Below, one piece after another: positions 1 through 64,000 of a stretch of DNA of 64,000 bases (positions within the stretch are counted from its first letter, which is position 1; each line of letters starts with the position of its first letter). The position numbers and the translations under genes are program-made. Source of the stretch: Monosporascus cannonballus. Its lineage: Eukaryota > Ascomycota > Sordariomycetes > Xylariales. The notes beneath the pieces were generated by a model that saw nothing but the letters and a program-made list of their open reading frames with translations, did no database searches and was not told the origin of the DNA. The stretch covers positions 62,001 to 126,000 of the forward strand of contig QJNS01000208.1 of NCBI GenBank assembly GCA_004154925.1, written 5' to 3'.

Positions 1-755
1 TCCATTGGTTAGTCAGGAGCCAAATCTAGCTACACGGCTACCACCCATCTTGAACTTAACAACCTTGTTATCACCATCGTAGTAGAGCGCTATACTTTGT
101 AGGTGCAGTAAACCAGCGCGTGGTAATCCAAAACTTTACGCCCTCAAGTTTCTATCGTCCCCTTCACCCTCTCGAGATTCTTGTGGAATTCAAAAATGAT
201 AATTCAGTGAACCAGCGATCGACTTATTTTGTTCAAATTAAAGTATCTCAATGTTGATCGATTTCCTATACAGAAGCCTCGTTGTTGAACTGTAGAACCT
301 TCGTCTCGTACGCGGCGTTGACTACTTTACGCATTGACTCGCAGCTCATCACCTCGCTAAAAACTGGGAGCACCTCTAGCGTAGTAAGTCAATACTGTTT
401 CAAAGGATATAAAGCCTACTGGTGCCATTTCTATCCAAATAGAAATATATTTTCTTCAGATTGGCCTCAAGAGCAGCCAAGAGCTTGGGATTTTGGGTGA
501 TAATCAACCAGTATGCAGGGGAGCGGCGGCCCCTGGACCGTAGATTTCACGTATTCCTTGGCCTTGTAGAGCTGGATGGTAACACGCTCTTGAGTTTTTA
601 AAGCGCTCTTATAGAGTTGCTTTAGAGGACAGTCTACCCAGTTCTTTGATAGGCGTCTCTACCGGAACCTTCATAAAAGATCTTGACACTAATGTGGGAA
701 CTAGTATTGGGTCATGGGTACATGCTTGGAAGGCTCTGGAATGTGGTGATTTATC

Positions 756-763
756 TATATAAG
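756..763 (+). promoter_or_regulatory. Possible TATA box
   Basis: TATATAAG lies about 110 bp upstream of the ATG at 870. The stretch between (about 800-865) is pyrimidine-rich on the plus strand, as in many fungal leaders. Layout is the only support. Confidence 0.3.
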
Positions 764-869
764 GAGGCTTCAAGTCTCAGGTCGTTAGGATAGCTCTCCA
801 TCCAGCGTCTATACACTAATTCCTACCCCTAGACACCTTCACTCCTTCTCAAAACCAGACTGTTGGTCC

Positions 870-1097
870 ATGGCACCGTGACTACTTTTTCGACACACTA
901 TCACTCTCTTCGACAAGATTCCCCAAGTCGCTGAGAGAAGAGCAGCTGGGAGCAAAGTTGGCCGGTCTTCTCGGCCAGTTTCCAGCAATACCGAACTTTG
1001 TAGCGTCATTTCCAGGCAGTCTCAGCATTTCAAAATCCTGTGTTTAAGAACGGAGGACTCCCATGCCGGACCAGCAGGAGTGGGAACGAAGGTGTAA
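870..1097 (+). pseudogene. Small broken reading frame, unknown product
   Basis: An ATG in the context CCATGG opens a frame that is stopped at codon 4 by TGA (879-881). The same frame then stays open for about 70 codons to TAA (1095-1097). The frame after the TGA is rich in Arg and Ser and resembles no family I know. A CGA-to-TGA change is a typical RIP-type lesion, but the surroundings look unmutated, so this may be chance. The upstream TATA box and CT-rich leader are the only reasons to list it. Confidence 0.22.
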
Positions 1098-1180
1098 TGA
1101 TGAATCCAGGAAACAGCAAATAAATCAGCCCCAAGAACAAGAAACACGGGTCGTTTTAACGAATTGGATACGGGCCGGCA

Positions 1181-1548
1181 TGTGACGGCTAGGCGGTTTA
1201 ACCAATTATTAAACCTAAGTCGTACGGGTTTATGTTGGCAGGAGTATCGTGGGAATCTGAGCAATAAATACAGTAAGGCATTACGTCTCGTAATACCAAG
1301 GGCGTCTTGGGTAACGAAGACATTATAAATTAAAGTTATCTAAATTATGAAAATAATAAGTGTATATATTTTAACTTTATTATTATTATTTATCCTTATT
1401 TAATAAAATCTTATTCAGCGGTTATTTAATATTAATCGTTCGTATTTAACAGATTTTTGTGAAATACCCGTTACGTAACCTGGAATAACGTAAGTCCTTA
1501 ATCCTAGTTTAACCATTCTTGCAGGCCAAGTCTGGTTATATCAAAATA
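1181..1548 (-). repeat. R1 3' LTR
   Basis: On the plus strand it begins TGTGACGG (U5 end) and ends in the decayed form of GTAACA. The outer U5 part (1181-1330) is nearly unmutated, while the inner U3 part is AT-converted. Its U3 differs from that of R2-R8 but matches 55720-55892. The purine-rich tract next to it (minus strand, 1549-1575) is in the expected polypurine position. Confidence 0.9.
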
Positions 1549-1760
1549 CGATTTTCTTTTTTTTTTTAAAAAAAATTTTGCCCTTAAGATTGTTTTTCTT
1601 TAATAAATACTGCTTATTTCTCAAAATATCGCGTTACGTTATTAAAAATCGTTGTCAGATTTCATCCTTTATTATTTGTCGGCAAAAACTGCTTTTTATT
1701 TTAATAGGTTTAATTTAAACGTTATGCCATATTCCTTATGCTTTTTTAAGAGTTAAAAAT

Positions 1761-2155
1761 TGTTATGACTTAACGGTCTTGGCTTTTTCCCGGACGGTCA
1801 GAACTATAAGAGGAACGGGTCCCCCCCTAGCCAAGACGTCACGTAACTAGCTCAAAGGTCTCAAAGCGCCAAACGCCTTAAACCCCTTAAACTAGCAGGA
1901 GGGCTCAAAAAGCTTAAAGGTCTTAAGAGTTTAAGCCGCTTAAGCACCTTAAGCTAAAATAAGAATATATACGTTCGGTATTTCCATAATTTAAATAACT
2001 TTAGCTTATAATATAATATCGTTACTTAAAACGCCTTTAATATTACAAAACGTAATACGTTATTATATTTATTATTTAAATTCGTATAATATTTTTATTA
2101 ATATAAATCTGTCGACTTAAGATTTAATAATTAATTAAATTATATAGCCGTTATA
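1761..2155 (+). repeat. R2 5' LTR (type A)
   Basis: It starts TGTTATGAC and ends GCCGTTATA. U3 holds degenerate short repeats around CTTAAG; an ATATAC-type TATA lies about 215 bp in, followed by the R-U5 block shared by all elements here. Confidence 0.92.
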
Positions 2156-2379
2156 CGTTATAAATTTTTATTTAATAATACCGTTAAATTTTAAATAATA
2201 TTTAATATTGTTAAAATATTAATTAATATTTAGAAAACCTTTATTTAATAATTTTAAGTTCGAATTCGGAAATTAGAAAAAAATTTAATAATTTAGGGTT
2301 ACATTTACCTAACTTTTTTTCGTTCGTATAAAGCCGAAAAAACCAGAACTTTACGATAGAAAAAGTAATTTTTAAATTT

Positions 2380-5300
2380 TTTTAATTTAAGTACGAATTT
2401 ATTTTCGCTTTTTAAATTTTAACGATTTAATAAATATAATTTTAATAATAAAAATATACTTAATAAAAATATGGTTAATTAATTTAAGCCTATTATAAAA
2501 ATTTCTTGGAAATAAGAAAAATAAATAAGAAAAATTTTATTAATAAAATTTTTTCGATTTATATTAATTTTAAAAATAAAATATATAATAATTTCGGCAA
2601 TCCGGATAAAAAATAATTAACGGTTTAATAATTTTTATAATTCCGATAAAAAAGATTTACGTTTAAATACGCCGTAACCTTTAAAAGTTTTACGGTTAAA
2701 ATAAAATAAAAAAATAACAAAACCGATATTTTTATCAATATATTTTATAAAGGATTAAATAATAATATAAAGAATAAAATTATTCAAATTAAATAATTAA
2801 TTACCTTAAATCGATATATCGTAAAAATAATTAAAATTAATAATCGATAATTTGAAAAGCGATAAGAAAAAAAATAATATACCCCGTATTCGGAATATAA
2901 ATTTAATTAAGGGAAAAAAAAAGATATACCCCTTACTTTTTACGGAATAACGTTAAGACTTATGGAATTTGGCATTACCCATAAACAAAATTAGAGCCAA
3001 ATTAAATGTTTTAATTACGGCAAAATAAAATATAAGGCTTATAAATATAAAAAACCTAAAACATTATAATAAAATAATTAAATCTTTATACCGGAAAAAT
3101 AATCCAAAAATAATTAAGGAAACGATAATAAAGCTATTAATATAATTTAAGCTAAATAAGTATTAGGCCTTAAGTAAAAAATCCAACTAAGCCCATTCCG
3201 ATAAGAAATTCGACGAAAAATACAAAAAGCTAAAAAGCTAACTCGATAAATATTACGAATATAATAAAAGGCATTATAAGGATAATTATACGAATACCGA
3301 GATTAAATAAAAAGATTTTATCCCGGAATATTTAATCGATACGGTAAAATATATATTATATATTGTTAATAATAAAAATATCCTAATTACGAAAAATAAA
3401 AATAATATATTTATATACGAATTATTTGCATATATTATAAGGGATTTAATTTTTCAAATCGAACCGGGCATAATAAGAACGACGAATAATAATATCGATA
3501 ATTTCGAACCATAACCCCAAAAAATATCTAACAGTTAGCCGAAATAAAAAAATGGCCCAAAAAAAAAATAATATCCGCAAGAAAAAATTTTTTATTATTA
3601 TGGAAAGTATAATTATTAAATGGAAAAAAAATAATTTTGTATACGGTAAAAAAACATTATTAAAAAGTTATTACGGATTTCCATTTTTAATTAGCATTTA
3701 TTATAAATCTTTACGAAAAAAAGTTATTAAGGAAAAAATATATCAATTTATAAAAAATCTTTAAAATAATAATTATAATAACATATAATAAAATATAATT
3801 ACAAATATAAACATATAATTTATTTAATAAAAAGAAATTATAAAAAATTTAAAAATAATTAATATAATTCGAAGGAATAATACGTCGATAATAACGACAA
3901 ATATAATAACTTAACGCGTTAAACGAAAAAATATAAATAAGGTTTAATTAATTTAAACAAAAATTAAAATAAAAAAGTTATATATAAAAAAACTATAAAA
4001 TAACGAAACCCAGAAAAATTAAAAAGAATTTTTAAAAAAAACTTTAAATACGATAATAAAAAACGTTAATAACCTTATTATTTTAAATATATAAATCGGA
4101 ACGTATTAATATACCGTAATAGTAAACTGCGGAACTTTGGGCGGAAATTATATTATACCGGATATAATTAATAAGTTTAGATTATTATAAAAATATAAAT
4201 TAAAACCTTATATAATAACAAATGCCGAAAATTAGGAATTCGCTTACGATAACGGAAAAGTTATACGCAAAATTAATTATTTCGAGATTTTTATTTAAAG
4301 ATAATACCAAACGATTAATTTCGATATCGTTTTATTCGGAAATTACGATATAATTTTAGGGTTACTATAAATACGTTAGTACGGAATTTTAATTAATGGC
4401 GAAATTAGCCAGATAAAATTCGTTTTATTCCTTATTAACAAATAAAAAACGAAAAAATTAAAAATTTAATATTCGATCGATAATAACGAAAAATATAAAT
4501 ATAAGGATATAATAAATACTTTATTATCCAAATAAATAAAACATAAAAAAATGAATATTAAAAAAATATAACGTATTATTATTATTATTAAAGCGAAATT
4601 AAAATAATTAAATAACGATTTAAAATAATAAAAATAATAATTTAAAAAATTAGAAAATTTAATTAATATATTATTATAATATTACAAATACAAATAGCTT
4701 TTTAAAAAAAATTTGATACGAAATTATTAAAATATAATAAATAAGATTATAAAATAATCCTTAAGGAAAGATTTTCGACAAAGTTTTACCTTATTTATAA
4801 CCTTAATAAAAACGAATTACGTATTTTTAAAAAATACCTGGAAAATCGGCTATAAAAAAGATAAATTCAACCTTCGAAATTATTAGCAGGATACCTTATA
4901 TTTTTCGTATTTAAAAGAAATAAGAAATTACGATTTATACTTAATTACCGATAACTAAATAACGTTATTATTAAAAATTAAATATTATTACCCTTAATTA
5001 CGGAAATAAAAAACCGATTTTACGGAATTAAATAATTTATAATATTCGATTTTAAAAATAAATATAATTTTATTAGGATTAAGAAAAAATACGAATAAAA
5101 AATAACCTTTAAAACATAATACAGATTATTTAAGTATTTAATTACATTAATAAAATTTATAAACGTATTAGTAACTTTTTCACGAATAATTAATTACGTA
5201 TTACGAAAATACCTTAATATTTTTGTCGTTTATTATTTCGACAATATTGTTATTTTTTCAGAAAAAGAAAAAATATACGCAAAATACGTTTATAAAATTC

Positions 5301-7470
5301 TTTAAGCTTTATAAAACGTAAAATTATTTATTAATACAAAAAAAATTAATTTTATATATAAAAAATAAAATATCTAGGATATATTATTACTTTAAAATAT
5401 ATTAAAATAAATTTCAAGAAAATCGTTATAATTACAGAATAATAAACGCCAAATACGGTTAAAAAAATATAAACATTTCTTAAATTCGCTAATTACTATA
5501 AAAATTTTATTCGAAATTTCAGTAAAATAATTATACCCCTAATAAATTTTACAAAAAAAAAATTTAAATAAACGCTAAATACGGAAAAAACATTTTAAGA
5601 TATTAAAAATATAATTATTAACGAATTAATACTAATTATATACGATTTAAACCGCCTTATTAAATTCGAAACCGATATTTCGGATTATGCGTTAAACGTA
5701 ATAATCGGATAACGAAATAATTAAGGCAAAATATATCTTATTGTATTTTTTTCGTACAAATTAAAAAAAGCCAAATTTAATTACAATATTCCAAATAAAA
5801 AATTTATGGCCATTATTATGGTATTTTAGGAATTTAGGTATTTCCTAAAGAGAAACTTATACCAGGTTAAGGTTTATACGGATTATCAAAATCTTACCCG
5901 ATTTATTACGACCAGGAAACTTACAAAACGATAATTTCGCTACGCGGAAAAATTGGCGAACTTCGACTTCGTTATTATCTATAAGAAAAAATTAAAAAAC
6001 GGCAAAGTAAATATTTTAAGTAAATAATTAAACCTTAAAAAGAAATTGGTTAAAATTAGTTATATAATTTTTAATACTATTATAAAAAGATATTTACGTT
6101 TACGATAAATTACGACGATTCGGGCAATATTTTTCGATATGCATTAAAAAAAATCTAATAATATAACGATAATTTTCTAAAAAACTTAAAAACGAATAAA
6201 ATATAAATTCTAAAAAAATACCAAAAAGATTTAATACGAAAAATATACGAACATTAATTATATAAATACCCAGGGATCCATAAAACCTAAAAAAAACTTT
6301 AACCCATATATTCCTTTTCCAGAATAAAATTAATAATATAGAAAATTATACGGCAATACGATATTTACGCCTGAATAAAAGTTCGACGACATAAACCATA
6401 CGGAAAGTTATAACTATTATTAATTATAAAGCGGCTATAATATTTAATTATATTTAACTTTATTATTAAGCTTTTTATATTAAAAAATCCAATTACGGGA
6501 ATATATTACGATAATATTTTCGTAATCGTCGATCGATTTACGAAATTCTCTTATTTTTTTACCATATTATAAGAACATAAATGCCGAATAACTAATATAT
6601 ATTTTCTTTAAACATATTTTCAGTATATACGGATTATTAATAAAAATTATATCAAATAAAGGATCGATATTTATATCTAAATTTTGGCAAAACCTAATAA
6701 CATAAATCGGCCTAAATTACAAATTATTTAACGCGTTTAAACCATAAATAAACGGATAAATAAAACGAATAAATTAAATCTTAAAAATTTATTTACGATA
6801 TTATATTAATTATAAATAAAATAACTAGGTTAAAAAATTACCGATTACTTAATTAACTTATAATACTAATTATTACGAAAATATTAAAATAACATTTACG
6901 AATATAAATTTTAATTTTATTCCAAAAATTTATAAAAAGGTACGTAACGATAATCCAATTAATATAAAAATAATTTTTACGTCGGAATAATTACGATAAT
7001 TATATTAAAAAATAAAAATAAAACTAAAATTCGTACGAAATTAAATAAGCAAATATTATAATTAAAAAAAATTAAAAAAAATTAATTTTCGAAAAGAGAA
7101 AAATAGTTTACCTAATTATTAAAAATATTTAAATAAAACGATTTAGCAAAAAACTCGATTTTAAATATATTGGTTTATATAAAATCGCCAAAAAATCGTA
7201 AAAAATAATTATTAATTAAAACTTTTATTAAAAGTTAAATTTTATCTAATTTTTTATATTTTTTTATTCGAATTAATAACAAATACGATTAAGATATATA
7301 CGGTAGAAAACGATATGGAAATAAAAAACAAATAGGTATACGAAATAAAAAAAATTCCTAACATACGAAAATAAAACAGATTTACTTAATACTTAATTAA
7401 ATGGAAAAAATACCTAAATTTCGAAAATACCTAAGAATTTATTAAAAATCTTATTAATGCTTAACGCTTA
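2380..7470 (+). pseudogene. R2 gag-pol (capsid, protease, RT, RNase H, integrase, chromodomain), RIP-inactivated
   Basis: Frames reconstruct a Ty3/gypsy polyprotein broken by many TAA/TAG codons. The nucleocapsid knuckle is at 3007-3048: Cys, then Tyr, Tyr and Tyr at the C, H and C positions of C-x2-C-x4-H-x4-C, each one RIP step away. The protease shows an NCG triplet where D-[ST/C]-G belongs, near 4115, followed by the flap-side stretch GGNYIIPD. RT has Y-F-D-N (5234-5245) in place of YLDD. RNase H and integrase follow. The chromodomain (about 7300-7450) keeps YLIKWKK with Trp at 7402-7404. No part can be translated at length. Confidence 0.85.
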
Positions 7471-7544
7471 TTAAAAATCTAATATTAATAATATTAAGTA
7501 CGTTTAAATTAATAATTAACTAATTAATAATCGGAATATCGGAT

Positions 7545-7990
7545 TAATTAATTATAACTTATATTAATAAGGCGGCCGTAATAACGGCCTCCAATTATTA
7601 TTATTTTTTTTCCAAATGTTCGAATTTTTCTATCGCCTCCGTACTTTAAATATTTCGACGAAATAACTGCCTTTGTTTCTGTAGGCGATTTAATTTGTTA
7701 ATAATAGCCCGTAACGTTTTACGAATCTGTTTTTTTTTATATTTTAAATGATTTTTTTCGTTAAGCAATTTTTGGTACTTAATTTTTAAAGGCCTAAAAA
7801 CGTTATATAGGTTACCATAATAAATATATTATGCATATTTTAAAGATTTTCGAACAACTTTATATTTTGTATTTTTTTTTTCGCAACGAAAATAAGAAAA
7901 TATTTTAAAACCAAAACGTTTAATACGTTTTAAAAAGATTAAAACGTAAATACGTTTACGAAAATAAGATTTTTTAATATAACCCGATAT
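7545..7990 (-). pseudogene. R2 antisense accessory frame (Zn2Cys6-like spacing, RIPped)
   Basis: On the strand opposite to gag-pol, between chromodomain and 3' LTR, lies a frame whose start codon reads ATA (7990; ATG in R5 and R6). Codon 36 is Cys (7883-7885). Codons 33, 43, 52, 55 and 62 read Tyr, the residue that TGT/TGC becomes after one G-to-A change. The spacing is x2, x6, x8, x2, x6. A basic stretch with leucine/lysine periodicity follows, including IRKTLRA and RLQKQRQLFRR. It is broken by TAA codons and small frame slips. Function is unknown; the spacing is that of fungal Zn2Cys6 regulators. Confidence 0.6.
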
Positions 7991-8077
7991 AATAAATATA
8001 AAAAAAAGTTACTTATTAAAATTAACAAATAAATAATTTAATTTTTAAGGATAAAAATCCTGGAAGGGGAGAAATCA

Positions 8078-8471
8078 TATTATGATTTAACGGTTTTGGC
8101 TTTTTTCCGGACGGTTAGGATTATAAAAGGAACGGGTTTTACCTTAGCCAAAACATTACGTAACTGGCTTAAAGGTCTTAAAGCGCCAAGCGCCTTAAAC
8201 CCTTTAAAATAGCAGAAAGGCTTAAAAAGCTTAAAGGTCTTAAGGGTTTAAACCGTTTAAATACCTTAAGCCAAAATAAAAATATATATGTTCATTATTT
8301 CCATAATTTAAATAACTTTAGCTTGTAATATAATATTATTACTTAAAACGCCTTTGGTATTACGAGACGTAATACGTTATTGTATTTATTGCTCAGATTT
8401 CCACGATATTCCTGCTAACATAAACCCGTCGACTTAAGGTTAATAGTTGGTTAAACCGCATAGCCGTTACA
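8078..8471 (+). repeat. R2 3' LTR (type A)
   Basis: It is preceded by the polypurine tract GGAAGGGGAGAAATC (8062-8076) and ends CCGTTACA. It is less mutated than the 5' LTR and contains an unmutated AGCTTGTAA at 8320-8328, about 37 bp after the TATA-like ATATATATG. Confidence 0.92.
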
Positions 8472-9111
8472 AAAATGCGAAATAATAAAAAACGTTTTTA
8501 AATATAATGCTTACGTTAAATGTGAATTTTTTATAATAAAACCGGTATTTCGGTTTCGTTTTTAAAAACATTCGCATTAAAAATTAACGTTTGGAACGAA
8601 AAAAGGTTTTTGTAAAAAAACCTTTTTTAGAGCTATAAAAACGTTATTAACAAAAGATAAACGAGATCATCGCGCGGTTAATTTATTTCCGAAAGCAGAA
8701 ACCTTTTTTCGTTCGAAAGGAATAAAAATGGTATAAAAGGAGTTATAATCGTTAAAGAAGTTAAAGGAACAAAAGCGCTAAGAACAGGCCAACGTCGAGG
8801 CTTTTATAGCCGTATTGGTTCCTTTCGTTGGTCTCGTGAACTGGTCCGGTATCGGCGATACCGACTGATCCGTCAAAAACGTTAATTGGGACGTAATTAT
8901 TTCTGGCGGCTTTATTGTTGCTGGTGAAAATTCTTTAACAAACGTTGAGCGCTAATAAGGTTCTTAGCGGATTCCCAGGTGTTTTCGAAGTCCGGGTGCT
9001 TTTTCTACTTGATTAGGTACTGAGTAAGTCCGTTTTCTTTTCTTATGTCGAATATTTTTTTTACTTTCTATGTTTGTTTATTTTTTACCTCCATATCGTT
9101 TTATGCCGTAT

Positions 9112-9494
9112 TATTACAATCTAACAAGCTTCGGTCTCAAAAAACGGTCAAACAAGGATAATACGGACCACCTCTCAAATCACGAAACAAATAATCACTG
9201 CCAAGCCAGTGATTATTAGTAATCAAAAATGATCCCAAGTGATCATAATTATTACCGAATACGTAATTATAAGTAATTAAGCCAAAAATAGAAAAAAAAT
9301 ATATGTTTATTATTTTTATAATTTAGCTAACTTTAACTTATAACTACTTATTAATATTAATAACTTATTATGTACCTTTAGTATTGCGAACTATAACTAA
9401 ATTACCTTATTACTTCAAAATCCCACGATATTTCTGTTAACAAAAACCCGTACAACTAAGATTTAATAATTGGTTAAACTGCTTAACCGTTATA
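9112..9494 (+). repeat. R3 5' LTR (type B)
   Basis: It starts TATTACAATC (from TGTTACAATC) and ends CCGTTATA. U3 is unlike type A and contains an 11-bp perfect inverted repeat with a 6-nt loop (9190-9217). The R-U5 half resembles type A. The internal sequence starts CGCTACAAACTTTTG at 9495. Confidence 0.9.
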
Positions 9495-9543
9495 CGCTAC
9501 AAACTTTTGTTCAGTAATACCGTCAAACTCTGAACAATACCCT

Positions 9544-9749
9544 TGTGAGAATACAGCCCCTATGAGGATGAGGCTGGTAGCCGACCAGCCACCGATCAGC
9601 CACCGACCCACTCACTAGTATAAATCCACCATCTGGCAGCTAGTGGGAAACGCCAGATGAAAGTAACCTAATACACTTACTTCTTGGAATCCGCTCTACG
9701 ACTGGTCGGAGATCACCTCACCCAGCTCACAGCTGTCCATTATCTTACA
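9544..9749 (+). mobile_element. S1: solo LTR (type C, 206 bp) in R3
   Basis: It starts TGTGAGAATAC, ends TATCTTACA, and is flanked by the TSD ACCCT (9539-9543, 9750-9754). A TATA-like TATAAAT lies near its middle. A second copy, S2, has its own TSD, so this is a real family of about 200-bp terminal repeats unrelated to types A/B. It is only lightly mutated. The orientation is taken from the TATA-like motif and is uncertain. Confidence 0.85.
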
Positions 9750-12700
9750 ACCCTTTAGTCAAAAATGTTAACTAATACCTAAATACCTTTTGCCGCCGCG
9801 CAGTTCTAAGCCAGAATTAAGAAGCTTAAAAAGCGAGTTCAGCAACTCGCAGAGCAAATAACAGCCACCTTAATTCAAACTATTGCACGAAAGTATAAAA
9901 TTAAAAAAACCTTAATTCTACGATAGAAAAAAAACATTGAAAAATTTCTTTACTTAGATACGAACATATTTCCGTTTTCAAGATTTGTACGAACTCGCGA
10001 ATAAAATTTTCGCTGTAACAATTTTCCTTACGAGAAATACTTTGGACTAGTTCGAACCAGTTATAAGAGACTATCTGGAAAACTCCGAAACCGATCCGAA
10101 AAAAATTTACCAGAATTTCTTTTTCTAATCATATAAACTTTTAAAAAATTAAAGACCAATTTTGAAAATCTCGATAAAAAGCAAATAACAACCTAATAAC
10201 TCTTGTATTTATAATAAAAAAAAACCTGTTTCGAAATACGCTATCAATTTCAGAAACCTTATGGCGAAAGTAAAATGGACCAATAATAAAGGCGATAATT
10301 TGATCGATATATTTTATAAAATATTCAAAGATAACGTTAAGGATAAAATTATTAAGTTTTTAAAACCTAAATCCTTAAACCAATATATTACCGAAGTTAT
10401 TAAAATTAACAATAAGTTATACGAATAACTTATAAAAAAGGATAATACGTTTTAAGATATAGAGGCCAATCGACTAATTAAAGAAAAAAACGCGATATAC
10501 TATGTATATCGCATAATATCGCATCAGAACTCATAGAATTAGAGGTTACTTATAAGAAAAGCGGGAAACAAATTAAATACTTTAATTACAATAAAATAAG
10601 GCATAAGGCAGTATAATACAAAGCATTTAAAAAACCTCGCCAGAACAACTAGAAACCTATACCGGAAAAACAATTCAAAGAAAACTCGAAAAACGAAGAC
10701 AAATCTATTCATATAATTCGGACTAAGTACATACCGGGCCTATTATAGCGAGAATTTTAAGAAAGAATATAAGGAGCCAAAAAGCTAACGTAATAAATAT
10801 CGCAGTTATAATAAAAGAAATTATAAAAGTGATTACGAAAATACTAGATTTAGATAGAAAAAGTCTGTCCTAAAATCTTTAATCGATATAGCAAAAATTG
10901 CGTTATATATTACCGATAACGAGAATATTCTAATTATTAAAAATGGAAATAATATATTTACAAAAGGATTGTTCGCATATAGTATAAGAAATTCGATTTT
11001 CCAAATCGAACTGGAAATAATAAAAACGATAAATAATAATATCTGTATTTATAATTTATAGCTCTAGGAAATAATATTTACTAATTAATTAAAGCAGAAC
11101 ATTAATCATAAAAATAATGTCTATAAGAAAACCTTTTTTATTACGATAAGTAATACAATTATTAAACGAAAAAAACTTAATCTAGTATATAATGGAAAAA
11201 TAGTATTAAAAAGCCATTATAAATCTTTATTTTTAATTGGTATTTATTACGGACCTTCACGAAAAAAAGTTATTAAGAAAGAAATACGTTAATTCATAAG
11301 CGAACGCTAAAACGACAGTTAATACGATATATAATAAAATACGGTTAAAACTATAAAAAACAAATTATTTATTTAATAAGGAAATCACTTAGAGCAAAAT
11401 TAAAAATAATTAATATAGTTCGAAAAGACCATTCGCCAGCAATAACGACAAATATAAAAGCTTAAGGTATTATATATAGAAATATAAATAAGGTTCGATA
11501 AATCCGATTATTTTTTTTTAAAAAAAGAATTAGTTATAAAAAAGCCGCAAAATAACGAAACACCGAAAAATTAAAAGTAATTTCCAAAAACGATTTCAAA
11601 CGTATTAATAAAAGCCGTTAATAGCATTATTACTTTGGACATACGAATCGGAACGTATTAGTATATCGTAATAATGGATTGCAGAGCTCTGAACAGAAAT
11701 TACATTATACCGGATATGGTTAACGGGCTTAAACTACTATAGAGATATAAATTAGAACTCTATATAGCAACGAATGCTGAAAGTCAGGAGTTCGCTTACA
11801 ATAACGAAAAGATTATACACAAAATTAATTACTTCGAAATTTTTGTCCAAGAACAATATCAGACAGTTAGTTTCGATATCATTTTACTTCGAAAATACGA
11901 TATAATTTTAGGATTACCATAAATATGCTAATATAGAATATTAATTAACAAAAGAGCTGGCTAAGTAAGGTTCGCTTTATACGCCGTTAATAGAGAAAAA
12001 AATTAAAATCTTAATATTCGATCAAAAATAATAACGAATATAGGTATAGGGATATTACAGAAATCTTATTACTTAAAGAAACAAAACACATACACACAAA
12101 AGAAAATACGGGCATTAAAGAAAAATACAACGCTTTATTATTATCAAAGTAAACCTAAAGTAATTAAATAACGATCTTAAATAACAGTTCTAAAAGTTAA
12201 AAGATCCAATTAATATATTGCTATAATATTACCAATATAAGCAGTTTTTTAAAAAAAGACATCGATACGAAGTTACTAGAATATAACGAATAACAGTATA
12301 AGGTAATCCTTAAAAAAATCTTTGACCAAATTCTATTTTATTTAACACTTTAACGGAAACAAATTACGCACTATTAAAAGAATATATAGAAAATGAATTA
12401 TAAAAAGAATAAATTCGACTTTCGAAGTTATCAGCAAGGTATCTTATATTTTTCGTATTTTAAAAAAATAGAAAATTGCATCTTATAGCTAATTATCGAT
12501 AATTAAATAATATTATTATCAAAAATCGCATATTATTACTTTTGATAATAGAAATAAAACACGAGTTTTACGAAATAAAATAATTTATAATATTTTTTTT
12601 GAATATGGATATAACTTAATCAGGATTAAAAAATACAAATAAAATAGAAGCTTTAGAATGAAATACGGATTATTTAAATATATAATTATGTTAATAATAT

Positions 12701-14619
12701 TTACGAACGTACTAGCATTCTTGTAACGGACAATTAATTATGTATTACGAAACTGCCTTAACGTTTTCGTCGTTTATTATTTTAACAACATTTGTATCTT
12801 TTTAGCAACGAAAAAAGAATATATAAGATACGTTTATAAAGGTTTTTAAGCTATAGAAAACGCAAAGATGCTGATCAATATAAAAAAATAGTTTTATATA
12901 TAGAAAGTAAGATATTTAAAATATATTATTACCCTAAAATATATTAAGTTGAATTCACAAATAACCGTTGTATTTATAAAATAGCAAACGCTAACAACCG
13001 GTAAAAAGATACAGGCATTTCTTAAATTCGCTCATTATTACAGAAATTTTATTCGAAACTTTCACAGAATTATTATACTTTTAATTAACTTTAAGAAAAA
13101 AGAAAAGAAATTTAAATAAACGTTCGAAATAAAGAAAATGTTTTAATAGATTAAAGATATAATTATTAACGAATTAATAATAATTATATACGATTTAATA
13201 CGTTTAGTTATATTAAAAGCCGATGTTTCGAATTACGCATTAAATATAATAATCGGAAACCGAAATAATTAAGACAAAATATATCTCATGCTATTTTTTT
13301 CGTATAAACTAAAAGAAGCCAAACTTAATTACGGTTTTCCAAATAAGGAATTTATAGCCATTATTATGCCTTTTCGAAAGTTCAGGTATTTCTTAAAGAA
13401 AAACTTATATCAAATCAAAGTTTATACAGATTATTAAAAGCTTACCGGTTTAATTATAACTAAGAAACTTATAGAATAATTATTAAAATACGTAAAAAAA
13501 TTAACGAACTTCGATTTCTTTATTATTTATAGAAAGGGCTTAGAAAACGGCAAAATCGAGGCCTGAAGCAGGCGACCAGACCTCGAAAGAAACGGTCAAA
13601 ATTAGCTATATAATTTTTAATACTACCGAAAAAAATATTTACCCTTACGATAAATTGCGATAATTCGAGCAGTACCTTCTGATATATATTAGAAAATCTA
13701 GCAGTCTTACGATAACGTTTTATAAAATCAAAAAATAAACAAAATATAGGTTTTTTCAGAAATACTAAAAGATTTGAAATGAAAAATATATGAATAGTAA
13801 TTATATAAATATCTAAAACTCTACAAAATCTTAAAACGATATAATATACACATGTTTTTGCTAAAATAAAAATAATAACAAAAAAATTAAATAATAATAC
13901 GATAGTTACGTTAAAACAAAACCTTAATAACATTAGCTATATGGAAAATTATAACTATTATTAATTATAAAATTACAATAATATTTTATTATAATCGATT
14001 TTATCATAAACCTTTTTAGGTTAAGAAATTCCGTTTTACGAAACTATTATAACAGTATTTTCGTAATCGCTCACGGATAAACGAAATTTTCTTATGTTTA
14101 ACCATATTATAAAAATACAAATACCGAATAAATAATATATATATTTTTCAGAAATATATTTAATACATACAGATTATTAATAAAACTTATTTCGGATAAA
14201 GAATTAATATTTGCATTTAGATTTTGGCCAGGTCTTACAATATATATCGGCTTAAATTATAATTTATTCAATATTTTTAAATTTTAAATAAATTAATAAA
14301 TAAATCAAACGAATTACCCCTTAAAAACGTATTTACTATATTATATTAATTATAAATAAAGTAGCTAATTTAAGATATTATTAATTATGTAATTAATTTA
14401 TAATATTAGTTATTGCAAAAATATTAAAATAACTTTAAAATATATTAATTTTGGTTTTACCTTAAAAGTTTACAAAACAATACGCGATAATAATCTAGGT
14501 AATGTTAAAATAATCCCTATATTAAAATAACTTGAATAATTACATTAAAAAATAGAAACGGAATTAGAATTTGTACTAAATTAAAGAAATAAATATTATA
14601 ATTAAAAAAAAGTAAAAAG

Positions 14620-15041
14620 TGTAACGGCTAGGGGGTTTAACCAACGATTAAACCTTAGTCGTACGGGTTTATGTTAGCAGGAATATCGTAGGAAATTGAG
14701 CAATAAATATAATAACGTATTACGTCTCGTAATATCAAGGGTGCCTTAGGTAACGAATTATTATTGCAAGCTGAAGTTATCTGAATTATGGAAATAATAA
14801 GCATATATATCCTGATCCGGCTTACTGGCTTACCAGCAATAAGTTGGTGATTCGGCTTATTGGCTCACCACTAGTAAGTTAATGATCCGGCTCACTGGCT
14901 TACTACCAATAAGTTGATAATCCGGCTCACTGGCTCACCACCAGTGAATTGGTGATCCATCACGTGACCTGCTCTACCGCGCGTTTATAGTTGGGTCGTG
15001 GCAAACCGTTTCTGGAAACCGTAGCTCGTTAGGTCATAATA
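14620..15041 (-). repeat. R4 3' LTR with four 35-bp units
   Basis: On the plus strand it starts TGTAACGGC and ends GTCATAATA. The adjoining GAGGAGATCG (minus strand) is the polypurine tract. Its U3 differs from types A and B and holds a tandem array (14814-14953). Confidence 0.92.
14814..14953. repeat. Tandem array, 4 x 35 bp, in R4 U3
   Basis: Four units start GATCCGGCTT, GATTCGGCTT, GATCCGGCTC and AATCCGGCTC and each end in a TTGGT-like pentamer. The other LTR of the same element has a single unit at 21311-21345. A CACGTG palindrome follows the array in both LTRs. The array is not RIP-converted. Confidence 0.92.
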
Positions 15042-15109
15042 CGATCTCCTCCCTTTATAAATCTTGCCCTTAAGATTTTCTCTTGGTAAGCTTTTTGTAT
15101 CCATTTAAC

Positions 15110-15600
15110 ATGTTTTCCGGTATATCGAAACGTCGTTTTTGCAAATCCGAATAACAACTTGCCCTGGTTAATTTAATTAAATATAAAAATTTTAACGTAA
15201 ATTTTTATTTTTTCTGTTTTACCCGACAGCTTAATTGCCAAATAATAGACGGGGTTTTTCGTTGTAAAAAATGTATTCGTCGAGGTCGTTCATACGACGG
15301 AACAGGAATACCTGTTTTTATGATTAATCGTTATATCGCAAAGTTGAAAAAATTAAAAAAGAAAGAACTAACGGCCGAAAAATCTTTATTCGAAGCTTTT
15401 ACGCGCTTTTCCCGTATATATCGTTAACGCCAGTATTATTAGTCTTAAAGTACGAAACGTATTAATTATGCTTTTTAATTTTTGGACGATTTTAATAAGT
15501 TTACATAATTAAAATCAAAAATTGTAGTCGATATATAGGCTTTAAATAAGGTAAACGTTATTAATTCAAATGCGGTAAATTAAAGATTTTTCTTTTTAAA
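15110..15600 (+). pseudogene. R4 antisense accessory gene, Zn2Cys6-like
   Basis: It lies opposite to gag-pol, just inside the 3' LTR. ATG at 15110 opens a frame with a first in-frame TAA at 15152. Codons 33 Tyr (15206), 36 Cys (15215), 43 Cys (15236), 52 Cys (15263), 55 Cys (15272) and 62 Tyr (15293) have spacing x2, x6, x8, x2, x6; both Tyr codons are one G-to-A step from Cys. Asp-Gly follows directly, then a basic, leucine-rich stretch around codons 73-100 (RYIAKLKKLKKKELTAEKSL). TAA at 15425 and later stops end the recognisable part. The spacing is that of Gal4-type Zn2Cys6 DNA-binding domains. I believe similar small hypothetical proteins are common in Pezizomycotina, but that is from memory. 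DNA binding is inference. Confidence 0.7.
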
Positions 15601-15639
15601 TCTTATAAATTGAAATATTATTATTTCGGATAATTCCGT

Positions 15640-18600
15640 TATTGCTAGTGAAAATTCTTTAATAAGCGCTAGGCGCTAATAAGAGTTTTGGCGAATTTCT
15701 AGGTGTTTTCGGAATCCGGGTACTTTTTTTACTTAATTAAGTACTAAGTAAATCCGTTTTGTTTTCGTATGTTAAAAACCTTTTCCACTTTATATATTTA
15801 TTCGTTTCTTACCTTTATATCGTTTTATGCCGTATATATTTTAATTGTATCTGCTGTTAATTCGAGTAAACAAATATAGAAAATTAGATAGAATTTGATT
15901 TTTGGTAAAAGTTCCAACTGGTAAACATTTTTTTAAGATTTTTTTGATAATTTTATATAGACCGATACATTTGAAATCGAATTTTGTATCGGATTATTTT
16001 ATTTAAATAGTTTTCGTAAGAAAAGATTATTTTCCCTTTTTTGAAAATTAATTTTTTTAGCTTTTTTTGGTTATAATATTTGCTTATTTAATTTCGTACG
16101 AATTCCAGTTTTATTTTTATTTCTTAATATAATTATTTTAGTTATTTTGATATAAAGATTGCTTTAATATTGATTAGACCGTTAACTCGTATTTTCTTTA
16201 TAAACTTCCAAAATAAAACTAAAATTTACGTTCGTTAATATTGTTTTAATATTTTTATTATAATTGGTATTAGAAGTCAATTATACGATTAATACTTTTT
16301 TAAATTAATTATTTTATTTATAATTAATATAATATCCTAAATAGGCGTTTAAAATTCGATTCGTTCGTTTTATTTATTAATTTATTTATAGTTTAAATAC
16401 TTTAAATAATTTATAATTTAAGCCGATTTGTGTTATAAGGCCTTATTAAAACTTAAATACAAATACCGTTCCTTTATTTACAATAAGCTTTATTAATAAT
16501 TCGAATATATTAAAAATATGTTTTAAGAAAATATATGCTATTTGTTCGGCATTTATGTTTTTGTAATATGGTAAAAAATAAGAAACTTTAGTAAATTGAT
16601 TGACTAATACGAAAATACTATTATAATATATTTCTGTAATTAAACGTTTTAATATAAGATATTTAATAATAAAATGAAACAGAATTGAATATTATAATCG
16701 TTTTATAATTAATAATAACTGTAAATTTCCGTATAACTTATGTTATTAAGCTTTCGTTTTAACGTAAATATCGTATTATTATATAATTTATTGTATTCTT
16801 GATTTATTTTGAATAAAGAATATATACGTTAAAATCGTTTTAAAGTTTTATAAATCCTTGGATATCCGTATAATTAATGTTCGTATATATTTTGTACTAA
16901 ATCCTTTTGGTATTTTATTAAAATTTATATTTTGTTCGTTTTTTGGTTTTATAGAAAATCGTCATTTTATTACTAGATTTCTTAATATATATCAAAGCTT
17001 TTGCTCGAATTATTACAATTTGTCACAAACGTAAATATCTTTCTATAGTAATATCGAAAATTATATAACTAAATTTAACCAAATTTCTTTCAAAATTTAA
17101 TTATTTACTTAAAATATTTACTTTATTATTTTCTAAATTTCTTCTATAGATTTTAACGAAATCGAAGTTCGTTAATATTTTAGCGTAACGAAATTATTAT
17201 TTTATAAGTTTTTTGATTATTATAAATTGGGTAAAATTTAATAATCTATATAAATTTTAACCTAATGCAAGTTCCTCTTTAAAAAGTACTGGAACTTTCG
17301 GAATACTATAATAGTAATTATAAATTCCTTATTTAAAATACCGTAATTGAATCCGGCTTTTTTAATTTATATAAAAAGAATATATTAAAATGTAATTTAC
17401 TTTAATTCTTTCGTTATCCGCTTATTACGTTTAACGCGTAATCCAAAGTATCGGCTTTTAGTTCAACAGGGCGGTTTAAATTATATATAATTAGCATTAA
17501 TTCGTTAATAATTATATCCTTAATATATTAAAATATATTTTCCGTTTCGGATATGTATTTAAATTTTTCGTAAAATTCGTTAAAGGTATAATTATTTTGC
17601 TAAAATTTTGAATAAACTTCTTTAAATAATTGGCAAATCCAAAACAATATTTGTACTTCCTTAAGTATCGTTAACGTTTGCTATTTAATAATTATAGCGA
17701 TTTTCTTAAGATTTATCTTAATATGTTCTGGGATAATAATATATTCCAGATATTTTATTTCTTATAGGTAAAACTAATTTTTTTCTATATAAATAAGTAA
17801 TTTTACGTTCTGTAAAACTTGCAAAACTTTATGAATATATCTAATATATATTCCGGTCGTTTTTTAAAAAATAAGAATATAATCGAAATAATAAATACCG
17901 AAAATATCGATATATTTTTATAATATATACCTAATTATCCGTTAAAATATTACAATTATATTCGTAAATCTTATTAATATAATTAAAAATTTAAATAATC
18001 CGTATTTCGGTTTAAAATTTATTTCTTCTTCTTATTCGTTTTAATTTTAATAAGATTATATTTATTTTTAAGATCGAATGTTATAAATTATTAGGTTTCG
18101 TAAAATCGGGTTTTTATTTTTATAATGAAAAATAATAATATTCGATTTTAAAAAATATAATCGTTTAATTGTTAATAATTAACTATAAGTCGCAATTTTT
18201 CATTTTTCTTAAATACGAAGAATATCGAGTACTTTGTTAATAATTTCGATAGTCGTATCCATTTTTCTTATAACCGATCTTCTAGGTATTTTTGAAAATA
18301 CCCAATTCGTTTTTATTAAAATTGTAAATAAGGTGAGATTTTGTTGAAAATCCTTTTTTACAACTTATTTCGTAATTTTATTCGTTATATTGTAATAATT
18401 TCGTTTCAAATTCTTTTTTCAAGCATTATTTATATCTATAATATTATAATAACATATTAATTAATTTTTTAAATTTTTAAGATTACTGTTATTTAAAGTC
18501 GTTATTTAATTACTTTAATTTCGTTCTAATAATAATAATAATACGTCGTATTTTTCTTTAATACCCGTTTTCTTATATTTTATCCTTTTAGGTAATAAAG

Positions 18601-20600
18601 TTTTTATCGTAGTTTTATGCCTGTATTCGTTATTATTTCTAATCGAATACGGAGATTTTAATTTTTTCTTTTTTTAATTATTGATCGGGTATAAGAAAAA
18701 CCTTATTTAATTAATTTTTTCATCAATTAAAATTGCGTACTGGCGTATCTATGATAATCCTAAAATTATATCGTAATTCTTAAATAAAACGATATTAAAA
18801 TAAACTATCTGGTATTATCTTTAAACAAAAATCTCGAAATAATTAATTTCGCGTATAATTTTTTCGTTATCGTAAGCGAATTTTTAACCTTCGGTATTCG
18901 TCGTTATATAAGATTTTAACTTATATCTTTATAATAATCTGAACTTATTAAACATATCTAGTATAATATAATTTTCGTCCAAAGCTTCGTAATTTACTAT
19001 TACGATATACTAATACGTTCCGATTTATATATCTAGAATAATAATGTTATTAATAGCTTTTATCGTTACGTTTAAAGCCCTTCTTAGAAATTCCTTTTTA
19101 TTTTTCGAAATCTATTATTTTGTATATTTCTTACAAATTTCCGTTTTTTTTAGCTTTTATTCCAATTTATCGAACCTTATGTATATTTCTATATTTAACG
19201 CGTTAAACTGTTATATTTATCGTTATTGCAGGCGTACTATTCATTCGCATAATATTAATTATTTTTAATTTTATTATAATTTATTTCTTTATTAAATCAT
19301 TTATTTTCTTAGGTTTTCGACTCCATTCTATTATATGTTATCTTAATTAGAGTTTTAAAACTTATTTATACATTAACGTATTTTTCTAATAACTTTTTTA
19401 TAAACGTTTATCATAAATATTAATTAAAAGTAAAAATCGATAATAACGTTTTAGCAGTATCTTTTTGTATTATATATTAAATTAACTCCTTTTTCGTTTA
19501 ACAATTATATAAGTAATAATAATAATATAAACTCTTTTTACGAGCATTATTTCTTTTCGACCAACTTTTTGTTTTGGCCAATTATTAAATATTTTCTAAG
19601 GCTATAAATCGAAAATATCGATATTATTATTTATTGTTTTTATTATTTCCGGTACGGTTTGGAAAATCGATTCCTTTGTAATATGTGCAAATAATCTGGC
19701 CATAAATATATTATTTCCATTCTTTATAATTGGGATATTCTCGTTGTCGACAATATATAGCGTATATTTTGCCATATCGATTAAGGATTTTCGAACAGAC
19801 TTTTTCTATTTAATTCTAGTGTTGGCGTAATTATCCTTATAACGTTTCTTATCATATTTGCAATATTTATTAAACTAATTCTCTAGTTTTTCGAATTTCT
19901 TATTAAAGTTTTTGTTATAAGGGGCCTAATACGTATTTAAGCCGAATTATATTAATAAGTTTACCTTTATTTTTCTAATTTTTTCTGGGTTATCCTTTAA
20001 GTATTAATTTTCAATTATTTTAACGGAACTTCTTAAGTATTTTGTATTATGCTACGTTGTGCCCTATTTTATTATAATTAAAGCATTTCGTTTAATTTCA
20101 AATTTTTTTATAAGTAATTCCTAGTTCAATAAATCTTAGTTCCGTGCTATTAAGAGTATTATCGCGTCGAAAAACGCTAGTATTAACTATATGTCGAGAT
20201 TTATTATTATTTTCTCTTGTAATATCTTTGATATACCAGGCGTATTATCGATTATTAATCTTAATTACCAAAACGATATACTCCGATAAATAATTAGGCC
20301 GACTAAATTTAAAAAGCTTTTTTTCATATTTTTTAAGCCGTCGAAAAACTTAATTATTAATATTTTTATTTTTTAATTTACTTTAAAATCTAATAAAATT
20401 AACGTATTACCGTAATTAAATATTAATTCTTTTTATCGTTATTATTAGATTTCTATTTCGGCTTTTGTTTTTTCGTTTATTGTTCCGCAAGCTTCGTTAA
20501 TATTTATTTAAATTATTCGTAATTATTATAAATTCGAATTGTGTTCGGATTTTCTTTATTAACCGGCAAAATAATATAGTTTCTTATAATGGATTTGAAC
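15640..20600 (-). pseudogene. R4 gag-pol, RIP-inactivated
   Basis: Minus-strand frames give gag, with a CCHC knuckle relic at 20044-20085 (first Cys and His kept, Tyr at the second and last Cys positions), protease, then RT with Y-F-D-Y at 17879-17890. Integrase and chromodomain extend to about 15640. Stops are too dense for any translated product. Confidence 0.82.
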
Positions 20601-21116
20601 ATAATAACGGTATTTCCGATTAAAGGTCCGATTATAAACTTAATTCGTATAATCAACGTAATTAATTAAATAAAAAAATACTCGAAATAAGTTCGGTATT
20701 AAATCGAAAATAATTATAACTTAATCGAAACTTCGTCAAAAAGCTCTAGCTTAAAGGCTTAAGAATTTCTCCTGGTTCCTTAATAAAATTTAGCTAAATA
20801 ACTTGGCTTGCTTAAAAGGGTTTTCCGATTTCGGAAACTTTTCCCTTTTTTTTAAAATTTCTTATAAGCGGCTTAAAAAGACGTCATAAGGTTATTATTG
20901 TTTTTTAAGCTAATTACTGCGTTCGTTTATAGCATCTAGACGTCGAAGAATTTCTTTATAAAAAAAACGGAGTTTTTCTTTTTTTTTCGGATTTTATTTT
21001 AATATCCGGGTTATTAAGGATTTAGTAATTAGGCTGTTCGGGCTGTTTACTAATAAACATAATATCGGCGATATTGGTCAAAATTTAACGGTATTATTAA
21101 ATAAAGGTTTATAACA

Positions 21117-21433
21117 TATAACGGCTAAAAATTTTAATTAATTATTAAATCTTAACTATACGAATTTATATAAACAAAAGTATTTTAGAAAATTAAAAAA
21201 TAAATATAATAACGTATTATATTTTACAACATCAAAAATATTGTAAATAAGGAATTATTATTATAAATTAAAAATATTTAAATTATAAAAATAATAGACG
21301 TATATATCCTGATCCGGCTTACTGGCTTACTACCAGTGAGTTAGTGATCGATCACGTGACCTGCCCTACCGCGCGCTTGTGGTTGAGTTGTAGCAGACCG
21401 TTTCTGGAGATCTTAGCTTGTTGAGTTATAACA
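21117..21433 (-). repeat. R4 5' LTR with one 35-bp unit
   Basis: It starts TATAACGGC and ends TATAACA. The inner R-U5 half (21117-21300) is heavily AT-converted, while the outer U3 half (21305-21433) is unmutated, with a sharp change near 21303. Confidence 0.92.
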
Positions 21434-21869
21434 AAAAGATAAATTTTCGAAAAAATAGAATAATTTACTTAGTTATAAAAAGTTAAATAAAATAATTTAA
21501 TAAAAAACTTAATTTTAAATATATCGGATTATATAAAGTTTTTAAAAGAATTTTTAAAAATAATTATTTATCTAAATTCTTACTAAAAGTAAAATTCTAT
21601 TTAATTTTATATATTGGTTTATTCGAATTAGCATCGGATATAATTAAGGTGTATAAGGCACAAAACGACATAAAAATAAAACATAATACGATATACGCAA
21701 TGGAAAAAATATTTGATATAAAAAACAGACTTACCCAATACTTGATTAAATGGAAAAAGCATCCGGATTTTAAAAATACCTGGGAACCCACCAAAATCTT
21801 ATTAGCGCCTAACGTTTATTGAAAAACTTTTACTAGCAACGACGGACGCGTTCCAGTTAACTGTCAACT

Positions 21870-22431
21870 AATTAATAATATCAACCTCGAACCAATCGGC
21901 CGGAAATACGGCCTGTGCTAACGTAACAACTGCGACGGCAGCCTCTAGCTATTCCTATTCCCGACGCTCCTCATCTTCTAATTCATTTAACGACTAAAGC
22001 CCACGTTGCACGATGGTAACACCTTTCGAACGGGCCAGCGCCTTTTGCTTACGCAAACGGATAAAACAAAAAAAAAGTTTCGTTTATTTTTTTTAATAAC
22101 GGCATTAAACCTTAAGATAAAGCCGTTAGAGTTTTAATAGCCGTTTTTTTAGCAAAGGTCTTTTCGCGCTTTAAACGTTAATTTTCGCGATAAATATTTT
22201 GCAAAAAAAAAGCGATACACTAGTATTATTACAAAATCAATCCCGATTAATATATTTTTTATATCTTAAAATGGTTTTTATTATTTTATGTTTAATGTTT
22301 TTCCAAAACCAATAAAAATAAAGCCTAATTTCGTATCCGAATTTCTCGAAGGCCTTTATAAAGTTAGCATAACGAATAGTAAAAAAACCAGAGATATAAC
22401 AAATCTTGGAAATGCGAAACGACATGCTCAA
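21870..22431 (-). pseudogene. R3 antisense accessory frame, divergent type
   Basis: A 64-codon open stretch (22237-22431, starting MSMSFRISKICYISG) opens opposite to gag-pol between chromodomain and 3' LTR. It continues through stops to a tail near 21900 with KQKALARSKGVTIVQRGL and an acidic, leucine-rich end (LNELEDEE, LEAAVAVVTLAQAV). The C-terminal LEAAV and TLAQ motifs recall the end of the R6/R8 antisense frames. I cannot place the six-cysteine pattern in this copy; aromatic residues at candidate sites include Phe codons that RIP would not produce from Cys. It is probably a distant relative in the same position. Confidence 0.5.
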
Positions 22432-22513
22432 AAACGAAAATAATCAAAAGTTATTTATCAAATAAGAAAAAAAAGGAAACCTTAAAGGCGATATTTTAGA
22501 AAAGAAGAAATGG

Positions 22514-22901
22514 TATTATAATTTAATAAATGCCGACCTTAAAAACGGTTAAATAAAAATAATACGAACCACCTTTTAAACTACGTAACAAATAATTATT
22601 ACCAAGCTAGTAACTATTATTAATTAATAATAATCTCAAGTAATCCTAATTATCATCTGATACGTAATTATAAATAATTAAGACAAAAATAAGGAAACTA
22701 TATACGTTTATTATTTCTATAATTTACATAATTTCAGCTTATAAATATTTTGTAATACTAATAACTTATTATGCACCTTTGGTATTGCGAAATCTAATTA
22801 AGTTTAAGTTACTTTATTGCTCCAGAGTCCTACGATATTCCTGCTAATATAAACTCGTACGACTAAAATTTAATAGTTGGATACACCGCCGAGCTGTTGC
22901 A
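22514..22901 (+). repeat. R3 3' LTR (type B)
   Basis: It starts TATTATAATT after the purine run AAAGAAGAAATGG and ends GCTGTTGCA. It aligns with 9112-9494 through U3 and R-U5. Confidence 0.9.
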
Positions 22902-24913
22902 CGTATGCACTTTGATTATATTTGCTGCTTACTCGAATAAGAAAATATGAAAAATTGAATAATGCTTGATTTTTAGTAAAACCTCTAATTGGTAATTATT
23001 TTCTAGAATTTCTTTTAGCGATTTTGCAAAGACCGATATATTTGAAATCGAGTTTCATGCTGGGCTTTTTTCGTCTCAATGTTTTTTGTGACAAGATAAA
23101 CCGTTTTCCCCTTTTCGAAGGTCATGTTTTTAACCGTTTTTCGTTATAATATTTATTTATTTGATTTTGTACAAATTTTAAGTTTAGTTTTATTTTTTAA
23201 TACAGCTATTTTGTTATTCTGATATAATAATAGTATTAACGTTAATTAAATCATTGTTACATACGTTTTTGTAAACTTTTAAAATAAAACCAAAATTTAC
23301 GTTTACTGAAATTATTTTAATACTTTCGTAATAATTAGTATTATAGGTTAGCTGCGCGATTGGTAATTTTTCAACCCAGTTATTCTCTTCGTAATTAATG
23401 TAATATCGTAAGTACGTTTTCAAAGTCTAGTTTGTTCGTTTTATTTGTCCGTTCGTCTAGGGTCTAAATACGTTGAATAATTTATACTTTAGGTCGATTT
23501 AGATTATAAGATTTTGCCAAAATTTAAATACATATATTAATTCTTTGTTTAAAATAAATTTTATTAATAATCGCTATACGTCAAAACTATGTCTAAAAAA
23601 TATATGGCATTTGTTCGGCGATTGTATTCTTATAATATAGTAAGAAATAAGAAGATTTCGTAAATCGATCGACGATTAGAAAAATATTATCTTAATACAT
23701 TCTTTTAACGTCATTTTTTAGTATAAAAAATCTGGTATTAAAATCGAATATAATTAAATATTATGGTTGATTTGCGATTAATAATACCTGTAATTTTCCG
23801 TATAGTTTATATCGTCGCATTTTCACCTTAGTACAAATATCGTATTGTTATATAATTTTCTATATCATTAACTTTATTTTAGAAAATTAATAAGTTCGTT
23901 ATAATCTTTTTCAAGTTTTATAAATCTTTAAATATTCGTATAGCTAATATTTATATATTTTGTATACCAAATCTATCTGGTATTCCTTTACAATTTGTAT
24001 TTGTTTATGTTTTAGTTTTCTAGGAAATTATCCTTATATTGCTAAAAACTTTGATATATATTAAAGGGTATTACCCGAATTGTCGCAATCTGTTGTGGGC
24101 GTAAATATTCTTCTTTAATGGTATCAAAAATTATATGGCTAACTTTTACCAAATTTCTTTTGGAGATCTGGTCGTTTGTTTAAAGCGTCGGTTTTACTAT
24201 TTTAAGCTCTTTTTATAGATAATAACGAAATCGAAATTCGCTAATTCTTTTCCGTATCTTAATTATCGTTTTATGAATTTCCTGGTCGTAGTAAAACACG
24301 TAAAATCTTGATAATATGTATAAACTTTAACCTAGTACAAACTTCCTTTGAAAACATATTTAAACATCCGAAAAGCTATAATAATAACAATAAATTCCTT
24401 TTTAGAAATACCATAATTAAATTCGACTCCTTTTAATTTGTATAAAGAGAATATAATATGGTATAATTTGCCTTAATAATTTCGTTATCCGATTATTGCG
24501 TTTAATGCGTAATTCGAAATATTGGTTTTTAATTTAATATAGCAAATTAAATTGTACATAATTAGTACTGGTTTGTTAATAATTACATTTTTAATTTTTT
24601 AAATGCCTTTTGAGCTTTAGGTATTTATTTGAATTTTCTTTCTTTTTTTATAAGGTTAGTTAAGGGTATAGTTATTTTGCTAAAGTTTCGGATAAACTTC
24701 TTGTAATAATTGACGAATCCAAGAAATACCTGCATTTTGTGAGAATACAGCTCCTATGGGGCTGCGGCTGGTGTCCGACCAGCCATAGACCCACGCGCTA
24801 GTACAAATAACCATCTAACAGCTAGTAAGAAACGCTAAATAGAAGTAACCTAATACATTCACTTCTTGGAATACGCTTTGCGACTGGTCGGGGGTCACCT
24901 TACCGTAGCACTC

Positions 24914-25310
24914 TGTTATGACCTAACGGTCTTGGCTTTCTTACGGACGGTCGGGCCCACGAAAAAGACAAGCCCCGACCATCGCCAAGAAGTCACGTAA
25001 CCGGCTTAAAGGTCTTAAGATGCCAAGCACCTTAAGCCCCTTAAGCCGGCAAAGGAGCTTAAAAGGTTTGACGGGCTCAAAGGTTTAAATTGCTTAAATA
25101 TCTTAAACCAAAACGAAAACATATACGTTTATTATTTCCATAATTTAGATAGCTTTAGTTTGCAATATAATATCGTTACTTAAAGAATTTTTGGTATTAT
25201 AAAACGTAACACGATTATTATATGTATTATTTAAATTCTTACGATACTTTTAATAATATATATCCGTATAATTAAGGTTTAATAATCAATTGAACCTTTT
25301 AATTATTATA
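24914..25310 (+). repeat. R5 5' LTR (type A)
   Basis: It starts TGTTATGACC. U3 is little mutated; R-U5 is increasingly AT-converted towards the inside. The leader begins CGTTATAAGTTTT at 25311, the proposed primer-binding site. Confidence 0.92.
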
Positions 25311-27422
25311 CGTTATAAGTTTTTATTTAATAATACCGTTAAATTTTAAGTAATATAGATTAATATTATATTTACTAGCAAATAGGCCGAATAACCCATT
25401 TATTAAATTATATTTTACCCGGATACTAAAATAAAATCCGAAAAAAGAGGAAAAGTTTTGCCTTTTTCGCGAAAAAGTGCTTCGACGACTGGGTACTATA
25501 AACGAACGCATTTTCCAGCTTAAAAAAACAACAATAATCTTATGACGTCTTTTTAATCCGCTTATAAGAAACTTAAAAAGAAAAAAAAACTTCCGAAACC
25601 GCAAAGCTCGTTCGAATAAACTAGGTTATTTAGCTAAATTTTATCAAAAAACCAAAATATATTCTTAAATTTTCTACATCAGAACTTTCCGACGGAATCT
25701 TAATTAAATTATAATTATTTTTAATTTAATATCGAACATATTTCGGGTATATTTTTATTCGGTTAATTACGTTTATTATATAAATCGAATTCTTAATCAG
25801 ATAATGTATCAGAAATATAATTATTTAATTTAAATCTGTTTTAAAAAATACGTTATTTTATTAATTGAACAACGAAATCTAAAGATAATACGAATCTATA
25901 GCGATTATAAATCATTCGAATAAATATTAATAAAAGCTTTCGGAATAATAAACGAAAAAAACAAAAGCCGAAATATAAATCAAATAATTACAATAAAAGA
26001 ACTTAATATCTAATTACGGCAATACAATAATTTAATTAACAATTAAGTTAAATTAAGGATAAAAATATTAATCACCAATTTTTTCGATAGCCTAAATAAA
26101 AAAGTACAAAAATATTTTTTTAAATTTAATTGACTTAATTGTTTATCGGATTTTATCGTTATAGCAATTAAGATTAATAATCGATAATATGCATAACGTA
26201 TTAAAGGCACCAGAAGAAAAAATAATAATAAATCCTAATATATAGCTAATATTCATACTTTTTGATATAATAACATTTTTTACGACAAAGAACTAGGATT
26301 TATGGAATTAAGAATTACTTATAGAAAAAACTGGAACCAAATTAAATATTATAATTGGAATAAAATAAGACATAAAGTATCGTAATTTAAAATACCTAGG
26401 AAACCCCGTTAAAATAATTAAAAACTAATACTTAAAAGATAAATTAAAAAAACCAAAAAGATAAAAACAAATTTATTAGTATAATTCAGCTTAAATATAT
26501 ACCAAATCCCCTATAACGAAAAATCCAAAAAGGAATAAGAAAAACCAAAAAGGTGGCTTAATAAATATCGCGAACATAATAAGAAATATTATATGGATAA
26601 TTACGTAAATACTAGAATTAAATAAAAAAGATTTATCCCGGAACCCTTAATTAATACAGCAAAATATACGCCATATATTGTCGACGACGAAAATATGCCC
26701 ATAACGAAAAATAAAAATAACACATTTATGTACGAATTACTTGTACATATTACGAAGGATTCGATTTTACATATTATACCGGAAATAATAAAAATAATAA
26801 ATAATGGTATTAATATTTCCGAACCATAGCCCTAGGAGATATTTAGCAATTAGCCAAAACAAAAAGCTAGCTCGAAAAAAAGGATTACCGATAAGAAAAC
26901 CTTTTTTATTATTATAAATAATATAATTACTAAATAAAGAAAAGTTATTTTAACGTATAGTAAAAAAACATTACTAGAAAATTATTACGGATTTTCATTT
27001 TCAGTTAATATTTATTATAAATTTTCACAAAAAAAAAGTTATCAAAAAACACGTTAATTTATAAAAGGTCACCGGAATAATATTTAAAATAACGCATTAT
27101 GGGATATAGTCGTAAACATAAGAAAATAATTTATTCGATAAAGAAAAGAATTATAACAAAATTAAAAATGATTAATAAAGTTCACAAGAATAATACGCCG
27201 GTAATAATAACAAATATAACAACTTAACGCGTTAAACGAAAAAACATATATAAAGTTCGACAAATTCAAACAAAAATTAAAAGAAAAAGGATACCTATAA
27301 AAAAGCTATAAAATAACAAAACATAAAAAAATTAAAAAAACTTCCGAAAAAGGCTTTAAACGCGATAATAAAAAACGTTAATAACTTTATCACTTTAGAT
27401 ATATAAATCGGAACGTATTAAT

Positions 27423-27820
27423 TGTTATGACCTAACGGTCTTGGCCTCTTTCCGGACGGACGGGCCCACGAAAAAGACAAAGTTCCGACCACTGCCAAGA
27501 TGTTACGTAACCAGCTCAAAGGTTTTAAGGTGCCAAGCACCTTGAACCCCTTAAGCCGGTAAAAAAGCTTAAAGGGCTCAAAGGGCTTAAGGGTTTAAAC
27601 CGCTTAAGCACCTTAAGCCAGAATAAAAATATATACGTTTATTATTTCCATAGTTTAGATAGTTTTAGTTTGTAATAATAATTCGTTATTTAAGATACTT
27701 TTGATATTACAAGACGTAATACTATTACCATATTTATTACGTAGATTCCTACGATATTTCTGTTAATATAAACCCGTACGATTAAGGTTTAATAATTAGT
27801 TAAACCTTTAGTTGGTTATA
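27423..27820 (+). repeat. R6 5' LTR (type A)
   Basis: It starts TGTTATGACC and ends GGTTATA. It is lightly mutated in U3. Confidence 0.92.
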
Positions 27821-28019
27821 CGTTATATACTTTTGTTCAGTAATACCGTAAAACTTTAAGCAATATTTAATATTGTTAAAATATCGACCAGTATTGAGAA
27901 ACCCTTTCCTTAATAATTTTAGGCTCGAATTCGAGAACTGGAAAAAAAGATCCGACAAATTAAGGTTATACCATTTGCCCAAGTCTTTGTTGCCCGCATA
28001 GAACCAAGAAAATCAGAAC

Positions 28020-31000
28020 TTTACGATAGGAACAGTAATCCGCCAATTTCTTTTATTTAAATGCTAATTTACTTTCGCTTTTTAAATTTTAACGATCCGG
28101 CGGATAAAGTCCTAGCAATAAAAGCATGCCTAACGGGAAATGTTATTAATTGGTTTGAACTTATTATAAGAAATTTCCTGGAAATAAAAATATCGAATAA
28201 AAAAAGTTTTAGTAATAAGTTTTTTTATTTTACATTAATTTCGAAAATAAGGTATGCAATAATTTCGGCAATTTAAATAAAAAACGATTTGCGACTTAGT
28301 AATTCCTATAACTTCGACAAAAAAGATCTGTATTTAAGTACGCCGTAATTTTCAAAAGCTTTGCGACTAAGGCCGGATAAAAAAATAATAAAGCCGATAT
28401 CTTTATCGATATATTATATAAAAAATTAAAGCATAATATACATAATAAAATTATTCGAATTAATTAATTAGTTGCCTTAAACCGATACCTTATAAAAATA
28501 ATTATGATTAATAATTAATAATTTGAAATACGGCAAATGAAAAAATGATAATATGCCTTACGATCGGGATATAATAAGCTTAATGAAGGGAAAAAACGAG
28601 ACGCACCTTTAATTTCTTACGGAACGGCGTTAGGATTTATGGAATTTGGCGTTACCCATAAATAAAACTAAAGCTAGATTAAATGCTTTAATTACGGCAA
28701 AGTAGAATATAAGGTTTACAAATACAAAAAACCTGAGAAGTTACGTTATAATAATTGAATATCTGTATCGGAGGAATAATCTAGAAATAATTAAGAAAAC
28801 GATAGCAAGGCCATTAACATAATCCAAGCTAAGTACGTATTAAATTTATAGCAAAAAGTCCAGTAAAGATTATCATAATAAAAGAATTCGACGAAAAATG
28901 CGAAAAACTTGAAAACTAACTTAATAAATATCGCAAATATAGTAAAAAGCATTATAGGACTAATTACGCGAATATCAGAAATAAACAGAAAAAGTATATC
29001 CAAAAAACCCTGATCGATACAGCAGATTACATACTATATATTGCCGACGACGAAAATATCCCGATTACGAAAAATAAAAATAATATATCTATATATAAAT
29101 TATTCGCATATATTACGAGGAATTCGATTTTCCAAATCCTACCGGAAATAATAAGGACAATAAATAATGGTATCGATATTTTCGAACCGTAGCCCCAGGA
29201 GATATCCAGCAGTTAGCGGAAATAAAAAGCTGGCCCGAAGAAAAATAATGCCCGCAAAAAAACCCTTTTTGTTACTATGGATAATATAATTACCAAACGA
29301 AAAAGAAATTAATCTAACGTACGGTAAAAAAGCACTATTGAAAGGTTATTACGGACCTTTATTTTTAGTTAGTATTTATTATAAATCCTTAGAAAAAAGG
29401 TTACTAAAAAAGAAATACGTAAATTTATAGTACATTTTTAAAACGATAATTAAAATAACATATAATAAGATACAGTTGCAAACATAAGAAAATAATTTAT
29501 TTAATACTGAAACAAATTACAATAAAATTAAGAATAATTAATATAATTCGAAGGAATAATACGCCGGTAATAACGATGAATATAATAACTTAACGCGTTA
29601 AATAAAAAAATATAAATAAAGCTTAATATATTCGAATAAAAGTTAAAAAAAGATTACTTATAAGAAAGCTGCAAAATAACGAAACCTAAAGAAATTATAA
29701 AAAATCCCCAAAAGAGGCTTTAAACGCGACGAAAGAAAACGTTAATAGCTCTATTACTTTGTAAATACGAATCGGAACATATTGGTATACCGCAATATTA
29801 AATTACGGAACTTTAGGTGGAAATTATATTGTATCAGATATAATTAATAAATTGAAATTATTATGGAAATATAAATTAAAACCTTATATAGCGATAAATG
29901 CCGAAAATTAGAAATTCGCTTACGATAACGGAAAAATCATATGCAAAATTAATTACTTCGAGAATATTGTACAAGGACGATACCTAATAATTAATTTCAA
30001 TATCGTTTTATTCGGGAATTATAATATAATATTAAGATTATTATATATACGTTAGTACGGAATTTTAATAAATGGAAAAATTAGCTAAATAAGGTTTGCT
30101 TTATTTTTTGTTAATAAACAAAAAAAAATCAAAATTTTAACATTTAATAGATAATAACGACAGGTATAAGCATAAAAATACGACAAAAACTTTATTACCC
30201 AAAGGGATAAAATATAAGAAAAAAACGGATATCAAAAAAATATAACGTATTATTATTATTATAAAAACGGAATTAAAGCAATTAAATAATGATTTAAAAA
30301 AATAAAAATAATAACCCCAGAACATTAAAAAATCTAATTAATATATTACTATAATATTATAAATACAAATAGCTGTTTAAAAAGGAATTCGATACGAAAT
30401 TACTAAAATACAGTAAATAAAATTACGAAATAACTTTTACGGAAAGATCTTTAACGAAATTTTATTTTATTTATAACTTTAACGGAAACGAATTACGCAT
30501 TTTCAGAAAATACTTAAAAAATCGGCTATAAAAATTTGATTTGACTTTCGAAATTACCAGCAGAATATCCGATATTTTTCGTACCAAAACAATGGAAAAT
30601 TACGATTTATAATTAACTATCGACAACTAAACGATATTTTTATTAAAAATCAAACATTATTGCCCTTAATTACGGAATTAAATAATATATAACATTCGAT
30701 TTTAGAAATAAATATAACCTTATGAAAATTAAAAAAGGATATAAATAAAAAATATGTTTTAAAACGAAATACGGATTATTTAAGTTTTTAATTATATTAA
30801 TAAAACTTACGAACGTACTAATAATTTTCTAACGGATGGTAAATTATGCATTACGAAAATACCTGGATATTTTCGTTTTTTGCTATCTCGACGACATTTT
30901 CATTTTCTTAAAAACGGAAAAAGTATATGCAAAATACGTTTATAAGGTTTTTCAAACTTTATAGGACATAAAATTACTTGTTAATACAAAAAAACTAGTT

Positions 31001-33115
31001 CTATAAGCAAAAAGTGGAATATTTAGAACATATTATCACCTTAAACATATCAAGATAAACCCTAAGAAAATTGCTGTAATTACAAAATGGCAAACGCCAA
31101 CAATAGTTAAGGAAATATAGGTATTCCTTAAATTCGCCAACTACTACAGAAAATTCATTCGAAACTTTAGTAAAATAACCATACCCTTAATAAACCTTAC
31201 GAAAAAAAAAGTTCAAATAAACGCCAGATACAAAAAAACATTTCAGGATATTAAGAATACGATTACTAGCGGGCTAATATTAATCATATATAATCTAAAT
31301 TGCCCCGTTAAATTAAAAACCGATATTTCGGATTACGCATTAGACGTAATAATCGGATAACGAAATAATTAACGCGAATTGTACCTTATTATATTTTTTT
31401 CGTACAAATTAAAAAAAGCCGAATTTAATTACGGCATTTCAGATAAAAGATATATGGCCATTATTATAGTATTCCGAGTATTTAGGCATTTCCTAAAAGG
31501 AAATTTATACCAGATTAAGGTTTATATACATTATTAAGATTTTACCCGATTTATTACGATTAAGAAACTTATAAAACGATAATTAAAATCTGCGAAAAAA
31601 TTGAAGAATTTCGACTTCGTTATTATCCATAAAAAAGGCTTAAAAATAACAAAACAAATACCTTAAATAAACGACTAAACCTTAAAAAAATTAGTCAAAA
31701 TTAGTTACATAATTTTCGATATTATTACAAAAAGATATTTACGCTTAAGACAAATTACGATAATTCGGGCAATACCTTTGGATATATATTAAAGGATTTA
31801 GTAATATAAAGATAGCGTCTTAAAGGACCAAAAAAAACAAGATGCAAATTTCCAAAAAATACCACAAAGATTTAATACGAAAAATATACGAATATTAATT
31901 ATACGGATATCTAGGAATTTATAAAACTTTAAAACGGTTTTAACGTATATATTCATTCCTTAAAATAAAATTAACGATATAAAAAATTATAGGGCAATAC
32001 AATATTTGCGTTAAAGCAAAGATTCGACGATACAAACTATACGAAAAATTACAGCCATTTTTAATCGCAAAGTAACCATAATATTTAATTACATTTAATT
32101 TTATTATTAAACTTTTTATATCAAAAGGTTTAATTACGAAAATACATTATAACAGTATTTTCGTAATAATTAACCGATTTACGAAATTTTCTTATTTTTT
32201 ATTATATTACGAAAATACAAATATCGAATAAATAATATATATTGTTTTTAAATATATTTTTAACATATACGAATTACTTCTAAAAATTATTTTAAATAAC
32301 AAATCAATATTCGTATTTAAATTGTGGCAAAACCTACTAATATAAATCGGCCTAAATTATAAATTATTTAACGCATTTAAACCTTAAATAGAAAAATAAA
32401 CGGAGCCAATAAATATAATTTTAAACACTTATTTATAATATTATATCAATTATAAATAAAATAATTAAGTTAAAGAATTACTAATGGCATAATTAATTTA
32501 TAATAATAAATATTACGAAAATATCAAAATAATATTTACGAACTTAAATTGTATTTTTATATTAAAAATTTATAAAGAAATACGCGGTAACGGTTTAATT
32601 AATATCAAAATAATCTTTATAATAAAATAATTACGATAATTATATTAGAAAAATAAAAACGCAATTACACTTCGTACGAAATTAAATAAATAAGTATTGT
32701 AACTAGAAAGAATTAAAAAAATTAAGTTTCAAAAAAAAATTTTCCGTATTACAAAAAGTATTTAAACAAAAAAACCTAATAAAAAGTTCGATTTTAAATA
32801 TATCGGTCCATAGAAAATCACCAGAAAATGTCAAAAATAATTATTAATTAAAACCTTTACTAAAAGTTATAGTCTATTTATATTTTCATATTTCTTTATT
32901 TAGATTAATAGAAAATATAATTAAGATATATACGGTATACGACGATATAAAAGTAGAAAATAAATAAGTATACAAAATAAAAAAGATTTTCGATATACGA
33001 AAACAAAACAGACTCACTTAATATTTGATTAAATAAAAAAAATACCCGGATATCGAAAATACCTGGAATTTTACCAAGAACTTTATTGGTATTTAACACT
33101 TATTAAAAAAGTTTT
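28020..33115 (+). pseudogene. R6 gag-pol, RIP-inactivated
   Basis: Gag begins in the true frame with a 71-codon open run at 28061-28276 (YFRFLNFNDPADK, then GNVINWFE), typical of gypsy capsid. The knuckle at about 28684-28725 keeps its first Cys, with Tyr at the second. Protease follows near 29805. RT keeps CYLDD (YLDD 30884-30895). RNase H, integrase and a chromodomain with LIK and ENTWNF-like remnants reach 33115. Stops from CAA and TGG codons break every domain. Confidence 0.85.
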
Positions 33116-33124
33116 ATCAATAAT

Positions 33125-33645
33125 AATAAACGCGTCCTAATTAATAATTAACTAATTAATAGCCGAAATATCGGGCCATTCGGCCGTAATTTGCGTAAAC
33201 GTAATAACCTTAACGGCGGCCTCCAATTGTTCCTACTTTTTTTTAGCCGTTCGAATTTTTCCATAGCTTCCGTACCTTTAATACCTTAACGAAATATTTC
33301 GATATTACGATAACGGAATAACCGCCTTTATTTTTGCAAGCGGTCCCGCTTATTAGCAGCTGTTCGCAATACTTTACGAATTTACTCCTTCTTACGTTCC
33401 AAACGATCTTTTTTATCTAGAAATTTTTGATATTCAATTTCGAAAGGGCCGAAAACATTATAAGGACCACCGTAATAAATATAGCGCGCACATTTTAGGG
33501 AATTCCGAATAACTTTGTATTTTATACCCTCCGTTTTATAACGGGAAAAAAAGGGCATTTTAAAACTAAAACATTAAATATATTTTGAAAAAATAAAAAC
33601 GTTAGCGCGCTTACGAAAACGAAATTTTTCCACGCGATCCGACAT
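33125..33645 (-). pseudogene. R6 antisense accessory frame (Zn2Cys6-like spacing)
   Basis: It lies opposite to gag-pol. ATG is intact (33643-33645), opening MSDRVEKFRFRKRANV. Codon 52 is Cys (33490-33492); codons 36, 43, 55 and 62 read Tyr, and codon 33 reads Phe. After the last position comes NVFGPFEIEYQKFLDKK, then a charged, leucine-periodic region of about 60 residues (RLERKKE, IRKVLRTAANKRDRLQK) and a tail with LEAA, then TAEWPDIS. In-frame TAA codons (first at codon 24) and one frame slip near 33250 break it. This is the clearest copy for the C-terminal half. A coiled-coil partner or dimer region is inferred. Confidence 0.65.
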
Positions 33646-33733
33646 AATGGATATAAAAAAAAAGTTACGTACCGGAACTAACAAACAAATAATTTGATCT
33701 TTAAGGATAAAAATCCTGGGAAGGGGGAAATCG

Positions 33734-34130
33734 TATTATAACCTAACAGTTTTGGCCTTTTTCCAGACGAACGGGCCTACGAAAAAGATAAAGCTCTAAC
33801 CACCGCCAAGATATTACGTAACCAGCTTAAAGGTTTTAAGATGCCAAGCACTTTAAGTCTTTTAAGCCAGCAAAAAAGCTCAAAAGATTTAAAGGGCTTA
33901 AGGGTTTAAGCCGTTTAATACCTTAAGCCAGAATAAGGATATATACGTTCATTATTTCCATAGTTTAGATAGCTTTAGTTTATAATAACAAGTCGTTACT
34001 TAAGATACCCTTGGTATTACGAGATGTAATACAATTACTATATCTATTGCTTAGATTCCTACGATACTCCTGCTAACATAAACCCGTACGACTAAGGTTT
34101 AATAGTTGGTTAAACCTCTAGCTCGTCACA
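33734..34130 (+). repeat. R6 3' LTR (type A)
   Basis: It is preceded by the polypurine tract GGGAAGGGGGAAATCG and ends CTCGTCACA. U5 is nearly unmutated. Confidence 0.93.
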
Positions 34131-37088
34131 TTAATATACCGCAATAGAAAATTACGGAGCTTTAGGCGAGAGTTACATTATATTAAATCTGGCGAATAAA
34201 TTTAAATTACCATAAAATATAAGTTAAAACCGTATATAACGACAAATACCGAAGGTTAAGAATTTGCTTACAGTAATAAAAAGAATTATCCGCGAAATTA
34301 ATTATTTCGGGATTTTTATTTAAAAACGGTACCAAATAATTATTGTCGATATCGTTTTATTTGAGAATTATGATATAATTTTAGGATTATTATAAATACG
34401 TTAATCCGGAATTTTCATTAATAAATAATTTAATTAAATAAAATTACCCTTATATCCTATTAACGGACAAAAAAAGAAAGAATTAAGATCTTGACATTCG
34501 ATCGATAATGGCGACGAGTATAAGCATAAGAATTCGACAAAAACCTCATTATCTAAAAAGATAAAATACAAAAGAAAAAACGGATATCAAAAAAATACGA
34601 CATATCGTTATTATTATCAAAACAAACTTAAGACAACTAAATAACGATTTAAAATAATAATAGCTTGAAGGATTAAAGGATTTAATTAATATATTACTAT
34701 AATGCTACAGATATAAGCAGTTTTTCAAAAAGGAAATTAATATGACAATATTAGAATATAAAGAATAAAATTATAAAATAATCTTTAAAAAAGAGTTTTC
34801 GACGAAGTTTTACCCTATTTATAACCTTAACGGAAACAAATTACGTACTTTCAGAAAATACCTGGAAAATCGGTTACAACAAAGATGGATTCGTCTTTCG
34901 AAATTACCAACAAAATACCTTTTATATTTCGTACCAAAAAAAACGAGAAAGTGCGACTTATAATTAATTATCGATAATTAAAAGATATCATTATTAAAAA
35001 TCGAATATTATTACCTTTAATTACGCAAATAAAAAACCGATTTTACAGAACCACATAATTTACCGTATTTAATTTTAAAAACAGACATAACCTTGTTAAA
35101 ATTAAAATAAAATACGAATAAAAAACAATTTTTAAAACGAAATACGAATTATTTAAATATTTGGTTATATTAATAGGATTTACGTACGTAGTAGCAATTT
35201 TCTAACAGATAATAAATTATTTATTACGAAAATATCTCGATATTTCCTCGTTTATTATCTCGACGACATTTTCATTCTTTTCGAAACAAAAAGAACATAC
35301 GTAAAATACGTTTATAAAGTTTTTAAATTTTACAAAACGTAAGGTTATTTACTAATGCGAAAAAACCTTTATTATATAAATGAAAAATAAAATATAAAAA
35401 CCATATTATTATCCCAAGATATATTAAGATCAATTTTAAGAAATTTATCATAATTATAAAATAATAAATGCTAACAATAATTGAAGGAATATGGGCATTT
35501 TTTGCATTCGCCAATTACTATAGAAAATTTATTCGAAACTTTAGCAAAATAATTATACCTTTAACGAATCTTACGAAAAAGAAAAGTTTAAATAAATGCT
35601 AAATACGGAAAAAGTATTTTAAGATATCAAAAATACAATTATCAACAAGCCAGTATTAATTACGTACAATTTAAACCGGCTCGCGAAACTATAAATTAAT
35701 ATTTCGGATTATATATTAAAGATAATAATCGGATAATAAAATAATTAAGGCAAATTATACCTTATTATATTCTTTTCGTACAAATAGAAAAAAACCGAAT
35801 TTAATTCTGGTATTCCAAAAGTTTAGGCATTTTCTAAAAGAAAACTTATACCGGGTCAAAGTTTATACGGATTATCAAAATCTTACCCGATTTATTACGA
35901 TCAAAAGGCTTATAAAACGATAATTAAAATACGCGGAAAAATTGGCGAATTTCGATTTCGTTATTATCTACAAAGAAAGCTTCAAAAACGGCAAAGCAAA
36001 TACCTTAAGCAAACGACCAAACTTCGAAAAAAAATTAGTTAAAGTTAGTTGTATAATTTTCGATATTATTATAAAAAAGTATTTACGCTTACGACAAATT
36101 ATGTCAATTCGAGCAGTACCTTTCGATATGTATTAGAAAATCTAGCAGTATAACGACGGTTTTCTAGAAAACTAAAAAAGGAACAAAATACAAATTCCAA
36201 AAAAATATCGGAAAAGTCTAATACGAAAAATATATAAATATCAGTTATACGGATATCTAGGGATTTATAAAACTTTAAAACAGCTTTAACGTATATATTC
36301 ATTTTTTAGAATAAAGTTAACGGTATAAAATATCATATAGTGATAGAATATTTACGCTAAAATAAAAACTTAACAATATAAACCATATGGAGAATTACAG
36401 TTATTACCAATCGTAAAACGATTATGATATTTAATTGTATTCAACTTTATTACGAAACTTCTTATATTAAAAATTCCAGTTATAGAAATATATTACGATA
36501 GCATTTTCGTAATCGTCGACCGATTTACGAAATTCTCCTATTTTATATTATATTGTAAGAATACAGACGCCGAACAAATCGCATATATTCTTTTAGATGT
36601 ATTTTTAACATATACGAATCATTAATAAAAATCGTTTTAAATAAAAATTCGATATTTATATCTAAGTTTTAACAAAGTCTAATAATATAAATCGGTTTAA
36701 ATTATAAATTATTTAACGTTTTTAAACTTTAGATAAATAAATACATAAAACGAATAAATTCAATTTTAAATATTTACTTACGATATTATATTAATTACGA
36801 ATAAAATAATTAAATTAAGAAACTCTTAATCGTATAATTAGTTTATAATACTAATTATTATAAAAATATTAAAATAATATTAATAAATGCATTTTTTGGT
36901 TTTATATCAAATATTTATAATAAAATATACGAGAATGATTTAATTAATATTAAAATAATCTTTACATTAAAACAATTACAATAATAACATTAAAAAATAA
37001 AAACGGAACTACAATTCGTACGAAATTAAATAAATAAATATTATAATTAAAAAAGGGTAAAAAAATTGATTTTAGAAAAAGGGGAAAT

Positions 37089-37483
37089 TGTTATAACCTA
37101 ACGGTCTTGGCTTCTTTTCAGACGGTCGGAACCACGAAAAGGTCAGTTCCGACCCAAGTCAAGACGTCACGTAACTGGCTCAAAGGTCTGAAGGCGCCAA
37201 ACACCTTAAGCCCTTTAAGCTAGCAGGAAAACTTAAAAGGCTTAACGGGCTTAAGGGTTTAAGCCGCTTAAGTACCTTAAGCCAAAATAAGGATATATAT
37301 GCGTATTATTCCATAATTTAAATAATTTTAGCTTATAATATAATATCGTTATTTAAGGCACCTTTAATAATACGAGACATAATACGTTATTATATTTATT
37401 ACTTAAATTCCCATAATACTTTTATTAATATAAACCTGTCGACTTAACGTTTAATAATTTATTAAATTATTTATTTCGTTATA
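37089..37483 (+). repeat. R7 5' LTR (type A)
   Basis: It starts TGTTATAACC and ends CGTTATA. U3 is mildly, and U5 strongly, AT-converted. Confidence 0.92.
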
Positions 37484-37699
37484 CGTTCTAAGTTTTTATT
37501 TAATAATACCGTTAAACTTTAAGCAATATTTAATACTGTTAAAATATCGACTAACGTTTAGGGAACCTTTATTTAGCAATTTTAGGTTCGAATTCGGGAA
37601 CTGGAAAAAGAAATTCGATAAATTAAGGTTACGTTACTTGTTTAACCTTTTTTTGCCCGCATAAAACCTAAAAAGCCGAAGCTTTATAATAAAAAAAAT

Positions 37700-40600
37700 A
37701 ACCCTTAAACCTTTTTAATTTAAGTACAAATTTACCTTCGCTTTTTAAATCTTAATAACTTAACGGATCAGGTTTTAACAATAAAAATATATCTAATACA
37801 AAATACGGTTAATTAATTTAAGCCTATTATAAGAAATTTCCTGAAAATAAAAGAATTAGATAAGGAAAATTTTATTAATAAGATCTTTTTAATTTATATG
37901 AATTTCGAAAATAAAATACGTAATAATTTCGGCAATCCGGATAAAAAACGATTTATAACTTAATAATTCCTGAAATTTCGACAAAAGAAATTTATATCCA
38001 AATACGCCGTAATTTTCAAAAGTTTTACGGCTAACATAAGATAAAGAAATAATAAAGCCGATATATTTATTAACATATTTTATAAAGGGTTAAAAATAAT
38101 ATAAAAAATAAGATTATTCGGATTAAGAAATTAATTATTCTAAACCGGTATATTATAACAATAATTAAAATTAATAATCGATAATTTGAAAAACAATAGA
38201 AAAAAAAAGATAATATGCCTTATATTCGGGATATAAGTTTAACTAAAGAAAAAAACGAAACGTACCTTTTATTTCTTACGGAACGGCGCTAGGACCTATA
38301 GAACTTAGCGTTACTTATAAATAAGATTAAAGCCAGATTAATGTTTTAATTGTGGCAAAATAGGCTTTAAAGTTTACAAATATAAAAAGCCCAAAAAGTT
38401 ACGATAAGATAACTGGATTCTTATACCGGAGGAATAATTTAGAAATATTTAAGGAAATAATAGCAAAGTTATTAACATAATCTAAGCTAAGTACATATTA
38501 GGTTTACGGCAAAAAATCTAATAAGGATTATTTCGATAAAAAGTTCGACGAAAGATACGAAAAACCGGAAAGCTAGCTTAACAGGTATTGCGAATATAGC
38601 AAAAAGCGTTATAAGAATAATTACGCAAATATTAGAATTAAACAGAAAAATTTTATTCCGGAAATCTTGATCGATATAGCAAAATGTACGTTATATACTG
38701 TCGACGACGAGAATATCCCGATTACGAAAAATAAAAATAATATATCCATATATAACTTATTTCCATATATTACGAAAAATTCGATTTTTCAAATCTTACC
38801 GGAAATAATAAAAACGATAAGTAATAATATCGATATTTTCGAACCATAGCTTTAAAAAATATTTGATAATTAGCTAAAATAAAAAGCCGGCTTAAAAAAA
38901 AGGAATACCCGGAAAAAAACCTTTTTTATTATTATGGAAAATATAATTATTAAACGAAAAAGGAGTTAATCTAGCGTATGGTTAAGAAATACTGTTAAAA
39001 AGCTATTACGGACTTTTATTTTTAGTTAGTATTTATTACAGATCTTTAGGAAAAAAAGTTATTAAAGAAAAAATGCGTTGATTTACAGAATATCTTTAGA
39101 ATAATAATTAGGATAACGTATAATAGGATGCAATTATAAATATAAAAGAATAATTTATTCGATAAAGAAAAAAACTATAAAAATATTAAGAGTAATTAAT
39201 ATGGCTTAAAGAAATAATATGCTAATAATGATGATAAATATAGCAACTTTACGCATTAAATAAAAAAATACAAATAAGACTTGATAAATTCGAATAAGAA
39301 TTAAAAAAAAAAGTTACCTATAAAAAAGCCGCAAAATAACGAAAATTAAAAAAATTAAAAGGAATTCCCAAAAAAGGCTTTAAACGTAATAATGAGGAAC
39401 GTTAACGACTTTATTATTTTAGATATACGAATTGCAACATATTAATATGTTGTAATAATGAATTACGGAGCTTTAGGCGGAAATTATATTATACCGAATA
39501 TAGTAAATAAGTTCAAATTGCTATGGAAATATAAATTAAAACTTTATATAGCGATAAATACCGAAAATCAGGAATTTGCTTATAATAACGGCAAAGTTAT
39601 ACGCGAAATTAATTACTTTAAGCTTTTTATTAAAGGATAATACCAAATAATTAATTTCGATATCGTTTTATTCGGGAATTACGATATAATCTTAGGATTA
39701 CTATAAATACGTTAATACAGAATTTTAATTAACGAAAAAATTAATTAAATAAAGTATATTTTATTCTTTATTAATAAATAAAAAAATTAAGATCTTAATA
39801 TTCGATCGATATTAACGACAAATACAGGCATAAGGACGTGATAAATACCTTATTACCTAAAGAAACAAAATATAAAAAAAGGGGTATTAAAGAAAAATAT
39901 AATATATCTTTATTATTATTGAAGCAGAATTAAAGCAATTAAATAACAATTTAAAACAAAAAGAATAATAACCTTAAAAATTAGAAAATCTAATTAATAT
40001 GTTACTATAATATTACAAATACGAATAGCTTTTCAAAAGGGAATTCGACATAAAGTTATTAAAATATAACGAATAGGATTACGAAATAATCCTAAAAAAA
40101 AATTTCGATAAAATTTTACTTTATTTATAATTTTAACGGAAACGAATTACGTATTTTCAAAAAATACCTGGAAAATCGGTTACAAAAAAGATAGATTTAA
40201 CTTTCGAAATTATTAATAAGATATCAGATATTGTTCGTATCAAAAAAACGGAAAATTACGACTTATAGTTAATTATCGGCAATTGAACGATATCATGATT
40301 AAAAATCGAATATTACTACCCTTAATTACGGAAATAAAAAACCAATTTTACGGAATTAAATGGTTTATAATGTTCGATCTTAAAAATAAATATAATCTTA
40401 TTAGGATTATGAAAGAATACGAATAAAAAATAATCTTTAAAACGAAATATGAATTATTTAAATATTTGGTTATATTAATAAGATTTATAAACGTATTAAC
40501 AACTTTTTAACGAATGGCTGATTACGTATTACGAAAATATTTTGATATTTTTGTTATTTGCTATCTCGACGACATTCTTATTTTTTCGGAAATAAAAAAA

Positions 40601-42815
40601 GCATACGTAAGATACGTTCAGAAAGCTTTTTAAGTTTTATAGGACGTAAGGCTATTTATTAATGCAAAAAAAAAATTAGTTCCATATATAAGAAATGGAA
40701 TATCTGGGATATATTATTACCTTAGGAGATATCAAAATGGACCTTAAGAAAATCGTTGTAATTATAAAATAATAGACGTTAACGGTAATTAAGAAGGTAT
40801 AAGCATTTTATAAATTCGTTAATTATTATAAGAAATTTATCCGAAATTTTAACAAAATAATTATATTTTTAACAAACCTTATAAAGAAAAAAAAGAATTT
40901 AAATGAATGCTAAATACGGAAAAGGCATTTCATGATATTAAGGATGCGATTACCAGCGAACCAGTACTAATTATATACGATTTAAACCGTCTCGTTGAAT
41001 TAAAAACCGATATTTCGGATTACGCGTTAAACGTAATAATCGGATAATAAAATAATTAAGATAAATTATACCTTATTATATTCTATTTGTACAAATTCAA
41101 AGGAACCGAATTTAAATACGGCATTTTAAATAAGGAATTTACGGTTATTATCATGGCATTTTAAAAGTTTAAATATTTTCTAAAAAGAAACTTATACCAA
41201 ATTAAAATTTATACGAATTATTAAAATCTTACCTAATTTATTACAACTAGGGAACTTATAGAACCATAACTTTATTACGCGGAAAAATTAGCGAATTTCG
41301 ACTTTGTTATTATTTACAAAAAAAATTTAAAAAATAATAAAGTAAATACTTTAAACAAATAACCAAATTTCGAAAAAGAAATTAGTTAAAGTTAACCATA
41401 TAATTTTTAATACCATTACAAAAGGATATTTACGTTTACAACAAATTGCGATAATTCGGGCAGTAATTAATAATATATATTAGAAAATCTAAAAATATAA
41501 CGACGGTCTCCTAGAAAACCAAAAAACGGATAAGATATAAATTTTAAAAAGATACTAAAAAATTGTAATACGAAAAATAGATAAATATTTATTATATAGA
41601 CATCTAGGGATTTATAAAATTTTAAAAAAGCTTTAACGTATATATTTTTTTTCCTAAAATAAAATTAACGGTATAGAAAATTATACGGCAATACGATATT
41701 TGCGCCAAAATAAATATTCGACGATATAAGCCATACGGAAAATTATAGTTATTACCAGTTATAAAGCGATTATAATATTTAGTTATATTCGATTTTATTA
41801 TTAATTTTTATATTCAAAAGTTTAGCTATAAAAGTATATTACGATAATATTTTCGTAATCGCCGGTCGATTTACGAAATTTTCTTATTTCTTATTATATT
41901 ATAAGGATATAAATGCCGAATAACTAAGATATATTTTTTTAAATATATTTTCAATGTATACGAATTTTTAATAAATATTATATTAAATAAATAATGAATA
42001 TTCGTATTTCAGTGTTTGTAAAGCTTAATAACATAAATCGGCTTTAATTACAAATTATTTAACATATTTAAATTTTAAATAAATAAATAATTAAAGCAAA
42101 TAAATTAAATTTTAAAAACTTATTTACGATATTAAATTTATTACAAACAAAATAATTAAGTTAAAAAATTATTAATCGTATAATTAGCTTATAATATTAG
42201 CTTTTACGAAAAAATTAAAATAATACTTATAAATGTAAATTTTGATTTTATTTTAAAAATTTATGAAAAAATAGGCGATAACGGTCCGATTATTATTAAA
42301 ATATTCCTTACGTTAAAACATTTATAATTATCATATTAACAAATAAAATTGAAATCAAAATTCGTACGGAATTAAATAAATAAATATAATAATTAAAAAT
42401 AATTATAAAAATTAATTTTCGAAAAAAGGAAAATAATTTTTTATTACTAAAAATACTTAAATAAAAAAACCCAATAAAAAATTGAATTTCAAATATATCG
42501 GTTTGTATAAAATCGCCAAAAAAAATCTTAAAAAATAATTATTAATTAGAGGTTTTACTCAAAGTTAAACTTTATTTAATTTTTTATATTTCTTTATTCG
42601 AATTGACAGCAAACATAATTAAAATATATACGGCATAAAGCGATATGGAAATAGAAAACGAATAAATATATAAAATGAAACATTTTTCGATATACGAAAA
42701 TAAAATAAATTTACCTAATACTTAATTAAGTGGAAAAAACATCCAGATTCCGAAAATACCTGGAAACTCGCCAAGAACCTTATTGGCGCCTAGTATCTAT
42801 TAAAGAATTTTTACA
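37700..42815 (+). pseudogene. R7 gag-pol, RIP-inactivated
   Basis: The knuckle at 38342-38383 keeps both first cysteines (C-x2-C) but has Phe and Tyr at the His and last Cys positions. A 60-codon open run at 38667-38849 (AKCTLYTVDDENIPITK) lies between gag and protease and recurs in other copies. Protease is open at 39458-39640 (MNYGALGGNYIIPN; catalytic Asp read as Asn). RT keeps YLDD (40562-40573). RNase H, integrase and chromodomain follow to about 42815, with frequent stops. Confidence 0.85.
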
Positions 42816-42859
42816 AATCATAACGGGCGCGTTCCAGTTAAAAATCGATTAATTAATAA

Positions 42860-43342
42860 CCGGGATATCGGGCCAGTTAGCCGCGTCTTACGCCGACGTA
42901 ACAGCTATAACGGCGGCCTTTAATTGTTTTTGTTCTTTTTCGAAACGTTTAAATTCTTTTATAGCTTCTGTACCTTAAATACCGCGAGGAAATATTTCCA
43001 TATTACGGCGACGAAGCAACCGCCTTTATTTTTGCAAACGGTCCAATTTATTAATAGCAGTACGCAGCATTTTACAAACTTATTCCTTTTTACGTTTTAA
43101 ACGGTTTTCCTTATTAAAAAGTTTTTGATATTCGGCTTCCAAAAAACCAAAAACGTTATAAGGACCCTTATAATAAATACATCGCGCATATTTTAAAAAC
43201 CTTTAAGCAATTTTGTATTGCGTACTTTTTTTTCGTAACGAAAACAAAAAAATATCTTAAAATTAAAACGCTTAATACGGTTTAAAAGAATTAAAGCGTT
43301 AATACGCTTACGAAAACGAAACTTTTCGATTCGGCCTGATAT
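42860..43342 (-). pseudogene. R7 antisense accessory frame (Zn2Cys6-like spacing, RIPped)
   Basis: The start codon reads ATA (43340-43342). Codon 33 is Cys (43244-43246), where R6 and R2 have Phe and Tyr; codon 36 is Tyr. After a one-base frame slip the second module has Cys at the position of codon 55 (43179-43181) and Tyr at 52 and 62. Leucine/lysine-rich sequence follows. This copy supplies Cys at two positions that are lost in its sisters. Confidence 0.58.
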
Positions 43343-43431
43343 AATAAATATATAAAAAAAGGGTTACTTGCCGAAACTAATAAATAATAATTTGATCTTT
43401 AAGAACAAAATTCCTGGAAAAGGGGAGATCG

Positions 43432-43826
43432 TATTATAACCTAACGGTCTTAGCTTCTTTTCAGACGGTCGGAATTACGAAAAAATCAGTTCCAACCCAA
43501 GCCAAAACGTTACGTAACTGGCTCAAAGGTTTCAAGGCACCAAATACCTTAAACCCCTTAAGCCAGCAAAAGGGCTCAAAAGGCTTAACGGGCTTAAAGG
43601 TTTAAACCGCTTAAGCACCTTAAGCCAAAACAAGGGTATATACGTTCGTTATTCCATAATTTAAATAACTTCAGCTTGCAATATAATATCGTTACCCAAA
43701 GCACCTTTGGTATTACGAAACGTAATACGTTACTGTATTTATTGCTCAGGTTCCCACGATACTTCTGCTAACATAAACCCGTCGACTTAAGGTTTAATAG
43801 TTGGTTAAACCGCCTAGCTCGTCACA
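43432..43826 (+). repeat. R7 3' LTR (type A)
   Basis: It follows the polypurine tract GGAAAAGGGGAGATCG and ends GCTCGTCACA. U5 is essentially unmutated and close to the R1 3' LTR U5. Confidence 0.93.
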
Positions 43827-44229
43827 GAAATAATTTTCCTCGTTATCAAAAATGTTTAAACAAAACGACCTAATACAAACCTCGATTTCAAATATATCGG
43901 TCTTTACAAAATTATTAAAAAAAGCTGAAAAAATAATTATTAATTAGAACTTTTATCAAAAATTAAATTTTATCCAATTTTTTATATTTCTTTATTCGAA
44001 TTGATAGCAAATATAATTAAAATATATACAATACAAAATAATATGGAAATAAAAAACGAATAAATATATAAAATAAAAAAGATTTTCCATATATAAAAAT
44101 AAAAGAATTTACTTAGTACTTAATTAAGTGAAAAAAGTACCCGGATTCCGAAAATACCTTTGAACTTGCCAAAAACTTTATTAACGTTTAATGCCTATTA
44201 AAAAAACTTTTATTAATAACAACGGATAT

Positions 44230-44873
44230 ATCCTAGTTAACAGCCGATTAATTAATAACCGGGATATTAGGCCAATTAGCTGCAGCTTGCGTTAACGTAA
44301 TAACCGCAATTACAATTTTTAATTATTCCTGTTTTTTTTTCGAAACGTTCGAACTTTTCCATGGTTTCCGCATTTTTAATACCTTAACGAAATATTTCGA
44401 TATTACGACGACGGAATAATCATCTTTATTTTTGCAAACGATTTAATTTGTTGGCAGCCGTTCGTAGCTTTTCGCGAATCTATTCCTTTTTATCTTTTAA
44501 ACGATCTTTTTTATCTAGAAGTTTTTAATATTTAATTTTTAAAGAATCAAAAACATTATAAAGACCGCTATATTAAATATAACGCGTAAATTTTAAAAAA
44601 CCCCGAATAACCTTATATTTTGCACTTTTTTTTATAACGAAAATAAAAGGATTTTTAAAACCAAAACGTTTAATACGTTTTAAAAAAATAAAAACGTTAA
44701 TATGCTTATGGAAACTGTAACGTAGCTGGAAGCTTGTTGCATGCGCTCTTATAAGGTGGATTTGGGTGCCCAAACTCCAATTGGGGTTGGAATTGCTGAT
44801 CTTTTGGTCTTGTGGTTAGCGTCGCACTCTCGCTTATCTCACAGAAACGAGATTTTTTTACGCGATTCGACAT
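44230..44873 (-). pseudogene. R5 antisense accessory frame, disrupted by S3
   Basis: ATG is intact (44871-44873) and opens MSNRVKKSRF. After codon 10 the frame is interrupted by the 128-bp insert S3. Past S3 it continues with INVFIFLKRIKRFGF and then AKYKVIRGFLKFTRYI, aligned with the second module of R6; Cys positions here read Tyr, Phe or are lost with a one-base slip. The leucine-rich region follows with stops. Confidence 0.55.
44716..44843. mobile_element. S3: 128-bp TG...CA insertion, possible small solo LTR
   Basis: It starts TGTAACG, ends CTCACA, and has a perfect TSD GAAAC (44711-44715, 44844-44848). Removing it and one TSD restores the conserved family sequence across the junction. 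It has normal GC content inside fully RIPped surroundings, so it is younger than the RIP or too short to be a target. A TTATAAGG motif lies near 44753. There is no second copy in the window, and it is unrelated to types A-C and to the TRIM LTR. Confidence 0.75.
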
Positions 44874-44965
44874 AACGAAAATACAGAAAAAAAGGTTATA
44901 TACCAGGAATAAATAAACGCATAATTTAATCTTTAAGGACAAAGATTTCAAAAAAGGGAAAATCG

Positions 44966-45351
44966 TATTATAACCTAACGGTTTTAACTTTCTTATAAAC
45001 GGTCGGGCCTACGAAAAAAACAAGTCCCGACTATTACTAAAAAATTACGTAACCGGTTTAAAGGTTTCAAGATACCAGTACTTTAAGCCCCTTAAGCCGG
45101 CAAAAAAGCTTCAAGGGCTTAACGGGCATAAAGGTTTAAGTTATTTAAGTACTTTAAGCTAGATCGAAAATATATACGTTTATAATTTAGATAATTTCAG
45201 CTTGCAATATAACATCGTTACCTAAGGCGCCCTTGATATTACGAAACGTAATACAATTATTATATTTATTGCTTACATTCCCAAGATACTCCTGCCAACA
45301 TAAACTCGTACGACTAAGGTTTAATAGTTGGTTAACCCCCCAGCCGTCATA
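44966..45351 (+). repeat. R5 3' LTR (type A)
   Basis: It is preceded by AAAAAAGGGAAAATCG and ends GCCGTCATA. The TSD copy CACTT follows at 45352. Confidence 0.9.
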
Positions 45352-47492
45352 CACTTAATTATCCCTTATCTTACACATTTCTTTAATTATTATTAGCGTC
45401 TGCCATTTTGTAACTGCAGCGATTTTCTTTGGATTTATCTTGCTATGTTCTAGTGTAATAATATATTTTAGATATTCTATTTTTTGAAAATAAATTTGAT
45501 TTTTTTTGCGTTAACAAATAACCTTGCGTTTTATAAAACTTAAAGAACTTTATAAACGTATCCTATATGTGTTTTTTTTGTTTCGGAAAAGATAAGAATG
45601 TCGTCGAGGTAGCATATAACAAAGACGTCGAGATATTTTCATAACATATAATTTATTATCCGTTGAAAAGTTGTTGGTACGTTTGTAAATCTTATTATCG
45701 TAATTAAGTACTTAAATAATGTGTATTTTATTTGAAAGGTTATGTTTTCTTAGTATTCTTTTTAAATTTTAATAAGGTTATATTTCTTCTTAAAATCGAA
45801 TATTATAAATAATTTAATTCCGTAACATTAATTTTTTATTTTTATGAGTAAACGGCGTAATATTGGATTTTTAACAGTAATATTATTTAATTATCGGGAA
45901 TTAATTAGAAGTCGTAATTTTTTGTTTTTCTTTTTGCGATAAAAAATATTAGATATCTTGCTAGTGATTTCGAAAGTTGAATCTATTCTTTTTATAACCG
46001 ATTTTCCAAATATTCTTTTAAAGCGCGTAATTCGTTTTTGTTCAGTTTATAAATAAAGTAAAACTTTGTCGAAGAATTTTCTTTAAAGATTATCTTATAA
46101 TTTTATTTGCTGTGGTCTGGTAATTTTATGTTAAGCTTCTTTTTGAAAAGCTATTTATTTCTGCAGTATTATGGTAGCACATTAGTTAAATCTTTTGATT
46201 TTTGGAATTATTATTTAAGATCGGTATTTAGTTGCTTTAATTTTCGTTTAGTAATAGCAATAATGTGTCGCATTTTTTAATACCTATTTTCTTTTTTATA
46301 TTTTATTTCTTTGAGTAATAAGTTTTCTGTCGTATTCTTATGCCTACATTCGTCGTTATTTTCGATCGAATATTAAGATTTTATATCTTTTTTCATTTGT
46401 TAATAGAAAGTAAAACGAATTTTACCTAGCCAGTTCTTCCGTTAATCTAAACTTTATACTAGTATATCCATAATAATTCTAAAATTATATCGTAATTCCT
46501 CAATAAAACGATATGGAAATTAATTATTTGGCATTATCTTTGAATAAAAATTTCGAAGTAATTAATTTCGCGTATAATTTTCTCGTTATCGTAAGCAAAT
46601 TCCTAACCTTTAGCATTTGTAGCTATATAAAGTTTTAATTTATATTTTTATGATAATTTAAGTTTATTAATTATATTCGGCGTAATATAGTTTTCGTTTA
46701 CAATTTCGCAGTCTATTATTGCGATATATTAGTGTAGTTCGATTCGTATATCTAAGGTGATAAGATTATTAACGGCTTCTATTATTGCGTTTAGAACTTC
46801 TTTTGGGAGCTTTTCTTAATTCCTTTTAGGGTTCGTTATTTTGCGGCTCTTTTATAGATAATCTTTTTTTAAATTTCTTTTTCGAGTTTGTCGAACTTTG
46901 CTTATATTTTTATTCATAGCGCGTTAAGTTGTTATATTTGTCGTTATTGTCGACGTGCTGTTTTTTCGAACTATATTAATTGGTTTTGGTTTTGCTGTAA
47001 CTTTTTGCCTTATTAGATAAATTGTTTTTCCATAGTTTCGATTATATTCTATTATACGTTGTATTAACTGTCGTTTTATAGCTCTTCTATAAACTAGCGT
47101 AATGTTTTTAATAACTTTTTGATTTTCTGGATTCGTAGTAAAGGCTAATTAAAAATAGAAATCCGTAGTGGCCTTTTAGCAGTGCTTTTTTACCGTATGC
47201 TGAATTAATTCTTTTTTCGTTCAATGGTTATATTATTCGTCATAATAAAAAAAAACGTTTTTCTGCGGGCATTATTTTCTCTTGGGCCCGTTTTCCACTA
47301 CTGCTAACTGGTAAATATTATCTTCCGAGGCTATATATCGGAAATATCGATATTATTATTTATCGTTCTTGTTATTTCCAATTCGATTTAAAAAGTCGAA
47401 TCCTTCGTAATATATGCGAGTAGCTTTTATATAGATATGCCGTTTTCATTTCTTATGATCAGGGCATTTTCGTCGTCGGCAATATATAGCAT

Positions 47493-47888
47493 TATGACGG
47501 CTAGGGGTTTAACCAGCTATTAAACCTTAGTCGTACGGGTTTATGTTAGCAGGAGTATCGTAGGAATCTAAGCAATAAATGCAATAACGTATTACGTTTC
47601 GTAATACCAAAAGTGCCTTAGGTAACGATATTATATTACAAACTAATATTATTTAAATTATAGATATAATAAGCGTATATAATTTTATTTTAACTTCAGA
47701 TATTTAAACGGCTTAAATTTTTAAGCCTCTTAAGCTTTTTGAACTCTTTTGCCAGCTTAAAGAGCTTAAAATGCTTAATATCTTAAAACTTTTAAGCTGG
47801 TTACGTAACATCTTAACGGTAATCGGTATTTGTTTTTTTCGTAAGCTCCATCGTCTTTAAAAAAGCCAAAACCATTTAGGGTATAATA
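47493..47888 (-). repeat. R8 3' LTR (type A)
   Basis: It starts TATGACGGC on the plus strand and ends GTATAATA. Next to it the minus strand reads CCTGGAAAAGGAAAGATTA, the polypurine tract. Confidence 0.9.
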
Positions 47889-47975
47889 TAATCTTTCCTT
47901 TTCCAGGATTTTTATCGTTAAAGATTATTCCGTTTATTTAGTAATTTCAGTAAATAATTTTTTTTTATATTTAAT

Positions 47976-48500
47976 ATATCGAGTCGTATCGAAAAATCCC
48001 GTCTTTATAAACGCATTAACGCTTTTATTTTTTTAAAACGTATTTAACATCTTAGTTTTAAAATATTTTCTTATTTTCGCTATAAAAAGAAAAATACAAA
48101 ATGTAGAATTATTCGAAGTTCTTTAAAATATACGTGTTATATTTATTATAATGGTCCTTATAATATTTTCGGCCTTTCAGAAATTAAATATTAAAAATTT
48201 CTAAATTAAGAAAATTGTTTAAAACGTAAAAAAGAACAAGTTCCCAAAACTTTACAAACAGCTGCTAACAAATTAAACCGTTTACAAAAACAAAAGCGAT
48301 TATTCCGTTATCGTAATATCGAAATATTTCGTCATAATATTAAAAGTATGAAAGCCATAAAGGAATTCGAACATTTCGGAAAAAAGTAAAAGCAATTAAA
48401 GGCTGTTATTACGGTTATTACGTTAACGCAAGTCGCGGCCGATTAGCCCGATATCTCGGCTATTAATTAATTAACTATTAATTAGAACGTGTCCGTTATT
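47976..48500 (+). pseudogene. R8 antisense accessory frame (Zn2Cys6-like spacing, RIPped)
   Basis: The start codon reads ATA (47976). Codons 33 Tyr (48072), 36 Tyr (48081), 43 Cys (48102), 52, 55 and 62 Tyr are all in one uninterrupted frame with spacing x2, x6, x8, x2, x6. This copy keeps Cys at codon 43, which is Tyr in R2 and R6. The leucine/lysine-rich region follows (TLQTAANKLNRLQKQKRLF, then FRYRNIEIFR) and a tail around 48420 with ALTQVAAD-like sequence. It is broken by TAA codons and slips. Confidence 0.62.
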
Positions 48501-51500
48501 ATTAGTAAAGGTTTTTTAATAGACGTTAAGTACTAATAAGATTTTAACGAGTTTCTAAATATTTTCGAAATCCGAGGATTTTTTTACTTAATTAAATACT
48601 AAGTAAATCCGTTTTGTTTTCGTATATCGAAAATTCTTTTCATTTTATATATTTATTCGTTTTTTATTTTCATATCGTTTCATGCCGTATATATTTTGAT
48701 GATATCCGTTATTACTTCGAATAAAATAACATAAAAAATTAAATAAAGTTTAACGTTTAATAAAGATTTTAATTATTAATTATTTTTTAAGATTTTCTTA
48801 ATGATCTTACATAGGCCGATATATTTGAAATCGAGTTTTTTATTAGGTTTTTTATTTAAATATTTTCTAATATTAAAAATGATTTCTCCCTTTTCGAAAC
48901 TTAATGTTTTTAATTCTTTCTAATTGTAATATTTGCTTATTTAATTGCGTACGAATTTTAATTCCGTCTTTATTTCTTAATATAATTATCGTAATTACTT
49001 TAACGTAAAAATTATTTTAATAATAATTAAACCGTAATTACATATTTCTTTTATAAATTTTGGAAATAAAATTGAAATATACCTTTATTAATATTATTTT
49101 AATGCTTTTATGATAATTAGTATTATAAGCTAATTATGCGACTAATAACTTTTTAACTTAATTATTTTATTCGTAATTAATATAATATTGTAAATAAATT
49201 TGTAAAATATAAATCGTTCGTTTTATTTATTTGTTTATTTATAATTTAAATATGCTGAGTAACTTATAATTTAAAGTAATTTGTGTTATTAGGTTTTGCT
49301 AACATTTAAATCCGAATATCTATTTTCTATTTAAAATAATTTCTATTAATAATATGTATAAACTAAAAACAGATTTGAAAAAAATATATATTATTTATTT
49401 AGCGTTTGTATTTTTGTAATCTGGTTAAAAATAAGAAAATTTCGTAAATCGGTCGACGATTACGAAATTATTATCGTAATATATTTTTATGACTGCAATT
49501 TTTAATATTGGAAATTTAATAATAGAATCGAATATAATTAAATAGTATGGTTGTTTTACGACTGTTAATAGCAATTATTTTCTGTATAGTTTATATTATC
49601 AAACCTGTAACGCAAATATAGTATTACCGTATAATTTTTTATATTATCAATTTTATATTAAAAAGATATATACGTTAAACCCTTTTTAAGGTTTTGTAAA
49701 TCCCCAGATATTGGTATAATTAATATTCGGATATTTCTTTTACTAAATCATTTTGGTATTTTTCTGAAACTTATATTTTATTAGTTTTTTGGCCTTTTAT
49801 AACATTATCATTATACTGTTAAGTCCTTTAATATATCAAAAGATATTACTCGAATTATCGCAATTTATCGTAAGCGTAAATATTTTTCTTTAGTAATATC
49901 AAATATTATATGGCTAACTTTGACCTATTTTTTCGAAATTTTGTTACTTATTTAAGGTATTTACTTTGTTATTTTTTAAATTTTTTCTATAAATAATAAC
50001 GAAATCGAAATTCGCTATTTCTTTCCTATAACGACATTATCGTTCTATAAATTTCCCAATCGTAATAAATCGGATAAGATTTTGATAATCCGTATAAACC
50101 TTAATTTGATACAAGTTTCCCTTTACGAAATGTCTAAATTCTCGAAATGCCGTAATAACAGCCGTAAATTCCTTATTTGGAATAAGGTAATTAAATTCGG
50201 TTCCTTTTAACTTATACTAAAAAAATATAATAAGATATAATTTGCTTCAATTATTTTATTATTTAATTATTACGCCTAATATATAATCCGAAATATCGGT
50301 TTTTAATTTAACGGGGCGGTTTAAATTATATATAATTAATATTAATTTATTAATAATCGTATTCTTAATATTCTGTAATATGTTTTCCATATCTGGCGTT
50401 TATTTAAACCTTTTCTTTTCGTAAAGTTCCTTAAAAGTATAATAATTTTGTTAAAATTTCGAATAAACTTTTTGTAATACTTGGCGAATTTAAAAAATAC
50501 CTATATTTTCTTAATTATAGTTAACGTTTGCTATTATATAATTAGAACATTTTTCTTAAGGTTTATCTTAATATTTTCAGAAATAATAATATATTCCAGA
50601 TATTTTATTTTTTATTTGTAAAATAACCTTTTTTCTTTATTAATAAATAGCCTTATATTTTATAAAGTTTAATAAACGTTATAAATGTATTTTATATATA
50701 CTTTTTCAGTTTTTAAAAAAAATAAAAATGTTATCAAAATAGCAAATGATATATATATCGAAATATTTTCATAATACATAATTTATTATTCGTTAAAACG
50801 TTATTAATACGTTCGTACATTTCATTAATATAACTTAATATTTAAATAATTTGCATTTTATTTTAAAGGTTATTTTTTATTTATATCTTTTTTTAATTTT
50901 AATAAGGTTATATTCATCTTTAAAATTAAATGCTATATATTATTTAATTTCGTAAAGTTCGTTTTATATTTCCGTAATTAAAAGTAATAATATTTGATTT
51001 TTAATAGTAATATCGTTTAATTATCGATAATCGACTATAAGTCGTGATTTTCCATTTTTTTGGTACAAAAAACATAGGGTACTTTATTAATAACTTCGAA
51101 AATCGAATATATTTTTTATGGCCGGTTTTCCAGGTATTTTTTGAAAGTACGTAGTTCGTTTCCGTTAAAAAATATAAATAAGGTAAAACTCCGTTAAAAA
51201 TCATTTTTTAAAAACTATTTTATAATTTTATTTGCTATATTCTAATTATCTAGTATCGAATTTCGTTTTAAAAAGCCATTTATATCTACATATTATAATA
51301 ATATATTAATTAAATTTTCTAATTCTTGGAGTTATTATTATTATTTTAAATCGTTATTTAATCACTTTAATTTCGCTTTCATAATAATAACAATACATTA
51401 TATTCTTCTTCAAGATCCGTTTTTTTAATATTTTATCCCTTTAAATAATAAGATTTTTGTTGTATTTTTATGGCTATATTTACCATTATTATTAATTACA

Positions 51501-53400
51501 TATTAAAATCTTAATTTCCTTGTTTTTTGTTTATTAATAACGAATAAAATAAATTTATTCAATTAATCCTTTCGTTAAATAAAATTCCGTTTTAATATAG
51601 TTATAATAATCCTAAAATCATATCGTAATTCCCGAATAAAACGATATCAAAATTAATTATCTAGTATTATTCTTAAATAAAAATCTCGAAATGATTAATT
51701 TTGCGTATAATCTTTCCGTTATCGTAAGCGAATTTCTAAATTTCGGTATTTATTATTATATTAGGTTTTAACTTATATTTCTATAGCAATCTAAATTTAT
51801 TAACCATATTTAGTATAATATAATTTCCGCCTAAAGCTTCGCAATTTATTATTGCAGTATATTAATACCTTTTTATTCGTATATACAAAATAATAAAATT
51901 ATTAACGGCTTTTATCGTCGCGCTTAAAACTCTTTTTAGGAATTCCTTTTAACTTCTTTTAGTTTCGTTATTTTGCAGCTTTTTTATAGGTAATTCTTTT
52001 CTTTTAATTTTTATTCGATTTTATCGAACGTTGACTATATTTTTTTGTTTAACTAGTTAAATTACTATATCCGTTATTATTGTCGGCGTATTATTTATTC
52101 GAATTATATTAATTATTTTTAATTTTATTATAATTTTCTTTCTTATTGAGTAAATTATTTTTTCATATTTGCAATTATATCCCATTACATATAATCTTAG
52201 TTATCGTTTTAAAGAGTTTTTATAAATTAACGTATTTTTTAATAATAGTTTTTATAAAACTCTTTGATAAATATTAATTAAAAATAGAAATCGGTAATAA
52301 CTTTTTAATAATGCTTTTTTACTCTACGCTAGATTAACCCCTTTTCCGTTTAATGGTTATATTATTTATAATAATAAAAATGGTGTTCCTATGAACATTA
52401 CTTTTTTTCGGGCCAGCTTTTTATCTCGGCTAATTATTAAGTATTTTCTGGAGCTATATATCGAAAATATTAATAGCATTTTTTATCGTTTTTGTTACTT
52501 TCGATATAATTTAGAAAATCGAATCCTTTATAATATATACTGGTAGTCTGTCCGTAAATATATTATTTCTTTTTTTTTGTAATTAGGATATTCTCGTCGC
52601 CGACAGTATATAATATATATTTTGTCGCATCGAGTAAAGATTCCGAGACAGATTGTTTTGTCCAGTCTTAATATTTGTATAATTATTCTTATAATGCTTC
52701 TTATTGGACTTACGATATCTTTTAAACCAGTTTTTTAATTTTTCGTATTACTTATTAAAACTTTCGCTATAAAAACCAGATATATATTTAAGCTGAATTA
52801 TTTTAATAAATTTATTTTCGTCCTTTTAGTTGTTTTTAAATTATTCTTTAAATACAGGTTTTCAATTATCGTAACGTGGTTTTTTAGGTGCTTTATATTA
52901 TGCTACCTTATGTCCTATTTTGTTATAATTGTAATATTTAGTTTAGCGTTAGTTTTTCTTATAAATAACTTTTACTTCTATGAGTTTTAGTTCTGTATCT
53001 TAAAAAATTTTATTACGTCGAAAAACGGTAATACTAATTATATATCGGGATTTATTATTTTTTTTTTAGTATTTTTAATACGTTATATATATTATTGATC
53101 GTTAATCTTAATTATTAAAACCATATAATCCGATAAATAATTAGGCCAATCGAATTTAAAAAAAAATTCCTATATTTCTTTTTAGGCCGTCGGAAACCTT
53201 AGCTATTAATATTTCTTATTCCTAATTTAATTTAGCGGCTAACCTAATTAGCACATTGCCGTAACTAGATATTAATGTTTTTTATTGTAATTACTAAATT
53301 TGTATTTCGGCTTTTATTTTCTTTATTTATTATTCCGAAAAGTTTTATTAATACTTATTCGAATTATTCGTAATTATTATAAATCCTTATTATTTTTCGG
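48500..53400 (-). pseudogene. R8 gag-pol, RIP-inactivated
   Basis: On the minus strand: gag with a knuckle near 52890-52935 that keeps the His (Tyr at Cys positions), protease near 51840 (NCEALGG-like), RT with Y-F-D-N at 50730-50741, RNase H, integrase, and chromodomain to about 48500. Stops are very dense. Confidence 0.82.
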
Positions 53401-53966
53401 TTTCAGTTTTCGATTAGCAAAGTAACGTATTTATTTATAACAAATTCGAATCAAATAATCGTATTTCCAATAAATCGTTCGATTATAAGTTTTATTTGTA
53501 TAATAAACGTAATAAATTAAATAAGAACATATCCGAAATATTTTCGACATCAGATTAAGAATAATTATAACTTAATTACGATTTTGTCGAAGATTTCTAG
53601 CTTAAAAGGCCTAAAGACCTTTATTGGTTCCTTGGTAAAATTTAGCTTAATAACCTAACTTATTCGAAAGGGTTTCCCGGCTTCGGATTTTTTTTTAAAA
53701 ACCTTTTCCAAGCGGTTTAAAAAAAACGTTATAAGATTATTATTGTTTCTTTCAAGCTGAAAAATGCGTTCGTTTATAGTATCCAGTTGTCGAAAAACCT
53801 TTTCGCGAAAAAAGCGAAGTTTTTTCTTTTTCTCCTCGGATTTTATTCCAGTGCCCGGATAGTTAAAGACCTGGTAAATAGGCTATTCGGGCTATTTGCT
53901 AATAGACATAATATTAATCGATATTGTTCAAAATCTGATAATATTATTAAACAAAAATTTGAAACG

Positions 53967-54326
53967 TATAACGGCTACAGGTTTAATCAACTATTAAACC
54001 TTAGTTATACGGGTTTATGTTAACAAAAGTATCGTAAAAATCTAAATAATATATACAGTAACGTATTACGTCTCGTAATACTAAGGATGCCTTAAATAAC
54101 GATATTATATTGCAAACTGGTATTATTTAAATTATGGAAATAATAAGCGTATATATCCTTATTCTGGCTTAAAATACTTAAACGGCTTAAACCCTTAAGA
54201 GGTTTAATGTACTTAGCACCTTAAGACCTTTAAGCTGGTTACGTAATATCTTAACGGCGGTCGGTGTTTGTCTTTTTCGTAGGCCCGACCGTCCCCAAAG
54301 GAGCCAAGACCGTTTAGGTCATAACA
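53967..54326 (-). repeat. R8 5' LTR (type A)
   Basis: It starts TATAACGGC and ends GGTCATAACA. The outer U3 end (54230-54326) is nearly unmutated. The inner neighbour on the minus strand starts CGTTTCAAATTTTTG, the proposed primer-binding site. Confidence 0.9.
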
Positions 54327-55522
54327 AGCATGCGTTCTGCCGTATCGATTAGGGATTCTAGGATAAACCTCTTTCGTTTATTTCTGATATTCTTTCAGCC
54401 ATTCCTTCAGGGTGTCTTGTTATCTTTTGGACGCTTTCTGGGCCAGCTTCTTGGCCTTTTGCATTCCATACTGAATCTCCTGTCGTAATGGCCCTTATCC
54501 GTGTTGGGCCTGGATTACGTTAATAATTTTGTTGTTATTTTTTTGGATTGTTCCTAGAGTATCCTTCCGGTACGAGCATCTAGTTATCCTGTCGTGGCTT
54601 TTTGGGCTTTTTACAGGTACTTTGGTAATATCCTATTTTGCTACAGTTATGAGACCTGACTTGGCTCTTATCCCTGCGTTGAACCGTTCCAAGTTCTATG
54701 AGTCCTGGCGTCGTACCATGGGATGTAGATATTGTTTCGCGCTTTTTTCCCTGGTTGGCCGACTGGCCTCTATGCCTTAAAATGTATTATCCTTTTTTTT
54801 TCTATACGGCGTTCGTACAACCTATTATTAATCTTAATAACTTCGGTAATATACCGATTTAAGGTTCTGAGTTTTAAAAGTTTGATAATCTTATTTTTAA
54901 CGTTATTCTTTAATTCTTTATAAAATATATAAATTACGTTATCGCTTTTATCGTTAATTCACTCGGCCTTAGCTATAAGGTTTTTAAAACTGATAACGTA
55001 TTTCGAAATAAGTCATTTTTATTATAATTATAAGATTTGCTATATCACCGTTCGTTTTTCGTCTAAGTTCTTAAAATTGGCCTTTAATTTTTTCTTAAAA
55101 TTCATATGATTGAAAAAAAAAACTCTAGTAGCTTTTTTTGGTCGGCCTTAACGTTTTCCAGGTAATCCCTTATAACTGGCTCACCAGTGCAAAGTATCTC
55201 CCGTAATGAAAGCTGTTATAAGAAGAATTTTGAAAGCGAATTTGTTTAAATTTTGAAAGCGAAAATATGTTCGTACTTAAATAAGGAATTTTTGAGCGTT
55301 TTTTTATTGTAGGGTTAAAGTGTTTTAGCTTTAGATTTTAACGTAATTATTCGAATTATAATAATAATTATCTATTTTACAAATTGTTAAATTTGCTTTT
55401 TAAATTTCTTAATTCTGGCTTAGAATTACGCGATAATAAAGGATGTTTAGATATTAGCTAATATCTTAACTAAAAGATATTATTTAAAGTTTAAAGATAT
55501 TATTAAATAAAAACTTATAATG

Positions 55523-55892
55523 TATAACGGCTAAACGGTTTAACCAATTATTAAACCTAAGTCGTACGGATTTATGTTAATAAAAGTATTATAAAAGTTT
55601 AAGCAATAAATATAATAACGTATTACGTTTCGCAATATTAGGAGCGTTTTAAGTAACGAAATTATATTATAAGTTAGAATTATTTAAATTATGGAAATAA
55701 TAAGCGTATATATTTGGATCTTAGTAATATTATTTATCCCTGTTTATTAAAACCTTGCTCAGCGATTACTTAGTATTAATCTTTCGTGTTCAGCAGATTT
55801 TCGCTGAGCACCCGTTACATAACCTGGAACAACGTAATTCCTTGGTCCTAGCTTGACCGTTTCTGCAGGCCAAGTCTGGTTGTGTCGTAACA
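55523..55892 (-). repeat. R1 5' LTR
   Basis: It starts TATAACGGC on the plus strand and ends TCGTAACA. The inner R-U5 half (55523-55720) is strongly AT-converted and the outer U3 half is not, the mirror image of the R1 3' LTR. Confidence 0.9.
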
Positions 55893-55897
55893 CGGCA

Positions 55898-56328
55898 GCC
55901 GTCTCTTCAGAGAATTCTAGTTCTAAGAGCCTGGCAAGCCTCGGAGGTCTGGGACCTCATGTCGGTAAAACAGATAGGGGGAGTCGCCGCCGATGGTTCC
56001 ATAAACACAACTTAGCCAGAGACGTAATCCCACTACGTGAGAAATAGCATATGTGCGGCAAACATTACCTAGTATAAAAAACAGAAGCACGAGAGTTACA
56101 TCAGCTACATAGGTAATGTCGGAGTCAGAGCATACAAACATGTTATTGCCGTTATAGTAACGGGACCGTCTTCCCACTGCGACCTGTACATCGACCGTAG
56201 GAAAATGGGGGAGATTGTAAGGTTGTAGGTTCTACTGGCTTTGCTTATGGTATCGTATACGACATACTGCACCACAGTGCGTCAAAACTACATGACCGAT
56301 TCGTGATGTCGTGGAATAGGGGTATCTA
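55898..56328. other. GC-normal right flank of the nest, no recognised gene
   Basis: It continues the target locus of 1-1180. The longest reading frame is minus-strand 55923-56177 (84 codons, with a hydrophobic stretch around residues 25-40), which resembles no family I know and may be chance. Confidence 0.5.
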
Positions 56329-56465
56329 TGTTAGTCATCAAGCTCCCAGCACCTCGGAAGAACCTTATTCCGGCTCGCCCACAGTATATAGAGAGCTTTC
56401 TAGCCACCGTTCGTTAAAGCTTAATTCTAGCTAGATAATTATTATTTTTATATTTTATATTTTTT
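56329..56465. repeat. Direct repeat of D1, left copy
   Basis: The first 110 bp are GC-normal and carry AGTATATAGAGAG; the last part fades into AT-rich sequence. The pair is 62809-62946. Confidence 0.6.
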
Positions 56466-59400
56466 TATTTTTCAAATAGCTTAATTGTAATAATTATGAA
56501 CCCGGTATTTTAATTACGTAAGATAAATACGGTTAAATTAATTATAACCTTTTTTAATTAAGGCGTAATTATATTTTTATTAATATATCGAATAATCCTA
56601 TATTTTAAGATATAATTTTTCAAAATCGTTTTAATTATTTTAATTAATATTTCGTTTTGCATTATAGTATTTTTTATATATAGCGTTTAATACCTTATTA
56701 CTTTAAAAGATTTTAACGTTAATTTTTTTAAAAAAAACTTTGTATAATTTTAAACTTCGAAAATTATATTATTAATATTAACGTCCGAAAGTAGATTAAA
56801 TACTAGACAAATTTCGACGACTAAAAAGAATTTCGAATAAAATAATATCATTTTATAAATTTTTAAAAATCGAAAAATAAAGAATGTTTAAAACAAATAA
56901 GAAATTAATTTTAAATATTATATAGTAAAGTATTAAAAATAATCGGAACAAATTTCGAAAATAAAACGAAAATATAGTAACATATAAATTTATATTAATC
57001 TAAAAATAAAAACTAAAATCAATACAAATGTTTAAATTATTTTAGTAATACGAAAACTATATATAATTTAAAGTTTAATTCCAAAATTAAAAAGTTAATT
57101 CGTTTTTTCGAGATTAAATATTATTATTACAGTGCGTAAAAATAGTATAAACTTTTATATTTCATTAAAATAAGTTAAATAAAATTTAATGAATTATATC
57201 GGATTTAGTTTTACGTTTCTTTTTGAAACAGTTGATAAAACGTTTCGTTTTCGATCAAATATAACGTAGATTTACCGAATTAATCAAGAAAAGCCTTTCT
57301 AAAAATTTATAAAAAGATTTAAACGGTGTAATAATTAAGTTTCGATTTTATATTACGAAAATATATAAAGGGCTAAAATTAAAACTTTTATAACTTTTAT
57401 AACTTTAAATAAAAAACTACTTTTTAATACAAGTCTAACGTTATTATTTAAATTCGTTTGTTATACAAAATACTTGATAAGAAAAAAATAAAATACTTAT
57501 TTTTTATATTAAACAATAAATATTCACTAACATCTAGTAAATACATTATATTTCATTATATAATTAAGAAACAAATTGTTTATAAAATCCGCTAAGTTTA
57601 TTTTATAAAATAAGAGGATATTCGAAACTTTCGTTTAAACCTAAATTGGTAAAGAAATTTTTGTTTTAAAATTTTTTAAATTTCTTAAATAAAAAGACGT
57701 TTCGGAAGGAATGGAGAAAATTATCGTTTAATAATAACGATTAATATGGTAATATTATTTTGAAATTAAATAATTTTTAAATTTCTATTAATTTTTATTT
57801 TAAGTTAATAAGAACTTGTATTATTATTAATTTCGTTAAATATGTTTTAATACTAGTTACTTTAATCGATAGTTACAAATTAAAATATTTAATAAATAAT
57901 TAAAATGTATTTATTTATAATGTCTTTATATTTAACCTTATATGATAAATAGTGAAAACAACAATATTTTCCTCTCGGATTAACGATATTAAATAATAAA
58001 TAATTAAAAAAAGCGTTATTCGGAATTAACGAAAATCAAAATATAATTTTAATTTTAAGCATATAATACTCATAATATGTTTTTACGTTAATATTATTTT
58101 AAAAGTTTTATTATATGAAGCCAGGATTTAATATTACGATATAATTATTTTCTTAAAAGAAATAAAATGAACATACTATTATTTCTGCAAAATTTAATCT
58201 TATTTATAATTCAATGTTTTTTAAATACCAGCCTTTAGTTTTTATATAAATATTTTATTTATCGTTTTACGAAATTGGATAAATATTTTAATATTTTTAT
58301 TAATTAATAAAAGAATGTAAAAAGATATAAAGGTATTTTTGGAATAGTTTATATCCTGAGATTGAAATAAAATACTTTTACTATTTAAACTTACGTATTT
58401 AACGTATATAATATAAAATTATGCGTTAAAAACGTTATTATTAACGATATTTTATATTTAAAATAAAAAAGATTATATTTATACGTACGTTATTTTAAAT
58501 AATTTCGAAACGTAAATTATAAAATCGAAAATTTTAATCGTTTATATATATTGCGTGAAATTATTATAATTATTTCATAATTTATAATAGTTTTTAATAC
58601 AATTTAATAATTAAAAGTAAATATAGTAATAAGTCTTTTATTTATAAACTTAAGTAAAATAACGATATTAAAATAATTATAATAAACGGGTTTAAGATAT
58701 ATTAAAAATAATATGCCTAAAAAGTATTGTATTAAAAATATTTCTTTCGTATATTAAACGAGTTAGAAGAAAATAAATAAATAAATTACAAACCAATTAA
58801 TAAAATCTTTTAAAATATATTCATATGTTCTAAAAAAGCTTTTAATTTAAAGTAATAAAAGTAATAACGCAATTATATGATATAAATCTAAATTACCTCT
58901 ATAATCTGCTAACTTTAAACAAAATATTGATTTATTAATTTAAATAATATTTTTTTAATATAATTCAGTTATTATTAGTACGATTATTGTAAACTTTATA
59001 TCAAATTAATTTAGAATTGACGTATATAATGCAAGAACACATTCGTTAAAAAAACAAAAGCGAAAAACAAACCAAGTATTTAAAGTATAATCGAAATTTT
59101 ATATCAATTATTTAGTAAAATACTAAACTTTTAATATTTATCGAATATAAACAAAGAAATCCCGAAAGGTTATTAATATATACAACGATACATATAATAA
59201 AAACCATTTTATTAATTACAAATAATATTTTAGTTATAAATAAAACTTTTATAAATTAAATCTATATTTTGAAATATTCAATTTAAAAATGTTCTATTTT
59301 CGACATATTTAATTTATAAAATAATTTTTATAATAATTATAACGGTTTAAAAACAATAAAAAACCTTTATTGCTAATATACAAATCTAATAAATCATTAA

Positions 59401-59545
59401 TTAAAAAAGGTAATTTTTAAAATTAAAAACATATAAATAAAGTTAACTTTAATTGTAAATGTTGAACTTTTAAAAATATTTGCTATCTAAAAAAAGAATT
59501 TTCAAATATTAATAAAATATATATATATATATATATAATTTAATA
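56466..59545. other. AT-rich block, nothing recognisable
   Basis: There is no reading frame, repeat or structural RNA I can support. Residual C is mostly in CpG, as in the RIPped elements. An (AT)n run lies at about 59517-59537. Confidence 0.6.
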
Positions 59546-59550
59546 ATTAA

Positions 59551-59673
59551 TGTTAAGGCACAGATGAACAAGAATCTAGCCATTATATCATTAAAAGTGG
59601 AACGTTATCAGCTCGAGTATTAATCCTCTTGTTCTGCCCTATATATTTACAGGTGTTTTTTAGAACTGTAACA
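59551..59673 (+). repeat. T1 left terminal repeat
   Basis: It starts TGTTAAGGCACAG, has CCTATATATTTAC near 59640, and ends CTGTAACA. Confidence 0.75.
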
Positions 59674-59901
59674 GTAGATCCTTTTTCAGTTATATCGTTC
59701 CGATGCAATCAATTAAAAGTTACGAGCCTCTTATCGACAATTATTAAGTGTTCGGCAATTTTCCATTTGTGCGTCAATTTAAGCCAAATATTCGAATAAC
59801 TGCGTTAACTGGAAATCCGCCCCGCACCTAATACATTTACGGGGTAAGTTAGCTGTCCAGTTTAGAAATCGAACGCCTAACTCATAAAAAAGTTGGCAAA
59901 T

Positions 59902-60025
59902 TGTTACGACATAGAAAAATAAAAATCTAGCTATTATATTACTAAAAGTGAAATGTTATCAACTCGAGCACTGACCGCCTTGTTCTGCTTTATATATCTA
60001 TAAGGTGATACTTAGAAATATAACA
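59902..60025 (+). repeat. T1 right terminal repeat
   Basis: It starts TGTTACGACATAG, has TTTATATATCTAT in the matching place, and ends AATATAACA. Confidence 0.75.
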
Positions 60026-60030
60026 ATTAA

Positions 60031-62808
60031 TTAAAAAATAATTATGTTAAAATATCCATAAAATAATTATAACGATAAAGAAATTTTTAAAGAGAGTATT
60101 CCAGAAATATATTTAACGAAATCAATAAACAATTCAATTAATATACTAATAGTTATTATTAAATTCGGAATTTTAATAAATAAAAATTCGCTTAGCAATT
60201 AATAAACATTTATATGCTGAATTGTTAAAATAAAAAGAAACAAGGTAAAAACGTTATAAAAATAAAAAATCTAAACAATTTCGAAAAGGATAATATTTAT
60301 ATTTTAAACGTTATTATAATATATAAAAATAATATAATATATTGTATTTTAAATCAAAATTAAAAAACTATATTTATATTTTTTATATAATAGTAGTAAC
60401 AATGATAATTTATAAATACTCAAAATGTTTTAATATTATATTAAATAAATATAAGATTTATAAGGATTAATTACATACTAAATTATTTAAATTTTAAAAG
60501 AATTTCAATAAATACTTTTAGAAAAATTCTTTTAAAAAAGACCTTAAAAAAGAAATTACAATATTTAAGAAATTCGAAATATGACAAATGAAATCCGACT
60601 TCGTGAATTAAATTTAATTACAAGATTTGTTAATTCGATATAATATATATATTTTTAAACGTTTTATACAGTATATAAACTTTGGTAATTTATTGCGTCT
60701 TGAACGGTTTTAAAAAATGAAATATATCTAAAATTTGAACGAATTTTATATAAATTAAAATTTTAATTTTTGTGATAATATTATAAATTTTTTATTGTGT
60801 TATAAGAATTAAGGTTTAAGCTATTTCTAAAGATTACATTTCTATTTTTTATTTTTTGAAATAATTTATTATTGTTTTATTCTTAAAACTATGAAAATAA
60901 AATAGATAAAGTTATTTAAGATTAATGAAATCGTACGAATTTAAAAGTTAAAAAAACAAAAGTTAATTTTTAATTATTGGAAAATCCAAAATATATTAAA
61001 AACAAGTTTTTTTTAGTACACAATTTATATATCGAAAAAATTACAAATCGTTTTACGTTAATAAATGACGTTAATATTTTTAGAAGTATTTTTAAAAATA
61101 AAAGGTTTATTTTATTATCGTATTAACTTTTTTAAAAAAAAAAATAAAAAAAAAACTATTAAAAATATTGACGTTTTATTTACATATAATACTAATAATA
61201 TATTTAAACGTAATATTTACTATGTTTTTATTATTAAAGGTTTTAATTAATTCGTTTATTAAATGTATTATAACAATTATGAAAATAATATGTTATGCTT
61301 ATTCTATATATTGTTTAACATTTTTATTACAAAATATAAATAAAATATTTACTATATTTATACTTTTTTGAAATATATTATGCTAGATTATATTTAAAAT
61401 ATAATCCTTTTTTTAAAAAATAATATTATAATATTTTGTTAAAAAATCATTATAGAAAAATATTTCCTAAATAACAATAATAATATTTATAATTACAACA
61501 AAATTATTTTTTACATACAACGTAAGTATTTATCAACGAATTCTTAAAATATTTTTAATTTGTAAAATTTACTACGAATATTATAGAAATATTATAATAA
61601 TACAACTAATAAAATATATAATTTTATTATGTTTTAAATTTTTCGAACGAAGTTTTTAGAAAACTAAAATAATAATAATAAATATATAATATTTTAATTA
61701 CGGTAAATATCTACGTATATACGAAAACCGCATTTATAAATATAAATACTAATTATTTTTAATTTTTTATTTTTCTGGAAAAAAACGTATATATCTATTT
61801 ATAAAATGTAAACTTTTTGTTATATAATTAATTCTTTTTTAAATATATGTATATAAATACAACAATAAAAACATTTATAATAAAATTAATATTGATTATA
61901 AAAACAGTTGTTAAATATACGATAAATATTTAAACGAGAATAGAATTAATTAACGGTTAATAAAAAATTAAAAATCCAAAAAAACTAAAACATAGATATA
62001 TCGAAATATAAAATGTATTTTAAGATATAACATTAATAATAATTATTTACGATGACGTCGAAATATTTATTAATATTTTTATTTGTAAATATAAAACGTA
62101 AATATTTTAAATAAGATTTAATACGATATATATTACTCGCCAGATACGTATGTTAACGATTAATCGCCTAAATAATAGACGCAAATAAAACGGGCGACAT
62201 AAGGAGTATAAATGCGGCAAAAATGAATACGGATACGGATATAGTAGATATAAAAATAAGTACGAAAGCGGTTATAATAATTATTACGACGGCGTCGGCG
62301 TCAGTAATTACGGCAATAATGTCGATACGTACGCGGAGTAGTTCGTAAACGCGGATAATAGTTATAAATTATACGGTAAAAAACGTAACAAAATATTTTA
62401 TTTCGATTATTATTATTCGATTTACGTAAAACTATTTAACGATAAAATATATTTATGTTAAACGTTGTTATTAGGATTATTATTTTTAATTTAAGGTAAT
62501 TAAGAAATTATTATACGAAGTAAGACAAAAAATGAAAATATTTTAATATACAAAATTAATAAAAAATAAATACGTGAAACGTAAAATATAACTTTATTAT
62601 TATAATATTTATTACTACGGTTTTAGTAAAAGAAACGAAATATAATACCAATTTTTTTAGCGTACTTAATATATATTTAATTAAATGTTTGGTTTAAAAA
62701 ATAATTATTTACGTTGATTTTTTTGGCGATTATAAAAATTATAATAAACAAATTTAAAGAAATATTTCCTTTTTATTTAGAAAGTATATGATAAAATAAT
62801 GGTATTTA
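60031..62808. other. AT-rich block, nothing recognisable
   Basis: Open frames at 61065-61371 are of the kind expected by chance in such AT-rich sequence. A patch richer in CpG (62140-62360) has TACGG-type short repeats but no convincing protein. Confidence 0.55.
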
Positions 62809-62946
62809 TATTAATTATTCAACTCCCAGCACCCCGGAAGAACCTTATTCCGGGGTACCTACAGTATATACAGAGCTTCTTAGCCACTGCTTGCTAAAGC
62901 TCAATTCTAGTCAGACAATTATCACTTCTCATACTTTATGTTACCT
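62809..62946. repeat. Direct repeat of D1, right copy
   Basis: It is GC-normal almost from its first bases. It contains a perfect 8-bp stem CCCCGGAA/TTCCGGGG with an 8-nt loop (62832-62855) and AGTATATACAGAG downstream. Confidence 0.6.
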
Positions 62947-62952
62947 TATCTA

Positions 62953-64000
62953 CCGATCAGTTTAACTATGACACGTGGTAACCGTCTCCCTTATATTCCT
63001 CTGATTCCTTCGGAATAGCAAAGGGGCTTCTTGGATATTGAGGGAAACTCGCATGCGTATTTTGCTTCCTGCCTCGTGGAAGCTTAAAATACGGGATGAA
63101 GCTTTATGTAGGTGCTAGCCCGACGCAATATGATTTCAAGTGGCCCGGAACTCTATAGACGAACACGGGGTATGTACAGGTGTCACACTTACTAGGGAGC
63201 AGCTGCACAGCTCTTGAGGATATATTGACTGGTCACGAGGAAGTAAGGAAGCGGTGGTCCCACTTGTTGTGGGTGATCCACTGATATAGGGGCTCTAGTG
63301 CTCCAGCAAGGAATAACCTTGTTCCGGATGATCCTTGAAGCTGCCAGGGGGCCCCTTTTCCATGGCAACATGTAATTAGTCCACATGACAAAGGTACTCC
63401 AATCTATTGCATAACTTGTAATACTGGTAAGTAGTTGGTGGACAATGTATAACCGAGTACCGCTGCCATGAGGAGTTGGAAGCGAAACTTAGTTAAGGGG
63501 AAGTTGCTGGATGTACGGACATCGGTTGTCAGTCTGAGAAGTTAGGTCCTCGGCCGGGCATAGACTCCGCTGGGGTCACGGGTAACGTTTTGTTGGAGAG
63601 TCAATTGGATGAGGAGATCTTCTCTTGATTGACTTGGTATATTAAGTGCCCCTACGCAGGATTATCATAATGAGAGAAATCCAGACCCAATACCTGTCTG
63701 GGTATAATGGGGAAATGTGTTACGGCAACACCTTACATTCGAAAATATCCAATATGTCTTCAGTTAATTGGCAAACTTGATGAGCGACAAGTAGCGGCTT
63801 TTAGAACCGCCTTAGAACAGGTACTCCCTCACCTAACTTGTTATTAACCTACCAGGCATAAATGAACGTCAAATACCAGGGGTAAGGACAGAGTTTGGAA
63901 AGCTAGATTGACTGCAATTTGAGAAGCGAAATGTTAAGAGTTTTTATGTCTAAATTGCTGCATGAGACTGTAAAATATAGGTTGGATAACTGCTGGGTTC
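62953..64000. other. GC-normal right end, no recognised gene
   Basis: It is not RIP-converted. The longest frame (minus strand, 63192-63386, 64 codons) matches nothing I know. A divergent echo of the D1 repeat motif (GGAATAACCTTGTTCC) is near 63310, and an imperfect palindrome centred on AGATCT is at 63599-63634. I see no gene. Confidence 0.5.

What the first reader, a model, noticed from the sequence alone, without database searches (positions are those of the whole stretch)
15110..15600. Antisense gene in a chromovirus with Zn2Cys6-type cysteine spacing
Seen: in R4, opposite to gag-pol and just inside the 3' LTR, an ATG-led frame has Y33-x2-C36-x6-C43-x8-C52-x2-C55-x6-Y62, followed by Asp-Gly and a basic leucine-rich stretch. 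Both Tyr codons are one G-to-A step from Cys. Known: C-x2-C-x6-C-x5-12-C-x2-C-x6-9-C defines fungal Gal4-type zinc clusters. Inference: the element carries, or carried, an antisense regulator that could bind DNA, perhaps its own LTR, loosely comparable to antisense regulators of complex retroviruses. I know of no described antisense zinc-cluster gene in a fungal LTR element, but I could not search.
Basis: partly seen in the sequence, partly recalled or inferred. Interest (0 to 1): 0.87.

Follow-up and report, generated by a model that had tools for sequence, protein, structure and literature searches.

The report
Antisense zinc-cluster gene in fungal retrotransposons
A decayed jumping gene in a fungus carries, on the strand opposite its own replication genes, the remains of a small gene for a protein resembling fungal zinc-binding DNA regulators, and undamaged relatives of that protein exist in other fungi.

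Summary
The finding is real, with one correction. The spacing Y33-x2-C36-x6-C43-x8-C52-x2-C55-x6-Y62 is there, but the frame is not open from its ATG: codon 15 is a stop, and a 90-codon open run alone is unremarkable. Relatives settle it. In 41 aligned copies of the same fungal genome the six positions are almost only Cys or Tyr. Of 29 related proteins from a protein database, 23 keep C-x2-C-x6-C-x8-C-x2-C-x6/7-C. The gene lies opposite and tail-to-tail with pol, between pol and the 3' LTR: of 259 gene places, 15 have a scored integrase within 2.5 kb, and 15 of 15 show this; one such element has a chromodomain. Models show a cluster-like domain, a long helix and a low-confidence acidic tail; nearest solved folds are HAP1, PUT3, GAL4 and Pho7, with weak scores. 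No Zn_clus score seen reaches Pfam's cut-off. An antisense gene in a fungal chromovirus is already published (brtn of Boty; paper not held); I found no report of an antisense zinc-cluster gene. Best reading: an element-encoded Gal4-like regulator. DNA binding and target are untested.

The parts
14615..14619 (.). target-site duplication AAAAG, left copy
   Evidence: read directly; matches 21434-21438; flanks continue an uninterrupted relative
14620..15041 (.). 3' LTR of R4 (gag-pol reads on the minus strand)
   Evidence: pairs with 21117-21433
14813..14958 (.). array of 35-bp units with ATCCGG in the U3 part of the LTR; candidate target, untested
   Evidence: Tandem Repeats Finder; ATCCGG printed for 37 of 39 LTR stretches examined, one further locus of 40 dropped
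15042..15058 (-). purine-rich tract (polypurine-tract-like) next to the 3' LTR
   Evidence: read directly from sequence
15110..15592 (+). decayed antisense zinc-cluster gene; stop-free only 15155-15427
15206..15295 (+). six-cysteine cluster region (codons 33-62)
15302..15427 (+). stretch matching the start of the long helix of intact relatives
16749..16914 (-). integrase zinc-binding (H2C2) part
   Evidence: homology to the L055 integrase match
17735..18213 (-). reverse transcriptase core
   Evidence: homology to RVT_1 matches among L041-L052
21117..21433 (.). 5' LTR of R4
21434..21438 (.). target-site duplication AAAAG, right copy
21877..22380 (-). remnant of the same gene family in the + strand element that R4 interrupts
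   Evidence: tblastn E 5e-18; homology of flanks

Best explanation
R4 is a mutation-scarred Ty3/Gypsy element whose lineage carries a true antisense gene between pol and the 3' LTR. The gene reads toward pol, most likely from a promoter in or beside the 3' LTR (inferred). It makes a protein of about 185-240 aa with a Gal4-like six-cysteine cluster, a long helix suited to dimerisation and an acidic tail. Most likely it acts like a miniature Gal4-type regulator: it enters the nucleus, dimerises, binds CGG-type sites and adjusts transcription of the element, perhaps through the CCGG-bearing 35-bp units in the LTR. Shown: gene family, antisense position, six cysteines, domain layout in models. Inferred: zinc binding, dimerisation, DNA binding, LTR target, direction of effect.
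For: Six positions almost only Cys/Tyr in 41 rows, third-position transversion excess. 29 related proteins at E <= 1, 23 with the strict cysteine pattern. In the 24 of 29 that were aligned (P0019, with a degraded cluster, and P0024, P0026, P0027, P0029, which start downstream, were left out) the four inner ligands are Cys in 24 of 24 and the outer two in 23 of 24; P0010 has Tyr at the first, P0028 has the last Cys one residue later. Of 259 gene places, 15 of 15 integrase pairs within 2.5 kb are opposite and convergent (gaps 1069-1315, one 2299), and 14 of 15 RT pairs (gaps 2089-2329). Chromodomain E 3e-17 on the strand opposite the gene in L089, the two frames overlapping tail to tail by about 145 nt. 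In the window, remnants opposite to pol for 7 of 8 RT-bearing elements (two of them via homology of interrupted flanks). Models: block-mean pLDDT 92-95 over residues 31-60, helix 69-127, low-confidence tail; tails acidic in 27 of 29. All six entries shown for the P0003 model are HAP1, PUT3 or GAL4.
Confidence: 0.6

Rival explanations
1. Antisense gene and zinc cluster are real, but the protein is not a regulator of its own LTR: it handles RNA or Gag complexes, or acts on host genes or host silencing.
For: Non-canonical cluster below Pfam cut-off; small size without a large regulatory domain.
Against: Cluster, long helix and acidic tail are the order seen in Gal4-type activators (recalled); structural neighbours of the cluster are DNA-binding Zn2Cys6 proteins.
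Confidence: 0.27
2. The antisense RNA is what matters: convergent transcription gives double-stranded RNA, and the protein is secondary.
For: The two reading frames overlap at their 3' ends in L089; this role is discussed for plant antisense ORFs (PMC7264820 passages).
Against: Codon-level and ligand-level conservation across fungi would not be needed for RNA alone.
Confidence: 0.08
3. Recent capture of one host zinc-cluster gene by a single element.
For: Retroelements do capture host genes (PMC7264820 passages).
Against: Same strand and spacing in divergent elements; 1386 candidates, 150 scored, for one query in this genome; homologues named from other genera.
Confidence: 0.03
4. Chance frame or shadow of sense coding.
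For: Open run alone not unusual.
Against: Relatives, ligand pattern, third-position signal; in 15110-15427 none of 41 rows is free of stops in any of the three sense-strand frames.
Confidence: 0.02

Closest known systems
brtn, additional antisense gene of Boty-like retrotransposons, Botrytis cinerea (Zhao et al. 2011, Virology 417:248; not held, known from citing papers)
   [quoted passage not shown])
   Different: Its protein sequence could not be seen, so whether BRTN belongs to this family or has a zinc cluster is unknown; no passage seen mentions one
Plant antisense aORFs: Retand TRP28, Grande gene23, RIRE2 (PMC11963269, PMC7264820 passages)
   Same: Conserved antisense ORF between pol and 3' LTR; DNA binding predicted for TRP28
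   Different: Different domain, and plants; Retand is stated to be non-chromovirus
HBZ of HTLV-1
   Same: Antisense nuclear protein; HTLV has an antisense promoter in the 3' LTR (PMC11963269, PMC7264820 passages)
   Different: Animal retrovirus; bZIP rather than zinc cluster (recalled)
Gal4-type Zn2Cys6 proteins (GAL4, PUT3, HAP1, Pho7)
   Same: Six-cysteine spacing, cluster followed by linker and helix; nearest folds
   Different: Encoded in a retroelement, about 190 aa; below Pfam cut-off; the more constant basic residues are in the second half

Membership tests
Fungal Zn2Cys6 (Gal4-type) zinc cluster | C-x2-C-x6-C-x5-12-C-x2-C-x6-9-C | tested here: met
   23 of 29 homologous proteins; R4 itself has Tyr at two of the six positions
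Fungal Zn2Cys6 (Gal4-type) zinc cluster | Pfam PF00172 score over its cut-off (21 bits) | tested here: not met
   scores seen 17.4, 16.9, 13.1, 10.2, 9.3, 8.6 bits; best E 0.0028 among 24 members, whose single scores were not all shown; so it is called Zn2Cys6-like and not filed under PF00172
Fungal Zn2Cys6 (Gal4-type) zinc cluster | binuclear cluster fold | tested here: inconclusive
Fungal Zn2Cys6 (Gal4-type) zinc cluster | binds two zinc ions and CGG-type DNA sites | not testable with these tools
   needs protein chemistry
Chromovirus (Ty3/Gypsy with chromodomain) | RT, integrase and chromodomain on one strand | tested here: met
   met for the C132 element: RT, integrase and chromodomain all +. 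In R4 itself RT and integrase were located; its chromodomain was not looked for
Antisense additional ORF between pol and 3' LTR (aORF-3R) | opposite strand, between pol and 3' LTR | tested here: met
Antisense additional ORF between pol and 3' LTR (aORF-3R) | present in most copies of the element family | tested here: inconclusive
   copies were found by this very region, so they cannot show it; in the window 7 of 8 RT-bearing elements have a remnant, the eighth being a fragment
brtn (Boty) | protein homology to BRTN | not testable with these tools
   Zhao et al. 2011 not held
HBZ-like antisense regulator | antisense transcript and effect on sense transcription | not testable with these tools
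   no expression data

The most novel reading that the evidence does not exclude
Fungal chromoviruses of several ascomycete genera encode their own Gal4-like transcription factor on the antisense strand. It is driven from the 3' LTR and binds CCGG-bearing repeats in the LTR, a retroelement feedback regulator functionally parallel to antisense or trans-acting regulators of complex retroviruses but built from the fungal zinc-cluster toolkit.
Probability: 0.35. Interest if true: 0.82.

Novelty: new variant of a known kind. Interest (0 to 1): 0.63.

Why it matters
Antisense genes in LTR elements of plants and of one fungal element are known but, in the passages seen, without assigned function. This family gives one of them a recognisable domain, a fixed position and a testable DNA target. 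It would suggest that fungal retroelements evolved self-encoded, strand-separated transcriptional control as some retroviruses did in animals, and would explain a set of fungal proteins now mostly named hypothetical.

Tried and rejected
Single-sequence searches with the decayed R4 frame found nothing: no protein at E <= 0.001, no Pfam family, two chance PDB matches. The profile of 18 decayed copies matched no relevant Pfam family or PDB chain but found the first three relatives. The viral-contig scan confirmed none of 45 pattern matches. NCBIfam gave only unrelated matches. The best PDB sequence match to the intact profile (E 0.00065) is a coiled-coil spike construct and is taken as composition; LAC9, PUT3 and CBF3 subunit B, all zinc-cluster proteins, appear only at E 1.4-5.1. 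The idea that an open 90-codon frame is itself significant was rejected. The idea that persistence of CCGG in the LTRs shows selection was rejected, since the site lacks the CpA/TpG that RIP attacks (RIP preference recalled). The host species could not be named; the window ends gave no clear gene. Literature searches for an antisense zinc-cluster gene in fungal LTR elements gave no such report among the papers listed; listings were capped at 10-20 of up to 187 papers, and most subscription papers are not held.

Full report
What is in the window. By itself such a run is ordinary: simulated sequence reaches it in 255 of 1000 runs for the element interior and 91 of 2000 for the local region.

The element. 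R4 spans 14620-21433, with LTRs 14620-15041 and 21117-21433 and a 5-bp duplication AAAAG on both sides. It sits in another element of the opposite orientation: the flanks 9893-14618 and 21433 onward continue one relative. In R4, RT (17735-18213) and integrase (16749-16914) read on the minus strand, so the frame at 15110 is antisense, between pol and the 3' LTR, 68 bases from the LTR, its 3' end about 1157 bases from the integrase match. A purine-rich tract on the minus strand adjoins this LTR.

The copies. A search of the window's own genome (88.8 Mb, 618 contigs) listed 547 candidates and scored 40. I aligned 42 rows: R4, the 39 other loci, and second copies in L003 and L032. All 42 show the frame over the cluster; L032b differs before it, L003b ends and L002 departs after it. 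L032b was left out of the counts (41 rows). Cys or Tyr at positions 33, 36, 43, 52, 55, 62: 35/35 (six rows without a letter), 38/41, 40/41, 41/41, 39/41, 40/41; of these Cys 5, 20, 26, 6, 12, 2. Only two other codon positions of 159 reach 80% Cys+Tyr, and they hold 1 and 0 Cys. The dinucleotide bias of the window fits RIP (CpA and TpG depleted, CpG not; interpretation recalled), and RIP can turn Cys codons into Tyr codons. Transversions, which RIP does not make (recalled), are in excess at third positions of this register alone (p 0.0012, against 0.99 and 0.86), mostly in the tail and only slightly over the cluster. Stops per copy in 15110-15427 are 1.59 against 4.29-8.34 in the other frames; in 15428-15592 there is no such advantage (5.44 against 2.85-5.80).

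Relatives elsewhere. A profile of 18 of the copies found three proteins. A second profile, of these three and three copies of this genome, found 29 at E <= 1 among the 7995 candidates scored, among them proteins named as from Cordyceps sp. RAO-2017, Apiospora rasikravindrae, Cryphonectria parasitica, Colletotrichum melonis (one source calls it Zn(2)-C6 fungal-type domain-containing) and Monosporascus. 23 of 29 have the strict spacing. The six without: P0010 (Tyr for the first Cys), P0019 (Cryphonectria; partial, degraded cluster), and P0024, P0026, P0027, P0029 (start downstream of the cluster; the last three are the Monosporascus proteins, E 2e-7 to 1e-5). Tails are acidic in 27 of 29, all but the short fragments P0003 and P0023.

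Position. Within 2.5 kb, 15 of 15 integrase pairs are on opposite strands and convergent, 14 with gaps of 1069-1315 and one 2299; 14 of 15 RT pairs likewise, gaps 2089-2329; one RT pair is on the same strand (C37, gap 1439). Up to 8 kb the counts are 16 opposite and 5 same for integrase, 17 and 6 for RT, as expected once neighbouring elements come in. Most of the 259 places have no scored partner nearby, because only the best matches are scored. In L089 a chromodomain (E 3e-17) stretch ends on the + strand at 241 and the antisense frame ends at 96 on the minus strand, so the two overlap tail to tail by about 145 nt. That L089 frame is open for 220 codons but has Tyr at the first two ligands and no ATG at the family's start. 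In the window, remnants of the gene lie opposite to pol in 7 of 8 RT-bearing elements: R4 and 7924-7574, 22380-21877, 33645-33241, 43342-42912, 44521-44333 (minus) and 48210-48371 (plus); for 22380-21877 and 44521-44333 the pol lies beyond an inserted element. Apart from R4 and 22380-21877 these are weak matches (E 0.003 to 1e-6). No remnant was found for the RT at 45457-45935, an element fragment, or near the integrase at 23834-23988.

How it may work. The order of parts - basic N-terminus, zinc cluster, long helix, acidic tail - is that of a small Gal4-type activator (recalled comparison). The LTR holds an array of 35-bp units with ATCCGG. Of 40 loci with an LTR-like match 39 were examined, and 37 of 39 print at least one ATCCGG. 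For a minus-strand gag-pol this array lies in U3. Gal4-type proteins bind CGG triplets (recalled), so the array is a reasonable but untested target. Conservation of CCGG is not evidence of selection, because RIP spares it.

What is known. Plant LTR elements have antisense ORFs between pol and 3' LTR, with function unknown, and DNA binding predicted for TRP28 (PMC7264820 and PMC11963269, passages). Boty of Botrytis cinerea has the antisense gene brtn and a gag-pol with a CHROMO domain (PMC4227169, PMC8365987, PMC5987419 passages). The brtn paper is not held, so its relation to this family is open. The fungal LTR survey PMC3248453 (searched for terms only) has no occurrence of 'antisense' in its main text. 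My searches listed no report of an antisense zinc-cluster gene.

Verdict. A real antisense gene family, abundant in this genome and with relatives in other fungi, carried by chromovirus-type elements and bearing a Zn2Cys6-like cluster; in this window it is a relic. Gene reality about 0.97, Zn2Cys6-like fold about 0.85, DNA-binding regulator about 0.6, own LTR as target about 0.35 (my estimates).

Noticed in passing
window 1600-1758 and 8470-8720 (+): A copy of the same antisense gene family appears split by the element at about 1757-8476, the break falling within the cluster region. Described only, not joined.
   Followed up: partly
proteins P0014, P0015, P0020, P0022, P0023: About 20 extra residues directly after the cluster, hydrophobic and partly Cys-rich, look like an unspliced short intron on the antisense strand. 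An antisense intron would survive retrotransposition; DNA not available.
   Followed up: partly
L089 96-241 and proteins P0026, P0027, P0029: The antisense tail that overlaps the end of pol is nearly identical between L089 and the Monosporascus proteins, although the rest differs; coding on both strands is a likely reason.
   Followed up: partly
window 14813-14958: The LTR array of 35-bp ATCCGG units seems to vary in unit number between copies.
   Followed up: partly
window 1757-54000: Nested LTR elements: R4 inside a + strand element, and a 6.7-kb element at 37085-43832 inside another.
   Followed up: no
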